Origin: Flexilinea flocculi
GTDB taxonomy: Bacteria > Chloroflexota > Anaerolineae > Anaerolineales > Anaerolineaceae
Direction of reading: 5' to 3'
NCBI RefSeq assembly: GCF_001192795.1
Contig: NZ_DF968181.1
Span: 586,342-650,341, forward strand
Length of the DNA: 64,000 nucleotides
The notes beneath the pieces were generated by a model. It was not told where the DNA came from. It made no database searches and saw nothing but the letters and a program-made list of their open reading frames with translations. The position numbers were made by a program, and so were the translations under genes. Shown one piece after another: positions 1 to 64,000 of this stretch (the stretch's first letter is position 1; each line of letters starts with the position of its first letter).

Positions 1-627
1 AGTATCCCGATTGCGATTGATTGTGAAGGAATTGATTTTTTGGCCTTTACCGGTCATAAAAGTTTACTTGGCCCGGTTGGAACCGGAGGTATCGTCTGGG
101 GAAGCCATGTTGATGTAAATCAGATCTTTCCGCTCAAGCAAGGTGGGACTGGCAGCGCTTCGGATCGCTATGTTCAGCCTGATTTTCTACCCGATAAGTT
201 CGAAAGCGGTACACTGAATACAGTCGGGCTAGCAGGATTAAAAGCAGGAATCGATTGGATTAATCGGAATCAACAGAATCTGGTATATTTGAAAAAAGGA
301 GAACTTTTTCGGGAATTTCTCAATGAAATTCGATCGATAAGACGTGTTCACGTTTTCTGCGCTGAAAAAATTGAAAATCAAGGATTTGTTTTTTCGTTGA
401 CTATTGATGGGATTGATAATGGTTTTGCAGCGCAATGGCTGGATGAAGAAAAAGGTATTCTCTCAAGGGTCGGTTTACATTGTGCCCCTCTTGCTCACCG
501 ATTCCTTCATTCCTTCCCCGCTGGAACCATTCGTTTTGCTGCTTCACCTTTTACGACCTCTCAGGATTTTGAAGCCTGTATTGAAGCAGTAAAAATTTTG
601 GCTGAGAATACGACAACATTGCATTGA
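1..627 (+). CDS. cysteine desulfurase family protein (5' end outside window)
   Basis: PLP-dependent class V aminotransferase-fold enzyme that would take sulfur or selenium from (seleno)cysteine. The frame is open from base 1, so the N-terminal part is missing. The PLP-lysine motif FTGHKSLLGPVGTGG is at visible residues 16-30, and the catalytic-cysteine loop RVGLHCAPLAHR lies near the C-terminus, followed by the GTIRFA segment typical of the family. The next gene is a DUF3343 protein, and YqeC/YqeB/XdhC genes follow. This points to a role in selenium or sulfur delivery to molybdenum hydroxylases rather than general Fe-S assembly. The family call is firm; the pathway role is inferred from neighbours. 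Confidence 0.88.
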   Translation, partial: SIPIAIDCEGIDFLAFTGHKSLLGPVGTGGIVWGSHVDVNQIFPLKQGGTGSASDRYVQPDFLPDKFESGTLNTVGLAGLKAGIDWINRNQQNLVYLKKGELFREFLNEIRSIRRVHVFCAEKIENQGFVFSLTIDGIDNGFAAQWLDEEKGILSRVGLHCAPLAHRFLHSFPAGTIRFAASPFTTSQDFEACIEAVKILAENTTTLH

Positions 628-629
628 TC

Positions 630-854
630 ATGAAAGAGTTTGTTTTATTAGTTTATACATCCAGTCATGCAATTGGCATTGAGAAAAAACTCAAAAACCT
701 TGGGGTTCCTTGCAAATTATCTTCAATTCCGCGAAATCTCAGTTCGGATTGCGGTATTTGTGTTCGGTTTGATGAAATCGGATTAAAGACTGTTGAAGAC
801 CTTGTAAAAACATTACCTTTCGACATTCAAGAAATCGTTGCATTGGAGTCATAA
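630..854 (+). CDS. DUF3343 small protein (putative Se/S carrier)
   Basis: A 74-residue protein resembling the DUF3343 family, which commonly sits beside cysteine desulfurases in selenium-metabolism clusters. A CxxC pair (C41, C44 in SSDCGICVRF) could carry a persulfide or selenide. The ATG at 630 is preferred over an upstream in-frame TTG because it falls just after the stop of the upstream desulfurase gene, so the two are probably translationally coupled. Family recognition rests on length, the CxxC motif and context. The carrier role is a hypothesis. Confidence 0.75.
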   Translation: MKEFVLLVYTSSHAIGIEKKLKNLGVPCKLSSIPRNLSSDCGICVRFDEIGLKTVEDLVKTLPFDIQEIVALES

Positions 855-907
855 ATCGCTGCTTTTTGTAATCAATACTTGGATTTTATATAATGAGTGA
901 AAAATTT

Positions 908-1031
908 CAGTTATTCGAAATATGAAAAGAATCCTTGTTGTTCTTATGGTTTTGTGCTTCACGTAAAACCATAAGAACAATAAGTTTTCTTTTTTTTTAT
1001 TCGGAAGGTGATTCCATATTTCGAATTGCTG
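908..1031 (-). repeat. TTCGAA hairpin element, copy 1 (hairpin)
   Basis: First of two copies filling the 482-bp gap between the DUF3343 gene and yqeC. The left terminus CAGTTATTCGAAATATG and right terminus CCATATTTCGAATTGCTG are inverted repeats. The hairpin arms are 934-953 and 965-984 (20 bp with one G:U pair), around an apex reading GTGCTTCAC. The short arm is on the left (26 nt) and the long arm on the right (47 nt), the reverse of most copies. It contains no coding potential. Confidence 0.85.
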
Positions 1032-1170
1032 GAAAATGTCAACAAAAATACTTCCCATCGTTTGATATACTGTGTTTATACGTTTTTTTGTGAAGATTTT
1101 AAACTCCAGGAATGATCTTGTTTTTCAGTTCGTGTATGAAAATCCACTCATGTACTCCTGGAATTGAGAG

Positions 1171-1318
1171 CTGTAATTCGGTATTTGGCAACCCAAGAGT
1201 AGAAATACAAATATTCTATTTAAATAAATAATGAAAGTTTGTTATTGTGTTATTTTTATACGCAAAGTGTTATAAACAACACGGCAACTAACAATTCTTT
1301 CCATATTGAGACTTTTTG
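1171..1318 (+). repeat. TTCGAA hairpin element, copy 2 (diverged)
   Basis: A diverged copy just upstream of yqeC. The left terminus CTGTAATTCGGTATTTGG (1171-1188) and right terminus CCATATTGAGACTTTTTG (1301-1318) still match the family. The hairpin arms 1237-1263 and 1267-1292 pair imperfectly, with two G:U pairs and an ACGC-AAA-GTGT apex. The left arm is about 20 nt longer than in other copies. Confidence 0.6.
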
Positions 1319-1336
1319 ACTTGAGAGGGATGCCTT

Positions 1337-2086
1337 ATGCTTGATGAAATTATGTTGACACAAGATTCTGTAACTGCCATCGTAGGAGCTGGCGGAAAGA
1401 CATCACTGATGCTTTATTTAGCCCGAATGGTTCCCCGGACTTGTCTGATCACGACAACCACGAAAGTCGGGAGTGATCAAATTCTTGAAGCTGATGCAAG
1501 GTTCTGTTATTCGGAATTTCTTATGCGTAACACTCCCGTTTATCCAAAACGGATGATCTGGGTCAGTCCTGAACTGTCAACATCGAATACAAAGATCTCA
1601 GGCTTTGAACTGGATCAATTTTCTGAATTTGCCGCTGTCGCAAAAAAGAGGATGCTGCCAGTGATCGTTGAAGCGGATGGGGCGCACATGAGACACATTA
1701 AAGCGCCTGCTCAACATGAACCTGTGATTCCAAAAGAAACAAATTTTCTGCTGCATGTCACGGGTATGGATGTTCTCGGAAAACCTGCCGATGATCAAAA
1801 TGTTCACAGACTTCCGTTTTTTTTGGATGTTACAGAATTGCGTGAAGGTGATATTCTTAATGAAGAAAGCATCATCAGATTATTGCTTCATCCGGAAGGA
1901 GGATTTAAAAACAGCCCTTCTTTCTGCAAGAAAATCGCAGTTCTCAATCAGGTTGATACATCGGATTTGATGGATGCTGCTTATCGGATTTCTAAAGTAT
2001 TATTGGAAAATGGAATTGATGATGTGTGGATATCACGTTTATTTCCGGGAAAGGATGCATTGATTAAATCATTGAAATCAAAATAA
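1337..2086 (+). CDS. yqeC: YqeC family selenium-dependent hydroxylase accessory protein, copy 1
   Basis: A 249-residue P-loop protein of the YqeC family, whose genes travel with selenium-dependent molybdenum hydroxylase loci; the biochemical role is unproven. The Walker A-like motif GAGGKTS is at residues 17-23, followed by a TTTTK segment. Further conserved stretches are EADGAHMRHIKAP, EPVIP and LNQVDT (a possible base-recognition motif). A ribosome site GAGAGGGA at 1323-1330 supports the ATG at 1337. A second, clearly paralogous copy follows 98 bp downstream. Confidence 0.85.
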   Translation: MLDEIMLTQDSVTAIVGAGGKTSLMLYLARMVPRTCLITTTTKVGSDQILEADARFCYSEFLMRNTPVYPKRMIWVSPELSTSNTKISGFELDQFSEFAAVAKKRMLPVIVEADGAHMRHIKAPAQHEPVIPKETNFLLHVTGMDVLGKPADDQNVHRLPFFLDVTELREGDILNEESIIRLLLHPEGGFKNSPSFCKKIAVLNQVDTSDLMDAAYRISKVLLENGIDDVWISRLFPGKDALIKSLKSK

Positions 2087-2184
2087 TTTTTTCAGAAATG
2101 AAAAAAAAGTATAAACAGCCAAATTAGCCGAAATCCATTTTTCTTTCAAAATTCAGGTTTGCCGTAAAAAGGGAAATAAAAGTC

Positions 2185-2961
2185 ATGTTCATTGACAAAT
2201 CTTTTACGCAAAAATCGATTGTCTCAATTGCAGGTGCTGGTGGAAAGACTTCCTTATTGTTTTTTCTTGCAAAAAAGTGTCCCTGTCCTTGTCTGATAAC
2301 GACTACGACAAAAATTGAAGCTCGGCATATATCAGGAGCTGATGCATATTTTACTTTTTCTGATTTTCTTCATCAATCAGAATCATTTTCCAATCATAAA
2401 GTGACTTGGGTGAGCCCTTCGCTCGATATTGAAAATGGACAGATAATCGGTTTCCCCTTGGATCTTTTTTATGAGTTCGCGGATTGTGCAAAAAAGTTGT
2501 CCTTGCCGATTTTTTTAGAAGCGGATGGTACTCATTTACAGCATATAAAAGCTCCAACCATTGGCGAACCTGTCATTCCACTCGATACCAATTTTCTTTT
2601 TCACATTACCGGTCTGGATGTTTTGGGAAAACAAATTATTGCGGAGAATGTTGACAGGCTCGATGATTTCCTGAAAATTACTGGCACAAAAGAAGGAGAT
2701 TTCATAACAGAAGCAATTATTGAAAAATTAATACTTCATCCGTTAGGTGGTTTTAAAAACGCACCAGTGGATTGCAAACGTATTGCGGTTTTAAACCAGG
2801 CAGATACACCGAAATTGGAAGCACAAGGGGACTCCATCGCTTTGCACCTTCTGGAAAATGGATTGGAATGTGTCTGGATTTCCAGTATGAATCCAGCTCG
2901 GGAAATGTTTATCAGGGCAGTCACCTGGCAGGGAAAACAGCTTTATAATTTTTGGCTGTAA
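2185..2961 (+). CDS. yqeC: YqeC family selenium-dependent hydroxylase accessory protein, copy 2
   Basis: A 258-residue paralogue of the preceding gene. It is collinear along its whole length, with GAGGKTS again at residues 17-23, and TTTTKIE, EADGTHLQHIKAP, EPVIP and LNQADT. The two copies differ at many positions throughout, so the duplication is old or one copy was acquired. AAGGGA lies ahead of the ATG. The gap to copy 1 (2087-2184) holds no clear terminator. YqeB follows 157 bp downstream, which suggests one transcription unit. Confidence 0.85.
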   Translation: MFIDKSFTQKSIVSIAGAGGKTSLLFFLAKKCPCPCLITTTTKIEARHISGADAYFTFSDFLHQSESFSNHKVTWVSPSLDIENGQIIGFPLDLFYEFADCAKKLSLPIFLEADGTHLQHIKAPTIGEPVIPLDTNFLFHITGLDVLGKQIIAENVDRLDDFLKITGTKEGDFITEAIIEKLILHPLGGFKNAPVDCKRIAVLNQADTPKLEAQGDSIALHLLENGLECVWISSMNPAREMFIRAVTWQGKQLYNFWL

Positions 2962-3118
2962 ATTGATCATCGCATTAACAATATAAAATATCGATCGACC
3001 TTGCAAATGAATACCGCGGATTTAGTGGGCATTTATTCCTGCATTTCGCAAAATTGCAATAACAACAAATTAATCTTTAAATATATAGAACTGTTTCGTA
3101 TTCAGGAAATGAGAAAAA

Positions 3119-3934
3119 ATGAAAATTCATTCAATCGCTGCATTTAAAGGCGCCGGTGATCTGGCATCCGGAGCCGCAATCCGGTTGTGGAGGAGCGGAT
3201 TCCGGGTAATCCTTACGGAACTGCCAAGACCGTTATGTATTCGTCGTTCGGTTGCTTTTGCAAATACTGTTTTTGATGGAAATATGCGTGTAGAAGATGT
3301 AGAAAGCGCTCTGATTTCTGATTGTTCTCAGGCGGAAGCTGTCTGGGCTGAGAATAAAATTCCGGTTATTATCGATCCTGAATTCAAAAAAACGCTTGCA
3401 TTAAAACCGGATATCATCATTGATGCGAGAATTACAAAAATATGGCAAGCGGACACACATATCAATGATGCTTCCCTGGTTATAGGATTGGGCCCGGGTT
3501 TTAGAGCTGGAGACAACGTTCATGCAGTGATTGAAACGAATCGCGGGCACAATTTGGGACGTGTCATTTGGATTGGAGAAGCAGAACCGAATACAGGAAC
3601 GCCAGGAGAAATTAAAGGGCAGAGCGTTAAGAGAGTTCTCAAAGCACCCTGTGACGGTTTCTTCTATCCGCAGGTACAGATCGGAGATTTTATTAAAGCC
3701 GGAGAGACAATGGCAGTTGTCAATGACCAACCTGTGACAGCAGGAATTGACGGCATTGTACGGGGTGTTATTTATCCGGGAATTTTTGTTGAACAGGGAT
3801 TGAAAATAATGGATATCGATCCTCGGGGAAAACGGGAACACTGTTTTTCGGTTTCTGATAAAGCTAGCGCTATCGGCGGAGGTATTCTGGAAGCGATTCT
3901 TTCCTGGAACGTGCGAGAATCATTTCTGCAATGA
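3119..3934 (+). CDS. yqeB: selenium-dependent molybdenum cofactor biosynthesis protein YqeB
   Basis: A 271-residue protein of the YqeB (EF2563) family, linked by gene context to selenium-dependent molybdenum hydroxylases. The N-terminus has a nucleotide-binding-like segment FKGAGDLASGAAIRL. A central GLGPGFRAG and the C-terminal KASAIGGGILEAIL are also typical. Residues from about 175 contain a small barrel-like segment (VLKAPCDGFF, GDFIKAGETMAVV). The last 65 bp overlap, tail to tail, the 3' end of xdhC on the other strand. Confidence 0.85.
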   Translation: MKIHSIAAFKGAGDLASGAAIRLWRSGFRVILTELPRPLCIRRSVAFANTVFDGNMRVEDVESALISDCSQAEAVWAENKIPVIIDPEFKKTLALKPDIIIDARITKIWQADTHINDASLVIGLGPGFRAGDNVHAVIETNRGHNLGRVIWIGEAEPNTGTPGEIKGQSVKRVLKAPCDGFFYPQVQIGDFIKAGETMAVVNDQPVTAGIDGIVRGVIYPGIFVEQGLKIMDIDPRGKREHCFSVSDKASAIGGGILEAILSWNVRESFLQ

Positions 3935-4934
3935 TGCTGACAGCAATTTCTGCCGGTGTTTCTCCGTGAATCGGGAGTCCGATGGGAGAATGGATCCGTT
4001 TGATTTGCTCCTCATCTATGCCTTCTTTTCTTAATCGTTCATAAATCAGATCCCGTTTGTTTTTACTGCCGATCATTCCGATATAAAATGCGTCAGTACG
4101 AAGGACCTGTTTCAGAACGTCATAATCTCCCAGGTGTCCTCGCGTGACGATAATGATAAAGCTTTGATTGTCAATTGGGAGGTTTGGCAAGTCTGTATAG
4201 GATTTCACTGTAAGAACCTGACAATTTGGAAATCTCTCTTGATTGGAAAATTCAGCTCGATCATCCAGAACGACCGTCTGAAAACCGACAAAGTCAGCAA
4301 GGAACGCTGTGTCCTTGGCTACATGTCCTCCGCCAAAAATAAAGGCAGTATTCTTTTTTTGAACCTTATCCGCAAAAATAATTTCAGAGCTGTCCGGATT
4401 TCGAAGCAGCATCGTTGGCTGCTCAGATTGAAAAATGGTCTTAAGCGTCTCCTCCTTCAAGAAAAGATTGCCGATGATGGCTTTTTCTTCGGTAATAAAG
4501 CAAAAATCTGATGATTGTCTTGGAAAGTTTTCTTTAGAATACTGCGTTATCAGCCATCCTTTTCCTTGACCTGATATGGCAGCTATTGCTTTTCTGAATA
4601 CTTCAGATAGAGATGGATCAGATCCTGATATAAATGAAAGTAAAACTTCTCCAAGACCTCCGCAGACCATGTCAAATGCAGAAGCTTCTTTCCCTGTCAG
4701 TGAGTATTCAAATAATTTTGAGCATCCGGCTTCAAAGACCTCGTCCGCGGATTGAATTGCATTCGCTTCCAATTTTCCTCCGCCGATCGTTCCAACAATC
4801 GAATGATCTCTGTGGATCAGCATTTTCGTCCCGGAAGATCGGGGTGTAGCGCCTATGCTTTCAATCATGGTTGCCAGAACGACGTCTTCATGTTTCCCGA
4901 TGCTTTGAATGATTGCTTCGAATATTTTTTCCAT
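3870..4934 (-). CDS. xdhC: XdhC family protein (molybdenum cofactor insertion/sulfuration)
   Basis: A 354-residue XdhC/CoxI-type protein; family members bind molybdenum cofactor and help load xanthine dehydrogenase-type enzymes. Residues 28-60 hold the N-terminal domain motif IGATPRSSGTKM with IGGGKLEA. A Rossmann-like C-terminal part has FIFGGGHVAKDTAF, LDDRAEF, IVTRGHLGDYD, IGMIGSKNKRDL and SPIGLPIHGETPAEIAVSI. It lies 13 bp downstream of a PadR regulator and overlaps yqeB tail to tail. No hydroxylase subunit is present in this window. Confidence 0.9.
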   Translation of the reverse strand: MEKIFEAIIQSIGKHEDVVLATMIESIGATPRSSGTKMLIHRDHSIVGTIGGGKLEANAIQSADEVFEAGCSKLFEYSLTGKEASAFDMVCGGLGEVLLSFISGSDPSLSEVFRKAIAAISGQGKGWLITQYSKENFPRQSSDFCFITEEKAIIGNLFLKEETLKTIFQSEQPTMLLRNPDSSEIIFADKVQKKNTAFIFGGGHVAKDTAFLADFVGFQTVVLDDRAEFSNQERFPNCQVLTVKSYTDLPNLPIDNQSFIIIVTRGHLGDYDVLKQVLRTDAFYIGMIGSKNKRDLIYERLRKEGIDEEQIKRIHSPIGLPIHGETPAEIAVSIIAEMILARSRKESLPEYLRR

Positions 4935-4947
4935 GCAAAAATCTTTT

Positions 4948-5502
4948 TTATAAATTGGTGGATTGCTGCTTTATGTCAATGCATTCTTGAAGCCACGAGA
5001 TCATGGCTTCGAGACTCTTAATTCGAAAATCAAAAACGATTTTCGGATACAGACTTTCTGAAGAGATCATTTCTTTTCGTTTTTGGTAATCCAGCAGCCA
5101 TTTTTCACAGATGGCAATCTGTTTTTCAATGACGGGTGAAAACAGACTTTGCGGTTCGTCTTTTAGAAAGTACAGTTTTGCCAAGAAATCAGATCGAAGC
5201 ATCCGAGGCTGTTGGACCGGTTCCAATTTCCATTGCTGAAACATATCATTTCCGCGATCGGTTAATGAATATACTTTTTTAAAGGGGAAGGCATCTCCAG
5301 AGATAATTTTTGATTGAATCAAACCGTTTTTTTCGATCTTATCCAGAATAGCATAAAGCTGACTTTGATTAAAATGCCAGATAATACGAAGTTCTTCCTG
5401 CGTGCTCAGGATTTTTGATAAATCATATGCATGAATGGGCTTTTTTTTGATAATTCCCAGTAAAATATATTCCACAGACAAAGGATCTTGTTTTCTTGAC
5501 AT
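4948..5502 (-). CDS. PadR family transcriptional regulator
   Basis: A 184-residue regulator. Residues 8-85 form a winged helix-turn-helix with the PadR pattern SVEYILLGIIKKKPIHAYDL, and the C-terminal part is a helical Vir-type dimerisation region. It sits directly upstream of xdhC (13-bp gap, same strand), so the pair is probably co-transcribed and the regulator may control molybdenum hydroxylase genes. Effector unknown. Confidence 0.88.
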   Translation of the reverse strand: MSRKQDPLSVEYILLGIIKKKPIHAYDLSKILSTQEELRIIWHFNQSQLYAILDKIEKNGLIQSKIISGDAFPFKKVYSLTDRGNDMFQQWKLEPVQQPRMLRSDFLAKLYFLKDEPQSLFSPVIEKQIAICEKWLLDYQKRKEMISSESLYPKIVFDFRIKSLEAMISWLQECIDIKQQSTNL

Positions 5503-5551
5503 AATTGTTTCCTTTTCTTTGATTGTATCAAAAACCGAAATGATTGGAGCT

Positions 5552-5670
5552 CAGTAATTCGAAATAAAGCGCTCCGAAATATGGATTCGTAACAATTTGA
5601 GATTTGGGAAAAACCTTGAGGGGAAAAGGGAAAACACAACAAGTTTTTTTCCACATTTTTCGAATCGCTG
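5552..5670. repeat. TTCGAA hairpin element, copy 3 (hairpin lost)
   Basis: The left terminus CAGTAATTCGAAAT (from 5552) and right terminus CACATTTTTCGAATCGCTG (to 5670) match the family. The interior still has one stem arm (AAAACACAACAAG) but its partner is missing, so no strong hairpin forms. It fills part of the 408-bp gap between the divergent padR and rpmB genes. Confidence 0.6.
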
Positions 5671-5706
5671 AGAAATATGTTAGAATATCTTTCCGTTGGT
5701 TTGCGG

Positions 5707-5779
5707 CCATTAAATCGAAATTTGGAAGACCGTTTTGAAAAAAATGAAAAATCAATTTACCCATTTTTCGAATCGCTGG
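5707..5779. repeat. TTCGAA element remnant, copy 4
   Basis: A short derivative without a hairpin. A degenerate left end ATTAAATCGAAATTTGG and a right end CCATTTTTCGAATCGCTGG flank about 35 bp. Its right end abuts the rpmB promoter -10 box. Confidence 0.5.
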
Positions 5780-5787
5780 TTCGTGGT

Positions 5788-5793
5788 ATAATC
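5788..5793 (+). promoter_or_regulatory. rpmB promoter -10 box
   Basis: A perfect TATAAT about 120 nt ahead of rpmB and only 8 nt past the end of a repeat remnant. The -35 region (around 5765-5770) falls inside the remnant and is weak. Confidence 0.55.
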
Positions 5794-5910
5794 AATGTCT
5801 GTTTGGAAAGGGCGGGATTCTTTATTGTTTGTGATTTATCTACCAGTGTAAATGAATCACATACAATAAAGAAAACCAGATTCAACTTGTTATGAAAGGA
5901 ATTGGCTAAA

Positions 5911-6093
5911 ATGGCAAAATGTGAAGTCTGCGGAAAAGCAACAGTATTCGGGCATAACAGAAGTTTTTCACAACGTGCAACAAATCGTGCGTTTCATCCG
6001 AATCTGCAGAAGATTACCGTTTATGAAGACGGACGTCCCGTTCAAAAAACTTTGTGCGCCAAATGCATTCGCACAATGGCGAAGGCAAAATAA
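5911..6093 (+). CDS. rpmB: 50S ribosomal protein L28
   Basis: A 60-residue L28 of the zinc-binding type: N-terminal CEVCGK and C-terminal LCAKCIRTM give two CxxC pairs. The stretch GHNRSFSQRATNRAFHPNLQ is typical. The ATG at 5911 with GAAAGGA upstream is preferred over an in-frame TTG at 5902. It is monocistronic, with its own promoter and a terminator 18 bp downstream. Confidence 0.95.
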   Translation: MAKCEVCGKATVFGHNRSFSQRATNRAFHPNLQKITVYEDGRPVQKTLCAKCIRTMAKAK

Positions 6094-6110
6094 AATCGGA
6101 AAAGTAAAAG

Positions 6111-6144
6111 AAAACTTCTCAAATTTTTTTGAGAAGTTTTTTTT
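6111..6144 (+). terminator. rho-independent terminator after rpmB
   Basis: AAAACTTCTCAAA and TTTGAGAAGTTTT form a 13-bp stem over a short T loop, followed by a T-run. The stretch from here to 6272 holds nothing else I can identify. Confidence 0.85.
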
Positions 6145-6272
6145 ATTATGTATTAAAGAAAAACACCTTGTAATTTAAGAGAAGCTCGGAAGGTTTTCCG
6201 GATGAAAGAGGGAGATTGTGTTTGTCTGTAACTTCAGGTGCAATCAGGTGCAGCTGGTGGTTATGATTCCAA

Positions 6273-6956
6273 TTACTCAGCAACCGAAGATCCACGAATA
6301 GCTTTTATACCGGCTGCATACCCCTGCGGGTACTTAAATATCGATGTGCCTGCGACAAAGACATCAGCACCGGCTTCTCTGCACTGGCGAGCTGTTTTCT
6401 CATTAATTCCTCCATCGACCTGAATTCTTAAGTCTAAATTCCTTTCATCGCTCCATTTTCGTATCTGCATAATTTTTTGAAGTGAGTCTGGTATAAATTT
6501 TTGCCCGCCAAAGCCAGGATTTACTGTCATAACCAGCACCATATCGACCAGTGATAACAGCGGTTCAACCATCGTGACCGGTGTCCCTGGATTGATCGCG
6601 ACAGCCGGGCTGATACCGGATTGCCGAATTTCCATGAGTGTGTAAAAAATATTGGCATTGTTTTCACAATGGACTGTTAAGATATCCGCTCCGGCTTTGA
6701 TAAATTTCTGAATATGGTTTTCGGGATGAACAATCATCAGGTGGACGTCTATCGGTACAGAACTGACTGATTTAATGGCTTCAACTACAGGATTGCCTAT
6801 CGTGATATTGGGTACAAACACGCCGTCCATGACATCAGCGTGAATCCAATCGGCACCGGCAGCGGTGACATTTCGAATTTCATTTCCGATCTGCATAAAG
6901 TCTGCAGCCAACAATGAAGGGGAGATAATCTCTTTTTTTGTTTTCATGATGGTCAT
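6273..6956 (-). CDS. rpe: ribulose-phosphate 3-epimerase
   Basis: A 227-residue TIM-barrel enzyme interconverting ribulose 5-phosphate and xylulose 5-phosphate in the pentose phosphate pathway. Family motifs appear in order: SPSLLAADF, HADVMDGVFVPN, DVHLMIVHPE, VMTVNPGFGGQ and VDGGIN. Length is normal. The start could be the ATG at 6956 or a second ATG three codons in (6947); neither has a strong ribosome site. It stands alone on the minus strand. Confidence 0.95.
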   Translation of the reverse strand: MTIMKTKKEIISPSLLAADFMQIGNEIRNVTAAGADWIHADVMDGVFVPNITIGNPVVEAIKSVSSVPIDVHLMIVHPENHIQKFIKAGADILTVHCENNANIFYTLMEIRQSGISPAVAINPGTPVTMVEPLLSLVDMVLVMTVNPGFGGQKFIPDSLQKIMQIRKWSDERNLDLRIQVDGGINEKTARQCREAGADVFVAGTSIFKYPQGYAAGIKAIRGSSVAE

Positions 6957-7035
6957 AATGTTTAATGAATTTCTTTCTTTTAATGCGATGAGTGTCTGAA
7001 TTGAATTATTTTCTCTCTATTTATAAATGTTTTTC

Positions 7036-7052
7036 CAAATTTCGAATTACTG
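7036..7052. repeat. TTCGAA element, right-end remnant
   Basis: CAAATTTCGAATTACTG matches one terminus of the element family, without partner or hairpin. It lies in the gap between the kinase gene and rpe. Confidence 0.45.
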
Positions 7053-7161
7053 TTCATCATAATATTATTTTTATGATTCACGATATTTTAATTATGCATG
7101 AAATTCTTATAAATCAGGATCATTTCGGTTTGTACCGGTGATATCTCCTTCCCTTGATGAG

Positions 7162-7998
7162 TCAAGGATAAACCGGATGTTCAGCCCAACGCTCATATTC
7201 ATGCAGCAATTCTTCTGCATCAGAAAATCGATTGGATGGATTCTTTTCGATCGATTTCAGGATGATTTTTTCCAGATATGGATGAATCGGCGGATTGACA
7301 TCTGAAGGTAAGGAGGCATTCATTTCATGATGCATTCGAATAACTTCCTCAGCATCATTGCTGAAAAACGGAAGTTTTCCGACAAAGATCTGATATAGTA
7401 TGATACCGATGCTGTAGACATCCGTAGTTTTTTTCGGATAAATACCATCAGACAATTCGGGAGACATATAAAGCGGCGACCCCCAGACGATCTCTTCATC
7501 CATACTATTGTCTGCGGGAACAGCCTTCCGAGCTTCACCAAAATCAGTCAACTTTAAAATATGATTAATCGTAATGAGAAAATTCAACGGTTTAATATCA
7601 CAGTGAATAATTTCTGACCGGTGTACTGCGGCAACTCCGCAGCATATCTGCAGACCGATTGATTTCACCAAATCCGGATGATTCTTTTTTGAGGTTTGCA
7701 GTAAATTCCATAGCGTTATTCCTTCGACATATTCCTGTATAATATATTGCTGTCCGTCAATTTCAAAATAATCCAGGATACGAACGACATTTGGATGGTT
7801 GACGCAAGATTGGAGCACAGCTTCGTTTCGAAATTTATTCCATCGTTTTTCATCATTTCGAAAAATATCTTTTAATTTTTTGATTACGACAATCTGATCT
7901 GAATTTTTTACATTCGCCAGGAAAATGTCTGCCAGACCTCCGGCAGTAAGATATCGGATTTGATGGAAATGGTTTGCAAGATAAGAATGATTACGCAT
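7162..7998 (-). CDS. serine/threonine protein kinase (compact, soluble)
   Basis: A 278-residue Hanks-type kinase domain without membrane segment or PASTA repeats. The lysine of VVIKK (K40), glutamate E59, catalytic loop HCDIKPLNF (D134, K136, N139), DFG (152-154) and SPE (179-181) are present. Two oddities stand out. The glycine loop reads LTAGGLADIF rather than GxGxxG, and the HRD arginine is a cysteine. The kinase should still be active because the catalytic residues are intact. It is divergent from an SH3-like protein and a PP2C phosphatase, its likely partners. Confidence 0.9.
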   Translation of the reverse strand: MRNHSYLANHFHQIRYLTAGGLADIFLANVKNSDQIVVIKKLKDIFRNDEKRWNKFRNEAVLQSCVNHPNVVRILDYFEIDGQQYIIQEYVEGITLWNLLQTSKKNHPDLVKSIGLQICCGVAAVHRSEIIHCDIKPLNFLITINHILKLTDFGEARKAVPADNSMDEEIVWGSPLYMSPELSDGIYPKKTTDVYSIGIILYQIFVGKLPFFSNDAEEVIRMHHEMNASLPSDVNPPIHPYLEKIILKSIEKNPSNRFSDAEELLHEYERWAEHPVYP

Positions 7999-8062
7999 TG
8001 TTATATAATTATAAATTGTATGGTTTGATTCATTTTGGAATTAGCATTTTGGAATCTGGATT

Positions 8063-8108
8063 AACCTTTCGAATACAACAAGGACTCTTTTTATATTTCG
8101 AATTACTG
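8063..8108. repeat. TTCGAA element remnant (no hairpin)
   Basis: A short derivative: CCTTTCGAATACAACAAGG at one end and ATATTTCGAATTACTG at the other, in the divergent region between the kinase and the SH3-like gene. Confidence 0.45.
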
Positions 8109-8199
8109 CTTTGGAATCAACAAATGATCATCCTTCACATAACTCGAATTGGTGCCAAAACATTAACAGGTAACACATTGCCATTCATTTGGATTCATA

Positions 8200-8688
8200 A
8201 TGACAGATAAACCGAAACAAAAGATTATTTGGTTAAGATACTTATTGCTGACGCTGATTTTGGGTTTGTTCATATGCGGGGGAATTCTTGTTTATATCGG
8301 TCTATCGGGTTTAGACTCGATTTCCATTGAACAAAATCGGACTGCAGAGCTGACGATAATTCCGTATTGCACTTTAACCCCGACATCAATTCCGCTTGAT
8401 ACCAAACAGCAAATCACAGTCCGTTATGTTTCACCGGAGGGATTCTCAATTGGCGCTTTCGTTCAGATCATGAATACGCAGGGCGCAGGTTTAAAAATTC
8501 GTTCAAATCCTGGAACCGGCGATGAGGTACTGTTTATTGGAATGGATGGTGATTTGTTTAAAATTATCGATGGTCCCGATGAAAAAGACGGTTTTGTATG
8601 GTGGAAATTAGCGGGCTTTTCTGATAAAAAACTGGAAGGATGGGCTGCGGCGAATTATTTGACACTGGCGGCTCCCCCAGTGGAATGA
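8200..8688 (+). CDS. membrane-anchored SH3-like domain protein
   Basis: A 162-residue protein with one N-terminal transmembrane helix (about residues 13-36). The C-terminal bacterial SH3-type domain (about 85-155) is recognisable from GLKIRSNPGTGDEVL, a WWKL stretch and a terminal EGWAAANYL. Such domains usually bind cell-wall peptides or act as extracellular sensors. The gene is 18 bp upstream of a PP2C phosphatase and divergent from a kinase, so it may be the surface sensor of a phosphorylation switch. That link is inference. Confidence 0.75.
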   Translation: MTDKPKQKIIWLRYLLLTLILGLFICGGILVYIGLSGLDSISIEQNRTAELTIIPYCTLTPTSIPLDTKQQITVRYVSPEGFSIGAFVQIMNTQGAGLKIRSNPGTGDEVLFIGMDGDLFKIIDGPDEKDGFVWWKLAGFSDKKLEGWAAANYLTLAAPPVE

Positions 8689-8706
8689 AATGGATTACGA
8701 TACGAA

Positions 8707-9489
8707 ATGATGAAAAAGAAGCCAACCTATTCACTGTTCTCAGCAAATGCTCATTCTATTGGCAAAGTGCGCCCGACAAATGAAGATGCACTTTTTAGTT
8801 TTGAATCGGAAATTTTCCGAATGAATCAAAAAGCAACAATTGGCTTATATATTATTGCTGATGGGATGGGAGGGCATATCAGTGGCGATCGCGCTTCTGC
8901 TGCAGCGATTAATACGTTTGTTGCGTATTATTTTGAGTCTGTATATCCTTTGCTGATCGCAGATAACGAGCTGAAAAAAAGCATTTCTGAATATTTGACC
9001 GAGGGAATCATCCAGGCGAATAAATCAGTTAAGAAAGAAGTACCCGGCGGTGGAACTACATTTACGGTGGCGCAGGTTTGGAATCATAAAGTCTATTTTG
9101 CCCATGTCGGTGATTCCAGGATTTATCATTTCGATAAAAAATTTCATAGCCGCCGTCTGACCAATGATCATTCACTCGTATCCATGCTGGTCGAGTTGGG
9201 AGAAATCAATCAGGAGGAAGCGCTAACACACCCGCGGCGCAGTGTTTTGCTGCGCAGTTTGGGCTTTAATTTGGATGTTGAAATTGATACAGGCGAATTG
9301 GAATTTGAGGCTGGCGAATTTCTGTTATTGTGTTGCGATGGGTTGTGGTCTGTAGTGCCTGAATCTGAAATGATTACAATTCTTCAAAAAAAAGCGGGAT
9401 TACAGGAAATTGTTGGGGAATTTGTCAATTCCGCCAATGATCATGGCGGACCGGATAATATCAGTTGTATTCTTGTTCAAATGTCCTGA
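8707..9489 (+). CDS. PP2C-family protein serine/threonine phosphatase
   Basis: A 260-residue metal-dependent phosphatase, likely reversing the action of the divergent kinase. Motifs in order are GKVRPTNEDAL (residues 19-29), ADGMGGHISGD (51-61), HVGDSRIYHF, LCCDGLW and GGPDNIS, supplying the metal-binding aspartates. Length matches stand-alone Stp/PrpC-type enzymes. It is 18 bp downstream of the SH3-like gene and probably co-transcribed with it. Confidence 0.92.
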   Translation: MMKKKPTYSLFSANAHSIGKVRPTNEDALFSFESEIFRMNQKATIGLYIIADGMGGHISGDRASAAAINTFVAYYFESVYPLLIADNELKKSISEYLTEGIIQANKSVKKEVPGGGTTFTVAQVWNHKVYFAHVGDSRIYHFDKKFHSRRLTNDHSLVSMLVELGEINQEEALTHPRRSVLLRSLGFNLDVEIDTGELEFEAGEFLLLCCDGLWSVVPESEMITILQKKAGLQEIVGEFVNSANDHGGPDNISCILVQMS

Positions 9490-9639
9490 TAAGTTATTGC
9501 GAGGTGTCATAAACCCGAGCACCCAGAGTCTTCTTTCTTGTTATAGTGAAGATATGAATTGCAGGTAAAAAATCGATCGAAATATTCTCAGAAAAAGAAA
9601 CGGCATTTGAGAAAATGATGATTGGGGAGGAATGAAGCC

Positions 9640-10371
9640 ATGGATGATGTGAATAAAAGATATTTGATTTTAGTTGTGGATGATGAAGAACGAATTGTGC
9701 GGATGATTAGGCTCAATTTGGAACATGATGGTTTCTCTGTCATTGAAGCGAATTCAGGTGTCGAAGCTATCAATGCGGTTCGCGAAAAAATTCCCAATCT
9801 GGTGGTTCTGGATGTCATGATGCCAGGAATGGATGGATTTGAGACATTATCTCTGATCCGTGAGACCAGTCAGGTTCCTGTGATCATGCTGACTGCAAAA
9901 ACAGAAGAGGAAGACCGGATTCATGGTTTAGAGCTGGGAGCTGATGATTATGTCTCAAAACCTTTCAGCCCGCGTGAATTGGTCAGTCGAATTAAAGCTG
10001 TTCTAAGGCGAACGGAAGGTACTGCTGCTCTTGAGGATACTGATCGCATTCAAGTCGATGAACATCTGCGTTTAGACTTTGGAAAGAGAGAGGTTTGGCT
10101 GGATGGAGAATTAGTAAAGCTTAGACCGACAGAATATCGCCTTCTGTATCATTTGGTTCAGAATGCTGGATGGGTGATGACTTATGACCAGCTGCTGGCG
10201 AAGGTATGGGGTTATGAGTATCGGGATGAAACGCACTATGTCAGGTTATATATCAACTATTTACGGCAAAAAATAGAAAAGGATCCTTCAAATCCAAAAT
10301 ATATATTAACAGAACGCGGAGTCGGGTACCGATTTTTCGATTATAAACGTCCGCTGGAACAAACTGGGTGA
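9640..10371 (+). CDS. OmpR/PhoB-family response regulator
   Basis: A 243-residue two-domain regulator. The receiver domain (about 8-120) has the acidic pair D14-D15, phospho-acceptor D58 in [12 protein letters not shown]85 and K107. A winged-helix DNA-binding domain (about 145-237) has [10 protein letters not shown] near its end. The ATG at 9640 is preferred because GGAGG lies 9 nt upstream; a TTG at 9622 also opens the frame. No sensor kinase is adjacent, so it is an orphan within this window. Confidence 0.92.
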
Positions 10372-10560
10372 TAAAACATCACTACAATAAGTTTTTCCCG
10401 ATTGATTTGGATAGCTAATCAATTTATTGAATTATTGCAGCAGTGTAAAAAAATTGTTTTTTCTAATAAAGCTTTATACATTTTCGAGCTACAGATCTTT
10501 CATCACACAGTTAAAAACTTTTCATTAATAATTGGTTAACGATCTTTATAGATAATTCTG
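10372..10560. other. AT-rich non-coding gap
   Basis: The first part of the 310-bp stretch between the response regulator and hsp20. I see no gene or convincing hairpin here; the second part carries the regulatory inverted repeats listed separately. Confidence 0.4.
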
Positions 10561-10597
10561 ATAAATCGCAAGCAAGATTCTTATACTTGCGATTTAT
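10561..10597 (+). promoter_or_regulatory. 12-bp inverted repeat upstream of hsp20 (possible operator)
   Basis: ATAAATCGCAAG and CTTGCGATTTAT form a perfect inverted repeat with a 13-nt spacer, 85 bp before the hsp20 start. The sequence is not the CIRCE element of HrcA. It could be a repressor operator or an RNA stem in the leader. Confidence 0.5.
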
Positions 10598-10614
10598 ATT
10601 TTAAGCATAGTAAG

Positions 10615-10632
10615 GTTCAGGAAAACCTGAAC
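10615..10632 (+). promoter_or_regulatory. short hairpin in hsp20 leader
   Basis: GTTCAGG-AAAA-CCTGAAC, a 7-bp stem with an AAAA loop, 50 nt before the hsp20 ATG. It lies between the larger inverted repeat and the GGGAGG ribosome site, and could be part of a thermosensitive or stabilising leader. Confidence 0.4.
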
Positions 10633-10681
10633 GAAATAAATGAAAAATACAATGATATAAAAATCATACAGGGAGGAAAAA

Positions 10682-11140
10682 ATGTACAGAACATTACGAA
10701 TTCAACCAATGCGAGAATTAGTTTCAATGCAAAATTCAATGGATCGTTTGCTTAACACTTTCTTTGATGCTGATGAAAGAACCTCTTTTGATACGATTTC
10801 ACCCCGCGTTGACATGAAGCAGGATGAAAACAATATTTATGTAAAAATGACCATCCCTGGTGTCAATCCCGATGACATTCAGATTTCAGTCGCTGAAAAC
10901 ATTCTGACGGTGAAAGCCGAAGTAAAGGAAGAAAAGAGCGAAAAAGATGAAAAATCTGCTTATGAGATTCGGGAACATACGTGGAGTTCCTATTATCGAG
11001 AAATATCTCTTCCATCAGAGGTTGAGGCTGATAAAGCAAAAGCTGATTATGAAAACGGTGTTTTGAAACTGGAACTTCCCAAGGCAGAGATTGTGAAACC
11101 AAAAATGATTTCAATCAACGCTGTCAAAAAGGGTTCGTAA
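10682..11140 (+). CDS. Hsp20/alpha-crystallin family small heat shock protein
   Basis: A 152-residue small heat shock protein that holds unfolding proteins. The N-terminus is MYRTLRIQPMRELVSMQNSM-like, followed by an alpha-crystallin domain (about 45-145) with VKMTIPGVNPDDIQIS, a charged loop rich in K/E, YREISLPSEVE and NGVLKLELPKAE. A strong GGGAGG site precedes the ATG. It is a single gene with its own leader structures and terminator. Confidence 0.95.
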   Translation: MYRTLRIQPMRELVSMQNSMDRLLNTFFDADERTSFDTISPRVDMKQDENNIYVKMTIPGVNPDDIQISVAENILTVKAEVKEEKSEKDEKSAYEIREHTWSSYYREISLPSEVEADKAKADYENGVLKLELPKAEIVKPKMISINAVKKGS

Positions 11141-11156
11141 ATTCGTGATGAACCGA

Positions 11157-11190
11157 GAACTGCCCCCTTTTAGGGGGCAGTTCTTTTTTA
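11157..11190 (+). terminator. rho-independent terminator after hsp20
   Basis: GAACTGCCCCC-TTTTA-GGGGGCAGTTC, an 11-bp GC-rich stem, followed by a T-run. Confidence 0.93.
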
Positions 11191-11355
11191 TCTATTTACT
11201 TCAATAATCATATAAAATTACACATAAATTAACAATATATAATAATTGCAATATAGCATTAAATATGTTATATTAATATTATCGTTTTCAAAGAGCTAAT
11301 CCAGCATTTCGAAAATTGATTTTTCGTTCAAATTATTTTAAGAAAGGTTAAACAT

Positions 11356-11826
11356 ATGAGGAAAAGATATTTCTATGTCATCATGCTTGTAATGGCAATA
11401 TTGATGAGTTATGGCTTTTCAACAGGTTATGCTGAAAGTTATCCGGATCAGGAGATAAAACCTGAGGATTTTCCATCATTGGAAGAATATTACAATGCCA
11501 GAATCCAGCAAAAAATCGATCTTATAAAAAATGCATTAATAAAAGAGGACCGAGATATGGCTGATCAGGTTTTGGCTGAGCTTTCCGATTTGATTCAGGA
11601 AACAGTGAAGATTTTTCCTGATCGATTTACACAGGAACAAACGACTTTGTGGGATGTCTTCAATGGAATCACTTCATTCGTGGATTCACCAATGACTTTT
11701 GAACAATTGAATACCTTCTTTGAAAAAATTCAGAAGGATATCGAAACGTTCTTTTCGTTGGTTGAGCCATCAGATCCCATGAATGTGATTCTTCCCGGGG
11801 ATCCAAAGCCGGCAGATCATAGTTAG
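11356..11826 (+). CDS. small secreted protein of unknown function
   Basis: A 156-residue protein with a signal peptide (MRKRYFYVIM start, hydrophobic to about residue 25, likely cut after GYA). There is no lipobox cysteine. The mature part is acidic and mostly helical in character, with no motif I recognise. AGAAAGG precedes the ATG. It is followed by two large membrane proteins of surface-polymer type, but the gap holds a repeat and co-transcription is uncertain. Confidence 0.65.
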   Translation: MRKRYFYVIMLVMAILMSYGFSTGYAESYPDQEIKPEDFPSLEEYYNARIQQKIDLIKNALIKEDRDMADQVLAELSDLIQETVKIFPDRFTQEQTTLWDVFNGITSFVDSPMTFEQLNTFFEKIQKDIETFFSLVEPSDPMNVILPGDPKPADHS

Positions 11827-11921
11827 AAATTTTGCCGGATGCAAACAAATTGAATCATCTTATCGTTTGACTGGAAACCCGCATCTGAAAAAAGCGGTTT
11901 TTTTTTATGAATGGCTGTATT

Positions 11922-12022
11922 CAATGATTCGAAATAGGAGGTGGATTACTTGGTGTGGTGTTTTTAAGCTTCGCTTAAAAACACCACACCAACATATTTT
12001 TTTCCTCACTTCGAAAAGTTTG
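11922..12022. repeat. TTCGAA hairpin element with perfect 20-bp stem
   Basis: Left end CAATGATTCGAAATAGG, right end approximately CTCACTTCGAAAAGTTTG. The hairpin arms 11950-11969 and 11973-11992 are perfectly complementary around a TTC loop (AAGC-TTC-GCTT). Both flanking arms are short (28 and 30 nt), unlike most copies. It lies over the extreme 5' end of a long open frame, so the true start of the next gene is probably downstream. Confidence 0.85.
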
Positions 12023-14620
12023 TCTAAAATTCGATTTTCTGTGATAAGTTACCTGGTTTCCTTTTTTATTCCGATTCTGATATTATTGTTGATTTTTGCA
12101 GTCATTAGACTCTATCCTTTCGGTTCTAAAACATTCCTGGTTTTCGACATGAAATGGCAATATGCAGACTTTTTCGCTTATCTCAAACGAATTTTCAATG
12201 GCGAAGAGAATTTGCTGTACTCCTTCAGTAAAAATTATGGAGGAGATATGTATTCAACCTGGGCATATTATCTGGTTAATCCACTGCATTGGGTGATTTG
12301 CTGGTTTCATCAAAAGGATTTGCCAAAGGCTCTGTCTTGGATTGTTTTGATCAAATCAGGATTGTCTGGTTTTAGCTGTTTCTATTATTTACGACATGCT
12401 TTTTCCCATGATAAGTCGGCTTACTTGTTTTCTACAAGTTATGCGTTGATGTCATACTCGTTATGGAATGCAGAAAATTTTCAATTTTTGGATGCGGTGG
12501 TTCTGGTTCCTTTTGTCGTATTGGGGATCAATTATTTGGCGGATAATCAAAAACCGGTTCTTTTAACACTTTCATTATCTGTTGCGATCGTGCTTAATTT
12601 TTATATCGGTTGGATGATTTTATTTTTTTCCACATTGTATTTTCTTTATTATTGTTATGCTACTTACGGCTCTTTATCGAGAGAAACAATGGTATGCTTT
12701 TTCCAATCTTTGTTGCTAACCGCCTTATTATCAGCGTTCTTATGGATACCTGTGGGTTATCAAATTTTGGAACACAAGATAGGAATCAAACCTTTCCAAC
12801 TCACTTTTTCTTCAGACATTTCATTATTTCAATTGCTAACAATGTTTTTCACAGGGACATATGAAGTTGGGAAAATGGCTGATCATACTCTTCCGAATGT
12901 TTTTTGTGGAGTATTTACATCTGTCCATTTCTTTCTGTTTTTCTTTAACCAGCGGATTTCTAAAAAAGAGCGATTCCTGACTCTATGTTTTTCGCTTTTT
13001 TTTGTTTTGTCATTTCTACTATTCCCATTAAATCTTTTTTGGCATGGATTCCATTTACCTCATGGTTGGCCATACCGATTCTCTTTTCTATTTAGTTTCT
13101 TGATAATATCCGTAGCATATCGAAATTACACACAAATAAAGAATAAATCCATTTCATTTCTGGGCTTTTTCTCATTGATTATAATCACGCTGCTGCTTGC
13201 AGGATTTCTAAATTTGCAGGATCAATATTCTTTTGAATCTAAAAGCGAGCTCCATCATGGCTGTCCATGGCTTGATGTATCCCTTATTCTTTTTTTTATT
13301 CTTTTCCTGTGGCAAAGAGATCGAAAGAATGTTTTCTACGCTTCCTCCTTTTTAGGGAACAGTTTTCTGATCATTGTTTTTCTTCTTTCATTCGTAAATC
13401 TTACCTTCAATGCTTTGACACTTATTAAGATAAAAACAATCAATCATGAATCGATTGACTCATATGCCTACTCCATTAAAACGATCTTGCCAGTTGTCTC
13501 TGAAATTCAGAAAATCGATCCCGGTTTTTATCGCATGGAAAAAAATTTCTATCGTTCTTACAACGATTCGATGCAATTTGATTATGCGGGTATCTCGCAT
13601 TTCAATTCAATGAACCGATCTGATATACTGACTTTTTCAAAGTCGCTTGGATATGCGGTGAACAATAATATCGCCAGTTATTCTTATGGAGCCACTGCTT
13701 TTGCGGACAGTCTTTCCGGAATAAAATATTTGCTTTCAATCGATTCAGAAATTCAAAAGCCTTATCCTCCTCTTTTTACAATGAACGGTATTCATGTTTT
13801 CCAAAATCCTTTTACACTGCCGCTTGGTTTTATCGCTCGCTCACATTTGGAAAAGACGATTCCAGATGATGCAAATCCTTTCAATTTTCAAAACTCAATT
13901 TATCAGTATATAACCGGAGAAATGAATCAATCGCTTTATTCAGAGGCAATTGGTCAGGAATTCTCCTGTCAAAATGTGACTTGTGAAATCTCGGATAATG
14001 AAATTATGTTGTCAAAATTTTCTATAGGTCAAAAAGGAGTTCTTCAATGGAAGATTCCGGCGAAAAAAGATGTTTATTATTATGTATATTTTCCAACGGT
14101 TACCGACCAGCAGATCGATTTGGAGGTAAACGGTAAATTATTGGGTCGAGCGCTTACTGCCGAATATTCAAGTGTCATTCCGTTGGGAACTACCGGAGAT
14201 AACCATGTGATTACCATCCGATTGTTCATTTATGATTCCGGTATCTCGATCCATAAACCTTACATTTATTCTGAGAATTTAACTGCTTTAAATACTCTTC
14301 ATAATCTTATGGAGGCCAATCCAGTGTTGATGAAAAAAATTAACAGCGCACATCTCGTTGGGCAAGTCACCGTTGGTTCTGATAATAACGATTTAATTTT
14401 GACGATTCCTCATGAAAAAGGATGGCGAGTTTTCGTGGATCACAAACCAATTCAGCAGAAGAAAGTCTTCAACATTTTTATGCTAATTTCTCTTTCCAGC
14501 GGAAAACATGATATTGATTTGTACTATATTCCTCCCGGATTGATTCCCGGCTTTATCGTCAGTTTTATTACAGTAATCATTTTTTTGTTTCTGAAACCAC
14601 GAAGGAGTAGATCCCTATGA
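12020..14620 (+). CDS. YfhO-like polytopic membrane protein
   Basis: A large membrane protein, about 866 residues from the TTG at 12020. The frame stays open up to 11867, but the extra segment is the hairpin element and has no good ribosome site. The start is uncertain; a GTG at 12041 is another choice. After a first membrane helix comes YPFGSKTFLVFDMKWQY, a pattern of the YfhO family, which is implicated in glycosylation of surface polymers. About a dozen membrane helices precede a large extracytoplasmic region, with a last helix at the C-terminus. Its stop overlaps the next start (ATGA). Confidence 0.75.
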   Translation: MSKIRFSVISYLVSFFIPILILLLIFAVIRLYPFGSKTFLVFDMKWQYADFFAYLKRIFNGEENLLYSFSKNYGGDMYSTWAYYLVNPLHWVICWFHQKDLPKALSWIVLIKSGLSGFSCFYYLRHAFSHDKSAYLFSTSYALMSYSLWNAENFQFLDAVVLVPFVVLGINYLADNQKPVLLTLSLSVAIVLNFYIGWMILFFSTLYFLYYCYATYGSLSRETMVCFFQSLLLTALLSAFLWIPVGYQILEHKIGIKPFQLTFSSDISLFQLLTMFFTGTYEVGKMADHTLPNVFCGVFTSVHFFLFFFNQRISKKERFLTLCFSLFFVLSFLLFPLNLFWHGFHLPHGWPYRFSFLFSFLIISVAYRNYTQIKNKSISFLGFFSLIIITLLLAGFLNLQDQYSFESKSELHHGCPWLDVSLILFFILFLWQRDRKNVFYASSFLGNSFLIIVFLLSFVNLTFNALTLIKIKTINHESIDSYAYSIKTILPVVSEIQKIDPGFYRMEKNFYRSYNDSMQFDYAGISHFNSMNRSDILTFSKSLGYAVNNNIASYSYGATAFADSLSGIKYLLSIDSEIQKPYPPLFTMNGIHVFQNPFTLPLGFIARSHLEKTIPDDANPFNFQNSIYQYITGEMNQSLYSEAIGQEFSCQNVTCEISDNEIMLSKFSIGQKGVLQWKIPAKKDVYYYVYFPTVTDQQIDLEVNGKLLGRALTAEYSSVIPLGTTGDNHVITIRLFIYDSGISIHKPYIYSENLTALNTLHNLMEANPVLMKKINSAHLVGQVTVGSDNNDLILTIPHEKGWRVFVDHKPIQQKKVFNIFMLISLSSGKHDIDLYYIPPGLIPGFIVSFITVIIFLFLKPRRSRSL

Positions 14621-15813
14621 AATCAGAACTGATGATCCGAATCAGTCGAAAGTGGATGTTGTTGTTTATTCTTTTTATTGTCATCTACCCGATTTTTATT
14701 ACGTATATTCTCCCATTAACGCGTTTTTGGTATCTTTCGAGAAAATTGATCATATTACAGGACGTTGTTATTTTATTAACAGCCTTGTACGGTACGCTTC
14801 TGGGAATTCAGCAAAAAATGTTACTGATAAGATGGCTGATTCCGGCTTTGGTTGGGGCTTTTTTCTTCTTGTTTCCTCAAATATTTTTGTTTTTTCAAAA
14901 CCATCAGGATGCCGATGCTTTATTAACGATTATTCGTTTCTTTTTACTTTTTTATATATTCTTGATTACATCAGAGAAAATCAGCTTCTATAAAAAAGAT
15001 TTTGTGATGATCGCAATGGTGTTTGGATTTTTTTTTCTGTTTTGCTGTTTTTATGATATCTTTCAGAATTATGAAGCATTTCGAACAATCTCGATGGATA
15101 CTTTTCGTGATTCAATTTTTCAATCAGTTTTCCTTAATCCGAATCGGTTTGCCTGTTTTTTAGGATTGACAATCATTCTGTCCATTTCTGCGTTTTGGCT
15201 TTCGAAAAAAACCTTTTTCCTTCTAAATTCCTTGTTCTTAACGTTTTATTTATTCTTAACAGGATCGCGTGGTTCTGTCATAATGGTGTTTCTTTTTGTG
15301 ATTGGTTTTATTCTTTCATTAATGGGAAAAAATCACTATTCCCGTTCAATCTTCATGATTTTGGATATTTTTCTTTTGGGCTTGATCCTTTGGCAATTTG
15401 ATTTCATTCGAAAATTCTGTGAATTGAAAAACGGTTTAACCGGCAGAGAATATATATGGCGATTAAGCTGGCAGTTATTTCGTTCTTCAAACATTTTCGC
15501 CGGGAATGGATTAACAAATTTATTGGAATCTATAATAGAAATAAAACTAAACCAGCTTGCGAGTGCACACAACGGGTATATCTCGGTTTTATATAGTGGA
15601 GGAATCCTTCTGTCCAGCTTCTACACGTACGTTTTTGTCGTTATCTTTCAGCGAACAATGATAATTCGACGTCATTTTTGGCTGCCTTTTGTATTGAGCG
15701 CATCGTTCTATGGATTCTTTGAATCGACTGTGCTGCCATTTTATTTTTCTCCAATTTCTAATTACTTTACAGTCTGCCTGGTTGCGCTGCCGTTACTGGT
15801 TAAAGAGCCTTGA
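14617..15813 (+). CDS. O-antigen ligase-like / polysaccharide polymerase membrane protein
   Basis: A 398-residue protein with about eleven predicted membrane helices. The Wzy/WaaL pattern is visible: FLTGSRGSVIMV in the middle and a periplasmic-type loop ASAHNGYISVLYSGG near residue 310. It overlaps the YfhO-like gene by 4 bp, so the pair is translationally coupled and probably acts in assembly of a cell-surface glycan. Substrate unknown. Confidence 0.75.
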   Translation: MKSELMIRISRKWMLLFILFIVIYPIFITYILPLTRFWYLSRKLIILQDVVILLTALYGTLLGIQQKMLLIRWLIPALVGAFFFLFPQIFLFFQNHQDADALLTIIRFFLLFYIFLITSEKISFYKKDFVMIAMVFGFFFLFCCFYDIFQNYEAFRTISMDTFRDSIFQSVFLNPNRFACFLGLTIILSISAFWLSKKTFFLLNSLFLTFYLFLTGSRGSVIMVFLFVIGFILSLMGKNHYSRSIFMILDIFLLGLILWQFDFIRKFCELKNGLTGREYIWRLSWQLFRSSNIFAGNGLTNLLESIIEIKLNQLASAHNGYISVLYSGGILLSSFYTYVFVVIFQRTMIIRRHFWLPFVLSASFYGFFESTVLPFYFSPISNYFTVCLVALPLLVKEP

Positions 15814-15854
15814 TAATGCCAATTAATACGATCTTTTCTCAAACAATATTTTCC

Positions 15855-15893
15855 TGATTGATTCGAATAGCGAGTCTTTATTCCGAATTACTG
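15855..15893. repeat. TTCGAA element, short derivative
   Basis: TGATTGATTCGAATAG and TTATTCCGAATTACTG face each other with no hairpin between them, in the 131-bp gap before the next gene. Confidence 0.45.
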
Positions 15894-15931
15894 ACGGAAT
15901 TATTCTTTATTAAACAAAAAAATTAATTCGT

Positions 15932-15937
15932 TATAAT
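15932..15937 (+). promoter_or_regulatory. -10 box placed for a leaderless transcript
   Basis: TATAAT ends only 7 nt before the ATG at 15945, so transcription would begin at or next to the start codon. No ribosome site is visible. The -35 region is weak. Confidence 0.5.
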
Positions 15938-15944
15938 TTTTCTT

Positions 15945-16502
15945 ATGAATCTCACAGAAACTTCGCTTGTTCTTATCGCTATCATGCCTAAGGCTCGTGA
16001 TATGGAAATCGCGAGAGTTTTGGGATGGTATCGGATTCCATTAAAGACAGCGCCAAAAATCATCAACGTGGATTTCATTGCATTCTATCAAACGGCTGAT
16101 TTTGGGATAAACCATAAAAGCTGTATTGAAAAATATGCAGAGGTACGCGGTGTAGAATTAACGACAAGAAATGAATTATTTAAAGAGGAACCGGATCATC
16201 CAAGAGCATCGGAAGAGTACTATAAAATTCAATTGGGACCTTTATTAACCCTGTCTAATCCGATTTCAACCGATAACTGGAAACGATTTCTCTTTTTCTA
16301 CACAACAGGAGAAAAATTTTTTGCAGCGAAAAAGATCCGTGATTTGTCCGTTACGGGTTTTGAAAGGAATGTTTTATGGAATTCATTACGAGAACGCAGC
16401 GAAGGATTCGTTCCTGAACAAGTTGAGGTGAAAAATGTTGATCCGAATTTGTTATTTCTGTTAGGAAATCTTTCCTTATCCAATTTGGATTTTTCAGGCT
16501 GA
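15945..16502 (+). CDS. conserved-looking protein of unknown function
   Basis: A 185-residue soluble protein that I do not recognise. Notable stretches are YYKIQLGPLLTLSNPI, NWKRFLFFYTTGEKFFAAK and NVLWNSLRERSEG, rich in aromatic and charged residues; there is no signal peptide or membrane helix. A -10 box 7 nt upstream suggests a leaderless mRNA. The stop codon lies inside a short repeat remnant. Coding nature is supported by length, composition and promoter position. Confidence 0.65.
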   Translation: MNLTETSLVLIAIMPKARDMEIARVLGWYRIPLKTAPKIINVDFIAFYQTADFGINHKSCIEKYAEVRGVELTTRNELFKEEPDHPRASEEYYKIQLGPLLTLSNPISTDNWKRFLFFYTTGEKFFAAKKIRDLSVTGFERNVLWNSLRERSEGFVPEQVEVKNVDPNLLFLLGNLSLSNLDFSG

Positions 16503-16548
16503 AATATGAAAACCACAATTTTTCTATCTTTTCTTATTCGAATTACTG
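16496..16548. repeat. TTCGAA element, short derivative at gene end
   Basis: CAGGCTGAAATATG at the left and TTATTCGAATTACTG at the right, without hairpin. The left end covers the TGA stop of the preceding gene. The rest of the gap to 16713 shows nothing else clear. Confidence 0.4.
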
Positions 16549-16713
16549 ATTTTAATTGGCTGATATGATGCAGTGAAACATGATTTTGTTATGATTGAAT
16601 TAATTTGATTCAAGTTATTGGATGTCGGAATTGTCATGGATGTGTAGAAATCATTAAAATACTTTGTATTTGAATCATAGAAAATTTAAAATTTTCAATA
16701 AAAATGGAGCTGT

Positions 16714-18132
16714 ATGGAAAAAATTATTGCCGGTGGAAGAATTATTACTGAATCAGGAATTTTTGATGGAGATCTCTTAATCCGGGATGAAAAGATTATC
16801 GCAATCGGCGATAATTTACCGAGATATGAAGGGACAGAAATTATTGATGCTACGGAGAAACTCATTATGCCTGGCGGTGTCGATGCGCATGTTCATCTGA
16901 ATCTTCCAATGCCTGGAACTATCTCCTCCGATGATCATTATACAGGGACAATGGCAGCAGCGTTCGGCGGAACTACCACTGTGATTGATTTTGCCAATCA
17001 TGATCAACCCTCTCTTATTGATAGTTTTAAGACATGGCAAGCACAGGCTTTGCCGAATATTGCTGTGGATTATGGAATCCACCAAAACTTTACCACCTTC
17101 AATGAACAAACATTGGCCGAAATTCCATTGCTGCCTGAATTGGGAGTTACTTCAATCAAGATGTTTACTGCATATAACGGCCGAATGCGCTTGAGAGACG
17201 ACGAAATTTTTCAGGCAATGCGGATAGCTAAACAGGAAGGGATTATCTCACTGATTCACGCTGAAAATGGCGATTTGATCGATTTGTTGGTTAAAGAAGC
17301 ATTGGAGAGTGGTCATACTGAACCGATTTGGCATGCAAGAACTCGACCTGCTTGGGGAGCTGTTGAGTCGGTTTTACGGACAAGTGCAATTTCGTTTTCG
17401 GCAGGTAATGCTCCGTTGTATATTGTTCATATGAATGTTAAAGAGGAAGCTGACCAACTTTTGTATGCGCGAAATCACGGTCTGCCAATTTTTGGAGAAA
17501 CCTGTCCTCAGTATCTGTTGTTTACTGAAAAAGAATTGGAAAGAGAAGATGGCAAAAAATGGATTTGTTCACCTCCAGTCCGTTTAGAGAAGGATAATGA
17601 CGGATTGTGGAATGCCCTGGCAGATGGAACGATTGATGTGATTTCGACTGACCATTGTCCGTTTTTATATGATGGCACAAAACCAATCATGTATCAGGGG
17701 AAACCTTATCAGAGTCCCGGAAAAGAATTAGGAAGGGATGATTTCTCCAAAACTCCCGGCGGCGTTCCAGGTGTAGGGGATCGTATGTCGGTAATTTGGA
17801 CGAAAGGGGTTGTGGAAGGGAAATTGTCGCCGACAAGGTTTGTCGAGGTAATGAGCACAAACCCTGCTAAGATTTTTGGTTTATATCCACAAAAAGGGAA
17901 TCTTAATCCAGGATCTGATGCAGATATTGTTATTTGGAATCCTGAAAAGATTGTTAAATACGGCGTTTCAGTTGCTCGACATCGGACTGACTACAATCTA
18001 TATGAGGGGATGGAATTGAAAGGTTTTCCTGAGAAAGTATTTCTTCGTGGGAAATTGATTGTTGACGGTGATCAGTGGTATGGTGAACGCGGAGGCGGAC
18101 GTTTTCTGAAACGCAGCCGTTATAAGGCATAA
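16714..18132 (+). CDS. dihydropyrimidinase / hydantoinase
   Basis: A 472-residue amidohydrolase that opens dihydropyrimidine or hydantoin rings. The metal site is complete: H59 and H61 in DAHVHL, K149 (carbamylated lysine) in IKMFTAYNG, H182, H239 and D313 in STDHCPF. A GGAGC site precedes the ATG. Genes of this type often accompany selenium-dependent molybdenum hydroxylases in purine catabolism, and such accessory genes lie at the start of this window. Only 4 nt separate it from a complex-I-like membrane gene. Substrate cannot be fixed from sequence. Confidence 0.9.
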   Translation: MEKIIAGGRIITESGIFDGDLLIRDEKIIAIGDNLPRYEGTEIIDATEKLIMPGGVDAHVHLNLPMPGTISSDDHYTGTMAAAFGGTTTVIDFANHDQPSLIDSFKTWQAQALPNIAVDYGIHQNFTTFNEQTLAEIPLLPELGVTSIKMFTAYNGRMRLRDDEIFQAMRIAKQEGIISLIHAENGDLIDLLVKEALESGHTEPIWHARTRPAWGAVESVLRTSAISFSAGNAPLYIVHMNVKEEADQLLYARNHGLPIFGETCPQYLLFTEKELEREDGKKWICSPPVRLEKDNDGLWNALADGTIDVISTDHCPFLYDGTKPIMYQGKPYQSPGKELGRDDFSKTPGGVPGVGDRMSVIWTKGVVEGKLSPTRFVEVMSTNPAKIFGLYPQKGNLNPGSDADIVIWNPEKIVKYGVSVARHRTDYNLYEGMELKGFPEKVFLRGKLIVDGDQWYGERGGGRFLKRSRYKA

Positions 18133-18136
18133 TAGA

Positions 18137-19741
18137 ATGCTTTTTCTGATCGTTCCAGCCGGTATTTTATTTCTGTCAACGGTTTCAATTTGGTTGATGG
18201 ATAAAATTCGGAAAAATGTTGGAATATCCTGGCTCATTACAATTGTTACTGCCGGTCTATTTTGGATTTGGACTATTTATTTGCATTGGGTTCCTGATTC
18301 AGCATTTCAAATAGGCCGCAGTACATTCCCGGGTATGGAAATTCCATTGGTATTCCAACTGGATTCTTTCTCCCGGCCTTACCTCATGGCTATTTCCTCA
18401 CTTTTTCTTATGACGATTCTTACAGTCTCATCCCGATATGAATCGAAAACTGCGGTTCAACAATGGATCGGTTTTGAAATGATTGCATTCATCGGAATGA
18501 TGGGAATCGCTTCCGGTGGAATATGGCCTGTTTTATTATGCTGGATGATTTTTGACATTATTGATTTGTTTTTTGTTTTTTCGGTTTCAGAGAAAGTTAA
18601 TTTTGTAAGCTTTCTTACGAAAGTCACCTCAATTCGTCTGACGGGTACTCTGGTAGCAGCTGTCGGGCTGGCGTTAAGCATCTACGATGCCGGAGGTCTG
18701 TATCAGGCAGATGTCGTTTCTTCATCTGGCGGTATTCTCATATTAGTTGCATGTGCGATGAGATTGGGGATTGTTCCGATTTACCAGCCGCATCTGAGTT
18801 ATTCGCAAACAAAAACCGGTCTTGTCACCATGCTACGGTTTACTTCGATTTTTACAGTACTCCCCATTTTATGCCGCATACCGCTGACTTCTCTGTCTCC
18901 TGATATTGCTACTGCTTTAAGTATCTTTTCGGGTTTTGCTGCGTTTTTTTGCGCTTTTGGCTGGTTATTTACAACGGATACCGATCAAAGAAAATCTTAC
19001 TTTATAACTGCCACAGCCAGTATGGCTTTCGCCTGTATTCTGAGAGGACAACAACAAGCTTCCATAATCTGGGGCGTATCCATGCTTTTATCGAGCCCGC
19101 TTTTTTTTCTGCAGCATTCAAATTCAAGGGCGCTCAAAGCATTGCTGGTAACCATTTGTTTCCTATTTTCCGGATTGCCATATACACCGAATGCTGCCGG
19201 ATGGACAGGCCTTATCGTTTATCCATTTTCAGCAATGGACATTCTTTTTTTGAGTGTCCATTGTGTGCTATTGACAGGGTTATTTGTTCATATATTTTCT
19301 GATACAGAATTTAATCAACCTGTGACTGAACCATGGATGCGGAGTGTGTATCCGATTGGAATTCTTTTTACAATTGGTTCTTATCTATTGATTGCTTCCT
19401 TCAATTGGTTCTTTATTCGACAAACAGGTATATGGTGGGCTTCTCTTGCATCTTTTGTTATTGCTGTTTTCTTTCTGTGGGGCGGTGTATATTGGATTTC
19501 GCAAAAACGATATCAGAACGTCATCAATTGGGTTCGAATTTTAGTAAAATGGTTCCTTTTGATTAACCGTAAAGTGCTTGAATTAGACTGGTTTTTTTTC
19601 ATTTTAAGAAAAATCGCGTACGGTATCGAAAAGAGTGTATTTTTTATTTCTGATATGATTGAAGGACCTGGCGGAATCTTATGGGAGTTCCTATTGCTAA
19701 TAGCGTTCATCTGGATTCTCCTTTCAGGGCGGTCAGTATGA
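18137..19741 (+). CDS. complex I antiporter-like membrane subunit (NuoL/M/N family), diverged
   Basis: A 534-residue protein with about 14 predicted membrane helices. It resembles the proton-translocating subunits of NADH dehydrogenase and related complexes: a QLDSFSRPY start region and RLGIVPIYQPHL, which corresponds to the usual FPFHxWLPDA. The sequence is strongly diverged, and the usual lysine of that region is not obvious. It begins 4 nt after the dihydropyrimidinase stop and ends in an ATGA overlap with the next gene, so it is the first of a tight three-gene unit. Confidence 0.7.
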   Translation: MLFLIVPAGILFLSTVSIWLMDKIRKNVGISWLITIVTAGLFWIWTIYLHWVPDSAFQIGRSTFPGMEIPLVFQLDSFSRPYLMAISSLFLMTILTVSSRYESKTAVQQWIGFEMIAFIGMMGIASGGIWPVLLCWMIFDIIDLFFVFSVSEKVNFVSFLTKVTSIRLTGTLVAAVGLALSIYDAGGLYQADVVSSSGGILILVACAMRLGIVPIYQPHLSYSQTKTGLVTMLRFTSIFTVLPILCRIPLTSLSPDIATALSIFSGFAAFFCAFGWLFTTDTDQRKSYFITATASMAFACILRGQQQASIIWGVSMLLSSPLFFLQHSNSRALKALLVTICFLFSGLPYTPNAAGWTGLIVYPFSAMDILFLSVHCVLLTGLFVHIFSDTEFNQPVTEPWMRSVYPIGILFTIGSYLLIASFNWFFIRQTGIWWASLASFVIAVFFLWGGVYWISQKRYQNVINWVRILVKWFLLINRKVLELDWFFFILRKIAYGIEKSVFFISDMIEGPGGILWEFLLLIAFIWILLSGRSV

Positions 19742-20370
19742 GATACGAGCTTCCTCTCACGTCAATGATCGGTCTGGGATTAATTTCACTAAGCTCCGCT
19801 TTGATATTGGCTAATCAGGATCAAAATGAAAAACGATTTTGTCTTTTGGCATACTTATTCCAATATATCGGTGCAATATTTTTACTCATTAGAATTTTTT
19901 CATTTCAAATTTTGTTCATCATCTTCCTTACCGGGTTAATGGGAGCAGCCATTATTGGCACGGATCAGATTGATTTTCGAGCTCCGATTCAAAAAAAATA
20001 TTTCATTAGCTTTCCATTATTTCGAGTGTTACTGAGTATTCTCATTTGGGGTTTAATACTTTCCATCGAACCAAGAATTGCACTATGGATTCCAATTCCT
20101 GATTCAATTCTGTTTGTGTCTTTATGGATGATCAGTATCGGGATTGTTAAAGTCAGTCTCGACAATGATTATTTTTCAATGATGCTTGGATTATTGAATC
20201 TTTTCTTCGGATTTCAACTGGTTTACATTCTTTTAGAAGAATCTTCGTTGGTTTTTGGCTTTTTGACAGCAATAAATCTGTTAATTACTTTATTGGGCGC
20301 TTTCATCCTTCTCAAACCGGATTCTGAGCAGGAAGAGCAAGAATTTCTGGAATCGGAGGAAAATTCATGA
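19738..20370 (+). CDS. small polytopic membrane protein of antiporter-like module
   Basis: A 210-residue membrane protein with about six predicted helices and an acidic C-terminal tail (EQEEQEFLESEE). The ATG at 19738 overlaps the previous stop (ATGA) and is preferred over an upstream in-frame start. Position between two complex-I-like subunits suggests a NuoJ/K-like or HyfE-like role, but I see no decisive motif. It also overlaps the next gene by 4 bp. Confidence 0.65.
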   Translation: MRYELPLTSMIGLGLISLSSALILANQDQNEKRFCLLAYLFQYIGAIFLLIRIFSFQILFIIFLTGLMGAAIIGTDQIDFRAPIQKKYFISFPLFRVLLSILIWGLILSIEPRIALWIPIPDSILFVSLWMISIGIVKVSLDNDYFSMMLGLLNLFFGFQLVYILLEESSLVFGFLTAINLLITLLGAFILLKPDSEQEEQEFLESEENS

Positions 20371-21770
20371 GTGCTCCTGTTTTATGGTTTTTTCTTCCTT
20401 TCCTTTTTGGATCATTATCCATGTTATTCTCAGAGAAACGAAAGCTGATCACAATTCTCGCGATCATTCTCTGTTTGTTTCTGGCTTTTGTCGCTTTAAC
20501 GATTCCTATTAATAGCATGATTGTTTATGGCAATAATTCGCTAATCTTTACATCTACAAAAGAAATTCTTGGAAGAAGTTTGACTTTAGAGCGTTCTTCT
20601 CAACCAATTTTGGCATTTTTGTATCTGTTTGCGGCTATCTGGTTCTTTGGCGCATTGGTTGTCCAGGTTCATCGTCTTTTCGTTCCAATTGCAATTATGG
20701 ATATTGCTCTGATTATCGGTGTAATTTCAGTGAAACCATTTATTTACGGCGCTTTCTTCGTCGAATTTGTTGTCTTATTGACGATGCCGCTTTTTTGGGT
20801 GCAACGGACAAAGCGTGGTGATGGAATTTTACGGTTTCTTTTTTTTCAAACTTTTGGTCTGGCATTTATTGCTCTTGGCGGTTGGTTATCTGCTTCTGTA
20901 GATATTAATCCTTCTGATGAGTTTCTTGTGACCAGAGCCGCTGTGATTTTCTTCCTAGGTTTTATCTTCTGGTTGGCTATATTCCCGTTTCATGATTGGG
21001 TTGCAGTATTAATGGATGAGACGTGCCCTTACGTTTCCGGCTTCGTTATGAGTCTTCTCCAGTTTTCCACCTTATTTATCCTTTTGAATTTTTTAAATAC
21101 ATATGCATGGATGCGTTCATTTACGCCGATTTTTTCAGGGCTGAAAATTGTAGGCACAATAATGCTTTTGCTGGGCTCTATTTGGGCTTTTTTCCAAAAA
21201 AGCCTTCAGCGTTTGGAAGCTTATTCGATTGTTGCAGAAAATGGTTTCTCCCTGTTATTATTAGGTATCAAGACAGAAAATTCGATTCATTTATTATTAT
21301 CATTTCTGATTATTCGGGTTATCGCTGCGGCAGCATGGTCACTCGCGGTAAAAATTCTTAGTGTCGATACAAATGGCAATGTGACGCTGCAGCAAATCCC
21401 TGGTTTATTCAAAAGAAAACCTGTTGTCAGCATAGCATTGCTTGCCAGTTTTTTTTCAGTAGCAGGATTGCCGCTGTTCGCCGGATTCCCGTTAAAAATT
21501 GTCATGATTTCTCTTGGTTTTTCCCAATCTGCATTGATCGGTACTGTGACGGCAGCCGGATGCTGGTTCATTATCATTACCGGATTTAAGATAACGGTAT
21601 TGCTGTTGTCTCTATCTGAGAATGACGTGTTTTCGAGAGAAACAGGCGGGCAAACTGCAATTTTGATTGTTCTAATTCTGATTATGCTCAGTTTGACATT
21701 TTTCCCGTTGCTTTTTAATCAATTTATCCGTAATCTGCAGTTTCAGTTTCCTGCATTCCTTGTTAAGTAA
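20367..21770 (+). CDS. complex I antiporter-like membrane subunit (NuoN/M family)
   Basis: A 467-residue protein with about 13 predicted helices, closer to the family consensus than its partner. WLAIFPFHDWVAVLMDETCP matches the conserved FPFHxWLPDAxxEAP loop, and GLPLFAGFPLKIVM matches the late GxPxxxGFxxK motif. It could form part of a proton- or sodium-pumping membrane arm. No quinone- or redox-binding subunit (NuoB/C/D/H/I-like) lies near it. ATGA overlap with the previous gene. Confidence 0.75.
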   Translation: MSAPVLWFFLPFLFGSLSMLFSEKRKLITILAIILCLFLAFVALTIPINSMIVYGNNSLIFTSTKEILGRSLTLERSSQPILAFLYLFAAIWFFGALVVQVHRLFVPIAIMDIALIIGVISVKPFIYGAFFVEFVVLLTMPLFWVQRTKRGDGILRFLFFQTFGLAFIALGGWLSASVDINPSDEFLVTRAAVIFFLGFIFWLAIFPFHDWVAVLMDETCPYVSGFVMSLLQFSTLFILLNFLNTYAWMRSFTPIFSGLKIVGTIMLLLGSIWAFFQKSLQRLEAYSIVAENGFSLLLLGIKTENSIHLLLSFLIIRVIAAAAWSLAVKILSVDTNGNVTLQQIPGLFKRKPVVSIALLASFFSVAGLPLFAGFPLKIVMISLGFSQSALIGTVTAAGCWFIIITGFKITVLLLSLSENDVFSRETGGQTAILIVLILIMLSLTFFPLLFNQFIRNLQFQFPAFLVK

Positions 21771-21858
21771 ATGGAAAAAATATATTTCAAAAGTAGGTTA
21801 TGTTGACAATTCGAATTTTGATGGTCTTTAAAAATAAAGTATCTCATGTTTCGAAATG

Positions 21859-21976
21859 CAGCAATTCGAAATATGAACATTTTTTAAATCGAGACAGAAA
21901 AAATATTGTTTTACTGTTTTTACGCAAAGCGCAAAAAAACACAGCAGCGATTTCTTTTTCAAAATTTGAATTGCTG
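21859..21976 (+). repeat. TTCGAA hairpin element
   Basis: Left terminus CAGCAATTCGAAATATG, right terminus AAAATTTGAATTGCTG. The imperfect hairpin runs from about 21906 to 21950 with apex ACGC-AAA-GCGC. Long arm on the left. It lies about 30 bp ahead of a promoter-like TATAAT. Confidence 0.8.
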
Positions 21977-22007
21977 GGAGTAATCCCAAAAGCGTGAATG
22001 GAACGGG

Positions 22008-22013
22008 TATAAT
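22008..22013 (+). promoter_or_regulatory. -10 box of coiled-coil protein gene
   Basis: GGGTATAAT, 31 nt before the ATG at 22045, with AAAGGA as ribosome site in between. No good -35 box is seen. Confidence 0.5.
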
Positions 22014-22044
22014 AGCATATAAGTTTTGAAAGGAATGACTTTAC

Positions 22045-23247
22045 ATGGCGCAGGTGTGGATACCAACAGAAAATGACGGATTTTTCGATCCGGAACAAAT
22101 CAATAAACGACTTGAATGGCTGGATAATGAACGGCGGAAGGATAAAAACCAAATCACAATTCTGGCTGAACAAATTTCTGCGCTTCAATCCGAAAACATT
22201 CAATTAAAGAGTCAAATTAAAGATTTTCAGAATGAAATCGCACGATATTCCAACATTTTCCCGCGAATTGACCAGATAGAATCTGCTTTATCTCAATTAA
22301 GGGTGGACGCATTTCGGACGATCGAGGAAAAAGATAAAGTCCGTTCTGAGAAAGAAAAAGAGATTGATTTAGCGCGAAGGAACGGTGTTGATTCACTGAA
22401 TCGGGCGATTGCCGAAATTCGAAAGGTAACGGAACCCATCCAGGATATTCGAAAGACGATACAGGCTCGTGTAGATGAAGAATTTCGGCTGGCAAGATTG
22501 ATTGAAGAAGTTGGCAATAGAATCGATGCCATTTCTCAGGATCGTGAAGATTTCATTCGTTTTCAAAAGGCCGTTGAAGAGAGCCGCCGTCAGGATATGA
22601 AGCGGGTCACTGATGTTCAAAATGAGATGTCGGCATATCGGAAACGGATTGAGGATATGCGCGGTCGTGTTGACCTTGTGAATGACAGCCTACATAAAAT
22701 TGAACAACGCATCAACGATTTGGCAACGTCTGAAGCGGAACGAAAACAAACCATTTCAACTTTCCAGGAAAAGCAAAATATGATCAATCTGGAATTTTCG
22801 AAGACCTGGCAGGAATGGAAAACAACTTTTGATGAAATAATTTTAAAAGCAGCGAATCTGGATACTCAAATGCAGGCTTTAGAAAACACACATCGATCTG
22901 TAAAACGCTCTCAGGATTCACTGGACGAAGTGACTCAGCGTTTTGATCGCAGAACGAATGAACTGATTGAGATGCAGCGTCTGACAGAGGAGAAATTACG
23001 GCAGGAATGGGCTGCGTATAAAAATGATGATCAAAAACGATGGACAAATTATTCTTTAGGGCAGGATGAAATTCAATCCGATTATCAAAGAAGTATCCAA
23101 GCGTTGCAGGCAAGAATGCAGGCAATTGAAGACTCCGCGGCTTCTGCAATGGATGAAGTAAGCCTGCATGATGAATTATATGTCGCTCAGCTTCAGGATT
23201 TGTTTACAATGGTCCGTGGCTGGCTTGAAAAAATGGGTAAAACATAA
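22045..23247 (+). CDS. coiled-coil protein of unknown function
   Basis: A 400-residue, highly charged protein with heptad-like patterns over most of its length (about residues 20-385). There is no membrane segment or signal peptide. The N-terminus WIPTENDGFFDPEQINKRLE is unlike the rest and may be a docking part. It stands alone with its own promoter and could be a cytoskeletal or division-associated protein, but nothing specific is visible. The next gene encodes UDP-glucose dehydrogenase, 57 bp downstream. Confidence 0.75.
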   Translation: MAQVWIPTENDGFFDPEQINKRLEWLDNERRKDKNQITILAEQISALQSENIQLKSQIKDFQNEIARYSNIFPRIDQIESALSQLRVDAFRTIEEKDKVRSEKEKEIDLARRNGVDSLNRAIAEIRKVTEPIQDIRKTIQARVDEEFRLARLIEEVGNRIDAISQDREDFIRFQKAVEESRRQDMKRVTDVQNEMSAYRKRIEDMRGRVDLVNDSLHKIEQRINDLATSEAERKQTISTFQEKQNMINLEFSKTWQEWKTTFDEIILKAANLDTQMQALENTHRSVKRSQDSLDEVTQRFDRRTNELIEMQRLTEEKLRQEWAAYKNDDQKRWTNYSLGQDEIQSDYQRSIQALQARMQAIEDSAASAMDEVSLHDELYVAQLQDLFTMVRGWLEKMGKT

Positions 23248-23304
23248 ATCAACATTTTTGTTTATAAATATAAACAATTTACTAATTTCAAAATCTGGAG
23301 TGTT

Positions 23305-24615
23305 ATGAGCAAAATCACTGTGATTGGTACAGGCTACGTTGGCCTTGTTACAGGAGCGTGTTTCGCTGATTTAGGAAATACGGTTATGTGTCTGGACATC
23401 GACCAGAAGCGAATCGACGGGCTTCACAAAGGCATTATGCCGATATATGAGCCTGGATTAGAGGAAATTGTTGAGAGAGCGTATCGCGCAAAAAGAATTG
23501 ATTTTACAACCGATTATGCGGCGGCACTCCAATCGGCGGAGTACGTTTTTATCGCTGTCGGAACACCTTCAGGTGAAAATGGCGAAGCAGATATGCAGTA
23601 TGTTGAAAAAGCAGTAAAAAAGATTGCTGAAACCATCGATCATTCTTTTATCCTGGTAGATAAATCAACAGTGCCTGTCGGTACAGGAGATTGGGCTGCC
23701 AAGATTCTTCAGGAACGGTTTGCTGAAACCGAAATTAAGTTCAGTATTGTATCCAATCCTGAATTCCTGAAGGAAGGTACTGCCATCAATGATTTCATGC
23801 GGCCGGATCGAATTGTGCTTGGATCGAATAATCGAGCTGCTTCCGAGAAAATTGCCGAATTATATGAATCCTTGCGTTGTCCGATTTTGATCACTGATAT
23901 TCGTACAGCAGAAATGATTAAATATGCCTCCAATGCTTTTCTGGCTGCGAAAATCTCATTTATCAACGAAATAGCAAATATTTGCGAAAGAGTTGGAGCC
24001 AACGTTGTCGATGTTGCGAAAGGGATGGGTCTTGATTCCAGAATTGGTCCAAAATTTTTGAATGCTGGAATTGGCTGGGGAGGCAGTTGCTTCCCAAAAG
24101 ATGTCAAAGCTTTGGTCCATATTGCTCAAGAATTTGGAACACAACCCCAGCTTCTTCAGGCGGTTATTGAAATTAATAAGTATCAACGAAAGCATGTTGT
24201 TCAAAAATTTGAGGAAATATTTGGCGACATAAAGGGAAAAAGGATCGGTATTTTAGGTTTGGCGTTTAAACCGGATACAGATGATATACGGGAAAGTCCT
24301 GCCGTCGATATTATCAAATATCTGACTCAAAAAGGTGCAATAATTTCTGCCTATGATCCTGCGGCAATGGAATTATCGAAATTAGTATTACCGAAAGAGG
24401 TTTCGCTTTACGAAAATCCGTATCAGGTTGTAGAGGGAACGGATGCGCTTCTTTTAGCGACAGAGTGGAATGAATTTAAACAACTCGATTTTGAAAAAAT
24501 CCATCAATTGATGCATGGAAATGTGATCTTAGATGGGAGAAATCTCTGGGATCCTCAAAGTTTGACTGATCTCGGATTTCGCTATTATGGTATTGGCTTG
24601 GGGCAATACAAATAA
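23305..24615 (+). CDS. ugd: UDP-glucose 6-dehydrogenase
   Basis: A 436-residue enzyme oxidising UDP-glucose to UDP-glucuronate with two NAD+, feeding surface polysaccharide synthesis. The N-terminal Rossmann motif is GTGYVGLVTG (8-17). VGTPSGENGEAD, NPEFLKEG, K206 in EMIKYASN and catalytic C262 in GWGGSCFPKD follow, then C-terminal GLAFKPDTDDIRESPA. Length is normal for the bacterial type. TCTGGAG precedes the ATG. Confidence 0.96.
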   Translation: MSKITVIGTGYVGLVTGACFADLGNTVMCLDIDQKRIDGLHKGIMPIYEPGLEEIVERAYRAKRIDFTTDYAAALQSAEYVFIAVGTPSGENGEADMQYVEKAVKKIAETIDHSFILVDKSTVPVGTGDWAAKILQERFAETEIKFSIVSNPEFLKEGTAINDFMRPDRIVLGSNNRAASEKIAELYESLRCPILITDIRTAEMIKYASNAFLAAKISFINEIANICERVGANVVDVAKGMGLDSRIGPKFLNAGIGWGGSCFPKDVKALVHIAQEFGTQPQLLQAVIEINKYQRKHVVQKFEEIFGDIKGKRIGILGLAFKPDTDDIRESPAVDIIKYLTQKGAIISAYDPAAMELSKLVLPKEVSLYENPYQVVEGTDALLLATEWNEFKQLDFEKIHQLMHGNVILDGRNLWDPQSLTDLGFRYYGIGLGQYK

Positions 24616-24635
24616 CCACTGATTAAAATGGAAAG

Positions 24636-24675
24636 AAAAAAACTTCTGTTTTGATTTCAAAACAGAAGTTTTTTT
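24636..24675. terminator. bidirectional terminator between ugd and tyrS
   Basis: A perfect 18-bp stem (24636-24653 with 24658-24675) with seven A's on one side and seven T's on the other. It serves both convergent genes. Confidence 0.95.
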
Positions 24676-24681
24676 CAATAT

Positions 24682-25971
24682 TTAAAGAGTTTCGATGATG
24701 AAATAGTTCTTTTTCCCCCTGCGGAGAACCAGATATTTGCCTTCGATGAATTGATCCAGCGTAATCGTTCCTGAATTTTCATTCAGACGGTGGTTATTGA
24801 TGTAAATACCTCCTTCAGCAATTGCTCTTTTTGCTTCACCTTTTGATTTCAAAAAGTTGCTTTCAACAAGCAGGCTGAGCACATCTTTTCCCGTGCCGGA
24901 GAACTGGTCTTTATCAAAAGCAAAAGAAGGAACTTCAGCAAAAATCTCATGGATGTCATCGGAAGATAAACCGGAAATCTCTCCTCCAAATAGCGCTTCG
25001 CTGGCTTGAATCGCTTTTTCTAAAGCAGTCTGCCCATGCATCATCTGTGTCATTTCCTTTGCCAGCGTCTTTTGGGCGTTCCTCAGTTCCGGCTTTTCTT
25101 GAATCTCATTTTGAAGCTCCAGAATTGTATCCTGATCAAAGAATGTGAAAAACTTCAAATAATCAATCACATCCGCATCATCAGTATTTAACCAGAATTG
25201 ATAAAATTTATATGGAGAAGTTCGCTTTGGATCAAGCCAGACGGCGCCTCCGGCAGTTTTTCCGAATTTCGTGCCATCCCTTTTTTTTACCAGCGGATAG
25301 GTCAATCCATAAGCGCTATTCCCTGTCTTTTTTCGAATCAATTCACATCCGGCTGTAATATTCCCCCATTGATCACTGCCACCTGTCTGCATGACACAAT
25401 TTTCTGTCTCGAACAGATGCAAAAAATCATACGATTGCAGTAAGCTGTAGCTGAACTCTGTATAAGAGAGACCGCTGTCCCGATTCATTCGATTCTTAAC
25501 AGAATCTTTGGTTAACATGGTATTAATGGTAAAGTGTTTCCCTATATCGCGTAAGAAATCGACCAGCTTATAATTCAGCAGCCAATCGCCGTTATTTACA
25601 ATTCGTGCAGGATTCGTTGCGACTTCAAAATCCAAAAAATGAGCGAGCTGTTTCTTAATTTCTTCGACATTGTGATGCGCTTCTTCTGCTGATAGCAAGT
25701 TTCTTTCTGCAGATCTTCCGCTGGGATCCCCGATCATTCCAGTTCCTTCTCCTGCCAGTGCGATAACATGGTGACCGAACCGCTGGAAACGTGCCAGGGC
25801 AATCATTGGAACCATATGACCGACATGCAGACTGTCTGCAGTCGGGTCAAAACCGTTATACAGTGTAATCTTTTGTTTTGCCAGTAATTCTTCAACGCCA
25901 TCCATTACGTCATAGATCAATCCACGCCATTTCAGTTCTTCAAAAATACTGGTATTGCTGTTTGCACTCAT
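24682..25971 (-). CDS. tyrS: tyrosyl-tRNA synthetase
   Basis: A 429-residue class I synthetase charging tRNA-Tyr. The HIGH motif appears as DSLHVGHMVP, the KMSKS motif as TKFGKTAGG, and a C-terminal S4 RNA-binding domain (about 355-429) is present. The leader is short, and I saw no T-box sequence upstream. Confidence 0.97.
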   Translation of the reverse strand: MSANSNTSIFEELKWRGLIYDVMDGVEELLAKQKITLYNGFDPTADSLHVGHMVPMIALARFQRFGHHVIALAGEGTGMIGDPSGRSAERNLLSAEEAHHNVEEIKKQLAHFLDFEVATNPARIVNNGDWLLNYKLVDFLRDIGKHFTINTMLTKDSVKNRMNRDSGLSYTEFSYSLLQSYDFLHLFETENCVMQTGGSDQWGNITAGCELIRKKTGNSAYGLTYPLVKKRDGTKFGKTAGGAVWLDPKRTSPYKFYQFWLNTDDADVIDYLKFFTFFDQDTILELQNEIQEKPELRNAQKTLAKEMTQMMHGQTALEKAIQASEALFGGEISGLSSDDIHEIFAEVPSFAFDKDQFSGTGKDVLSLLVESNFLKSKGEAKRAIAEGGIYINNHRLNENSGTITLDQFIEGKYLVLRRGKKNYFIIETL

Positions 25972-26016
25972 AAATAATCCTTAGGAATTAAATTTTCTTA
26001 TCTGATCCTCAAAAAT

Positions 26017-26022
26017 ATTATA
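26017..26022 (-). promoter_or_regulatory. tyrS -10 box
   Basis: TATAAT on the minus strand, 45 nt before the tyrS ATG. The -35 match is poor. Confidence 0.45.
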
Positions 26023-26193
26023 AAGTATCTCAATTTGGAGACCATAATCATGATAAAACCTTAAAAAAGAGTCTTGTATCCCTTTTCTTCAAACAATCGG
26101 TTGTTGGAAAGGATAACATACAGCTATGTTATGTTTGTGCTCTTTTTTGAAACAAAACAATAAAAAATATTTTCTCTTTTTTAATATGTTTTT

Positions 26194-26211
26194 CCGAATT
26201 TCGAATTGGTT
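26194..26211. repeat. TTCGAA element, end remnant
   Basis: CCGAATTTCGAATTGGTT matches a single terminus of the family, in the 294-bp gap between phzF-like and tyrS. The same gap contains a small perfect stem ATAACATA-CAGC-TATGTTAT near 26118-26137. Confidence 0.4.
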
Positions 26212-26265
26212 CTTTTTTCAGTTCCATTCGCTATAAAACAGTTCTGTTTCTGATGAATAAGCAAG

Positions 26266-27177
26266 TTAAGAATTGCTATAAAGGATATATTCTCCTTCAA
26301 TTTTCTTTATTGCACCGCCTCCAAAAGAGACTCTGATATTTCCGTTCATATCCGTCATTTTTCGAAGTTGAACAATATTAAATCGATCGTGATATTGATT
26401 TTGTTCAATACGAATGACAGGCCGTTTCCACAACTGATGCTGCAGCAGATAGTATCCTAATGCTGAATTTCCGGATCCAGTTGCAGGATCTTCCAGATAG
26501 CCAAAAGTTGCAGCAAATACTCGAACTCGAAAGTCATTTTCCGGAACACTGGTATCATCCGAAAATACTTCAATGATATGGATCTGATGTTTTTGTGAAA
26601 AATCTCTAAGCGCACCAAAATCAGGATTCATTTGAAGAACCGTTTTCAATGATCGGATGGGGACCAATAGCGTAATCAGACCCGCATCGATGATTTCGAT
26701 CGGATACTCAGTATTGATTTCTTCAGTTTCAATGTTTAATGCTAAAGCAATATCTTTGGCTGACGGGGAAATGGAATGATATTTTGGTGAAGGTGACATA
26801 ATGAAGACTGATTTTTCTTCATCAATCCTGTTTTCAACCGTTAATTCGCCATCATTGGTCTGGATTTTGATCTGCTTTTTTGTTTTTAATGAATCAATAC
26901 TCGAAAAAAGCTCGTACAGGATGGCAATCGTCGCATGTCCGCAAAAATTAACTTCTTTTTCGGAGGAATAATATTTCAACCGAAATTTCTCATCTGATTC
27001 TGGAAAAACAAATCCGGTCTCACTGACGAATCCTTTTAATTCTTTGGCAATTTGCTGCATCTTTTCATCCGTGATTTCTTCGGATGGATGAAGCATAATC
27101 ATTCCGGCAGGATTACCTTCGGATTTTTCTGTGGCAAAAGCGTCAATCTTTTTAAATTGAAATCGTTCTTCCTTCAC
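26266..27177 (-). CDS. PhzF family protein (isomerase-like)
   Basis: A 303-residue protein of the PhzF/diaminopimelate-epimerase fold. N-terminal KKIDAFATEKSEGNPAGMI, FCGHATIAILYEL and C-terminal EDPATGSGNSALGYYLL are family hallmarks; the conserved glutamate lies in GFVSETGFVFP. The true substrate of such stand-alone members is usually unknown. No phenazine genes are nearby. Confidence 0.9.
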   Translation of the reverse strand: MKEERFQFKKIDAFATEKSEGNPAGMIMLHPSEEITDEKMQQIAKELKGFVSETGFVFPESDEKFRLKYYSSEKEVNFCGHATIAILYELFSSIDSLKTKKQIKIQTNDGELTVENRIDEEKSVFIMSPSPKYHSISPSAKDIALALNIETEEINTEYPIEIIDAGLITLLVPIRSLKTVLQMNPDFGALRDFSQKHQIHIIEVFSDDTSVPENDFRVRVFAATFGYLEDPATGSGNSALGYYLLQHQLWKRPVIRIEQNQYHDRFNIVQLRKMTDMNGNIRVSFGGGAIKKIEGEYILYSNS

Positions 27178-27363
27178 CGAATTCTTCCTTCCTGTCTTAT
27201 CCTATCATTTGTATTTTCGGATTATCTTGCCGGCTTGGTATGTGTTATTTGATCAATCCAATATTTATAAAGACAGACAATCGAAATGATCTCCTGGTTT
27301 CATCATACCAAAAGAATGAGAATGCCTGCAAGTTAATTCTTGTATCGAAAAAACCGGTAAAAA

Positions 27364-27801
27364 TTAATCAATTTTATAACGATATATATTCGTCTCGCGT
27401 GCCTGGAAACCACAACGTTGATATAACCGATTCGCCGCTTCTCGTGAGGGCCTGGATGTTAAATCAACTGTTTTGGCTCCTTCAGCTTTTGCTCGTTCTA
27501 AAGCAGCTCTGACTAATTGTTCCCCTATACCCATACCTCTTGCTTTTTCATCAACGATAACGTCTTCAATCCAAGCTCGAATTCCGGTTGGAATCCGAAA
27601 TACAACGAGTGTCAACGATCCAAGGATTTTCTGGTTATTTTCTGAATCCACGGCTGCAAGAACGATGGAAGCCTTCGAATGAATCATGTCTTCTAATGCT
27701 TCCCATGATGGAATAACAGCGGAAGTAGATAATTGGGGAATTAGTACTGAAAATGCATCATAAACCTGCTGCGACATCTCAGTAATTTCAATAATTTTCA
27801 T
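27364..27801 (-). CDS. GNAT family N-acetyltransferase
   Basis: A 145-residue acetyltransferase. The acetyl-CoA loop ARGMGIGEQLVRAALERA and preceding IEDVIVDEKARG strand are typical of GNAT domains, and SRPSREAANRLYQRCGF is the usual C-terminal motif. The acceptor is unknown. It is upstream of the PhzF-like gene on the same strand with a 186-bp gap, so probably a separate unit. Confidence 0.9.
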   Translation of the reverse strand: MKIIEITEMSQQVYDAFSVLIPQLSTSAVIPSWEALEDMIHSKASIVLAAVDSENNQKILGSLTLVVFRIPTGIRAWIEDVIVDEKARGMGIGEQLVRAALERAKAEGAKTVDLTSRPSREAANRLYQRCGFQARETNIYRYKID

Positions 27802-27892
27802 ATGGCTGCCTCAAAAATACATAATTATTTTAAATGAAGTATGGCTATATTATAATCGCTCAGAAAAAAACATCATTGATTCTATGAGAAGC

Positions 27893-28016
27893 CAACAATT
27901 CGAAATAGGGACAAACTTTTTAAATAGATAGCGAAAATAGGTTGTTGTTATGGTTTTGCGCCTCGCGTATAATCATCACAACAGGAAAGAAAACCCCTCC
28001 ATATTTCGAGATGCTG
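27893..28016 (+). repeat. TTCGAA hairpin element
   Basis: Lies in the 379-bp divergent gap between the GNAT and NifU-like genes. Left end CCAACAATTCGAAATAGG, right end CCATATTTCGAGATGCTG. The hairpin (about 27941-27982) has apex GCGC-CTC-GCGT and several G:U pairs or mismatches. Long arm left. The rest of the gap shows no other feature. Confidence 0.8.
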
Positions 28017-28180
28017 TTATTATGCTTAAAAATGGTTTGGTCTATACAGACGGAGTACAATTAAAATAAAATTACATTGATATTATTTCTATCAAACAGT
28101 AAGACAGCGATTTGAAATCGGAAAAGACTTTTTAGAAAATCCAATGACTGGTGGTTCGATTGGAGTTTGATGAGGTGATT

Positions 28181-28420
28181 ATGGTAGAGAAGTATTCTGA
28201 AATTGAGCAGATTAAGGGACTGATTGCTGAATTGGATGATTATATTAATCATTATCATGGCGGATCAGTATCTTTTGTTTCATATGATGGGAAAGTTGTC
28301 AAAATTCGACTGGGAGGAGCCTGTGCGGATTGTCCGATGTCCTCTTCCACCGTTCATGGATGGGTTGAAGGCACATTACGTCAATTCTTCCCCAAAATTG
28401 AATCTGTGGAAGAAATATAA
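28181..28420 (+). CDS. NifU-like C-terminal domain protein
   Basis: A 79-residue stand-alone NifU C-terminal-type domain that can carry a transient Fe-S cluster. The cysteine pair is C48 and C51 in GGACADCPMSS. The ATG at 28181 with GAGGTG upstream is preferred over an upstream in-frame start at 28151. No other Fe-S assembly gene is adjacent. Confidence 0.88.
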   Translation: MVEKYSEIEQIKGLIAELDDYINHYHGGSVSFVSYDGKVVKIRLGGACADCPMSSSTVHGWVEGTLRQFFPKIESVEEI

Positions 28421-28548
28421 GCCGATCTCGTTCATCGGATTGAATCATCAACGGATTTGATTCAATGAAATCGGTATATTTCTTGCATCATTTCATTGAT
28501 AGGAAGATATTTTAGCCGTTGATCGACGGAGTCATCAAGGAGCACATT

Positions 28549-28884
28549 ATGCGCAAAGGAATAGCAATTTTACTGGGGTTGATATTAATACTGTTCAGTG
28601 CAATCAAACTTCTGCCGTTTTTTGGAATCACAGTCTCCGTAGCCGGTTTCTCGTTGGATGCATGGTTCCCGGTTGTTTTTATGATTATCGGTCTATGTGA
28701 ACTCATCATTAACCCTTCTGTCAATTGGTTGATCGGCATAGCGATGATCGTCTTGGGCGGAATTGATCTGGTGAAAAATATCGGAGTGGTAATTCCAGTC
28801 TTATCGATTATTGATACGAAAACGATGCTGCTTCCGGCATTCATTTTTATCTATGGAATAAAAGTGTTGTTTACATCAAAATAA
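28549..28884 (+). CDS. small membrane protein, LiaI/LiaF-transmembrane-like
   Basis: A 111-residue protein with three or four hydrophobic helices and short loops: MRKGIAILLGLILILF start, FSLDAWFPVVFMIIGL middle, LLPAFIFIYGIKVLF end. This arrangement resembles the transmembrane part of LiaF/DUF5668 proteins. AAGGAG 7 nt before the ATG at 28549 decides the start. It follows the NifU-like gene by 128 bp. Confidence 0.7.
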   Translation: MRKGIAILLGLILILFSAIKLLPFFGITVSVAGFSLDAWFPVVFMIIGLCELIINPSVNWLIGIAMIVLGGIDLVKNIGVVIPVLSIIDTKTMLLPAFIFIYGIKVLFTSK

Positions 28885-28972
28885 CACTTACCGGAGGCTA
28901 TTTTCGATAAACATAGTTCTCTTATTGAGAGCATGAAAGAGAATTCTCATTATTCTTGAATCCAGACTGGAA

Positions 28973-29086
28973 CAGCAAGCATAAAGAGTATTCTTTTTCT
29001 TTTTATATTTCTGAAGGCAATAGTAATTTTGTGTAAAGCGTAAAAATTACTATCATGCTTATTCTCTTCCATATTTCGAATTACTG
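28973..29086 (+). repeat. TTCGAA hairpin element, first of a tandem pair
   Basis: A degenerate left end CAGCAAGCATAAAG, a hairpin of ATAGTAATTTT with AAAATTACTAT around GTGTAAAGCGT (29020-29053), and an intact right end CCATATTTCGAATTACTG. Only 2 bp separate it from the next copy. Confidence 0.75.
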
Positions 29087-29088
29087 AT

Positions 29089-29211
29089 CAGTAATTCGAA
29101 ATATGGACTTGTTATTCGAAAAAAGCGGATAAACTTGTCGTTGTGGAGTTTTTTTACGAAACGCAAAAACTTCCCGACAAGAGAGAATTTTCCCCACATT
29201 TCGAATTGTTG
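29089..29211 (+). repeat. TTCGAA hairpin element, second of a tandem pair
   Basis: Left terminus CAGTAATTCGAAATATGG, right terminus CACATTTCGAATTGTTG, hairpin 29134-29181 with apex ACG-AAA-CGC. Long arm left (45 nt), short arm right (30 nt). The junction with the first copy reads TTACTGATCAGTAA, itself a palindrome. The two copies fill most of the 389-bp gap before the aldolase gene. Confidence 0.85.
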
Positions 29212-29273
29212 ATCTATGATTCGAATGGTTATTTATTATCATACAGGAGTAAAATTGTAGCGGAGACCTACCT

Positions 29274-29957
29274 ATGGAATATCTTTTTGATACTGTAAAT
29301 ATTTCTGATATCCGGAAATATATGGATATTTATCCGATTACCGGCATAACCAGCAACCCATCGATAATATTTCAACATGGAAAAATTGATTTTTTCACTC
29401 ACTTTCGTGAAATCCGTGATCTGATTGGATTGAAACGAACGATGCATATTCAAGTTGTATCCCAAGATACAGACGGTATTTTAAAAGATGCCGAGACGAT
29501 CCTTGAGCAAATTGATGATCAAGTTTACATAAAAATTCCCGTCACTGAACAAGGGTTGAAAGCGATTCGTATATTAAAACAAAAAAAAATAAATGTCACC
29601 GGCACGGCAATTTATACCAAAGTCCAGGCGCTGACTGCCCTGGAATCAGGAGCAGACTATGTAGCTCTATACTATAACAGAATGGAAAACATGGATATTG
29701 ATCCTTGCGATGTTATTTCCACAACTGCGAAAATGATTCAATCTTATAACTATGCAACAAAAATTTTGGGTGCGAGTTTTAAGAACATTGGTCAGGTCAT
29801 TAAAGCATTTGAATCAGGAGCGCACGCTGTGACAGTTCTGCCGTCTGTGCTTCATGCCGCTTTATCGCTTCCGGATATTCAAAGAGCGGTGGATGACTTC
29901 CGCAGTGATTGGTCATCCATTTATGGAAATGCTTCAATTTCTGATTTAAATCATTAA
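29274..29957 (+). CDS. transaldolase family protein (fructose-6-phosphate aldolase-like)
   Basis: A 227-residue short transaldolase-type TIM barrel. N-terminal FDTVNISDIRKY and GITSNPSII, the Schiff-base lysine in VYIKIPVTEQG, and NVTGTAIYTKVQALTAL with GASFKN are typical of the short transaldolase/FSA subgroup. It acts in sugar-phosphate carbon rearrangement. Whether it is an aldolase or a transaldolase cannot be settled by reading. Confidence 0.9.
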   Translation: MEYLFDTVNISDIRKYMDIYPITGITSNPSIIFQHGKIDFFTHFREIRDLIGLKRTMHIQVVSQDTDGILKDAETILEQIDDQVYIKIPVTEQGLKAIRILKQKKINVTGTAIYTKVQALTALESGADYVALYYNRMENMDIDPCDVISTTAKMIQSYNYATKILGASFKNIGQVIKAFESGAHAVTVLPSVLHAALSLPDIQRAVDDFRSDWSSIYGNASISDLNH

Positions 29958-30090
29958 AAGGCAATTGAATGAATTTGATCGAATTATCTGATCAGGAGAA
30001 ATAACTCTTTTGGGTGTACTTGAATGATCTGAAAAATTAATTCGTAAAAATTCGTTCGGTTTGGAATACTCTTGATTAGCTCAATTTATT

Positions 30091-30122
30091 AAAAAAACAA
30101 TCCTTAGCTGATAAAGGGATTG
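30091..30122 (-). terminator. terminator overlapping the ecfT stop
   Basis: On the minus strand CAATCC and GGATTG form a 6-bp stem over a 13-nt loop, followed by seven T's. The loop includes the TAA stop of the ECF transmembrane gene. Confidence 0.7.
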
Positions 30123-30940
30123 AAAAATCGTTGTCCATCTAAAAAAGTAATCAATAGTCCGATGATGGATAAAATCACAACGGCAGTAATCACACAATAA
30201 TCTGCCTTCTGAAAAGGACGTGCGCTGTACCACGTTCTTTTTTCTTTCTTTCCAAATCCTCGTAAATCCATGGCGTTGCTGATCAAATCAATTCGGTCAA
30301 GACTCGAAAAAATTAATGGAACCGCGATGATGGCGATGCCGGATATTCTTTTTTTTAGGCTTGTTTTCTTCGAAAGGTCGACACCGCGAGCTTGCTGTGC
30401 CTGAGAGATGTTGTGAAAGTCAGTTTGAATATCAGCGATATACCGCAATGTAATTGAGACAGCGTATGAAAGCTTGTAGGGAACTCGGATGCCTGTCAGA
30501 GAAGCTGCGAATTCGCTCGGATCCGTTGTCAGGAGAAACAACAGCGCTATCGGGACAACTGTCAAATATTTGAGCGTTACATTAAACAGATAAAAAAGCT
30601 GTTCCTGTGTGACGGTGTAACGATCTGAAATTTGAAAAATCAAATGGCGGGCACCATAGATCCTGACTCCTTCTTCGGGAGAAAAAAAATAAATAGCCGC
30701 ATCATTTAATAGAAGAAAAAAACAAATGAAGACAAGGATAAAACCGACTTCTTTAAGATGGATTTTTGCCAATTTGAAAATTATTAAACTGAAAACCATC
30801 GCTGTCAGCAGAACACGGGTATCATAACTCAGCATACAGACGACAGTCCAGGCTAAAAATGTTATCAGTTTTGTGACGCCATTCAAACGATGGACAGGTG
30901 AATCCCTTTTGATGTATGATAACATCTTTACTGTTGACAT
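30104..30940 (-). CDS. ecfT: ECF transporter transmembrane protein (T component)
   Basis: A 278-residue CbiQ/EcfT-type membrane protein linking the ATPases to the substrate-binding S subunit. It starts with SYIKRDSPVHRLNGVTKL and has several helices. The coupling motif region ARGVDLSKKTSLKKRI matches the usual ARG motif, followed by AMDLRGFG. It overlaps the 3' end of the fused ATPase gene by 13 bp. Confidence 0.9.
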   Translation of the reverse strand: MSTVKMLSYIKRDSPVHRLNGVTKLITFLAWTVVCMLSYDTRVLLTAMVFSLIIFKLAKIHLKEVGFILVFICFFLLLNDAAIYFFSPEEGVRIYGARHLIFQISDRYTVTQEQLFYLFNVTLKYLTVVPIALLFLLTTDPSEFAASLTGIRVPYKLSYAVSITLRYIADIQTDFHNISQAQQARGVDLSKKTSLKKRISGIAIIAVPLIFSSLDRIDLISNAMDLRGFGKKEKRTWYSARPFQKADYCVITAVVILSIIGLLITFLDGQRFFNPFIS

Positions 30941-32643
30941 GTCTGACGTGCCTCCCTGTCAAAGCTGATAAACTTCTTAACAAATTCAAACGGATCCGAA
31001 ATGGCGGCATATTTCGCCAGTGAAAAAAGACTGGTTTCCTTCAAATTCGCTAACCTGATGACACGATCATCCGTCAATACTTTTGCAGGGTGATTGTCGC
31101 AGATCAATTTTCCATCTGCAAGTACGATTGCCCGCTGTGTATACTCCAGGATCAGATGCATATCATGCGTTATCAGCAGAATTGTTTTTCCGCGTTTCTG
31201 TAACATTTGCAGGAATTCCATGATTTCTGTATAGTGTCGTAAATCTTGGCCTGCTGTTGGCTCGTCCAGAAGAATGATTTGGGGTTCCATGACTAATATA
31301 GACGCAATTGTGACTCGTTTCTTCTGCCCGTAGGATAATGCTGAAATTGGCCAGTTACGGTATGGATATAATCCACAGATTCGGAGTGTCTCCTCAACAC
31401 GTTCGGAAATTTCTTTTTGTGGAATATCACGAAGTTTTAATCCGAGTCCGACTTCATCGCGAATCATCACCTGGGAAATCATCTGATTCGGGTTTTGCAT
31501 GACCAGACCTACATAGTCAGCGCGCTCTCTGATTGAGACATGAGACATATCCTTCCCGAAAAGCGCAATTGTACCTTTGTCAGGTTTCTCAAATCCGCAT
31601 ATCAGTTTGCATAAAGTGCTTTTGCCGGCTCCATTTTTCCCGACAATCGCTGTCATTTCACCTTCGCAAATTTTAAAGCTGATGTTATCGAGGACAACTC
31701 TCTCTGCGGAGTATGAAAAACAAACGTCAGAAAATGATAATACTGAATTCGATGAGAGATTGCTTTCATTTTCCACAGTCTGTTCGTACCAGTGCTGAAG
31801 CGGTTTTGTGATAGTGTCCATATTCATCAGGCTGACATCGCTTGGATGCATTTCCTCTGTTATTTTAATCCCGGCATATTTTAATGCGGTCACATACAGT
31901 GGTTCACGAATCCCAAATTTTCCAAGCAACCCGGATGTGAGGATCTTATCTGGTGTAGTGTCTGCAACAATTCTTCCCTCTCCCATTAAAACGATCCGAT
32001 CCATCGGACGCCATAAAACATCTTCAAGCCGATGCTCGATAATGATCACAGTAGCTCCGGTATTTTTTGCCAGGTCATCAATTAATTCCATTGCATATCT
32101 TCCGGTTGCCGGATCCAGATTTGCTAACGGTTCATCAAACAGTAAAATATTGACCTGATCGATTAACACTCCAGCTAATGAGACTCTTTGCTTTTGTCCC
32201 CCGGACAGCTCTTTGGGTGTTGATCCCAGATGGGTGTGGATATCTACCAATCGGCTTGTTTTTTCAACTCTGGAAATCATCTCTTTTTGATCGATGGCAT
32301 CATTCTCGAGAGCGAAAGCGATATCATCTCCGACTGTTTGAGCAACGAATTGTCCATCAGAATCCTGTAATACTGTGCCAACAAATTTTGAAATATCAAA
32401 GATTTTCAAATTTGCTGCATTTTGTCCTTCAATCCAAAGGTTTCCGCTGATATTTCCTTTGTAAAAATGCGGAATTAGACCGTTAATACAATAACCAAGC
32501 GTACTTTTACCGCTGCCAGAAGGTCCGGCGATGATAATTTTTTCCCCCGAATTGATTTTTAAATTAATGTCAATTAACGTTGGATTTGATTGTGCTCGAT
32601 ATTGGAAACTGAAATTTGAAAAATCTATGATCGGGTTTTGCAT
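30928..32643 (-). CDS. ECF transporter ATPase, two ABC domains fused (A-A')
   Basis: A 571-residue protein with two complete ABC ATPase domains. First domain: Walker A GPSGSGKST near 38, signature LSGGQKQRV, Walker B ILLFDEPLANLDP. Second: GKNGAGKST near 340, LSYGQKKRV, IILLDEPTAGQD. It does the work of separate EcfA and EcfA' in one chain. The gene order S, A-A', T matches a dedicated (group I) ECF transporter. Confidence 0.93.
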   Translation of the reverse strand: MQNPIIDFSNFSFQYRAQSNPTLIDINLKINSGEKIIIAGPSGSGKSTLGYCINGLIPHFYKGNISGNLWIEGQNAANLKIFDISKFVGTVLQDSDGQFVAQTVGDDIAFALENDAIDQKEMISRVEKTSRLVDIHTHLGSTPKELSGGQKQRVSLAGVLIDQVNILLFDEPLANLDPATGRYAMELIDDLAKNTGATVIIIEHRLEDVLWRPMDRIVLMGEGRIVADTTPDKILTSGLLGKFGIREPLYVTALKYAGIKITEEMHPSDVSLMNMDTITKPLQHWYEQTVENESNLSSNSVLSFSDVCFSYSAERVVLDNISFKICEGEMTAIVGKNGAGKSTLCKLICGFEKPDKGTIALFGKDMSHVSIRERADYVGLVMQNPNQMISQVMIRDEVGLGLKLRDIPQKEISERVEETLRICGLYPYRNWPISALSYGQKKRVTIASILVMEPQIILLDEPTAGQDLRHYTEIMEFLQMLQKRGKTILLITHDMHLILEYTQRAIVLADGKLICDNHPAKVLTDDRVIRLANLKETSLFSLAKYAAISDPFEFVKKFISFDREARQTCQQ

Positions 32644-32660
32644 GGTTCCATTTTAATGAT

Positions 32661-32703
32661 TAAAGATGTTTTGAGATACGGAATTCATCTCAAAACATCT
32701 TTA
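32661..32703. promoter_or_regulatory. perfect 17-bp hairpin between ECF S gene and ATPase gene
   Basis: TAAAGATGTTTTGAGAT and its exact complement are separated by a 9-nt loop. The hairpin lies in the 113-bp gap, 18 nt before the ATPase ATG. It lacks a T-run in the direction of transcription, so it is more likely an mRNA-stabilising or attenuating element that sets S:ATPase ratio than a plain terminator. Confidence 0.6.
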
Positions 32704-32756
32704 AGATAAAAGGTCAAATATTCATTTTCGAAATATCAGACCTGAGTGCGAAATCC

Positions 32757-33305
32757 TTATTTTTCTATATTGAGACTGCCAGTCTTTGTACGGGTTCGAG
32801 CATAGATAGCGAGAAATGCAGTTCCAAGTATGGCGATGGTCACTAAGTTGGCAAGACCTGCAACCAGACCCTGCATAAAGACTTTATCCGAAGGTTCTGC
32901 ATAGATGATGATATCGAGAACAGGAGCAAGTAAGCCCCATCCGACGAGATTTGCCGCAATTTGGTAAAGATTGAAGGTAATAATTTCCTTCTTCCCAAAA
33001 ATGCCATTTTCGATATTAATTCTCTTCCAGGAAAGTCCGATCACGGCGCCAACAAAGACTGAAACGATGACCCAGCTCCACCAAACCGATCCATAAGCTG
33101 TAGCATCCGTTAATACATGTCCGATTAAACCAATCAAAGCTCCTGCGATTGGTCCAAAAATTACTGCCATAAAAGCTAAAAATGCATAGGCAGTATTGAT
33201 CGTTGTATTAGGAATTCCGCTTGGAATTGAGACAAACCGGTTTAGAACAAGGAAAACCGCGGCACCAATACCGATTGCGACTATTGTACGCGTTGAAAGT
33301 TTCAT
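32757..33305 (-). CDS. ECF transporter S component, UPF0397 family
   Basis: A 182-residue membrane protein, UPF0397-like: [18 protein letters not shown] start, [37 protein letters not shown] and SVWWSWV. It captures the vitamin or small substrate for the ECF transporter encoded downstream. Substrate is not established; some databases label the family riboflavin-type. The second of two near-adjacent ATGs (33305) is chosen because GGAG lies 6 nt before it and abuts the first. Confidence 0.88.
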
Positions 33306-33385
33306 ATGCATCTCCGAAAAATTTCAATTTTGAATATTTTTGTCTATAAGATTATATCATATTCGGAGATTTGTATTCTTTTTGA

Positions 33386-33507
33386 ACCATTCGAAAAATA
33401 GATAGAATTCTTTGTAGTTGTGATGTTGTTGTGCTTTGCGCAACAACATCACAACTACATGTTTTTCTCTCTTTATTCGTTTGGTTGGTCAATTTTTCGA
33501 AATTCTG
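33386..33507 (-). repeat. TTCGAA hairpin element, near-perfect 22-bp stem
   Basis: Left end CCATTCGAAAAATAG and right end CAATTTTTCGAAATTCTG. Hairpin arms 33413-33434 and 33438-33459 pair over 22 bp with one G:U, apex GTGC-TTT-GCGC. Short arm left (27 nt), long arm right (48 nt). It lies in the 331-bp gap upstream of the ECF operon; nothing else is evident there. Confidence 0.85.
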
Positions 33508-33636
33508 AATTAATTGTATTAATAATCCTTAAACGATTTCAAAAATTTGTTCTCAATAGTTTGAGACCATTATCATCGACTTCGTTTGTCAAAAATTTCA
33601 AATACTTCTAGTTACACAAAAAATTTATTGATGTTT

Positions 33637-35487
33637 TTATTCATCCGGCAGCACTCGCCGGTAATCTCCCCGCCCAACCACTTTGAAAATTTGACCATGC
33701 CATGGAAAGTCAAACATTTCGCTGAATTCATTCCAGAAATGCTCATTGCCATGTTCGATCAAGATGTAATCAGCTTCAGATTGATCGATATAGTCAGCAA
33801 ATTCTTCTTTGCTGATTTCAAAATCTTTCGGATTACTGCAAGGATCCCAAATAAAATAACTGTGTCCGACGAAAAGGTTATTCAGAATAAGACAGGATAG
33901 TCCTGAAGATTCTAAATCAATCGTCTGGACTATGCTTCCTTTGGGAATCGTGTTTACAAATTGCTTGTACACTTTCTTTTGCTGAACCCACATAGTTTTT
34001 TCCTGCAGCGGAGGGGAAAAGATTTGTTTCATAGGGGCTACAGAAAGTACATAGAAGAAAACAACCATACTGATAATGGATAAAATCAGCTTCGAAATAA
34101 TGGAAGTTGATTTCCGAATCATCCATAGCAGGATTGAGAAAAATGAAAGCAGCCAGGCTACGATATATGTCCCGATATAACGATCAAAACTGTTTAGTTC
34201 CTCTCCTAAATCCGGTTCCTGGATGAATAAGGCAAAAAGGAATTGAAAAAATGTATAGCCAATGAATCCAATGAGAAGGATGGCGTTTGTGATCAGAAAT
34301 TTTCTGGAATTGGTTGTTTTTAGCAATAGATCAATGAACAATGCAAGAAAGAAAAGACCTGCAGCGATTAAATACACCGGAATTTTTGCATTAAAAAAAT
34401 TTATCTCGAAAATGTGTTCCAAACCGTCTAAACAGATTTGTCTTTCACGATCTGCAATTTCCGGTGAGAAAAGAAGTTGAATATTCTGGAGCGTGAATCT
34501 CGTGGTTGAAAATATCTTCATCGGTTGAACAATCTGGTTACGGACCTCCCAGGAAATGAATGCAATTGCAGGACCGGCGATGATTATCAGGAGGTTTCTG
34601 ATTGAGGAACTTGAAAAAAGCCCTTTCAGTGGACTTTCAGAAGTGCGAGATTTCCTTAATTCAGAGAACAGATCCATTCTTGAAAACAATAAGAAAATTA
34701 AAATTGCCACAAAAATCAGACAAGGTGTTTTCAGAGAAATAAAGAAAAATAATAATATGGATAATTGAATAGAAAAAAGCCTGTCAAATTTTTCTTCAGT
34801 GATAATCAGAAAAACCAAAGCTGCAAAGAAAATTCCCATCAGACCATCAACACGGATCGCTATTGCCTCGAAATTACATAGATATAGTGTCAAGACGGAA
34901 AATATGATAATTATGGAAATCGTCCATAGATTTTTCTTTGTAAGATTGGGGCAGCAAGCGAGAACGGCTGAAAAAAGAACGCTGAGAATACCAAATATAA
35001 TAATGCCCTGGCTGTATTTGGTTATGCTTACAAAGTAATACTGGATTAATGAAATTCCCAGAGGATAATCCGCATGTACGATTTTGGTCGATCGTTCTCC
35101 TGTAACGAATAACGAACGAACAAAAGCATCCCAGAAAGCTAACTCATCCCAGCCGTAATAGAAGCGGTTTCTAACAAAAATTCCCACTAAGAAAAAGATC
35201 ACAAAAATAATTAGTAATGGTAATAGTGTGTTGAAAAAATTTGGTCTCGTGTTCTTCCTGATGATCAGAAAAAGAGAATAGATTAAAAGACTTGCGTTCA
35301 CAAAAATCGTAAAATAAATTCCAATTTTGCCAATTCCAAAAATTACAAAAAAATACATCACAAGGAAAAGGGAGGAGAATCCGATTAAGGGAGATTTTTG
35401 AACCTGAATACGGTATTTTACGGCCGGAAAAATCAGAAAACCTGCAATATTGAGTAGAAGAACAGGGATGGCAAGAATTGCACTCAT
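33637..35487 (-). CDS. polytopic membrane protein, GT-C glycosyltransferase-like
   Basis: A 616-residue membrane protein with about twelve to fourteen helices. After three or four helices comes FYYGWDELAFWDAFVRSLFV, an acidic first loop reminiscent of GT-C (GT39/83-type) enzymes that use lipid-linked sugars. A soluble C-terminal part (about 500-616) follows the last helix. It is not clearly linked to neighbours. The glycosyltransferase role is a weak inference from topology and the acidic loop. Confidence 0.6.
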   Translation of the reverse strand: MSAILAIPVLLLNIAGFLIFPAVKYRIQVQKSPLIGFSSLFLVMYFFVIFGIGKIGIYFTIFVNASLLIYSLFLIIRKNTRPNFFNTLLPLLIIFVIFFLVGIFVRNRFYYGWDELAFWDAFVRSLFVTGERSTKIVHADYPLGISLIQYYFVSITKYSQGIIIFGILSVLFSAVLACCPNLTKKNLWTISIIIIFSVLTLYLCNFEAIAIRVDGLMGIFFAALVFLIITEEKFDRLFSIQLSILLFFFISLKTPCLIFVAILIFLLFSRMDLFSELRKSRTSESPLKGLFSSSSIRNLLIIIAGPAIAFISWEVRNQIVQPMKIFSTTRFTLQNIQLLFSPEIADRERQICLDGLEHIFEINFFNAKIPVYLIAAGLFFLALFIDLLLKTTNSRKFLITNAILLIGFIGYTFFQFLFALFIQEPDLGEELNSFDRYIGTYIVAWLLSFFSILLWMIRKSTSIISKLILSIISMVVFFYVLSVAPMKQIFSPPLQEKTMWVQQKKVYKQFVNTIPKGSIVQTIDLESSGLSCLILNNLFVGHSYFIWDPCSNPKDFEISKEEFADYIDQSEADYILIEHGNEHFWNEFSEMFDFPWHGQIFKVVGRGDYRRVLPDE

Positions 35488-35562
35488 AAAAAGAATTCCT
35501 TTGATGAATTGGTTTGCATCTATGACCTTTATTCGAAATTAATAAAAGAAAACCAAATTACC

Positions 35563-35602
35563 TCGATTTATTCGAAAAGCAAGCCAAAGTTTTCGAATTA
35601 CT
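35563..35602. repeat. TTCGAA element remnant next to a full copy
   Basis: TCGATTTATTCGAAAAGC and GTTTTCGAATTACT lie immediately left of the full copy at 35603, like a collapsed tandem neighbour. Confidence 0.4.
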
Positions 35603-35726
35603 CAGAAATTTGAAAATATGGAAAAGCCTTTTGAGAAAAAAGAGGGATTTTGTTGTTATGTTGTTATTACTCGAAGCGGAACAACAACACAACAACAATG
35701 ATTCCTTTTCATATTTCGAATTGCAG
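35603..35726 (+). repeat. TTCGAA hairpin element
   Basis: Left end CAGAAATTTGAAAATATGG, right end CATATTTCGAATTGCAG followed by CGAATTACTG. The hairpin spans about 35650-35697 with apex CTC-GAA-GCG and arms of TTGTTGTTATGTTGTT type. Long arm left. It sits between the GT-C-like gene and pyrK. Confidence 0.8.
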
Positions 35727-35764
35727 CGAATTACTGTTCGATCTGGCACAATTTATTTTCCAGT

Positions 35765-36556
35765 TTATTTTGTGAAAGAAGTCGGACCGTCTTTGCAAAC
35801 CAACCAGGCTTTTTTACTACCCGGTTTATTGACAGGTTCTTCCCAGGTGTCCGGCATTTCGATCTTACAGTTGCCACACAAACCCATCCCGCAGCGCATG
35901 ATTGCTTCCCAGGATAACTGGCGAGGTATGCCGTATCGCTCACAAAGGGCATCAATTCCGTAGAGCATTTTTTTAGGTCCGCATGCATACACACACGCAT
36001 CTTGAACATCTGATAATTGTTGGATTGTCTCCTCTAACGGGACGGTTACAAATCCCTGAATTCCGCGAGTTCCATCATTGGTAGTGATATGTAGTTTCAC
36101 TGGTATTTTTTCGAATTCATCAACGAGGATAAGCAGATTTGCAGATCTGGCGCCCAGAAATACATGCACATTGATACCTTTTTTGATAAGCGTTTCTGCC
36201 AAATAAAGGAGTGGTGATGCACCATAGCCTCCTCCAACCAGCAATGCATCTTTCCCATAAGGTTGGTATCCTTGACCAAACGGCCCTCGAATCCATAATC
36301 GGTCTCCGGGTTGATATCGATCGATCTGACCGGATACTTTTCCAACGTCAGCAATCGTGATCATTAATGGATTGCTTCCAGCAACACTAAATGGCTTTTC
36401 TCCCAAACCAGGAATCCAGATAAGAATAAACTGTCCCGGCTCACTCGCCATGGGTTCTTTCATAATCAGGCTGTGTGTTGTGTCATTTTCAATTCTAACT
36501 TTGTCTACAGTAAAGACTCTCGATTTTTTTTCTTCCATCGAAAATGGTTTTTCCAT
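35765..36556 (-). CDS. pyrK: dihydroorotate dehydrogenase electron transfer subunit
   Basis: A 263-residue FAD and [2Fe-2S] protein that passes electrons from PyrD to NAD+. It has a ferredoxin-reductase-like N-terminal barrel (EPGQFILIWIPG, EKPFSVAG), the NAD-binding LVGGGYGASPLLYLAETL, and a C-terminal cysteine cluster CGMGLCGNC with a distal LVCKDGP. It begins 3 bp after the pyrD stop, forming one transcription unit with it. Confidence 0.93.
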   Translation of the reverse strand: MEKPFSMEEKKSRVFTVDKVRIENDTTHSLIMKEPMASEPGQFILIWIPGLGEKPFSVAGSNPLMITIADVGKVSGQIDRYQPGDRLWIRGPFGQGYQPYGKDALLVGGGYGASPLLYLAETLIKKGINVHVFLGARSANLLILVDEFEKIPVKLHITTNDGTRGIQGFVTVPLEETIQQLSDVQDACVYACGPKKMLYGIDALCERYGIPRQLSWEAIMRCGMGLCGNCKIEMPDTWEEPVNKPGSKKAWLVCKDGPTSFTK

Positions 36557-36559
36557 AAT

Positions 36560-37462
36560 TTACCGCCAAATCTTTCCGCAAATTTCAGACAGATTATTAT
36601 ATCCTTCTGAATTCATGAATTCTTCAAACTCAACGAGTATTTTCGTAAATGCTTCATATCCTCGATAATACAATGCGGATCCAATTCCGACAGCGCTTGC
36701 CCCCGCAAGTATCATTTCTGCCATGTCAAGGCCTGAAGAAACTCCTCCCATCCCGATAATTGGGATACTGACTTCCTTATAAATATCAGAAATACACTTC
36801 AAAGCGATCGGTTTTAAAGATGGTCCGGAAATCCATCCGCTGCCCTGGCTTAGAAATGGTTTTGCAGCATAGGCGTCAATTACCATTCCTGGAACCGGAT
36901 TTACCGCGGTGATAAAATCGGCTCCGGCATCCTGCGCTTTTCGGGCAACTTTCCCAATATGCGAACAAATCGCAGACAATTTCACTGATATTGGGATCAA
37001 TCCGGCATTAACTCGCACTGCAGCGGTAATCTCCGCGACTAATCCTGGATCATATTCCGGTAGAACGAACTCGATTATATCGGGTTGTGCAAGCTTGATT
37101 TTTGTTGTCAATTCAACAAATTCATCAGGATTATCCGCATAGATATTTGCAATGACCGGTACCACCGATTCAGCGGCTTTTTGTCGGTATGCATTGATTA
37201 AATAAACCATTGAATCAACTCCCGGATTGGTCAGTCCAAGATTTGTGATGAGGCCACAGCCCCAATCGGATGAAGCCGGATTATCAGTCCCAGGCCGGTA
37301 TTTTAATGTACAGCTTTTTGTTGTAACTGCGGCGGCACCGCTTTTTGCTGCGCGAACTAACAAAGAATCGCTGTTCCCTGAAATTCCTGATGCAAGAATT
37401 ATGGGTGTTTTGAGGTGGATTTGATCGGATAATCTGCAGGAAAAATCTGGCATGTCAACCAT
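36560..37462 (-). CDS. pyrD: dihydroorotate dehydrogenase catalytic subunit, atypical active-site loop
   Basis: A 300-residue class 1B-like PyrD (FMN TIM barrel) paired with PyrK. Conserved parts are TKSCTLKYRPGTDNP, NLGLTNPGVD, VKLSAICS, AVNPVPGMVIDAYAAKPF, GISGPSLKPIALK-like SGPSLKPIAL, GMGGVSSG and GASAVGIGSALY. The usual NxSCPN segment carrying the catalytic cysteine is not found: at that place the chain reads IIEFVLPEYDPGLV (residues 129-142). So the enzyme either uses another base or has another substrate. pyrK is 3 bp downstream. Confidence 0.85.
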   Translation of the reverse strand: MVDMPDFSCRLSDQIHLKTPIILASGISGNSDSLLVRAAKSGAAAVTTKSCTLKYRPGTDNPASSDWGCGLITNLGLTNPGVDSMVYLINAYRQKAAESVVPVIANIYADNPDEFVELTTKIKLAQPDIIEFVLPEYDPGLVAEITAAVRVNAGLIPISVKLSAICSHIGKVARKAQDAGADFITAVNPVPGMVIDAYAAKPFLSQGSGWISGPSLKPIALKCISDIYKEVSIPIIGMGGVSSGLDMAEMILAGASAVGIGSALYYRGYEAFTKILVEFEEFMNSEGYNNLSEICGKIWR

Positions 37463-37507
37463 CCTTTTGTGAAAATTCTTTCTGTAATTTTACACTGAGA
37501 TCTGAAA

Positions 37508-37630
37508 TAGTAATTCGAAAAATAGACTTGCTATTCGAATACTGAGATAGAAACTTGTTATTGTGATGTTTTTATGCAGAACTCAAAAACATCACAACAA
37601 CAAAGAATCCTCTCTATATTTTGAATTGCT
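37508..37630 (+). repeat. TTCGAA hairpin element
   Basis: Left end TAGTAATTCGAAAAATAG, right end CTATATTTTGAATTGCT. The hairpin spans about 37554-37603 with apex ATGC-AGA-ACTC. The long left arm contains the internal TTGCTATTCGAAT motif shared with other copies. Confidence 0.8.
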
Positions 37631-37711
37631 ATATCTGAAAGAAAAACTCCAACGATTTGATATTCTATCGAACCGCAGGAGATACTCTCTTGCAACGTTA
37701 TATTGTCAACA

Positions 37712-37736
37712 AAAAAACCTCTTACCGAGGTTTTTT
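37712..37736 (-). terminator. terminator of the livHMGF unit
   Basis: On the minus strand AAAAAACCTCG and its partner make a 10-bp stem followed by seven T's, 10 bp after the livF stop. Confidence 0.85.
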
Positions 37737-37746
37737 CGTTGGTTAC

Positions 37747-38496
37747 TTAGAAGTAATAATCGCCTTTTTGCAGTTTTTCCTGTTCGGACTCTCCACCCAG
37801 ATAAGCTGCCTGGACTTTTGGATCGTTGAGAAGCTCTTGTCCTGTGCCGCTCACAACAATTTCCCCAGTTTCAAGGACATATCCGCGGTCAGCGATTGCT
37901 AAAGCCATTTGAGCATTCTGCTCAACCAAAAGGATACTGGTTCCAGTCTGATTGATGTCAAAAATAATATCAAAGATCTGCTCCACCAGAATCGGCGCCA
38001 GCCCCATAGAGGGTTCATCAAGAAGCATTAAATCTGGATGCCCCATCAAGCCACGTCCGATCGCAAGCATTTGTTGCTCTCCGCCGGACAATGTCCCTCC
38101 AGGTTGCGTTCTGCGTTCTCTCATCCTTGGAAATAGCTGATAAACATGTTCCATATCTTCTTCAACCTGAGCTTTATTGTCATTTAAAAATGCGCCCATC
38201 TCCAGATTTTCCTGAACTGTTAATTTCGGGAAGATATGTCGTCCTTCCGGAACCTGGATAATACCTTTTTTGACAATCATATCTGTAGGTAAACCGGTAA
38301 TTACTTCATCCTTATAAGTAATTACTCCGGATTGGCCTTGAACCAGTCCTGAAATTGAATTCAGGGTTGAACTTTTTCCTGCGCCATTTCCGCCGATGAG
38401 GGCGACAATTTCCCCTTTATTTACTGTTAAAGAGATCCCTTTTAACGCATGAATCGCACGATAATAAACTTGTAAATCTTTAATTTCGAAGTACAT
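37747..38496 (-). CDS. livF: branched-chain amino acid ABC transporter ATP-binding protein LivF
   Basis: A 249-residue ABC ATPase. Walker A GGNGAGKSST near residue 36, signature TLSGGEQQMLAIGRGLM, Walker B LMLLDEPSMGLAP, and the LivF-type C-terminal ETGEIVVSGTGQELL. It is the last gene of a compact livHMGF unit, 2 bp after livG. Confidence 0.95.
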   Translation of the reverse strand: MYFEIKDLQVYYRAIHALKGISLTVNKGEIVALIGGNGAGKSSTLNSISGLVQGQSGVITYKDEVITGLPTDMIVKKGIIQVPEGRHIFPKLTVQENLEMGAFLNDNKAQVEEDMEHVYQLFPRMRERRTQPGGTLSGGEQQMLAIGRGLMGHPDLMLLDEPSMGLAPILVEQIFDIIFDINQTGTSILLVEQNAQMALAIADRGYVLETGEIVVSGTGQELLNDPKVQAAYLGGESEQEKLQKGDYYF

Positions 38497-38498
38497 AA

Positions 38499-39332
38499 TT
38501 AGTCCAAATTCCCTTTGTCAGCTTTGCGCCTGGAATACTTTTCGACAAGGTTTTCTGTACCTGATCCCAGGTAGGCTTCAATTACTTTTTGGTTGGATTG
38601 AATCTCATCCGGTGTTCCCTGGGCAATTTTCTCTCCATGATCCAGAACAAGGATTGAATCGGAAATATTCATCACAACTTTCATATCGTGTTCAATAAGA
38701 ACGATGGTGATTTTTAATTGTGAGCGCAATGTATTAATGAGCTCAATCATGGCAGAAGTCTCATGGGGATTCATGCCGGCGCAAGGTTCATCCAACAGTA
38801 ATAAATGCGGATTGTTTCCAAGAGCGCGTGCAATTTCCAATCTGCGTTGTGCACCATAAGGCAGGTTATTGGCTACATCATCTGCATAGGCTCCCAAACC
38901 AACAAAATCAAGCAGGTTACAGGCTTTTTGAATCGATTGTTTCTCTTCTCTGCGATTGCGGAAGGTTTGAAAAAGCGTATCGATGCAAGTTGAGCGAAGT
39001 CTGGGCTGCTGTCCAATCAGCACATTTTCAATAACTGACATATTTGTAAATAGCCGTATATTCTGGTACGTACGTGAAATGCCCAGATTCGCAATTTCAT
39101 CGGTGGGAATTCCATTAATTGGGCGCTCTTGAAAGAAAACGGTTCCATTGTCACAGGCATAGAATCCTGAAATACAGTTAAAGAAAGTCGTTTTTCCTGC
39201 GCCATTGGGTCCGATGATGCTGATGATGGATTCAAACGGGACCTGAAGACTGACATCATTGACAGCAGTCAAACCGCCGAAATTGATTGTAATATTTTCT
39301 GCTTCTAATACGTAGGAAGGCTTTTTTGTCAT
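38499..39332 (-). CDS. livG: branched-chain amino acid ABC transporter ATP-binding protein LivG
   Basis: A 277-residue ABC ATPase with Walker A GPNGAGKTTFFN near residue 41, the LivG-type YQNIRLFTNMSVIENVL, LPYGAQRRLEIARAL as signature region, and LLLLDEPCAGMNPHET. It overlaps the livM stop by 4 bp. Confidence 0.95.
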   Translation of the reverse strand: MTKKPSYVLEAENITINFGGLTAVNDVSLQVPFESIISIIGPNGAGKTTFFNCISGFYACDNGTVFFQERPINGIPTDEIANLGISRTYQNIRLFTNMSVIENVLIGQQPRLRSTCIDTLFQTFRNRREEKQSIQKACNLLDFVGLGAYADDVANNLPYGAQRRLEIARALGNNPHLLLLDEPCAGMNPHETSAMIELINTLRSQLKITIVLIEHDMKVVMNISDSILVLDHGEKIAQGTPDEIQSNQKVIEAYLGSGTENLVEKYSRRKADKGNLD

Positions 39333-40909
39333 GGTTTTAAGTCCTCCTTTAATATTTCGATTGATTCAGGTGCGACAGAAAGTTTCCGCCGTTTCACTGG
39401 CCATATTCCTTCTGGACGGATAATCATCATAACGATTAACAAAGCCCCAAACACAACCATACGATAATTCTCCAGATCGCGCAGCAATTCCGGCAGCCCT
39501 TTAATAATGAACGCCCCCAGCAATGTTCCCGGGATGGAACCCATTCCGCCGACAACAACAACTGCTAAAGCGTTGACGGAAACCATAAATGCATATTCAC
39601 TTGGGCCAGTATACGTGTTACGAGAAGCGTACAAAGCTCCAGCAGCGCCTGCTATGGCGGCTCCGATGACAATTGCTAATACTTTGTAGGAGCTTGTGGT
39701 TACACCACAGGCTTGTGCTACTGTTTCATCTTCTCTCATCGCTTCCCAGGAACGGCCTGTTCTTGAGTATTGGAGTCTAAACGCTGCATAGAGGACGATA
39801 AGAAATACAAAAATAATCAGATACAAAAACCAGACATTGTCTTCCAACGGTTCTCCGAAATATTTTTCAAAAATAGATGGTTGTATTGGCTGCCCGATAT
39901 TTTTAATTCCTTGCGGTCCGCCGGTATAATCAGCCATCAGGTTGCTATTAATTAAGATCCGGACAATTTCTGCAAAGCCGAGTGTGACAATTGCGAGATA
40001 ATCTCCTCGTAGATTCATAATTGGAAGACCGACTAAAAAACCTCCGATTCCTGCCACGATCAGTGAAACCAATAAAGCCAGCCAAAAATTCATTTCGATA
40101 CCAAACGGTTTGGGAGCAGTCAACAGACCGAAAGTATAAGCTCCCAAAGCGAAAAATGCTACATAACCGAAGACCAACTGCCCGGATAAACCGACGATCA
40201 AATTCAACCCCAATCCCATGATTGCGTAAATCAAGACAATTCCAAGCACAGAAATGGTATAGGCATTGATGACCAGCGGCAGCAAAAGAAATGCGATTAT
40301 CAGGAGAAGGATTAAAACAGTTTTTACAGCAGGATATCTTTCGAACGCACGTCCGATTTGGATTTTCTCCTTCAAATGAGTAAGCGCGCGGACTGATTTT
40401 GCAGGCTGATTTGTTTTTTGTGAAATCCAAAATAGGATCAGCGCTGCCATACTGCCAAGAATCGTTGACATGAAATAATATGTAACTGCTTTTTGGATGT
40501 CAGTCTGAAAAAGAAATGCCCGAATAACATCTGGCGCTAACGCTTCAAGATAAACACGAACATCTTTACCGTTTACCAGATAACTTCCAAGAATGATATT
40601 TAAAAGAGAAATGAGTAAACCAGAAACAATACTGATTGTGACAGCAGCAAAAAATCCCTGACCGAATGAATATTTTTTCTGAGAGTTTCGGGTTCTTAAA
40701 AAGTTAATCGTAGTGAAGAATACAATCAACCCTACAACAAGTCCCATATAAAATGGCGTAATTGCGTTCTTCGCTGCAGTTCCTCCGGTGAATAACTTTT
40801 CGAGGATTTCTGCCAATGTAGAGGTAAGATTTATCATCTCACAAAAAATAAGAATAATACCTGCGACAATCCCAAATTTGCTCGATTTAGATAGTATCGT
40901 TTTCATCAT
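39329..40909 (-). CDS. livM: branched-chain amino acid ABC transporter permease LivM with N-terminal extension
   Basis: A 526-residue permease. The normal LivM core begins near residue 200 (YAIMGLGLNLIVGLSGQL at about 228) and includes GDYLAIVTLGFAEIVRI and the EAA-like AMREDETVAQACGV. Ahead of it lie about 190 extra residues with four or so membrane helices, roughly doubling the N-terminal part relative to ordinary LivM. It overlaps livH by 4 bp. Confidence 0.93.
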   Translation of the reverse strand: MMKTILSKSSKFGIVAGIILIFCEMINLTSTLAEILEKLFTGGTAAKNAITPFYMGLVVGLIVFFTTINFLRTRNSQKKYSFGQGFFAAVTISIVSGLLISLLNIILGSYLVNGKDVRVYLEALAPDVIRAFLFQTDIQKAVTYYFMSTILGSMAALILFWISQKTNQPAKSVRALTHLKEKIQIGRAFERYPAVKTVLILLLIIAFLLLPLVINAYTISVLGIVLIYAIMGLGLNLIVGLSGQLVFGYVAFFALGAYTFGLLTAPKPFGIEMNFWLALLVSLIVAGIGGFLVGLPIMNLRGDYLAIVTLGFAEIVRILINSNLMADYTGGPQGIKNIGQPIQPSIFEKYFGEPLEDNVWFLYLIIFVFLIVLYAAFRLQYSRTGRSWEAMREDETVAQACGVTTSSYKVLAIVIGAAIAGAAGALYASRNTYTGPSEYAFMVSVNALAVVVVGGMGSIPGTLLGAFIIKGLPELLRDLENYRMVVFGALLIVMMIIRPEGIWPVKRRKLSVAPESIEILKEDLKP

Positions 40910-42009
40910 ACTTTCTCCACGCTTGAGGATGATTTTCCAAAGAGTCCGGAAGGTTTCAAGATCAGAACCAGGATCAGAATGGTAAATGCGATGACATCCT
41001 TCAATTGAAAATCGATTCCGAGAAAAGCCGGGCCGACTGATTCAACAATTCCCAGAATCATTCCACCTGCCATTGCGCCGGGAATATTTCCGATTCCTCC
41101 GAGAACTGCTGCAGTAAAAGCTTTGATTCCAGGCAGGAAACCGACAAAATGATTGAAAAGGCCGTTATGAAGCCCCCACATTACTCCGGCAGATCCGGCA
41201 AGAATACCGCTGATGATGAAGGTTTGGCTTGTCACTCGGTCAAGATTGATTCCCATTAATTGAGCAGTATTCTTATCCTGGGAGACTGCACGAATCGATT
41301 TACCGAGTTTTGTTTTTTGGACAAAGAAATAGAGTGCGATCATTAATACTACAGCCATTATCAAACTGAAAACGCCGGTTTTGGTAATGACAATCATGCC
41401 ATCACCCATTTTGATATTCCAGCCGGTTCCTCTTTCTAACAACAGGGGATTCTTATAGGTTTTCTTATTAGCTCCAAACATGATCTGGGCTGCAGTCTCG
41501 AGAAAAATTGAAGCTCCGACTGCACTAATTAATGGAGCCAGGCGTACATGGGAGTTTCGCAGCGGACGATAGGCGATTTTTTCCAGATAAAAACCACTGA
41601 CTGCAGAAACGGAAGCGCCTATCAGAAAAGCAAGGATAATTGCTGGAACAGGGTATGCATTTAAAAAATTTGATTCTCCCACTTTCAGAAAATTAAAAAA
41701 TTCAAAAGTGAAATAACCCGCGAAACAGCCTAACATCATAATATCGCCGTGGGCAAAATTGATAAGAAGCATGACGCCGTATACGAGCGTGTAGCCAATT
41801 GCAATCAGAGAATACATACCTCCGACGATCAATCCTGTATTTAAAAAGCCAAGCCAATATACGGGACCATATTCAGGCTGAATTATTTGAATAATTATAC
41901 GATAAAGAACATAAGCACCAGCAATCACGCCGACGATCCAACGGAGCCAGTTGATCCTTTTTACAGTTTGTTTTGCGGAAGGTTGATGGTGAGGTTTTTC
42001 TGCATCCAT
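40906..42009 (-). CDS. livH: branched-chain amino acid ABC transporter permease LivH
   Basis: A 367-residue inner-membrane permease. Typical features are GLIVGGMYSLIAIGYTLVYGVMLLINFAHGD, AYRPLRNS, and the coupling segment RAVSQDKNTAQLMGIN, with GIGNIPGAMAGG near the end. A hydrophilic tail plus one extra helix at the N-terminus (about 45 residues) makes it somewhat longer than usual. It is the first gene of livHMGF, 416 bp downstream of the binding-protein genes. Confidence 0.94.
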   Translation of the reverse strand: MDAEKPHHQPSAKQTVKRINWLRWIVGVIAGAYVLYRIIIQIIQPEYGPVYWLGFLNTGLIVGGMYSLIAIGYTLVYGVMLLINFAHGDIMMLGCFAGYFTFEFFNFLKVGESNFLNAYPVPAIILAFLIGASVSAVSGFYLEKIAYRPLRNSHVRLAPLISAVGASIFLETAAQIMFGANKKTYKNPLLLERGTGWNIKMGDGMIVITKTGVFSLIMAVVLMIALYFFVQKTKLGKSIRAVSQDKNTAQLMGINLDRVTSQTFIISGILAGSAGVMWGLHNGLFNHFVGFLPGIKAFTAAVLGGIGNIPGAMAGGMILGIVESVGPAFLGIDFQLKDVIAFTILILVLILKPSGLFGKSSSSVEKV

Positions 42010-42321
42010 ATAAATATGTTCGCTCCTTCTGAAGAATTTATTTGAAATATCTTGTATGAAGATATGTTTTTATAGATAAACGCTTGCATGTGCTATTTTC
42101 AACATTTCAATCAGTTCAATTTGAAACTGACTGCGGTTAAGAATTGTATTGTTTTTATCTCTTCGTGATAACTTTAGGATTCAATTCTATCATTCTCAGT
42201 TTACAAACATACAGAAAAGGATAAGAATTGTGACGATCTCAATAAAGAAAATGCATATTTTAACCACAGTTTAAATGACTCAAAATGAGATCGGTATTTA
42301 ATTACTGAAGGAGAAGAATTA

Positions 42322-42400
42322 ATAAAAAAAAGCCTCTGTCGGGGCATTTATCGTATTATTTAGATTAATACGTCAAAAATGGAGCCCGACAAAAGGCATA
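42322..42400 (-). terminator. terminator of the second Liv binding-protein gene (nested stems)
   Basis: GCCTCTGTCGGG (from 42332) pairs with CCCGACAAAAGGC (to 42397), and inside lies a second stem CGTATTA/TAATACG (42352-42372). On the minus strand the outer stem is followed by a run of T's (42323-42330). The remaining 42010-42321 upstream of livH is AT-rich and probably holds the livH promoter, which I cannot place exactly. Confidence 0.6.
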
Positions 42401-42425
42401 TTAATGCTGATATAAAATAAATTTC

Positions 42426-43622
42426 TTATTCAGGCAGCGTCCATTTACCGTCCTTCACAATATAGAAGGTAGGACCTGATGCATTGCACTCGCCATTTTC
42501 ATCACAAGTGATTTCGCCGGTGATGCCTTTGTACCCTGAAACGCTGCGAACACCTTTTACCATGGCTTCCCGTGGAATATACAGATTTCCGTCATCGCCG
42601 AGAATGGCTGTATTTCGAATGACCGATGCGAGCACATTGGCTGAATCAAATGCAAACCAGCAATATCCAGCTTTGGATCCGGCTGCCCGTCCATAAGTTT
42701 CCAGATATTTTGCGTCAAATGCATCTTTCTCTGCTGAAGTCGGTGGAATGGATGAAGTGCCATATACACCTTCGGCATTTTTGCCTGCTTTTTCAATAAA
42801 TTCCACACCGAATGCACCGTCATCACTGAAAATGGGGATACCTTCCATACCTACCTGACTTAATTGATTGGCAATTACTGCCAATTCAGCAGTATAACCT
42901 CCATAGTAGATGATTTCCGGCTTCTTAGATGCAATGGAGGTCAAAACTGCTGAATAATCTGCCTCACCTGGTGTCAGCGATTCATAAGAGACTGGTTCAA
43001 CGCCCTTACTGAGCAGTGTATCACGAACAATATCCGCTATTCCTTTCCCATAATCCATACCATCATGAAGAATTGCTACTTTGGTCATTTTCAGATGATC
43101 GAGAATGTAAAGTGCTGAGGATTGTCCCTGAATTTTATCCGTGAAAACCACACGATTGAATACGGAATTTCCACTGGTTAATTGTGCCCCTGTGGCTGAT
43201 GGAGATAGCATCGGGATTTTTGCCTTTTCATATATCGGAATTGCTGCTGCGGTTTCACCGCTGAGTGTGTGTCCGATTACAGCCACAAAGGTTGGATCCA
43301 TTGCCCACTTACTGGCAACAGCAACTGCTGATTCGGGTGCTCCCTGCGTATCCTCTGCTAAAAGTTCGAACGAGAAACCATTAAAAGGTTCCAGCGCGTC
43401 AACCGCAATTTTTGAACTTTCGGCATTGTCAGTGCCATACATTGCGTATTCGCCTGTCATCGGTCCTGCTACTCCCAGCTTGATGGTTTCACCAGGCTTG
43501 ATGATTGCACAGCTCCCAGGTTCTTTGCATTCAATCGGTGCTGCTGCAAAAACACTCGTCCAGATTCCCGATAACAGGGAAATAATAAAGAGAACCATTA
43601 AAATTGATAAAGGTTTTTTCAT
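42426..43622 (-). CDS. branched-chain amino acid ABC transporter substrate-binding protein (second)
   Basis: A 398-residue periplasmic-binding-type (LivJ/LivK, type I fold) protein. Signal peptide MKKPLSILMV... to about residue 27, then CKEPGSCAIIKPGETIKLGVAGPMTG. Further motifs are VIGHTLSGETAAAIPIYEKAKIPMLSPSAT, VAILHDGMDYGKGIAD and TPGEADYSAVL. It is a close paralogue of the gene just upstream. A 264-bp gap with a strong hairpin separates them. Confidence 0.93.
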   Translation of the reverse strand: MKKPLSILMVLFIISLLSGIWTSVFAAAPIECKEPGSCAIIKPGETIKLGVAGPMTGEYAMYGTDNAESSKIAVDALEPFNGFSFELLAEDTQGAPESAVAVASKWAMDPTFVAVIGHTLSGETAAAIPIYEKAKIPMLSPSATGAQLTSGNSVFNRVVFTDKIQGQSSALYILDHLKMTKVAILHDGMDYGKGIADIVRDTLLSKGVEPVSYESLTPGEADYSAVLTSIASKKPEIIYYGGYTAELAVIANQLSQVGMEGIPIFSDDGAFGVEFIEKAGKNAEGVYGTSSIPPTSAEKDAFDAKYLETYGRAAGSKAGYCWFAFDSANVLASVIRNTAILGDDGNLYIPREAMVKGVRSVSGYKGITGEITCDENGECNASGPTFYIVKDGKWTLPE

Positions 43623-43783
43623 GATTTACTCCTTTCAAAAGTAAATTACGAAGGAAAAATTGTGAAAACAATCAATTGCTTCATTAAGAATTGATTGTCA
43701 GTGGACGATTATTTAATTGTTTCTAAGGTGGAATAACAATTGGCAGAGGGACTGCAGTGATAGGCGAAAAATCTTATTTTGAA

Positions 43784-43821
43784 TATCCTCATCTTCGACT
43801 TCGTTGTCGAAGATGAGGATA
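43784..43821. promoter_or_regulatory. perfect 16-bp hairpin between the two Liv binding-protein genes
   Basis: TATCCTCATCTTCGAC pairs exactly with GTCGAAGATGAGGATA across the loop TTCGTT. No T-run follows on the minus strand, so it may stabilise the upstream mRNA or act as a leaky stop. It lacks the family termini of the TTCGAA elements. Confidence 0.65.
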
Positions 43822-43885
43822 CAATTTCACATTCTTTCAGGATAGCTTGAAAGAGGTATTCACTGAAAGAAATACAATTAGGTTA

Positions 43886-45073
43886 TTATTTGGAAGCAAG
43901 CTCCCATGCACCATTTTTTACAATGTAGAATGTAGGTCCGGACGCGTTGCACTCGCCAACTTCATCACAGGTGATTTCGCCGGTCAGACCTTGATAGCCG
44001 GAAAGTGTGCGGACTGCAGTGACTAATTCAGCACGTGGAATATACAGGTTGCCATCATCTCCAAGGAAAGCGACGTTTCTGATGACAGAAGCAAGCGCCT
44101 GGACTACATCATATGAGAACCATGGGAACGGAGTCTTTGAACCAGCTTTACGGCCAAGGGTTTCTTCATATTTTTTATCAAAGGCGAGTTTTTCCGGTGA
44201 ATCAGCAGGAACGGAGGTCGTACCATAACAGCCTTCTGCATTGGCGCCGGATTTTTCGATGATTTCTGTGCCGAATGCACCGTCATCACTGAAGACCGGT
44301 ACACCTTTTAAGCCGACTTGGCCCATCTGATTGATGACGACAGAAAGTTCAGCAGTATAACCGCCATAATAGATGATTTCGGGACCTTTTGAGGCAATTG
44401 CAGTCAGAACGGCTGAATAATCGGCTTCGCCTGGTGTCAGCGCTTCATAAGCAACCGGTTCAATTCCCATTTCTTCTAAAGTGGCTTTAACGGTGTCGGC
44501 AATACCTTTTCCATAATCCAGACCATCATGTAAAACGGCAATTTTCTTCAGTCCGAGCGTATTGACAATAAATTCCGCCGCAAATTTACCTTGCGTAGCA
44601 TCCTGGAATACAATACGATTGAAAACTGAATTGTCCTCTGTCAGATTGGCGCCGGTTGCTGAAGGAGAAAGCATCGGGATGAAAGATTTTTCCATAATCG
44701 GAATAACTGCTGCAGATTCTCCGGTAAGGACATTTCCTGCAACTGCAACAAAGGTTGGATCAGTAATCCATTTATTGGCAATTGCGACGGCGGATTCAGC
44801 AGAACCTACGGAATCTTCAGCAAGAAGTTCCCAATTAAAACCTTCCAATGGTTCGAGTTCAGAAATTGAAATTTTCTCGCTGTCGGAAATATCGACGCCG
44901 TACATTGCATACTCTCCGGTAAGAGGACCTGCCATACCGATTTTAATGGTCTCTCCCGGTTTAATGACAGCACATCCGCCATCAACATCACAGCGGGTCA
45001 TGTCAGCAGCGAATGCAGTTGAAAAAGCTGAAAGCAGCATCGCTAAAACAACGAACAACAACGATTTCTTCAT
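43886..45073 (-). CDS. branched-chain amino acid ABC transporter substrate-binding protein (first)
   Basis: A 395-residue LivJ/LivK-type binding protein. Signal peptide MKKSLLFVVLAMLLSAFSTA to about residue 22, then CDVDGGCAVIKPGETIKIGMAGPLTGEYAMYG. Two cysteines near the N-terminus (CDVDGGC) recur in the second copy and in a C-terminal EITCDEVGECNASGP, suggesting disulfides. GGAG lies before the ATG. Paralogue of the next gene downstream. Confidence 0.93.
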   Translation of the reverse strand: MKKSLLFVVLAMLLSAFSTAFAADMTRCDVDGGCAVIKPGETIKIGMAGPLTGEYAMYGVDISDSEKISISELEPLEGFNWELLAEDSVGSAESAVAIANKWITDPTFVAVAGNVLTGESAAVIPIMEKSFIPMLSPSATGANLTEDNSVFNRIVFQDATQGKFAAEFIVNTLGLKKIAVLHDGLDYGKGIADTVKATLEEMGIEPVAYEALTPGEADYSAVLTAIASKGPEIIYYGGYTAELSVVINQMGQVGLKGVPVFSDDGAFGTEIIEKSGANAEGCYGTTSVPADSPEKLAFDKKYEETLGRKAGSKTPFPWFSYDVVQALASVIRNVAFLGDDGNLYIPRAELVTAVRTLSGYQGLTGEITCDEVGECNASGPTFYIVKNGAWELASK

Positions 45074-45442
45074 GATTTACTCCTAAATTTTAATGTAAAC
45101 AAAAGTTGTATTTTCAGGATGAACCAAAAATACAGCGTCCGAAAAAAACGATCATCATGCAGTTTATATATCTTGTTTCAATTTTCTAATAAGGATGCTT
45201 TTGGCATTTTCATTCTCGGACTTTCTTTGTCTGGCGAATGAATTGATTATGAATGTTATCGAGTGTCAAAAAGCCTGTCAAGGGGAAGTCATGAATCTTG
45301 TTACAAAAAGACAAGCGTTTTTCTTCCAGATCTTTATCAGAATTATTATTATCGAACTACGATATTAATAATTTTGAAATCAGAAATTAAGTGAGGGGTA
45401 AAACATATTGTGGGGTTATTTATTTACTTTGGTATAAAGAAA
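45074..45442. other. non-coding gap upstream of the Liv binding proteins
   Basis: First half of the 762-bp divergent region between liv and rpsL. It must hold the promoter for the binding-protein gene on the minus strand. I see no known RNA motif or conserved hairpin here. Confidence 0.4.
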
Positions 45443-45565
45443 CAGTAATTCGAAATATGATAAAAACTTTTAGAAAAAAAGAGAAAATTTGTTGAAGCAT
45501 AACTTTTGTACGCTGCGCAAAAGTATTGCTTCAACAAAAAATCCTCCTCATATTTCGGACTGTTG
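45443..45565 (+). repeat. TTCGAA hairpin element
   Basis: Left end CAGTAATTCGAAATATG, right end CATATTTCGGACTGTTG. The hairpin 45488-45538 pairs TTTGTTGAAGCA with its complement, then a two-base mismatch, then ACTTTTG, with apex GTACGC-TGC-GC. Long arm left (45 nt), short arm right (27 nt). Stem sequence differs from other copies yet stays paired. Confidence 0.85.
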
Positions 45566-45660
45566 AAAAAATAAATCATTTTGGATTTAAAATTGCAAAT
45601 GCAATTCTTGGCAGGTTAATCTGTCATAAATGTGCTTTTTTGTCATGTTCAGAGCGAGTA

Positions 45661-45690
45661 TTGCCCTGATCAGATTGATTGTGTTATAAT
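45661..45690 (+). promoter_or_regulatory. str operon promoter
   Basis: TTGCCC and TATAAT separated by 18 nt, about 145 nt before rpsL. The best-looking promoter upstream of the operon. Confidence 0.65.
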
Positions 45691-45699
45691 TTTCAGGCT

Positions 45700-45780
45700 A
45701 ACCTGCGAGAATCAGGTTCGTATTGTGTTGTGAGTTGGTAATCATTACAAAAAAACGCTGAAGAGTTGCCGATTTTTTGT
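45700..45780 (+). promoter_or_regulatory. structured rpsL leader
   Basis: A small hairpin AACCTG/CAGGTT (45700-45718) is followed by a larger A/T stem ACAAAAAA..CG with CG..TTTTTTGT (45747-45780) over a 12-nt loop. The second stem and its trailing T's resemble an attenuator, plausible for translational or transcriptional feedback on ribosomal protein genes. Confidence 0.4.
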
Positions 45781-45835
45781 TTTGATTGTGCGGATACGAG
45801 AAATCGTTAAGAAATTATTTTGGAGGCTATTAGAA

Positions 45836-46255
45836 GTGCCAACTATTAATCAATTGATCAGAAAAGGCCGAAAGACCAGATCAACGAAGAGTAAGTCGCC
45901 AGCGTTACAGTATACGTATAATTCCAGTAACCAGCGTCGAACTCATGTGTCTGAGGGCGCTCCGCAAAAACGTGGTGTTTGTACAAACGTCCGTGCAACA
46001 ACCCCTAAAAAGCCGAATTCGGCATTGCGGAAAATTGCCCGTGTGCGTCTGTCCAACGGTATTGAAGTGACAGCATATATTCCTGGAGAAGGTCACTCTT
46101 TGCAGGAGCATAGCGTTGTGCTTGTTCGCGGAGGCCGTGTAAAAGATCTTCCTGGCGTTCGTTATCATATCGTTCGTGGAACTCTTGATACCACCGGTGT
46201 TGCGAAACGCAACCAGGGTCGTTCCAAGTATGGTGTCAAACGCGCCAAGAAATAA
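45836..46255 (+). CDS. rpsL: 30S ribosomal protein S12
   Basis: A 139-residue S12 starting with GTG ([12 protein letters not shown] follows); GGAGG lies 9 nt upstream, which rules out the longer open frame from 45782. Core motifs [19 protein letters not shown] and [10 protein letters not shown] are present. Between KSPAL and PQKRGVC there is a segment of about 18 residues ([18 protein letters not shown]) that is much longer than in E. coli S12. First gene of the str operon. Confidence 0.97.
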
Positions 46256-46274
46256 TCAGTTACGGAGAGTATGA

Positions 46275-46742
46275 ATGCGACGTACCAAACCTGAAAAAAG
46301 GGATATTATCCCCGATGTTCGTTATAACAGCGCTGTTGTAACAAATTTAATTAACCGTATTATGCGTAACGGAAAACGCAGTACAGCAACCCGGATGGTT
46401 TATGAAGCTCTGGGTAATCTTAGCCAAAAGACTGGAAAAGATGGTCTTGAAGTTCTCGAAACTGCATTGCGCAATGTTGGTCCAGTAATGGAAGTTCGTC
46501 CTCGCCGTGTCGGTGGTGCGACTTATCAGGTCCCAATGGAAGTTCCCGTAAATCGCCGCCAGACATTAGCTATGCGCTGGATTATTGATGCATCCCGTTC
46601 CCGGACTGGAAAGAGTTTTTCTGAATGTTTAGCCGGAGAATTAATGGATGCTTTTAATAATACCGGCAGCGCTATCCGTAAACGTGAAGAGACCCATAAG
46701 ATGGCTGAAGCCAACCGTGCATTCTCTCACTATCGAGTTTAA
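46275..46742 (+). CDS. rpsG: 30S ribosomal protein S7
   Basis: A 155-residue S7, primary 16S rRNA-binding protein of the small-subunit head. It starts MRRTKPEKRDIIPDVRYNS and has the conserved RPRRVGGATYQVPMEV and ETHKMAEANRAFSHYR. GGAGAG precedes the ATG, 19 bp after rpsL. Confidence 0.98.
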   Translation: MRRTKPEKRDIIPDVRYNSAVVTNLINRIMRNGKRSTATRMVYEALGNLSQKTGKDGLEVLETALRNVGPVMEVRPRRVGGATYQVPMEVPVNRRQTLAMRWIIDASRSRTGKSFSECLAGELMDAFNNTGSAIRKREETHKMAEANRAFSHYRV

Positions 46743-46765
46743 TTTGAAGGGAAGTTTATTAATCA

Positions 46766-48841
46766 ATGGCTCGTGAATTTCCGTTAGAGAAATATCGAAA
46801 TATTGGGATTATTGCGCATATTGATGCGGGTAAGACCACAACGACCGAACGTATTCTTTTTTATACCGGTAAAACTTATCGTATCGGTTCTGTTGATGAA
46901 GGTACAACTGTAACGGACTGGATGGTGCAGGAACGTGAACGGGGCATTACGATTGTATCGGCAGCAGTTACCGCTGAATGGAAGGACTATCGTATTAATT
47001 TAATCGATACCCCGGGACATATTGACTTCACGGCAGAAGTTCAACGTTCACTTCGTGTCCTTGACGGAGGCGTTGTTGTGTTTGATGCTTGTCAAGGTGT
47101 TGAACCTCAAAGTGAAACAGTATGGAGACAGGCCGATAAATATAATGTTCCGCGAATTTGTTTTATCAATAAGATGGATAGGACCGGTGCTTCCTATACA
47201 AATTCCATCGAATCGATCCGCAATCGCTTGGGAGCGAATCCGATTGCTATGCAGATTCCAATTGGTAGTGAAAGTGATTTCAAAGGTGTCGTCGACATTT
47301 TGAAACAAAAAGCCTATTATTGGGAAGATGAATTAGGAATCGATATGGTCGAAAAAGAAGTTCCTGAGGAGCTTCGTGCTGAAGCCATATCCCAACGGGA
47401 TTTACTCGTAGAAGAAATTGCGGGATTAGACGATGAGCTGACAGTTCGTTTTCTTGAAGGCGAAGAATTGTCCAATGAAGACCTGATTCATGGGCTTCGA
47501 AAGGCAGTCATTGCCGGTAAGTGCAATCCGTGTTATGCGGGAACTTCTCTTAAAAATAAAGGTGTACAACCTTTACTCGATGCAGTTGTTGATTTGTTGC
47601 CTTCTCCTTTGGATATTTCGGCGACAAAAGCTCATCAGATCGATGATGAATCGAAAGAGATTTTGTTACACGCAGATGATAACGAGCCAGTCGGCGCTTT
47701 AGTTTTTAAAATTGTTACGGATCCATACGTAGGCCGATTAGCATATTTTCGTGTTTATTCTGGAACAGTCAAACAAGGTCAAATGTTGCTGAATCCTGTT
47801 AAAGGGAAGAAAGAACGAATCGGCCGTTTAATCCGCATGTACGCTGACCGCCGCGATGATGTCAATGAAGTCTACGCTGGCGATATCGCAGCAGTACTTG
47901 GATTAAAGGACACTTTCACCGGGGATACTTTATGTGAACAGCATAAACCTTTTGTGCTGGAATCAATCAGTTTTCCGGAGCCGGTGATTTCCGTGGCTGT
48001 TGAGCCCAAAACACTAGCAGATCAGGAAAAAATCGGAATCGCATTACAAAAATTATCTGAAGAAGATCCAACTTTCCGCGTTCGATCGGATGAAAATACG
48101 GGTCAGACAATTATTTCTGGGATGGGTGAATTGCATCTTTCGATTATTGTAGATCGCATGATGCGTGAATTCCGAGTCAAAGCCAATGTCGGTAAAGAAC
48201 GTGTCGCATATAAAGAAACGATTCGAAAAACGGTTCCAAAATTGAATTATAAATATTCAAAACAAACAGGCGGCCATGGACAATATGCCCATGTCGTGTT
48301 TACTTTAGAACCGAATGATTCCGGCAAGGGAATATTGTTTGAAAATAAGATTATTGGCGGTGCAATCCCGAAAGAATACATTCCTGCTGTGGAAAAAGGC
48401 GTCATGGAAGCATCGGAGTCAGGCGTACTTGGCGGATTCCCGATGACAGATGTTAAAGTTACCCTGATCGACGGTTCATTTCACGAAGTTGATTCCAGTG
48501 AAATGGCTTTCAAACTGGCAGGCAGTCTTGCTTTTAAAGAAGGTGTTGAACAAGCAGATCCGGTTCTGCTGGAGCCGATCATGAAGGTCGAAGTAACTAT
48601 CCCTGAGGAATACTTAGGAGATGTTCTGGGTCAGCTCAGCTCTCGCAGAGGAGAAATCCAGGGAACTGATATTCATACCGGAAAAACTCAGGTCATCCAT
48701 GCCATGGTACCATTGGGTGAAATGTTTGGATATGCAACGACCTTACGGTCAGCTACCCAGGGACGTGGTGTTTTTTCAATGGAATTTGACCATTATTCAG
48801 CAGTTGCCGATGCGACTGCACAAAAAATATTAAATGTATAA
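46766..48841 (+). CDS. fusA: elongation factor G
   Basis: A 691-residue translocation GTPase. G1 [10 protein letters not shown]2 region [10 protein letters not shown]3 DTPGHIDF, G4 NKMD are all present in the first 150 residues, and domains II-V continue to the usual length ([15 protein letters not shown] in domain IV). Third gene of the str operon, 23 bp after rpsG. Confidence 0.98.
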
Positions 48842-48868
48842 TAAGTTTTCTTAAGGAGAATTTGTTTT

Positions 48869-50071
48869 ATGGCAAAACAACATTTTGACCGATCAAAACC
48901 TCACGTAAACGTGGGAACCATGGGGCACATTGATCATGGTAAAACGACATTAACCGCTGCAATCACAAAGTATTGCGCGATGTTAGGTGAAGCAGATTTC
49001 AAAGCGTACGATCAGATCGATAATGCGCCGGAAGAAAAAGCTCGTGGAATTACGATCAATATTGCGCACGTCGAATACGAAACAGAAAATCGCCATTATG
49101 CGCACGTGGATATGCCGGGACATCGTGACTATATTAAGAACATGATTACCGGAGCGGCGCAGGTCGATGGAGCGATCCTGGTTGTGGCAGCGCCGGACGG
49201 GCCGATGCCGCAGACCAAAGAGCATGTATTGCTGGCGCGGCAGGTGGAAGTACCGAGCATTCTGATCTTCTTGAATAAGACAGACCAGATGGATGATCCG
49301 GAACTGCTGGAACTGGTGGAGATGGAACTGCGCGACATGTTGACCGGATACGGATTCCCGGGAGACGAAACACCGATTATTCGCGGATCAGCATTGAAAG
49401 CGCTGGAGAGCACCAGCACAGATCCGAATGCGCCGGAATATGCCTGCATCAAAGAATTGCTGGCAGCGGTAGACAGCTATATACCGACACCGGTACGGGA
49501 AATTGAAAAACCGTTCATGATGCCGATTGAAGACGTGTTCTCAATCAAAGGGCGCGGCACCGTGGTGACAGGAAGAGTTGATCGCGGGCACATCAAAGTA
49601 TCAGATCCGGTAGAAATCGTTGGACTGCGCGAAAAGAGCATGAACAGTGTATGTACGGGCGTCGAAATGTTCCACAAGATCGTGGATGAAGGTATGGCAG
49701 GAGATAACCTGGGAATTCTGTTGCGCGGAATTGAACGTGAAGACGTAGAACGCGGAATGGTAGTAGCGAAACCGGGAAGCATCAAGCCGCATACCAAATT
49801 CAAGGCGCGTGTGTATGTGTTGAAACGTGAAGAAGGCGGACGCCATAAACCATTCTTCAATGGATATCGGCCGCAATTCTACATCCGGACAATGGATGTA
49901 ACAGGAAACATTGGATTACCGGAAGGCGTCGAAATGGTGATGCCGGGCGATAATGTTGATATGAGCGTCGAATTAATTATACCGGTCGCATTGGAACAGG
50001 GTTCGAAATTCGCGATTCGCGAAGGCGGTCTGACTGTGGGCGCTGGTGTGATTACTGAGATTCTTGGATAA
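48869..50071 (+). CDS. tuf: elongation factor Tu
   Basis: A 400-residue GTPase delivering aminoacyl-tRNA. G1 [27 protein letters not shown], and NKTD in place of the common NKxD with V/C. A strong AAGGAG precedes the ATG. The stretch from about 49140 to 49900 is visibly richer in G and C and uses GCG, CCG and CTG codons far more than fusA or rpsJ on either side. That suggests strong codon selection or a gene-conversion tract. Confidence 0.98.
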
Positions 50072-50087
50072 TAAAGGCAGTCATAAA

Positions 50088-50396
50088 ATGGCAAAACAAA
50101 AAATTCGTATCCGATTGAAGGCATTTGATCATCGGATTTTGGATCAATCTGCAAAACGTATTGTGGATACTGCTGAACGAAGCGGTGCTCATGTAGTCGG
50201 ACCGGTACCTCTGCCGACAAAACTGGAAAGATTCACTGTTCGGCGGTCTTCCTTCATTGATAAGGATTCCCATGAACATTTTGAAATTCGGACTCATAAC
50301 CGAATGATCGATGTCCTGGATCCTGATTCAAAAACAATTGATATGCTCATGCGGCTCAACTTGCCTGCAGGCGTGGATATTGAAATTAAGATCTAA
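50088..50396 (+). CDS. rpsJ: 30S ribosomal protein S10
   Basis: A 102-residue S10 (NusE), which also acts in transcription antitermination. It starts [38 protein letters not shown] and a C-terminal [15 protein letters not shown] are typical. The ATG at 50088 is preferred over an upstream in-frame start at 50064. The operon ends here with a strong terminator, although S10 often leads the large S10 ribosomal cluster. Confidence 0.97.
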
Positions 50397-50410
50397 TCAT
50401 AAAGAACAAT

Positions 50411-50452
50411 AACAAAAAAACGGTATGTAACTTTTCATACCGTTTTTTTGTT
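50411..50452 (+). terminator. str operon terminator after rpsJ
   Basis: AACAAAAAAACGGTATG and its exact complement form a 17-bp stem over an 8-nt loop with a T-run on the downstream side. Confidence 0.93.
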
Positions 50453-51180
50453 AATAACACATGGCGAATCCTATTCTGGAACTCTTACAGTAAAGTATTA
50501 ATCATTAAATCTCATTTATGGAATTTATTTTAACAATTATTCTGTAAATATATTTCCAAACATCACGGTTATTAGAAGATTTTTTGGATTGTGTTGTTGA
50601 GATTCTTGTAAATAATTTTCAGTTTTCTTTTCCATAAATTCCCCACAATATTATCGATATGAATAAATATTTTATTTTTTAGCAAAATATTATGACGATT
50701 ATTTTGTTATATAAATTGCGTATATAGTTATAGGAATTTCGCTATTGTATTAGTATATTTTTAACATAATCAAAAAGAAACAAAGAATTTATTTATTGGA
50801 TTCTCATAAGCAGAATAAATTATTCCTATAACAAAATTATTTTATTGATGATTTATTGATTGTTTAGATACTAAAAAATTAAACAAACAATATTCAAAAA
50901 TAAAAATGTACCATATAGAAAAAATTTTAAAGGTACTTTTCTGTCCGGAACTCTATATTGAATTTATTTGAAATATTAGTATTTTGTGATTATGGGTAAT
51001 CGGTACATATTTAGCTGGAGATTTATTTTTTTGAAAACCATGTGATTTGAATCATTTATTGAAACTCCTGTTTTTTTTAATAATATCGAGTTGTACGAAA
51101 TTATTTTATAAACAATCATATTAGATTTTCGGATAAAGAACTATATATAAACTCTTTAATAAGAGAGAAGGAATAAAAAA
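50453..51180. other. long AT-rich non-coding stretch before the sugar module
   Basis: About 730 bp with no open frame of note and very high A+T. An 11-bp inverted repeat GTTATAGGAAT (50727-50737) / ATTCCTATAAC (50822-50832) is the clearest feature. TATATA near 51140-51150 may be the -10 box of the SDR gene. I recognise no RNA gene. Confidence 0.45.
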
Positions 51181-51966
51181 ATGAGTACAGAAAATGTCAT
51201 GGACCAATTTTCGTTAAAGAATCGTATCGCGATTGTGACCGGCGGTGGTCAGGGACTAGGGAAACAAATGGCGATCGGACTTGCTGAAGCTGGCGCGAAG
51301 ATTGTTATTGCTGCAAGGCGGACAGAGAGTGCATATGAAACCCAAAAATTTCTCGAATCAAAAAATTTCGATTGTAGTGTTGTTAAGATGGACGTTCGTA
51401 ATGAAATTGACGTAAAGAATATGGTTGATTTTATGATGGAAAAATTCGGAAGGATTGATATTCTGGTTAACAATGCCGGTACCTGGCGCGGTGACGATGC
51501 AGAAAAAGTAACTACTGAAGATTGGAAAGAAGTTATAGATATAAATTTGACAGGTCCCTTTATTATTTCTCGCGAAGTTGGCAAAGTTATGCTTTCGCAG
51601 AGAAAAGGAAGCATCATCAATATTGCATCCATGTCCGGTATGATCGTAAATACTCCTCAAAATCAATGTGCATATAATGCATCAAAAGGCGGATTGATTA
51701 TGCTGACAAAATCAATGGCAACAGAATGGGCGCAGAGAGGAGTACGAGTAAATGCCATTTGTCCTGGTTATATGCGGACTGAAATGAGTGAAGATCGTTA
51801 TCAAAAGAAAGATCCTGCGATAGAACGATGGTTTGCTATGACACCAATGGGGCGATCTGGTACTGCCGATGAATTGAAAGGAATTGCTGTTTATTTGGCT
51901 TCAGATGCATCAAGTTTTGTTACTGGTTCAACATTTTTAGTTGATGGTGGTTATACGGCATGGTGA
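51181..51966 (+). CDS. SDR family oxidoreductase (sugar/polyol dehydrogenase-like)
   Basis: A 261-residue short-chain dehydrogenase. TGGGQGLGK nucleotide motif (about 20-28), NNAGTW, catalytic serine in NIASMSGM, YNASK (Y and K), and C-terminal YLASDASSFVTGSTFLVDGGYTAW. A GAAGGA site precedes the ATG. It leads a block of sugar-uptake genes and an FGGY kinase, so a polyol or sugar oxidation is likely, but the substrate cannot be told. Confidence 0.92.
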   Translation: MSTENVMDQFSLKNRIAIVTGGGQGLGKQMAIGLAEAGAKIVIAARRTESAYETQKFLESKNFDCSVVKMDVRNEIDVKNMVDFMMEKFGRIDILVNNAGTWRGDDAEKVTTEDWKEVIDINLTGPFIISREVGKVMLSQRKGSIINIASMSGMIVNTPQNQCAYNASKGGLIMLTKSMATEWAQRGVRVNAICPGYMRTEMSEDRYQKKDPAIERWFAMTPMGRSGTADELKGIAVYLASDASSFVTGSTFLVDGGYTAW

Positions 51967-52174
51967 TAATAAATCCGGAAAATTCGATCCAGAAATGCAT
52001 ACGCAGTAATTCGGGTTATAGGTGATTTATTGAATACCGACAATAAAACAAAATATCCTGCTTATGTTTCAAATTTCTGGTTCATAATCATTGTTGATTT
52101 TTTTGATTAATTTATAAATTTTGTTTGATTCTCAAATTGAATCAAATAGAACATATATTTTGAAGGAGAAAAAA

Positions 52175-53101
52175 ATGAAAAAGATAAGTCGTAAAATGGT
52201 TTTACTCAGTATTTTAGTAGTTATGGCTTCTTTAGCCGGAGCTTTTGCTTCAGTGAACGCGGTTGATGCAAAAGTGAAAATCGGTGTATCGGTTGCTGAT
52301 CAGTCAAACGTTTTTTATATCGATATTTTAGATGGTATGAAAAACGCATTAAAGGACGGTGATGAATTGGTTGTGATGGATGCTGCATTTGATCCAGCAA
52401 AACAAATTTCCGATATTGAAGATATGATCCAGCAGGATGTCGATGTCATGTTAATCGATCCAGTAGACTCTAAAGGTATTCAAGCTGCATTGGAAGCTTG
52501 TAAAGCTGCAAACATTCCGATCATAACCTATAATTCACCAGTTGAAGATAAAGAATCGGTTGTTTCTAATGTCGCATCTGACAACTTTATGGCAGGTCAA
52601 TTGATTGGTGAGGCACTTGCACAGGCTATGGATAAGAAAGGCAATGTAGTCATGTTGACCTATAATGTTGCTCAAGTCTGTCTTGATCGCGCTGATGGAT
52701 TTATTGATGCTGTTTCAAAGTATCCTGATATCAAAATCGTTGATTCTCAGGAAATTCAGCCTGGTGTTGATACCGCACTCCCTGTGATGGAAAATATGCT
52801 TCAGGCTTATCCGGATTTGAATGGTGTTTTTGCGCTGAATGATCCATCAGCAATTGGTTGTGCTGCTGCAGTTGAGAGTGCTGGTTTACTGGACCAGATA
52901 AAAATTGTGGGCGTGGATGGTTCGGACGAAGGGAAAACTGCAATTTCTGAAGGTAAAATGCTTGCATCTGCAGCACAACACCCAGTTGAAATCGGCAGCC
53001 TCAGCATTGAGACCGCTTATAAGATCATCGGTGGAGAAAAAGTTGAAGCAGATGTGAAAGTTCCTGTAGAATTAGTTAACATCGATAATTGGAATAAATA
53101 A
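52175..53101 (+). CDS. sugar ABC transporter substrate-binding protein (RbsB-like)
   Basis: A 308-residue type I binding protein. Signal peptide about residues 1-30 (MKKISRKMVLLSILVV...). The mature chain begins KVKIGVSVADQSNVFYIDILDGM, with IEDMIQQDVDVMLIDPVDS, VFALNDPSAIGC and KIVGVDGSDEGK typical of ribose/galactose-type proteins. AAGGAG decides the ATG at 52175 over an earlier in-frame start. No cysteine lipobox, so it is either secreted or anchored otherwise. Confidence 0.92.
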   Translation: MKKISRKMVLLSILVVMASLAGAFASVNAVDAKVKIGVSVADQSNVFYIDILDGMKNALKDGDELVVMDAAFDPAKQISDIEDMIQQDVDVMLIDPVDSKGIQAALEACKAANIPIITYNSPVEDKESVVSNVASDNFMAGQLIGEALAQAMDKKGNVVMLTYNVAQVCLDRADGFIDAVSKYPDIKIVDSQEIQPGVDTALPVMENMLQAYPDLNGVFALNDPSAIGCAAAVESAGLLDQIKIVGVDGSDEGKTAISEGKMLASAAQHPVEIGSLSIETAYKIIGGEKVEADVKVPVELVNIDNWNK

Positions 53102-53141
53102 AAAATTTGTTATTCCGATGAATCAGTAAATCTTAAAGTAG

Positions 53142-53175
53142 ACAGCCTTAGGTTTTTGATTATCCTAAGGCTGTC
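53142..53175 (+). promoter_or_regulatory. hairpin between binding protein and ATPase genes
   Basis: GACAGCCTTAGG pairs exactly with CCTAAGGCTGTC over a 10-nt loop. No T-run follows. Such hairpins often keep the binding-protein mRNA more abundant than the downstream part. Confidence 0.6.
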
Positions 53176-53223
53176 AGACTATGCAGAGTTTGATATGGAT
53201 GATTTTATCCGATGGAGACGAGA

Positions 53224-54738
53224 ATGGATTGCGAATATTTCTTGGAAATGTTCCATATTAATAAAACTTTTCCGGGAGCAAAGGTCCTAAATGATATATC
53301 GTTGAAGATAAAGCCTGGTGAAATACGTGCTCTTGTCGGAGAAAATGGAGCCGGGAAATCAACCCTGATTAAAATACTAGGCGGTATCTATAAGAAGGAT
53401 AATGACGATGGTTTGATAAAAATTAATGGTGAGACCGTAGAAATCAATTCAGTTGAGGAAGCCAAAAAATATGGTATATGTATCATCCATCAGGAAATCA
53501 GTCTGGCGGATAATATGTCGGTTGCTGACAATTTGTTTATGGGCGCAGAATTAATGACCCGAAACAACATTTTCTTGAACGACAAAGAAATGATCTTCCA
53601 ATCTCAAAAAATTATGGACGAGATGGGAGTTGATATCGACGTCACAGAAAAAGTCGGATCGTTAAGTATTGCAAAACAACAGATGGTGGAAATTTCAAGA
53701 TCATTGTTAACAAATGCCAGGTTGATTGTTATGGATGAACCAACCTCATCCTTAACAAGCAATGAAATAGTTCAACTTTTTTACCAAATTGACCAATTGA
53801 AACAAGCAGGAATAGCAATTATTTATATTTCTCATCGACTTCCTGAAATTTTCCGAGTTTCTGATTCCATCACAATCTTACGCGATGGAAATCTGATTGG
53901 AACTCATAAAACCTCCGATTTGTCCGAACATCAAATTATCTCGATGATGGTAGGCCGCGAAATCTCAGAAATTTACAGTAGCGATAAGCAAATCATACCG
54001 GGACCGGAATTTCTATCAGTAACAAATTTGAGTAATAAGAAATTAAGAAATATCAAATTTTCGCTTCGGAAAGGAGAAATATTGGGATTTGCCGGTTTAA
54101 TCGGAGCAGGCAGGACTGAATTAGCCAGAGCAATTTTTGGCATAGATAAAATTTCTTCCGGAGAAATCTTTATTAAAGGGAAAAAAATCGAAATAAAACA
54201 TCCGATGGATGCGATCAATTGCGGTATCGGTTATGTTCCTGAAAATCGAAAAACAGAAGGATTATTTCTAAATAATACAATTCGATACAATATCTCCATA
54301 ACTATTTTGGAAAAATTTATCCAATTTATTCATGTAAATAGAAAAAAGGAAAAATCAATCGTTGATAACTTTACGAAATTTCTTGATATTAAAATGGTTT
54401 CTGCAGATCAAGAAGTTATGTTTTTATCAGGTGGAAACCAACAAAAAGTCCTGGTTTCAAAATGGCTTACTACTGAACCGAGTATTCTGATTTTGGATGA
54501 GCCGACACGCGGAATTGATATCGGATCTAAAAGTGAAATCTATCATTTAATTAATCGGTTGGCGCAAAAAGGCATAGCAATTATCCTGATTTCTTCTGAA
54601 ATGGATGAAATAGTCAATTTATGCAACAGAGTGATAGTTATGCATGAAGGTGAAATTACTGGAGAACTTGAAAATTCAGAAATAGATCGGTTGTCTCAGG
54701 AAAGAATCATGTGGCTTGCGGCCGGAGGAAATGGATAG
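53224..54738 (+). CDS. sugar ABC transporter ATP-binding protein (RbsA-like, two domains)
   Basis: A 504-residue double ABC ATPase. First domain GENGAGKSTLIKILGG with LSIAKQQMVEISRSL and LIVMDEPTSSL; second domain has the degenerate GLIGAGRTEL in place of Walker A, with LSGGNQQKVLVSKWL and LILDEPTRGIDIG. The ATG at 53224 is chosen because GGAG lies 6 nt before it; the ATG at 53212 has none. It is followed by the permease. Confidence 0.95.
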   Translation: MDCEYFLEMFHINKTFPGAKVLNDISLKIKPGEIRALVGENGAGKSTLIKILGGIYKKDNDDGLIKINGETVEINSVEEAKKYGICIIHQEISLADNMSVADNLFMGAELMTRNNIFLNDKEMIFQSQKIMDEMGVDIDVTEKVGSLSIAKQQMVEISRSLLTNARLIVMDEPTSSLTSNEIVQLFYQIDQLKQAGIAIIYISHRLPEIFRVSDSITILRDGNLIGTHKTSDLSEHQIISMMVGREISEIYSSDKQIIPGPEFLSVTNLSNKKLRNIKFSLRKGEILGFAGLIGAGRTELARAIFGIDKISSGEIFIKGKKIEIKHPMDAINCGIGYVPENRKTEGLFLNNTIRYNISITILEKFIQFIHVNRKKEKSIVDNFTKFLDIKMVSADQEVMFLSGGNQQKVLVSKWLTTEPSILILDEPTRGIDIGSKSEIYHLINRLAQKGIAIILISSEMDEIVNLCNRVIVMHEGEITGELENSEIDRLSQERIMWLAAGGNG

Positions 54739-54739
54739 C

Positions 54740-55723
54740 ATGAACAAAAGTATTGGTGTAAATAGTAATTATTTAAAGAAGAATCCAGTTTCGACTTTTG
54801 TTAAGAATAATTTAGGAATTCTAATCGGTTTGTTAGCCTTATGTGTTGTTTTGACATTTACAACTGATTATTTTATGACCGGTAAAAATCTTCTGACTGT
54901 ATTACGACAAATTTGTATTAATGTCTTATTGGCATTTGGAATGACATTTGTATTAATCGTAGGTGGAATTGATTTAACGGTTGGCTCAGTTGTTGGAGCA
55001 AGCGGTGTAGCAGTTGTTATGTTGATTGAAGCTGGATTTCCAATTGCATTAGCAGTTTTACTGGCCTTATTTTTAGGAGGTCTTGTCGGTTTGATAAATG
55101 GAGTTATTGTTGCTTATACTGGAATGCCGGCATTTATAGTGACATTGTCCATGCAGGGTGTAGTTCGTGGAATTGCTTACATTATTACAGATGGAAGATC
55201 CGTTGCCAGTACGAATAAAGTTTTCACGACGATAGGCAACAGTTACCTTGTTGGGATCCCAGTTCCGATTTATATAGTTGTTGTTGTAATGCTGGTAATT
55301 TCTGTGATTCTATATCGCACAAGATTCGGAAGACGTATGTATGCAATCGGAGGAAACGCAACTGCTGCAAAGTTTACAGGTATCAAACTCAATGGTTTAG
55401 TTGTTCGCGTCTATATTATTTCTGCACTGCTTTCAGCATTGGCTGGTATTATACTTGCATCCCGGATGTATTCCGGTCAACCAACTGCCGGACAAGGATA
55501 TGAATCCGATGCTATTGCAGCGGCAGTTTTGGGTGGAACAAGCTTTACCGGTGGAATAGGTACAATTAGTGGAACATTAATAGGTGCATTGGTAATCGGA
55601 GTCTTAAGCAATGGTTTGAACCTGCTTCATATTTCATCTTATGTTCAAATGGTGATCAAAGGTATCGTCATTATTATGGCAGTCGGAATTGACCTGTTTA
55701 AAAATCGAAATAATTCAAAATAA
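54740..55723 (+). CDS. sugar ABC transporter permease (RbsC-like)
   Basis: A 327-residue inner-membrane permease with about nine helices. TFVLIVGGIDLTVGSVVG, GMPAFIVTLSMQGVVRG, and the coupling loop GRRMYAIGGNATAAKFTGI are family hallmarks. GGAGG 11 nt upstream and the ATG directly after the ATPase stop favour 54740; another ATG at 54731 is too close to the site. Confidence 0.94.
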   Translation: MNKSIGVNSNYLKKNPVSTFVKNNLGILIGLLALCVVLTFTTDYFMTGKNLLTVLRQICINVLLAFGMTFVLIVGGIDLTVGSVVGASGVAVVMLIEAGFPIALAVLLALFLGGLVGLINGVIVAYTGMPAFIVTLSMQGVVRGIAYIITDGRSVASTNKVFTTIGNSYLVGIPVPIYIVVVVMLVISVILYRTRFGRRMYAIGGNATAAKFTGIKLNGLVVRVYIISALLSALAGIILASRMYSGQPTAGQGYESDAIAAAVLGGTSFTGGIGTISGTLIGALVIGVLSNGLNLLHISSYVQMVIKGIVIIMAVGIDLFKNRNNSK

Positions 55724-55818
55724 TTAAATTTATCTATGATTTTACGAGATCTTTATTGTTGAATAGATCTGATAAATTTTTAAAAATAATTATGAAACTT
55801 TGCAATATCGGGAACCTT

Positions 55819-57480
55819 ATGGAAAAAAATGTTGTGATCGGAGTTGATTTCGGAAGTGATTCAGTCAGATCTGTTGTCATCAATGGTAAAAACGGAGAAA
55901 AATTAGGAACGGGTGAATGTAGATACCCACGCTGGAAAAGCGGATTATATCAGAACGCTGAGATGAAAATATTCAGGCAACATCCTTTGGATTATCTTGA
56001 AAGCATGGAAATATGCATCAAGAATGCTCTTGACCAAGCTGGAGCAACGGTTCGAGAACAAGTTTTAAGTATTTCAATTGATGCGACAGGCTCAACTCCA
56101 TGCCCAGTCAATCGACAAGGTGTTCCTCTAGCGATGCTTGAAGAATTTTCTGAAAATGAAAATGCGATGTTTCATCTATGGAAAGATCATTCTGCAATTG
56201 AAGAATCTCTTGAAATTAATAAAGCTTTTTCAAATTTTCGAGGAATTAATTATACGAAATACCAGGGAACTTACAGTTCGGAATGGTTTTGGGCAAAAAT
56301 TCTGCATACATATCGAGTCGACCCAAAAGTAAAAGAGGCGTCTTTTTCGTGGGTTGAACATTGTGATTGGATTCCTGCAATTTTGTCAGGGCAAGCAGAT
56401 CCTTTATTAATGTATCGATGTTCCTGTGCTGCAGGCCATAAAGCTTTGTGGCATAGCGAATGGCATGGATTACCAGACCGTGAGTGTCTGAATCAAATTG
56501 ATCCATATTTAGCAAAGATTCATGAAAACTATGGACAGGAACCGAAACCTTCTGATCAAAAAGTGGGATACATTTGTGCAGAATGGGCTGATCGATTGGG
56601 TTTGTCAATCGATACGATTATTGGAGGAAGTTCTATTGATGCCCATGCTGGTGCAGTTGGCGCTGGGATTGACAGAAATATATTCGTTACAAATGTTGGA
56701 ACCTCCACCGTTGACATGATGGTTAGTGATCCGGAACAATTAAAAGGGAAGAATATAGTTTACGCAAGCGGACAAGCAGAAGATTCGATTTTGCCAGGAC
56801 TTGTTGGTATCGAAGCAGGTCAGGCGGCATTCGGTGATATCTATGCTTGGTTTACAAGTTTACTGATGTGGCCTTTATCGAATTTATTGAATCGTTCATC
56901 AGTTATTTTGGAAAATCAAAAACAATTATTGATAAATGAACTCAATGAAAAACTCATTGATGAACTGGCATATAATGCTGGTAATCTTGAAATAACTGGC
57001 GCAATGACAGCGTTGGATTGGTTTAATGGTAGGAGATATCCTTATTCCAACGAATATGTTAAGGGAGCTATTTGCGGACTCTCCCTGTCTTCAGATGCTC
57101 CTTTGATTTTTCAATCGTTAGTCTTGGGGACAATTTTTGGACTCAGAAGAATTGTAGAAAGCTGGACAAATGAAGGTTTAAGGATCGATCAGATGATTGC
57201 AGTTGGAGGAATTGCAAAAAAATCCGCATATGTAATGCAATTAATGGCAGACGTCCTTTCATATCCAATCAATATTGCTTCTTCGGACCAGACTTGTGCT
57301 ACCGGAGCAGCAATTTATGCTGCAGTTGCCGGTGGTTTATATTCAACAATTCAACAAGCTCAGAAACAAATCTGTGAGGGATTTGAGAAAACATATTATC
57401 CAGACCATTCAAAAAAAGATGCCTTGAATAAGGCATATCATCGGTATTGCGAGTTTGGATCTTTTATTGAACAATTTTGA
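55819..57480 (+). CDS. FGGY-family carbohydrate kinase, ribulokinase-like
   Basis: A 553-residue two-domain sugar kinase. The N-terminal VIGVDFGSDSVRSVVIN matches ribulokinase-type enzymes, followed by ISIDATGSTPCPVN, the LWKDHSA loop and WVEHCDWIPA. The ATPase part has FVTNVGTSTVDM, GGIAKKSAYVMQLMADVL and ATGAAIYAAVAGG. Length fits AraB-type kinases. With the SDR gene this suggests polyol to ketose to ketose-phosphate. The true sugar is unknown. Confidence 0.9.
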   Translation: MEKNVVIGVDFGSDSVRSVVINGKNGEKLGTGECRYPRWKSGLYQNAEMKIFRQHPLDYLESMEICIKNALDQAGATVREQVLSISIDATGSTPCPVNRQGVPLAMLEEFSENENAMFHLWKDHSAIEESLEINKAFSNFRGINYTKYQGTYSSEWFWAKILHTYRVDPKVKEASFSWVEHCDWIPAILSGQADPLLMYRCSCAAGHKALWHSEWHGLPDRECLNQIDPYLAKIHENYGQEPKPSDQKVGYICAEWADRLGLSIDTIIGGSSIDAHAGAVGAGIDRNIFVTNVGTSTVDMMVSDPEQLKGKNIVYASGQAEDSILPGLVGIEAGQAAFGDIYAWFTSLLMWPLSNLLNRSSVILENQKQLLINELNEKLIDELAYNAGNLEITGAMTALDWFNGRRYPYSNEYVKGAICGLSLSSDAPLIFQSLVLGTIFGLRRIVESWTNEGLRIDQMIAVGGIAKKSAYVMQLMADVLSYPINIASSDQTCATGAAIYAAVAGGLYSTIQQAQKQICEGFEKTYYPDHSKKDALNKAYHRYCEFGSFIEQF

Positions 57481-57516
57481 TTTAAGAATGTTTTGTAGTA
57501 AAAACGAGAATGATAA

Positions 57517-57622
57517 CAGGCAATTCGAAATATTTTTTGTATATTTCACCCGTTTCAGGGAAAAAAATAAAAATAAATTACTTCTTCATATTTGAAAAGG
57601 CATTCTGAATTTCGAATTACTG
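57517..57622. repeat. TTCGAA element without hairpin
   Basis: Left end CAGGCAATTCGAAATATT, right end CTGAATTTCGAATTACTG. The interior is AT-rich with no clear stem. It fills the gap between the kinase and AraC genes. Confidence 0.6.
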
Positions 57623-57667
57623 AATAAAAAGTTAATAGTTTAATTCAGAAAACAGATTGAAGGATTG

Positions 57668-58555
57668 ATGGCAAATTTTATCATTCGAAATGAAAACCTG
57701 ATGGAAGAACGTGTTTTTGGAGATTATTCATTTCCATTAGAAATTTTTTATAATATTCTTTCCATATTTGAACATGGATTTGTTGATCCACACTGGCATT
57801 CAGAATTGGAATTAACGATTGTTCAAAACGGTGAAATGGAATATCAGGTAAATGATAAAATTTATGAATTAAAAGCAGGTTCGGGTGTTTTTGTAAATTC
57901 GAAAAGTTTACATACAGCGCGCCCTTATCCTGATCGAGATTGCGTTTTTTATTCAATCGTCTTTAACCCAATTCTCATTTTGAGCCATGAAAATAGCAAA
58001 TTGAATCATTACATCGATGAGTTAACCGATTCGAATGATTTTCCTTCTTTCTTATTTGATCCCGAGGTCGATTGGCAGAATTCGCTTTTGGAGATTCTTG
58101 AAAAAATCAGTCAGATTTACCAGAAACACGAAATTGGTTACGACTTGACCATTAAAGGAAAATTATGTGAATTCTGGTCAATCTTTTATAACGGAACATT
58201 TCCTTTTTTACAGAATCGAAAACTCTTTGAAGCAAAAAATATACAGCAGATGAAGCGGATGCTTGCCTTTATACAGGATAATTACACTGAAAAATTGACC
58301 TTGGAAGATATCGCTGAATCGGCGAATGTTAGCAAAAGTGAATGCTGCAGATTGTTTAAAAAAGTGATGAAGCAATCACCGGTTGGTTATCTGATTGATT
58401 ATCGGATCCAAAAGAGTATTCCTCTAATTTTGTCAAAAAATTTTACGATTACTCAGATAGCCGAAAAGGTTGGATTTGGAAATTCTTGTTATTTTTCTGA
58501 AATGTTTCGAAGAGTAATTCATTGTTCTCCTTCGGGTTATCAGAAAAAACATTAA
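57668..58555 (+). CDS. AraC family transcriptional regulator with cupin-type N-terminus
   Basis: A 295-residue regulator. The N-terminal sensor part has FVDPHWHSELELTIVQNGEMEYQV, a cupin-like fold with HxH, and GVFVNSKSLHTARPY. The C-terminal part (about 195-295) has two helix-turn-helix units (LTLEDIAESANVSKSEC, FTITQIAEKVGFGNSCYFSEMFRR). Located after the sugar transporter and kinase, it probably controls them in response to the sugar. Confidence 0.92.
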   Translation: MANFIIRNENLMEERVFGDYSFPLEIFYNILSIFEHGFVDPHWHSELELTIVQNGEMEYQVNDKIYELKAGSGVFVNSKSLHTARPYPDRDCVFYSIVFNPILILSHENSKLNHYIDELTDSNDFPSFLFDPEVDWQNSLLEILEKISQIYQKHEIGYDLTIKGKLCEFWSIFYNGTFPFLQNRKLFEAKNIQQMKRMLAFIQDNYTEKLTLEDIAESANVSKSECCRLFKKVMKQSPVGYLIDYRIQKSIPLILSKNFTITQIAEKVGFGNSCYFSEMFRRVIHCSPSGYQKKH

Positions 58556-58711
58556 TGATAACATTTATAAACAATGCTGATTAAAGAAAATCTCAATTTC
58601 TGCGAAATAAGGATGAATACGCAAGATTTATTTAATTAACTTAAAATATTATTCGACCTTTCGAACATATTTGCTTCCAAGAAATTTGAAATTCTTAATA
58701 TTAAAGGAAAA

Positions 58712-58754
58712 TTAAAAAAAAATCGAAACGGCATGAACAAACACATACCGTTTC
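58712..58754 (-). terminator. terminator of the minus-strand AraC-type gene
   Basis: GAAACGG-C-ATG pairs with CAT-A-CCGTTTC (58725-58754) with one mismatch, followed on the minus strand by nine T's. Confidence 0.75.
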
Positions 58755-58847
58755 CAGAAAACAAATCAATAATCCTGAAAAAAAATTGTTTAAAAATCAA
58801 TTTAATAATTATTGAAATCTTCTGTAATTAAAACCTTTTTAGTACAT

Positions 58848-59762
58848 TCAGGCTATTCCATTTTTTCTTTTAACAGCACGAAGTTCGATGTAACCGCGGA
58901 TTCCTCGTGGTTCCAATTGGATGCGTGGACTTGAATCATCCCATTCAAAACCAATGATGGAAGGATCGTATCGGTCCATCGCCTGTTGCACTGCTTGAAT
59001 GGCTTCGCAATATTTCTCTTCTTCGAATGGTTCCCCCTGAAACATAAGATATTCTTTTTCCGGAAGGATAATAACGTCAAATCCTTCCGGTATAACACCA
59101 TGATAATCGGGAGTCACTTCGACACCCTGCACATAGGTTGAGGTATGCGGTTTCTTATAAAATTCCGGCAACCACATTGAAACCGGTTCACCATCTAATG
59201 AATTCATACTCAATAGAAGATTCCACACGTCGCAACCTACCTCCTCGCAGTAAGAAAAGTAATCTTCTGCCTGAAGACCACGTTTGACAAGGACTTTGCG
59301 TTCCGGTTTTCGGATCGCCTGCACAAAAACACATTGTAAGTTTTCCATAGTAACAGGTTCCTTTCTGACTTCTCTGAATTTAACACCATATGGATTGAAA
59401 AGGATGATCGGAATCGATTCTTTGACGTATTCACTGGGATTACAGCCAAATTCTCGAAAAAATGCTCTCTGATACCCATCTACACTTCCGAAACCAAGTT
59501 CAAATGCGACATCAGCAATCCGTAAACCATGATTTTTCAAATACAATGCGGATTTTGAGAGGCGTAAACGGCGGATGTATGCAGACGGTGTCAGACCGGT
59601 ATACTGTTGAAATAAGCGATAAGAATACCATGGCGAAAAGAACGATACCCGAGATAGATCAGCCATCGTGATCTCATCTTGCAGATGGGTGTCGATGTAA
59701 TCCTGCATTTTCTGTACAGCCAAAATTTGTTCCTGCATCTTTTCATCTCCAAACATCATCAT
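58848..59762 (-). CDS. AraC family regulator with C-terminal effector-binding domain
   Basis: A 304-residue protein with the HTH at the N-terminus (about 10-110: ITMADLSRVSFFSPWYSYRLFQ, IADVAFELGFGSVDGYQRAFFREFG) and a C-terminal GyrI-like effector-binding domain (about 130-295). This Rob/SoxS-like order is reverse to the AraC protein at 57668. It resembles regulators that sense drug-like or hydrophobic compounds. No obvious target lies next to it. Confidence 0.9.
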   Translation of the reverse strand: MMMFGDEKMQEQILAVQKMQDYIDTHLQDEITMADLSRVSFFSPWYSYRLFQQYTGLTPSAYIRRLRLSKSALYLKNHGLRIADVAFELGFGSVDGYQRAFFREFGCNPSEYVKESIPIILFNPYGVKFREVRKEPVTMENLQCVFVQAIRKPERKVLVKRGLQAEDYFSYCEEVGCDVWNLLLSMNSLDGEPVSMWLPEFYKKPHTSTYVQGVEVTPDYHGVIPEGFDVIILPEKEYLMFQGEPFEEEKYCEAIQAVQQAMDRYDPSIIGFEWDDSSPRIQLEPRGIRGYIELRAVKRKNGIA

Positions 59763-59942
59763 TCTAAAGCCAGAAAATGAATGCTTCTCGACTTTCTTTG
59801 CTATTTTTCGAAAATTGAATTTGCTCCTTTCGTGTGCAGGTGTTTAAGATCAAATAAACCTTCTTAAATTTCGGAATTCTTTTTGATATTATTGAAAAAG
59901 ATACTGAACCAGTTGATGATTTCATTTCACCAAAAACTGAAA

Positions 59943-59992
59943 AGGATTGCTGTTGTTTAAAAAAACTATCGGGTGAAAAAACGGCAGCAATC
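59943..59992 (-). terminator. likely terminator of the PAP2 gene
   Basis: GGATTGCTG pairs exactly with CAGCAATCC, with further T/A pairing inside. On the minus strand a T-rich stretch follows the stem. It lies 14 bp after the PAP2 stop. Confidence 0.6.
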
Positions 59993-60006
59993 CGATTTAT
60001 TGTTTT

Positions 60007-60687
60007 TTATTGGATTGAATCGGACATCAATAAATGGCTAATAAGATGTCTCAAATCGAATTTTAATACAAAGGAACAGAAACGTATTTTCTGATATTTA
60101 ACAAGAATTTTATACGTATTACGGGTGATTGTATACGCGATTCCTGCTGAAAAAAGTCCGATCAGCAATGCTGCAATGACATCGGAAGGGTAATGCACCA
60201 TCAGATAAATCCGGGAAATACTCATCAGCAAAACATAAACAACAGCCGGGATGAGAAATTTCTTTCCCCTTGCAAAATAAAGCGCCATCATCCCGGACAT
60301 TGCAGCGGTAACATGTCCGGAAGGAAATGAAAAATCTTCTTCGAATGGTGCGCCAATATACTGCCACCAGCTTTTGAATATCGTTCCCGATTCAAACGGT
60401 CTTAATCGGGCTACCTCATCTTTTATAAGGACATTCGAAATCAGTGCTCCGCAACAAACTGCACCAAAAAGACAAATCCCGGTTTTCCGAGTTGTTGAAA
60501 AACACATCAAAATTGCTGCTGTCAGGAAAATCAGCAACCCTTTTTCTCCAATCAGACTGATTCCTTTCATCACCGGAGATAAGATCCCGCCGGTTGTCTG
60601 TGCCAGTGAATGCATTGCATTCATGATAGCAAAATCAAAGCTGGCGAATGCAGTATTCAACCATGTTGCTATCCATGTAAATTCCAT
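60007..60687 (-). CDS. PAP2 family phosphatase (membrane)
   Basis: A 226-residue membrane protein with about six helices and the three-part phosphatase signature: KDEVARLRPF, PSGHVTAAMS and SRIYLMVHYPSDV. Likely dephosphorylates lipid phosphates such as undecaprenyl pyrophosphate or phosphatidic acid. Single gene. Upstream is a perfect small palindrome GATACG-TTT-CGTATC (60790-60804). Confidence 0.9.
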   Translation of the reverse strand: MEFTWIATWLNTAFASFDFAIMNAMHSLAQTTGGILSPVMKGISLIGEKGLLIFLTAAILMCFSTTRKTGICLFGAVCCGALISNVLIKDEVARLRPFESGTIFKSWWQYIGAPFEEDFSFPSGHVTAAMSGMMALYFARGKKFLIPAVVYVLLMSISRIYLMVHYPSDVIAALLIGLFSAGIAYTITRNTYKILVKYQKIRFCSFVLKFDLRHLISHLLMSDSIQ

Positions 60688-60789
60688 CGTTTGATTAACC
60701 TTCTTTCTTAGATACTATGCAATTCCGGATTGCATTCGTATTCTCTTTTGGAAAGTGAAATCAAACAAGAAACGGGCTTTCACGATAAC

Positions 60790-60804
60790 GATACGTTTCG
60801 TATC
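60790..60804. promoter_or_regulatory. small palindrome upstream of PAP2 gene
   Basis: GATACG-TTT-CGTATC, 103 bp before the start of the minus-strand PAP2 gene. Could be an operator; no other support. Confidence 0.3.
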
Positions 60805-60892
60805 ATCTCATGAAAAAGCTGTGATGGCAATAAGAACCTGGTATTTGTAAAAAAAAACTGATGGGAATCAGATTGGTTGTTTATTTTTCGAA

Positions 60893-61013
60893 ACTAAATC
60901 GAAATATCGAATTGCTATTCGAATCCATCGGAGTAAATTTGTTATTGGGATGATTTTCGCTTTGCGCAAAATCATCCCAATAACAACGAATCTTCACGAT
61001 TATTTGAATTGCT
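60893..61013 (+). repeat. TTCGAA hairpin element, 22-bp stem
   Basis: In the 351-bp gap between methyltransferase and PAP2 genes. Left end CTAAATCGAAATAT with the internal TTGCTATTCGAAT motif; right end TATTTGAATTGCTTTG. The hairpin 60939-60986 pairs TTGTTATTGGGATGATTTT exactly with its complement around CGC-TTT-GCGC (one bulge). Long arm left (46 nt), short arm right (27 nt). Confidence 0.85.
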
Positions 61014-61038
61014 TTGAAGAAGTAATTTATCGCCAGTT

Positions 61039-61767
61039 TTAAGAATTTACCCGTTTTCGAAGGATCATTGCGACAAAATTCATGTATTTTCCACCGCCAG
61101 CGTTCATCGATGCTCGATCTTCGATCACATACGGATTGTTTTGTTTTAACCAATCTGCCCAAACTTCCTCATTGCTCTCCATTTCATGTACAGAAATGAC
61201 TTCTGCAGAGCGGCTTTGGTGAACGATATTTTCCCAATAGATGGTATCGTGAATGGTATCCAATTGTTCTGGTGTCCATGACAAAAGCAACGCTTTCGGT
61301 AAGTTCTGATGACAATCTTTCTTCATCCCAGGTATCGCTATGTACACATATCCGCCAGGTTTCAGAAATGGCAATAACTTTTCATCAAGATATTTTGGAT
61401 CATGCCCAAAATAATGGTAAGAATCAATGCTTACGACAGCATCAAAAAAATCTTTTTCGAAATTCAGATGGAGCGCATCCATTTTGACAGGATGTATTTT
61501 CTGGTCTGACAGCCCATGCTCTTCAAAAAAATGACGGTTTTCTTCTGGATTACTCCAGAGATCTGCCGCCCAAACATTGAAATTGTATTCTTTCACCAGA
61601 AACAAGCTGGTTAATCCTTGCCCGCAGCCCAAATCGCAGACAAGACTGCCAACAGGGATTTGATGATTGAGTAATAATTCCTCTAAAATTTTTATCGGAT
61701 TTGGTCCCATAATTTTTGTCATAAATTCAGATGTTTCATATTTTCTGCTTTTTGTATATAGGATCAT
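61039..61767 (-). CDS. SAM-dependent methyltransferase (class I)
   Basis: A 242-residue methyltransferase. The SAM-binding motif VCDLGCGQGLTSLFL is near residue 45, with AADLW, AVVSIDSYHYFG and KPGGYVYIAIPG as post-motifs. Substrate unknown. It starts 12 bp after the rsgA stop and is probably co-transcribed with it. Confidence 0.9.
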   Translation of the reverse strand: MILYTKSRKYETSEFMTKIMGPNPIKILEELLLNHQIPVGSLVCDLGCGQGLTSLFLVKEYNFNVWAADLWSNPEENRHFFEEHGLSDQKIHPVKMDALHLNFEKDFFDAVVSIDSYHYFGHDPKYLDEKLLPFLKPGGYVYIAIPGMKKDCHQNLPKALLLSWTPEQLDTIHDTIYWENIVHQSRSAEVISVHEMESNEEVWADWLKQNNPYVIEDRASMNAGGGKYMNFVAMILRKRVNS

Positions 61768-61779
61768 TCTCTCTCCGGT

Positions 61780-62832
61780 TTATTTTCGAAGTGATTTATT
61801 CAGTTTAGCGATTTCTTTATATTTTTTTTCCTTCTTTGTGAAGTAATCTTTCGCATCTTCCATGAAAGCGTTTTCCGACTGCAATTTCTGATACGATTTC
61901 CATCGTTCAGCAGAAAGATTCCCGTTTTGGATTGCAGAAAGGACGGCACAACCCGGTTCACAAGTATGGGTGCAATCTTTGTAGCGGCAATCATTTATAA
62001 TCGCTTCAATATCAGTAAAAGTCTTTTCCAAACCACTCGCTGAATCCCACATTCCAAGTTCACGGATGCCGGGAGTGTCTATGATCATTCCGCCTGATGG
62101 CAACAATATCAATTCTCGGCGCGTTGTTGTATGACGGCCTTTATCGTCACCGCGGATTTCTTGGGTATCCTGATGGTTTTTACCAAGTAGCAGATTGATC
62201 AAAGTGGATTTTCCAACACCAGAGGATCCAAGCATTGCTGTTGTTACTCCTTCTTTGAGATATGGCAGAATTTTTTGATATCCGTCTTTTCCCATACTCG
62301 ATGTAATCAGCACATCGGCGCCGTTTGCTGTCAGCTCAACCTCGTATTGTTTGCTCTTGACATCATCACAAAGGTCGGCTTTCGTCAGTACAATCACTGG
62401 AACAGCGCCGCTGTTCCATCCGATGGAGAGGAAGCGTTCCAGGCGTCTCAAATTGAAATCATTGTTCAGGGACATGCAGATAAATAACGTATCAATATTG
62501 GCAGCTACAACCTGTTCCGTGAAATTGGTTCCGGCATTTTTCCGCATGAAAACACTTTTCCTCGGCAAAATTTGATGAATGACTGCACGATTGCTGTTTT
62601 CGATGCTGTTGAGCATGACGAAATCTCCTACAGCAGGGTATTCTGAAGGAGTATTAATCTGGTAACGGTACTTGCCTGAGATTTCCGCGATCTGTTCACC
62701 GCATGATGTAATGACTCGATAAAACCCTTTTTCCTGTGACACGATGCGTCCGACAGAATATTCCGGATATTGGCGCATCAAGGTTTCATATCGATCGGTC
62801 AGACCATATTTTGCCAGGTCGATCGTGCTCAT
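61780..62832 (-). CDS. rsgA: ribosome small subunit-dependent GTPase A
   Basis: A 350-residue circularly permuted GTPase helping 30S maturation. An OB-fold N-terminus (VGRIVSQEKGFYRV) precedes G4 LTKADL, G1 GSSGVGKSTLIN, G3 DTPGIRELG, and a C-terminal zinc site CRYKDCTHTCEPGC. Length is slightly above the usual. Confidence 0.95.
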   Translation of the reverse strand: MSTIDLAKYGLTDRYETLMRQYPEYSVGRIVSQEKGFYRVITSCGEQIAEISGKYRYQINTPSEYPAVGDFVMLNSIENSNRAVIHQILPRKSVFMRKNAGTNFTEQVVAANIDTLFICMSLNNDFNLRRLERFLSIGWNSGAVPVIVLTKADLCDDVKSKQYEVELTANGADVLITSSMGKDGYQKILPYLKEGVTTAMLGSSGVGKSTLINLLLGKNHQDTQEIRGDDKGRHTTTRRELILLPSGGMIIDTPGIRELGMWDSASGLEKTFTDIEAIINDCRYKDCTHTCEPGCAVLSAIQNGNLSAERWKSYQKLQSENAFMEDAKDYFTKKEKKYKEIAKLNKSLRK

Positions 62833-62943
62833 AAAATGGCCTCGTTTAGGAGTGAGTCTGAAATTTGTTCGATGTGGTTAATGATAATAATCGTCATCAT
62901 TTTTTTTCTCAAAATAATCGTAAAAAATAGAAACAAAAGCAAT

Positions 62944-63027
62944 TTTTTCCCCAAATGTCGAATCGCTGGTCAATAGTTCGATTCGTAGAAACGGAAGAAA
63001 ACCGAGATTTTCGATTTTCTTCCGTTT
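62944..63027. repeat. TTCGAA element end plus adjacent 13-bp hairpin
   Basis: A single right end CCAAATGTCGAATCGCTGG (to about 62969) is followed by the stem AAACGGAAGAAAA/TTTTCTTCCGTTT (62989-63001 with 63015-63027, 13-nt loop). The stem does not match the family apex. These are the only features in the 300-bp gap 62833-63132. Confidence 0.5.
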
Positions 63028-63132
63028 GAGTATCTTATGAATTATGGCAACGATACATAAAATCTGATCGATGCTTTGAAAAAGAGTTCCTTGGATCTAC
63101 AACAAGAATCCAGATTGGAAAACAGCTTCCCC

Positions 63133-63552
63133 TTATACGATTAGTTTTGCAGAAAGGTTAATTTCTACTGCAGAAAGCGCCTTGGATACTGGACAATCCT
63201 TCTTTGCAGATTCAGCTAATTTGAGGAATTCAGATTCCTGAATACCTGGGACAATTCCTTCTGTCGTTAAATCAATCGCTGCGATAATCGGACCGGCTTT
63301 TAAATGCACCTTTGCAGTAGTATGCAGTTGTTTTGGCGGAAAACCGGCATCTGTGAGTAATGCAGATAGGAACATGGTAAAACAGCCTGCATGAGCTGCG
63401 CCGATCAATTCTTCCGGATTCGTTCCCGGCGCTTCTTCAAATCGGGAAGAAAATGAATAGGAACCTTCATAAGCTCCGCTTCCTAATTTCATCGTTCCCC
63501 GACCTTCTTTTAATGTGCCTTTCCATTCGGCATGGGCAGATCTCACGGTCAT
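63133..63552 (-). CDS. OsmC family peroxiredoxin
   Basis: A 139-residue OsmC-type protein that reduces organic peroxides. The peroxidatic cysteine C57 is in AAHAGCFTMFLS, the second cysteine C120 in KKDCPVSKAL, and the N-terminal EAPGTNPEELIGAAHAG region is typical. Single gene. GGAG lies just before the ATG. Confidence 0.93.
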   Translation of the reverse strand: MTVRSAHAEWKGTLKEGRGTMKLGSGAYEGSYSFSSRFEEAPGTNPEELIGAAHAGCFTMFLSALLTDAGFPPKQLHTTAKVHLKAGPIIAAIDLTTEGIVPGIQESEFLKLAESAKKDCPVSKALSAVEINLSAKLIV

Positions 63553-63644
63553 GATAATCTCCTTCTTTCAATAATTAGAAAAGTGTACTAAGCAATTCAA
63601 TATGAGCAAAATTACAATAGAGGCAATCGTACTCAATTGATTAG

Positions 63645-63768
63645 CAGCGATCCGTAATACGGAATTAATTCTTTATTGTTCTTATGCTTTTACGTGAAGT
63701 AAAAAAAGCATAAGAACAACCTATTTCCATCCTTTATTCGATAGAGCAATCCATATTTTGAATTGCTG
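63645..63768 (-). repeat. TTCGAA hairpin element
   Basis: In the 356-bp gap between osmC and the IS3-type fragment. Left end CAGCGATCCGTAATACGG, right end CCATATTTTGAATTGCTG. The hairpin 63676-63719 has TTGTTCTTATGC arms and apex ACG-TGA-AGT. Short arm left (31 nt), long arm right (49 nt) with ATTCGATAGAGCAA, the reverse of the internal motif. Confidence 0.85.
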
Positions 63769-63859
63769 AAGCGGACTGCTTTCTATTGATTTAATAAGTT
63801 TATCATTGGAACCGAAATTAATTGCAATTGCAATTCGAAATGATCTGCTTCCCGAAAAA

Positions 63860-64000
63860 TGTACTGTTACGAATGTTAGTCGCATAGAAGATTAGGAGGA
63901 GCGACGACATACGGGAACGGTATACAGAAGAACAAATCATCCGCACACTCAAAGCCCATAAAAGGAGGAGAAGTATCCGGGAACTTTGCCGTGAATAGTC
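63860..64000 (+). mobile_element. start of an IS3-family insertion sequence, probably decayed
   Basis: The window ends inside it. A TG-starting end (TGTACTGTTACG, 63860-63871) is a plausible left terminus, but no partner is in view. An orfA-like reading frame with a strong AGGAGG follows. Confidence 0.45.
63909..63998 (+). pseudogene. IS3-family transposase orfA, broken 5' fragment
   Basis: Reading from 63909 gives RERYTEEQIIRTLKAHKRR then RSIRELCRE followed by a TAG stop. This is the HTH start of IS3/IS407-type OrfA (RYTEEQII..L..H..G.SI.ELCRE). The start position is ATA where ATG is expected, 8 nt after AGGAGGA, and a stop interrupts the frame before the usual continuation. So the gene looks inactive. 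The rest lies outside the window. Confidence 0.6.

Follow-up and report, generated by a model that had tools for sequence, protein, structure and literature searches.

We found that a PyrD-like flavoprotein of the DHO_dh family (hereafter PyrDv), encoded in a 64,000-nucleotide stretch of Flexilinea flocculi DNA (the window), has lost the catalytic loop of dihydroorotate dehydrogenases and much of their substrate site. The loss marks a single clade, purifying selection acts on PyrDv and on its PyrK-like partner (PyrKv), and a canonical PyrD is encoded elsewhere in the same genome. The pattern of lost and retained residues makes it probable that, within one branch of Flexilinea-like Anaerolineaceae, a former biosynthetic PyrD-PyrK acquired a different function, giving a neofunctionalised pair that would work as an NADH-linked flavin oxidoreductase on a substrate other than dihydroorotate. 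Nature has thus provided a loop deletion in a textbook active site, with the redox partner kept and close relatives that still have the loop, which makes PyrDv a clean test case for a change of function in a biosynthetic flavoenzyme. In the open-access literature we found no description of a Cys-less, PyrK-coupled PyrD. Below, genomes carry G labels (G000 is the window's own genome) and loci L labels.

Fold and active site of PyrDv

The PyrDv gene (36560-37462, minus strand) encodes 300 residues and was recognised from its ORF, Pfam, PDB sequence matches and the alignment of its clade. Membership of the TIM-barrel DHO_dh family is clear from Pfam (168.6 bits, cut-off 27), and the top three PDB sequence matches are dihydroorotate dehydrogenase (DHODH) B chains, including Lactococcus lactis PyrDB. 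The protein falls below both class 1 NCBIfam models (TIGR01037, 240.7 against a cut-off of 270; NF005574, 230.9 against 269), and it should not be annotated as a dihydroorotate dehydrogenase. Neither does it belong with the dihydropyrimidine dehydrogenases PreA/PydA, since the PreA model gave 84.9 of the 335 bits needed and a Pfam scan of all 300 residues found no C-terminal ferredoxin domain. A structure model (mean pLDDT 61) places a strand (residues 129-133), a short turn and a helix (139-153) where the loop would be, with pLDDT below 50 at residues 56-80 and 189-214, which include part of the substrate site. Searched with Foldseek against the PDB, this model retrieved DHODHs first (best 5ue9_A, E 4.6e-16), a result that confirms the predicted fold only, the model being too weak for the substrate site.

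The catalytic segment of the window protein is IIEFVLPEYDPG, opposite AIELNISCPNV of L. lactis PyrDB, to which it aligns as PDIIEFVLPEYDPG. The remnant of NxSCPN is formed by the codons of V133-L134-P135-E136-Y137-D138 (37049-37066, minus strand), as judged from the sequence, the column counts and the loop listing, and the next 12 residues of the relatives are absent. In the column counts (five variant, 25 sister and ten other rows) the Cys position is E, D, A, F and F across the five known PyrDv proteins and never Ser, and the Ser position of SCPN is Pro in all five. According to a table in PMC10395836, Ser takes the catalytic role in class 1S and class 2 enzymes; residues 129-140 of the window protein contain no Ser. 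The placement of the deletion differs between programs, P135 falling opposite the Pro of SCPN with HMMER and opposite its Ser with MAFFT, and under neither placement does an equivalent Cys or Ser appear in the loop; a small alignment of two distinct proteins, which put the loop elsewhere, is superseded by the larger one. N[IL]SCPN is present in 28 of the 28 sister rows that span the loop (two of which duplicate another row; L114 and L115, which do not span it, stand outside the count). The original observation that the NxSCPN segment had been replaced therefore holds, and it holds in five genomes, in frame and free of stops. A substitute Cys elsewhere in the protein is not apparent either, the only invariant Cys of the clade being the N-terminal C9. 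Because the Cys position varies so widely, it holds no conserved replacement base.

The loss is larger than originally described. After the motif, all five proteins share a deletion of 12 residues (12 columns) in the lid, and the three Asn residues of PyrDB that we take to be its orotate contacts are gone as well: in 5/5 the equivalent of N72 is Thr, that of N132 is Val or Asp, and that of N137 is deleted in this alignment (PyrDB numbers were counted from the HMMER alignment to PyrDv). Residues of the FMN site and others, namely K49 (PyrDB K48), K161, N188, G239-G240 and G261, are the same as in other PyrDs. The claim that most class 1B landmarks are kept is thus right for the FMN site and wrong for the substrate site. 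At or beside the altered positions the PyrDv clade has invariant residues of its own, T73, N74, L134, P135 and D138.

Descent, partner and selection

Searches of 61 genomes, the window's own included, and then of 14 genomes of the genus found the PyrDv type in five (G000, G001, G002, G010 and G011), which is five of the 14 genus genomes. Among the matches listed for 400 genomes of the order, four PyrDv proteins scored 582-593 bits (that of G011 is not among them) and the next protein 307 bits, and a scan for peptide patterns in 84,980 species genomes yielded seven loci, one of them of the PyrDv type (L033, the G010 protein). In a maximum-likelihood tree of 48 rows the five form a single group (support 100/100), nested inside a clade of Anaerolineaceae PyrDs with intact loops (99/96) and set on a stem of 0.99 changes per column. 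Its nearest neighbour, with weaker support (93/88), is L011 of G031, which keeps NLSCPN and whose 20-kb region holds Liv-type genes and no pyrFE, pyrB or pyrC match. PyrDv is 41-49% identical to the PyrDs of this sister clade (27 rows compared). Of the 28 loci of that clade, 19 have a pyrFE match beside pyrD and 25 a pyrK match there, contig ends cutting some of them. Since it is nested among such genes, the window gene descends from a biosynthetic-type PyrD, and it now has pyrK as its only pyr neighbour.

For the second alignment, L002, L003 and L033 (the same or nearly the same protein) and L030, L031, L038 and L039 (distant or fragmentary) were omitted, and proteins were trimmed to start 12 residues ahead of the hit and to span at most 330 aa. 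The tree additionally omitted L029, L032, L035, L037, L097, L102, L113, L114 and L115 (fragments, duplicates or distant), and X letters from N runs were stripped beforehand. The tree program flagged the meeting of some deep long branches; no join that it named contains the PyrDv clade.

PyrKv (263 aa; 35765-36556, minus strand), identified from family models, Pfam and its Cys pattern, scores 195.9 against the curated PyrK model (cut-off 224), has NAD-binding and [2Fe-2S] motifs and keeps the cluster pattern CX4CX2C...C at C222, C227, C230 and C254. It adjoins PyrDv in five of five genomes. PyrKv shares 48% identity with a PyrK from a sister-clade pyr operon and only 29% with the canonical PyrK of G000, and so travelled together with PyrDv. 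Purifying selection acts on both genes, with dN/dS of 0.065-0.076 (G000-G010) and 0.095-0.122 (G002-G011) for PyrDv and of 0.053-0.058 and 0.075-0.103, respectively, for PyrKv; values are quoted for these two close pairs only, as for most pairs dS was saturated or YN00 gave no result.

We infer the catalytic activity of the pair, and its direction, from the sites conserved in the two proteins. Electrons would pass from NADH through the FAD and [2Fe-2S] of PyrKv to the FMN of PyrDv. With only a short turn left of the loop that in other PyrDs bears the catalytic Cys and closes over dihydroorotate, and with most orotate contacts replaced, the FMN face would be open and without dihydroorotate chemistry. 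The hydride or electrons of NADH most likely go instead to an acceptor for which no Cys acid/base is required; this might be a larger heterocycle, an enone, a quinone or a protein. In a more specific version, which we put forward tentatively, the lid was deleted in an ancestor and the pair may now use NADH to reduce a new and probably bulkier substrate, reusing the class 1B electron chain on the open FMN face. Of the two options originally offered, a related oxidoreductase working with the same PyrK partner is thus the one that we retain; a variant active site fits poorly with a Cys position that is E, D, A, F or F.

PyrDv-PyrKv could instead be catalytically dead, with PyrDv serving PyrKv in a structural or regulatory role, or it could be an NADH diaphorase without a specific small substrate. 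We consider such a pseudo-enzyme unlikely. In its favour, the substrate-site residues are mostly lost with no conserved new base, and selection maintains the pair; against it, the FMN-site residues do not vary within the clade and match those of other PyrDs, and the clade's own invariant residues hint at a new specificity.

Gene neighbourhood and pyrimidine genes

Upstream of the pair lie genes of a livKKHMGF-type ABC transporter (37747-45073, minus strand; ORFs and family scan) and downstream those of an ECF transporter (30104-33311, minus strand; family scan), whose S component exceeds the riboflavin-type model NF010182 (247.6, cut-off 99). The pair comes after livGF in G000, G010 and G002 (the G011 contig ends there), and ECF genes come after the pair in G000, G010, G002 and G011, directly or past one gene of 616 aa. 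G004, which has no PyrDv, carries livKHMGF and then ECF genes, livF being followed directly by the ECF S gene with no pair between them (L124 7311-8675). In G001 PyrDv-PyrKv stands beside obg-like and nadD-like genes, and a Liv transporter of the same type is on another contig. The pair was thus inserted into, or lost from, a standing liv-ECF gene order. G003, G008 and G009, in which no PyrDv was found, likewise encode relatives of LivK (E up to 1e-60); with relatives that carry the transporter and lack the pair, the Liv genes are a poor guide to the substrate and are probably neighbours rather than functional partners of PyrDv, and we dropped the transporter as a strong substrate clue. Neighbours outside the family scan were named by eye or by BLAST to genes of the window or of L051. 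Intergenic regions of the window carry a palindromic repeat, about 80-96 nt long, at 37545-37640, 35650-35724 and 33389-33470, with at least 67 matches in the genome (E up to 0.001; 40 of 254 candidates scored), many of them both strands of one element.

The window also contains YqeC, YqeB and XdhC-type genes (1337-4934) and a dihydropyrimidinase gene (16714-18132), and YgeY, YgeW and a lone YgfK are encoded elsewhere in G000 (L074 6813-9398 and L141 8912-11899). These genes either belong to the reductive uric acid pathway outlined in PMC12507026, as parts or helpers, or are similar to components of it. PyrDv might accordingly be a heterocycle reductase recruited to purine or hydantoin breakdown, by analogy with Clostridioides difficile UacX, a published DHO_dh protein with such a use in that account. 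Besides the presence of this gene set in G000, with the dihydropyrimidinase some 18 kb from PyrDv, the G001 PyrDv lies near the same gene block, from its other side. We nevertheless judge this role improbable: YgfK is over its cut-off in all six genomes searched, the five with PyrDv included, so no YgfK step is visibly vacant, and PyrDv shares no operon with these genes, their nearness being possibly plain synteny. As a replacement for YgfK in particular, PyrDv is a weakened candidate on the same count.

Besides PyrDv, G000 contains exactly one PF01180 match, a canonical PyrD with NLSCPN (G000:C2:453704-454552) that exceeds the NCBIfam cut-offs (354.5 against 269 and 330.3 against 270). A second complete pyrD had been named at the outset as a sign that the present copy is not needed, and PyrDv is indeed not needed for orotate synthesis in this genome; the oddity of the copy remains. 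The canonical gene lies in a livKHMGF-pyrK-pyrD-pyrB-carbamate kinase-pyrC run (L051 8184-18593, that is G000:C2:448183-458592), the last gene of which passes the dihydroorotase cut-off (305.7 against 279) and comes near that for allantoinase; pyrF and pyrE stand side by side away from it. G009 carries this run in full, G010 and G011 have it truncated by contig ends, and G013 has part of it. The run resembles an operon for orotate breakdown that includes a dedicated importer, and its carbamate kinase suggests, by analogy with orotate fermenters, a use in orotate breakdown; the accessible portion of PMC6022934 contains nothing on orotate fermentation. A second, shortened pyrB of 268 aa near an N run (L072 7087-7893, G000:C2), 100% identical to the first copy in the BLAST match, reflects either an assembly effect or a recent duplication.

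That PyrDv is still a dihydroorotate dehydrogenase, its base being another residue (e.g. E136 or D138) or a bound water, we regard as highly improbable. The retained PyrK partner, K49, N188 and FMN site would suit it, as would the finding that in two of the five genomes, G001 and G002, the PF01180 search found no canonical PyrD, leaving PyrDv the sole PF01180 protein, and that G002 has pyrE and pyrF. Absences in MAGs are a weak argument: both genomes are incomplete (89% and 82% complete, respectively), and even G008, rated 95% complete but split into about 610 contigs, lacks any PF01180 match. The remaining evidence points the other way. Canonical PyrD is present in G000, G010 and G011. G001, which retains PyrDv and PyrKv, lacks a pyrE match over the cut-off (the best reaches 24.1 bits, E 3.5e-5), and we count this, with its single PF01180 protein, in favour of a changed function; its two PF00215 matches, which by eye sit among sugar-type genes, reach 90 and 82 bits where those of the other four genomes reach 193-196 (the family cut-off, 27, is low), and its best match to the pyrC model (197 bits against 279) is an orthologue of the window's dihydropyrimidinase. 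Against a strong use of what G001 lacks, G002 keeps pyrE and pyrF, and a pyrC over the cut-off is also absent from G002, G010 and G011, contig ends cutting the clusters of the last two. At the active site, the Cys position is Ala or Phe in three of five proteins, and the lid and the three orotate-contacting Asn are gone in all. In PMC10395836, Cys-to-Ala and Lys-to-Ala mutants of a class 1A fungal DHODH failed to restore yeast growth without pyrimidines, which makes retained dihydroorotate activity unlikely in PyrDv.

An assembly or frameshift artefact can be dismissed, since five assemblies share the same in-frame shortened loop without stops in proteins 57-98% identical to each other, which is not chance or sequencing error. 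The changed function that we favour has a practical side for annotation, as pathway tools are likely to label PyrDv as PyrD, and in G001 it could pass for proof of pyrimidine synthesis despite the lack of a pyrE over the cut-off.

Comparison with known systems

The closest characterised enzymes are the class 1B DHODHs (L. lactis PyrDB, PDB 1EP1-1EP3; 5UE9), with which PyrDv shares the fold, the sequence family, the FMN-site residues and an adjacent pyrK with matching domains. It differs from them in having no catalytic Cys, in a lid shorter by 12 residues, in the lost equivalents of Asn72, Asn132 and Asn137, in scores below the NCBIfam cut-offs, and in having pyrK as the only pyr gene beside it. 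The nearest relatives of all are the Anaerolineaceae sister PyrDs (L008-L014, L093-L113), joined with PyrDv in one clade and including one whose PyrK is closer to PyrKv than is the canonical PyrK of G000; unlike PyrDv, they keep N[IL]SCPN and the lid, and most have pyrFE beside pyrD. The DHO_dh-like proteins of Anaerolineales at L015, L020, L022, L027 and L028 resemble PyrDv in a short loop without SCPN; however, they form a separate clade (100/100) and the Asn (LNT) missing from PyrDv is still there in all five. Two of them, seen at full length (363 and 372 aa), have C-terminal Fe-S motifs, and no NCBIfam model is over its cut-off for these two among the matches listed (E up to 1e-20).

Further afield, UacX replaces YgfK in the uric acid gene cluster of C. 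difficile, as described in PMC12507026, and X1 and X2 are presented in PMC4016543 as further uncharacterised dehydrogenase clades of the DHO_dh superfamily. By these descriptions, on which the comparison is based, they are like PyrDv in being DHO_dh proteins with an established or suspected part in other chemistry of heterocycles, and UacX is set apart from it by being a homologue of PydA that has an FMN site and no FAD domain. Since anaerobes already use DHO_dh relatives to break down uric acid and pyrimidines, a further activity is plausible for PyrDv; the UacX and X1/X2 cases make a new substrate plausible and single out none.
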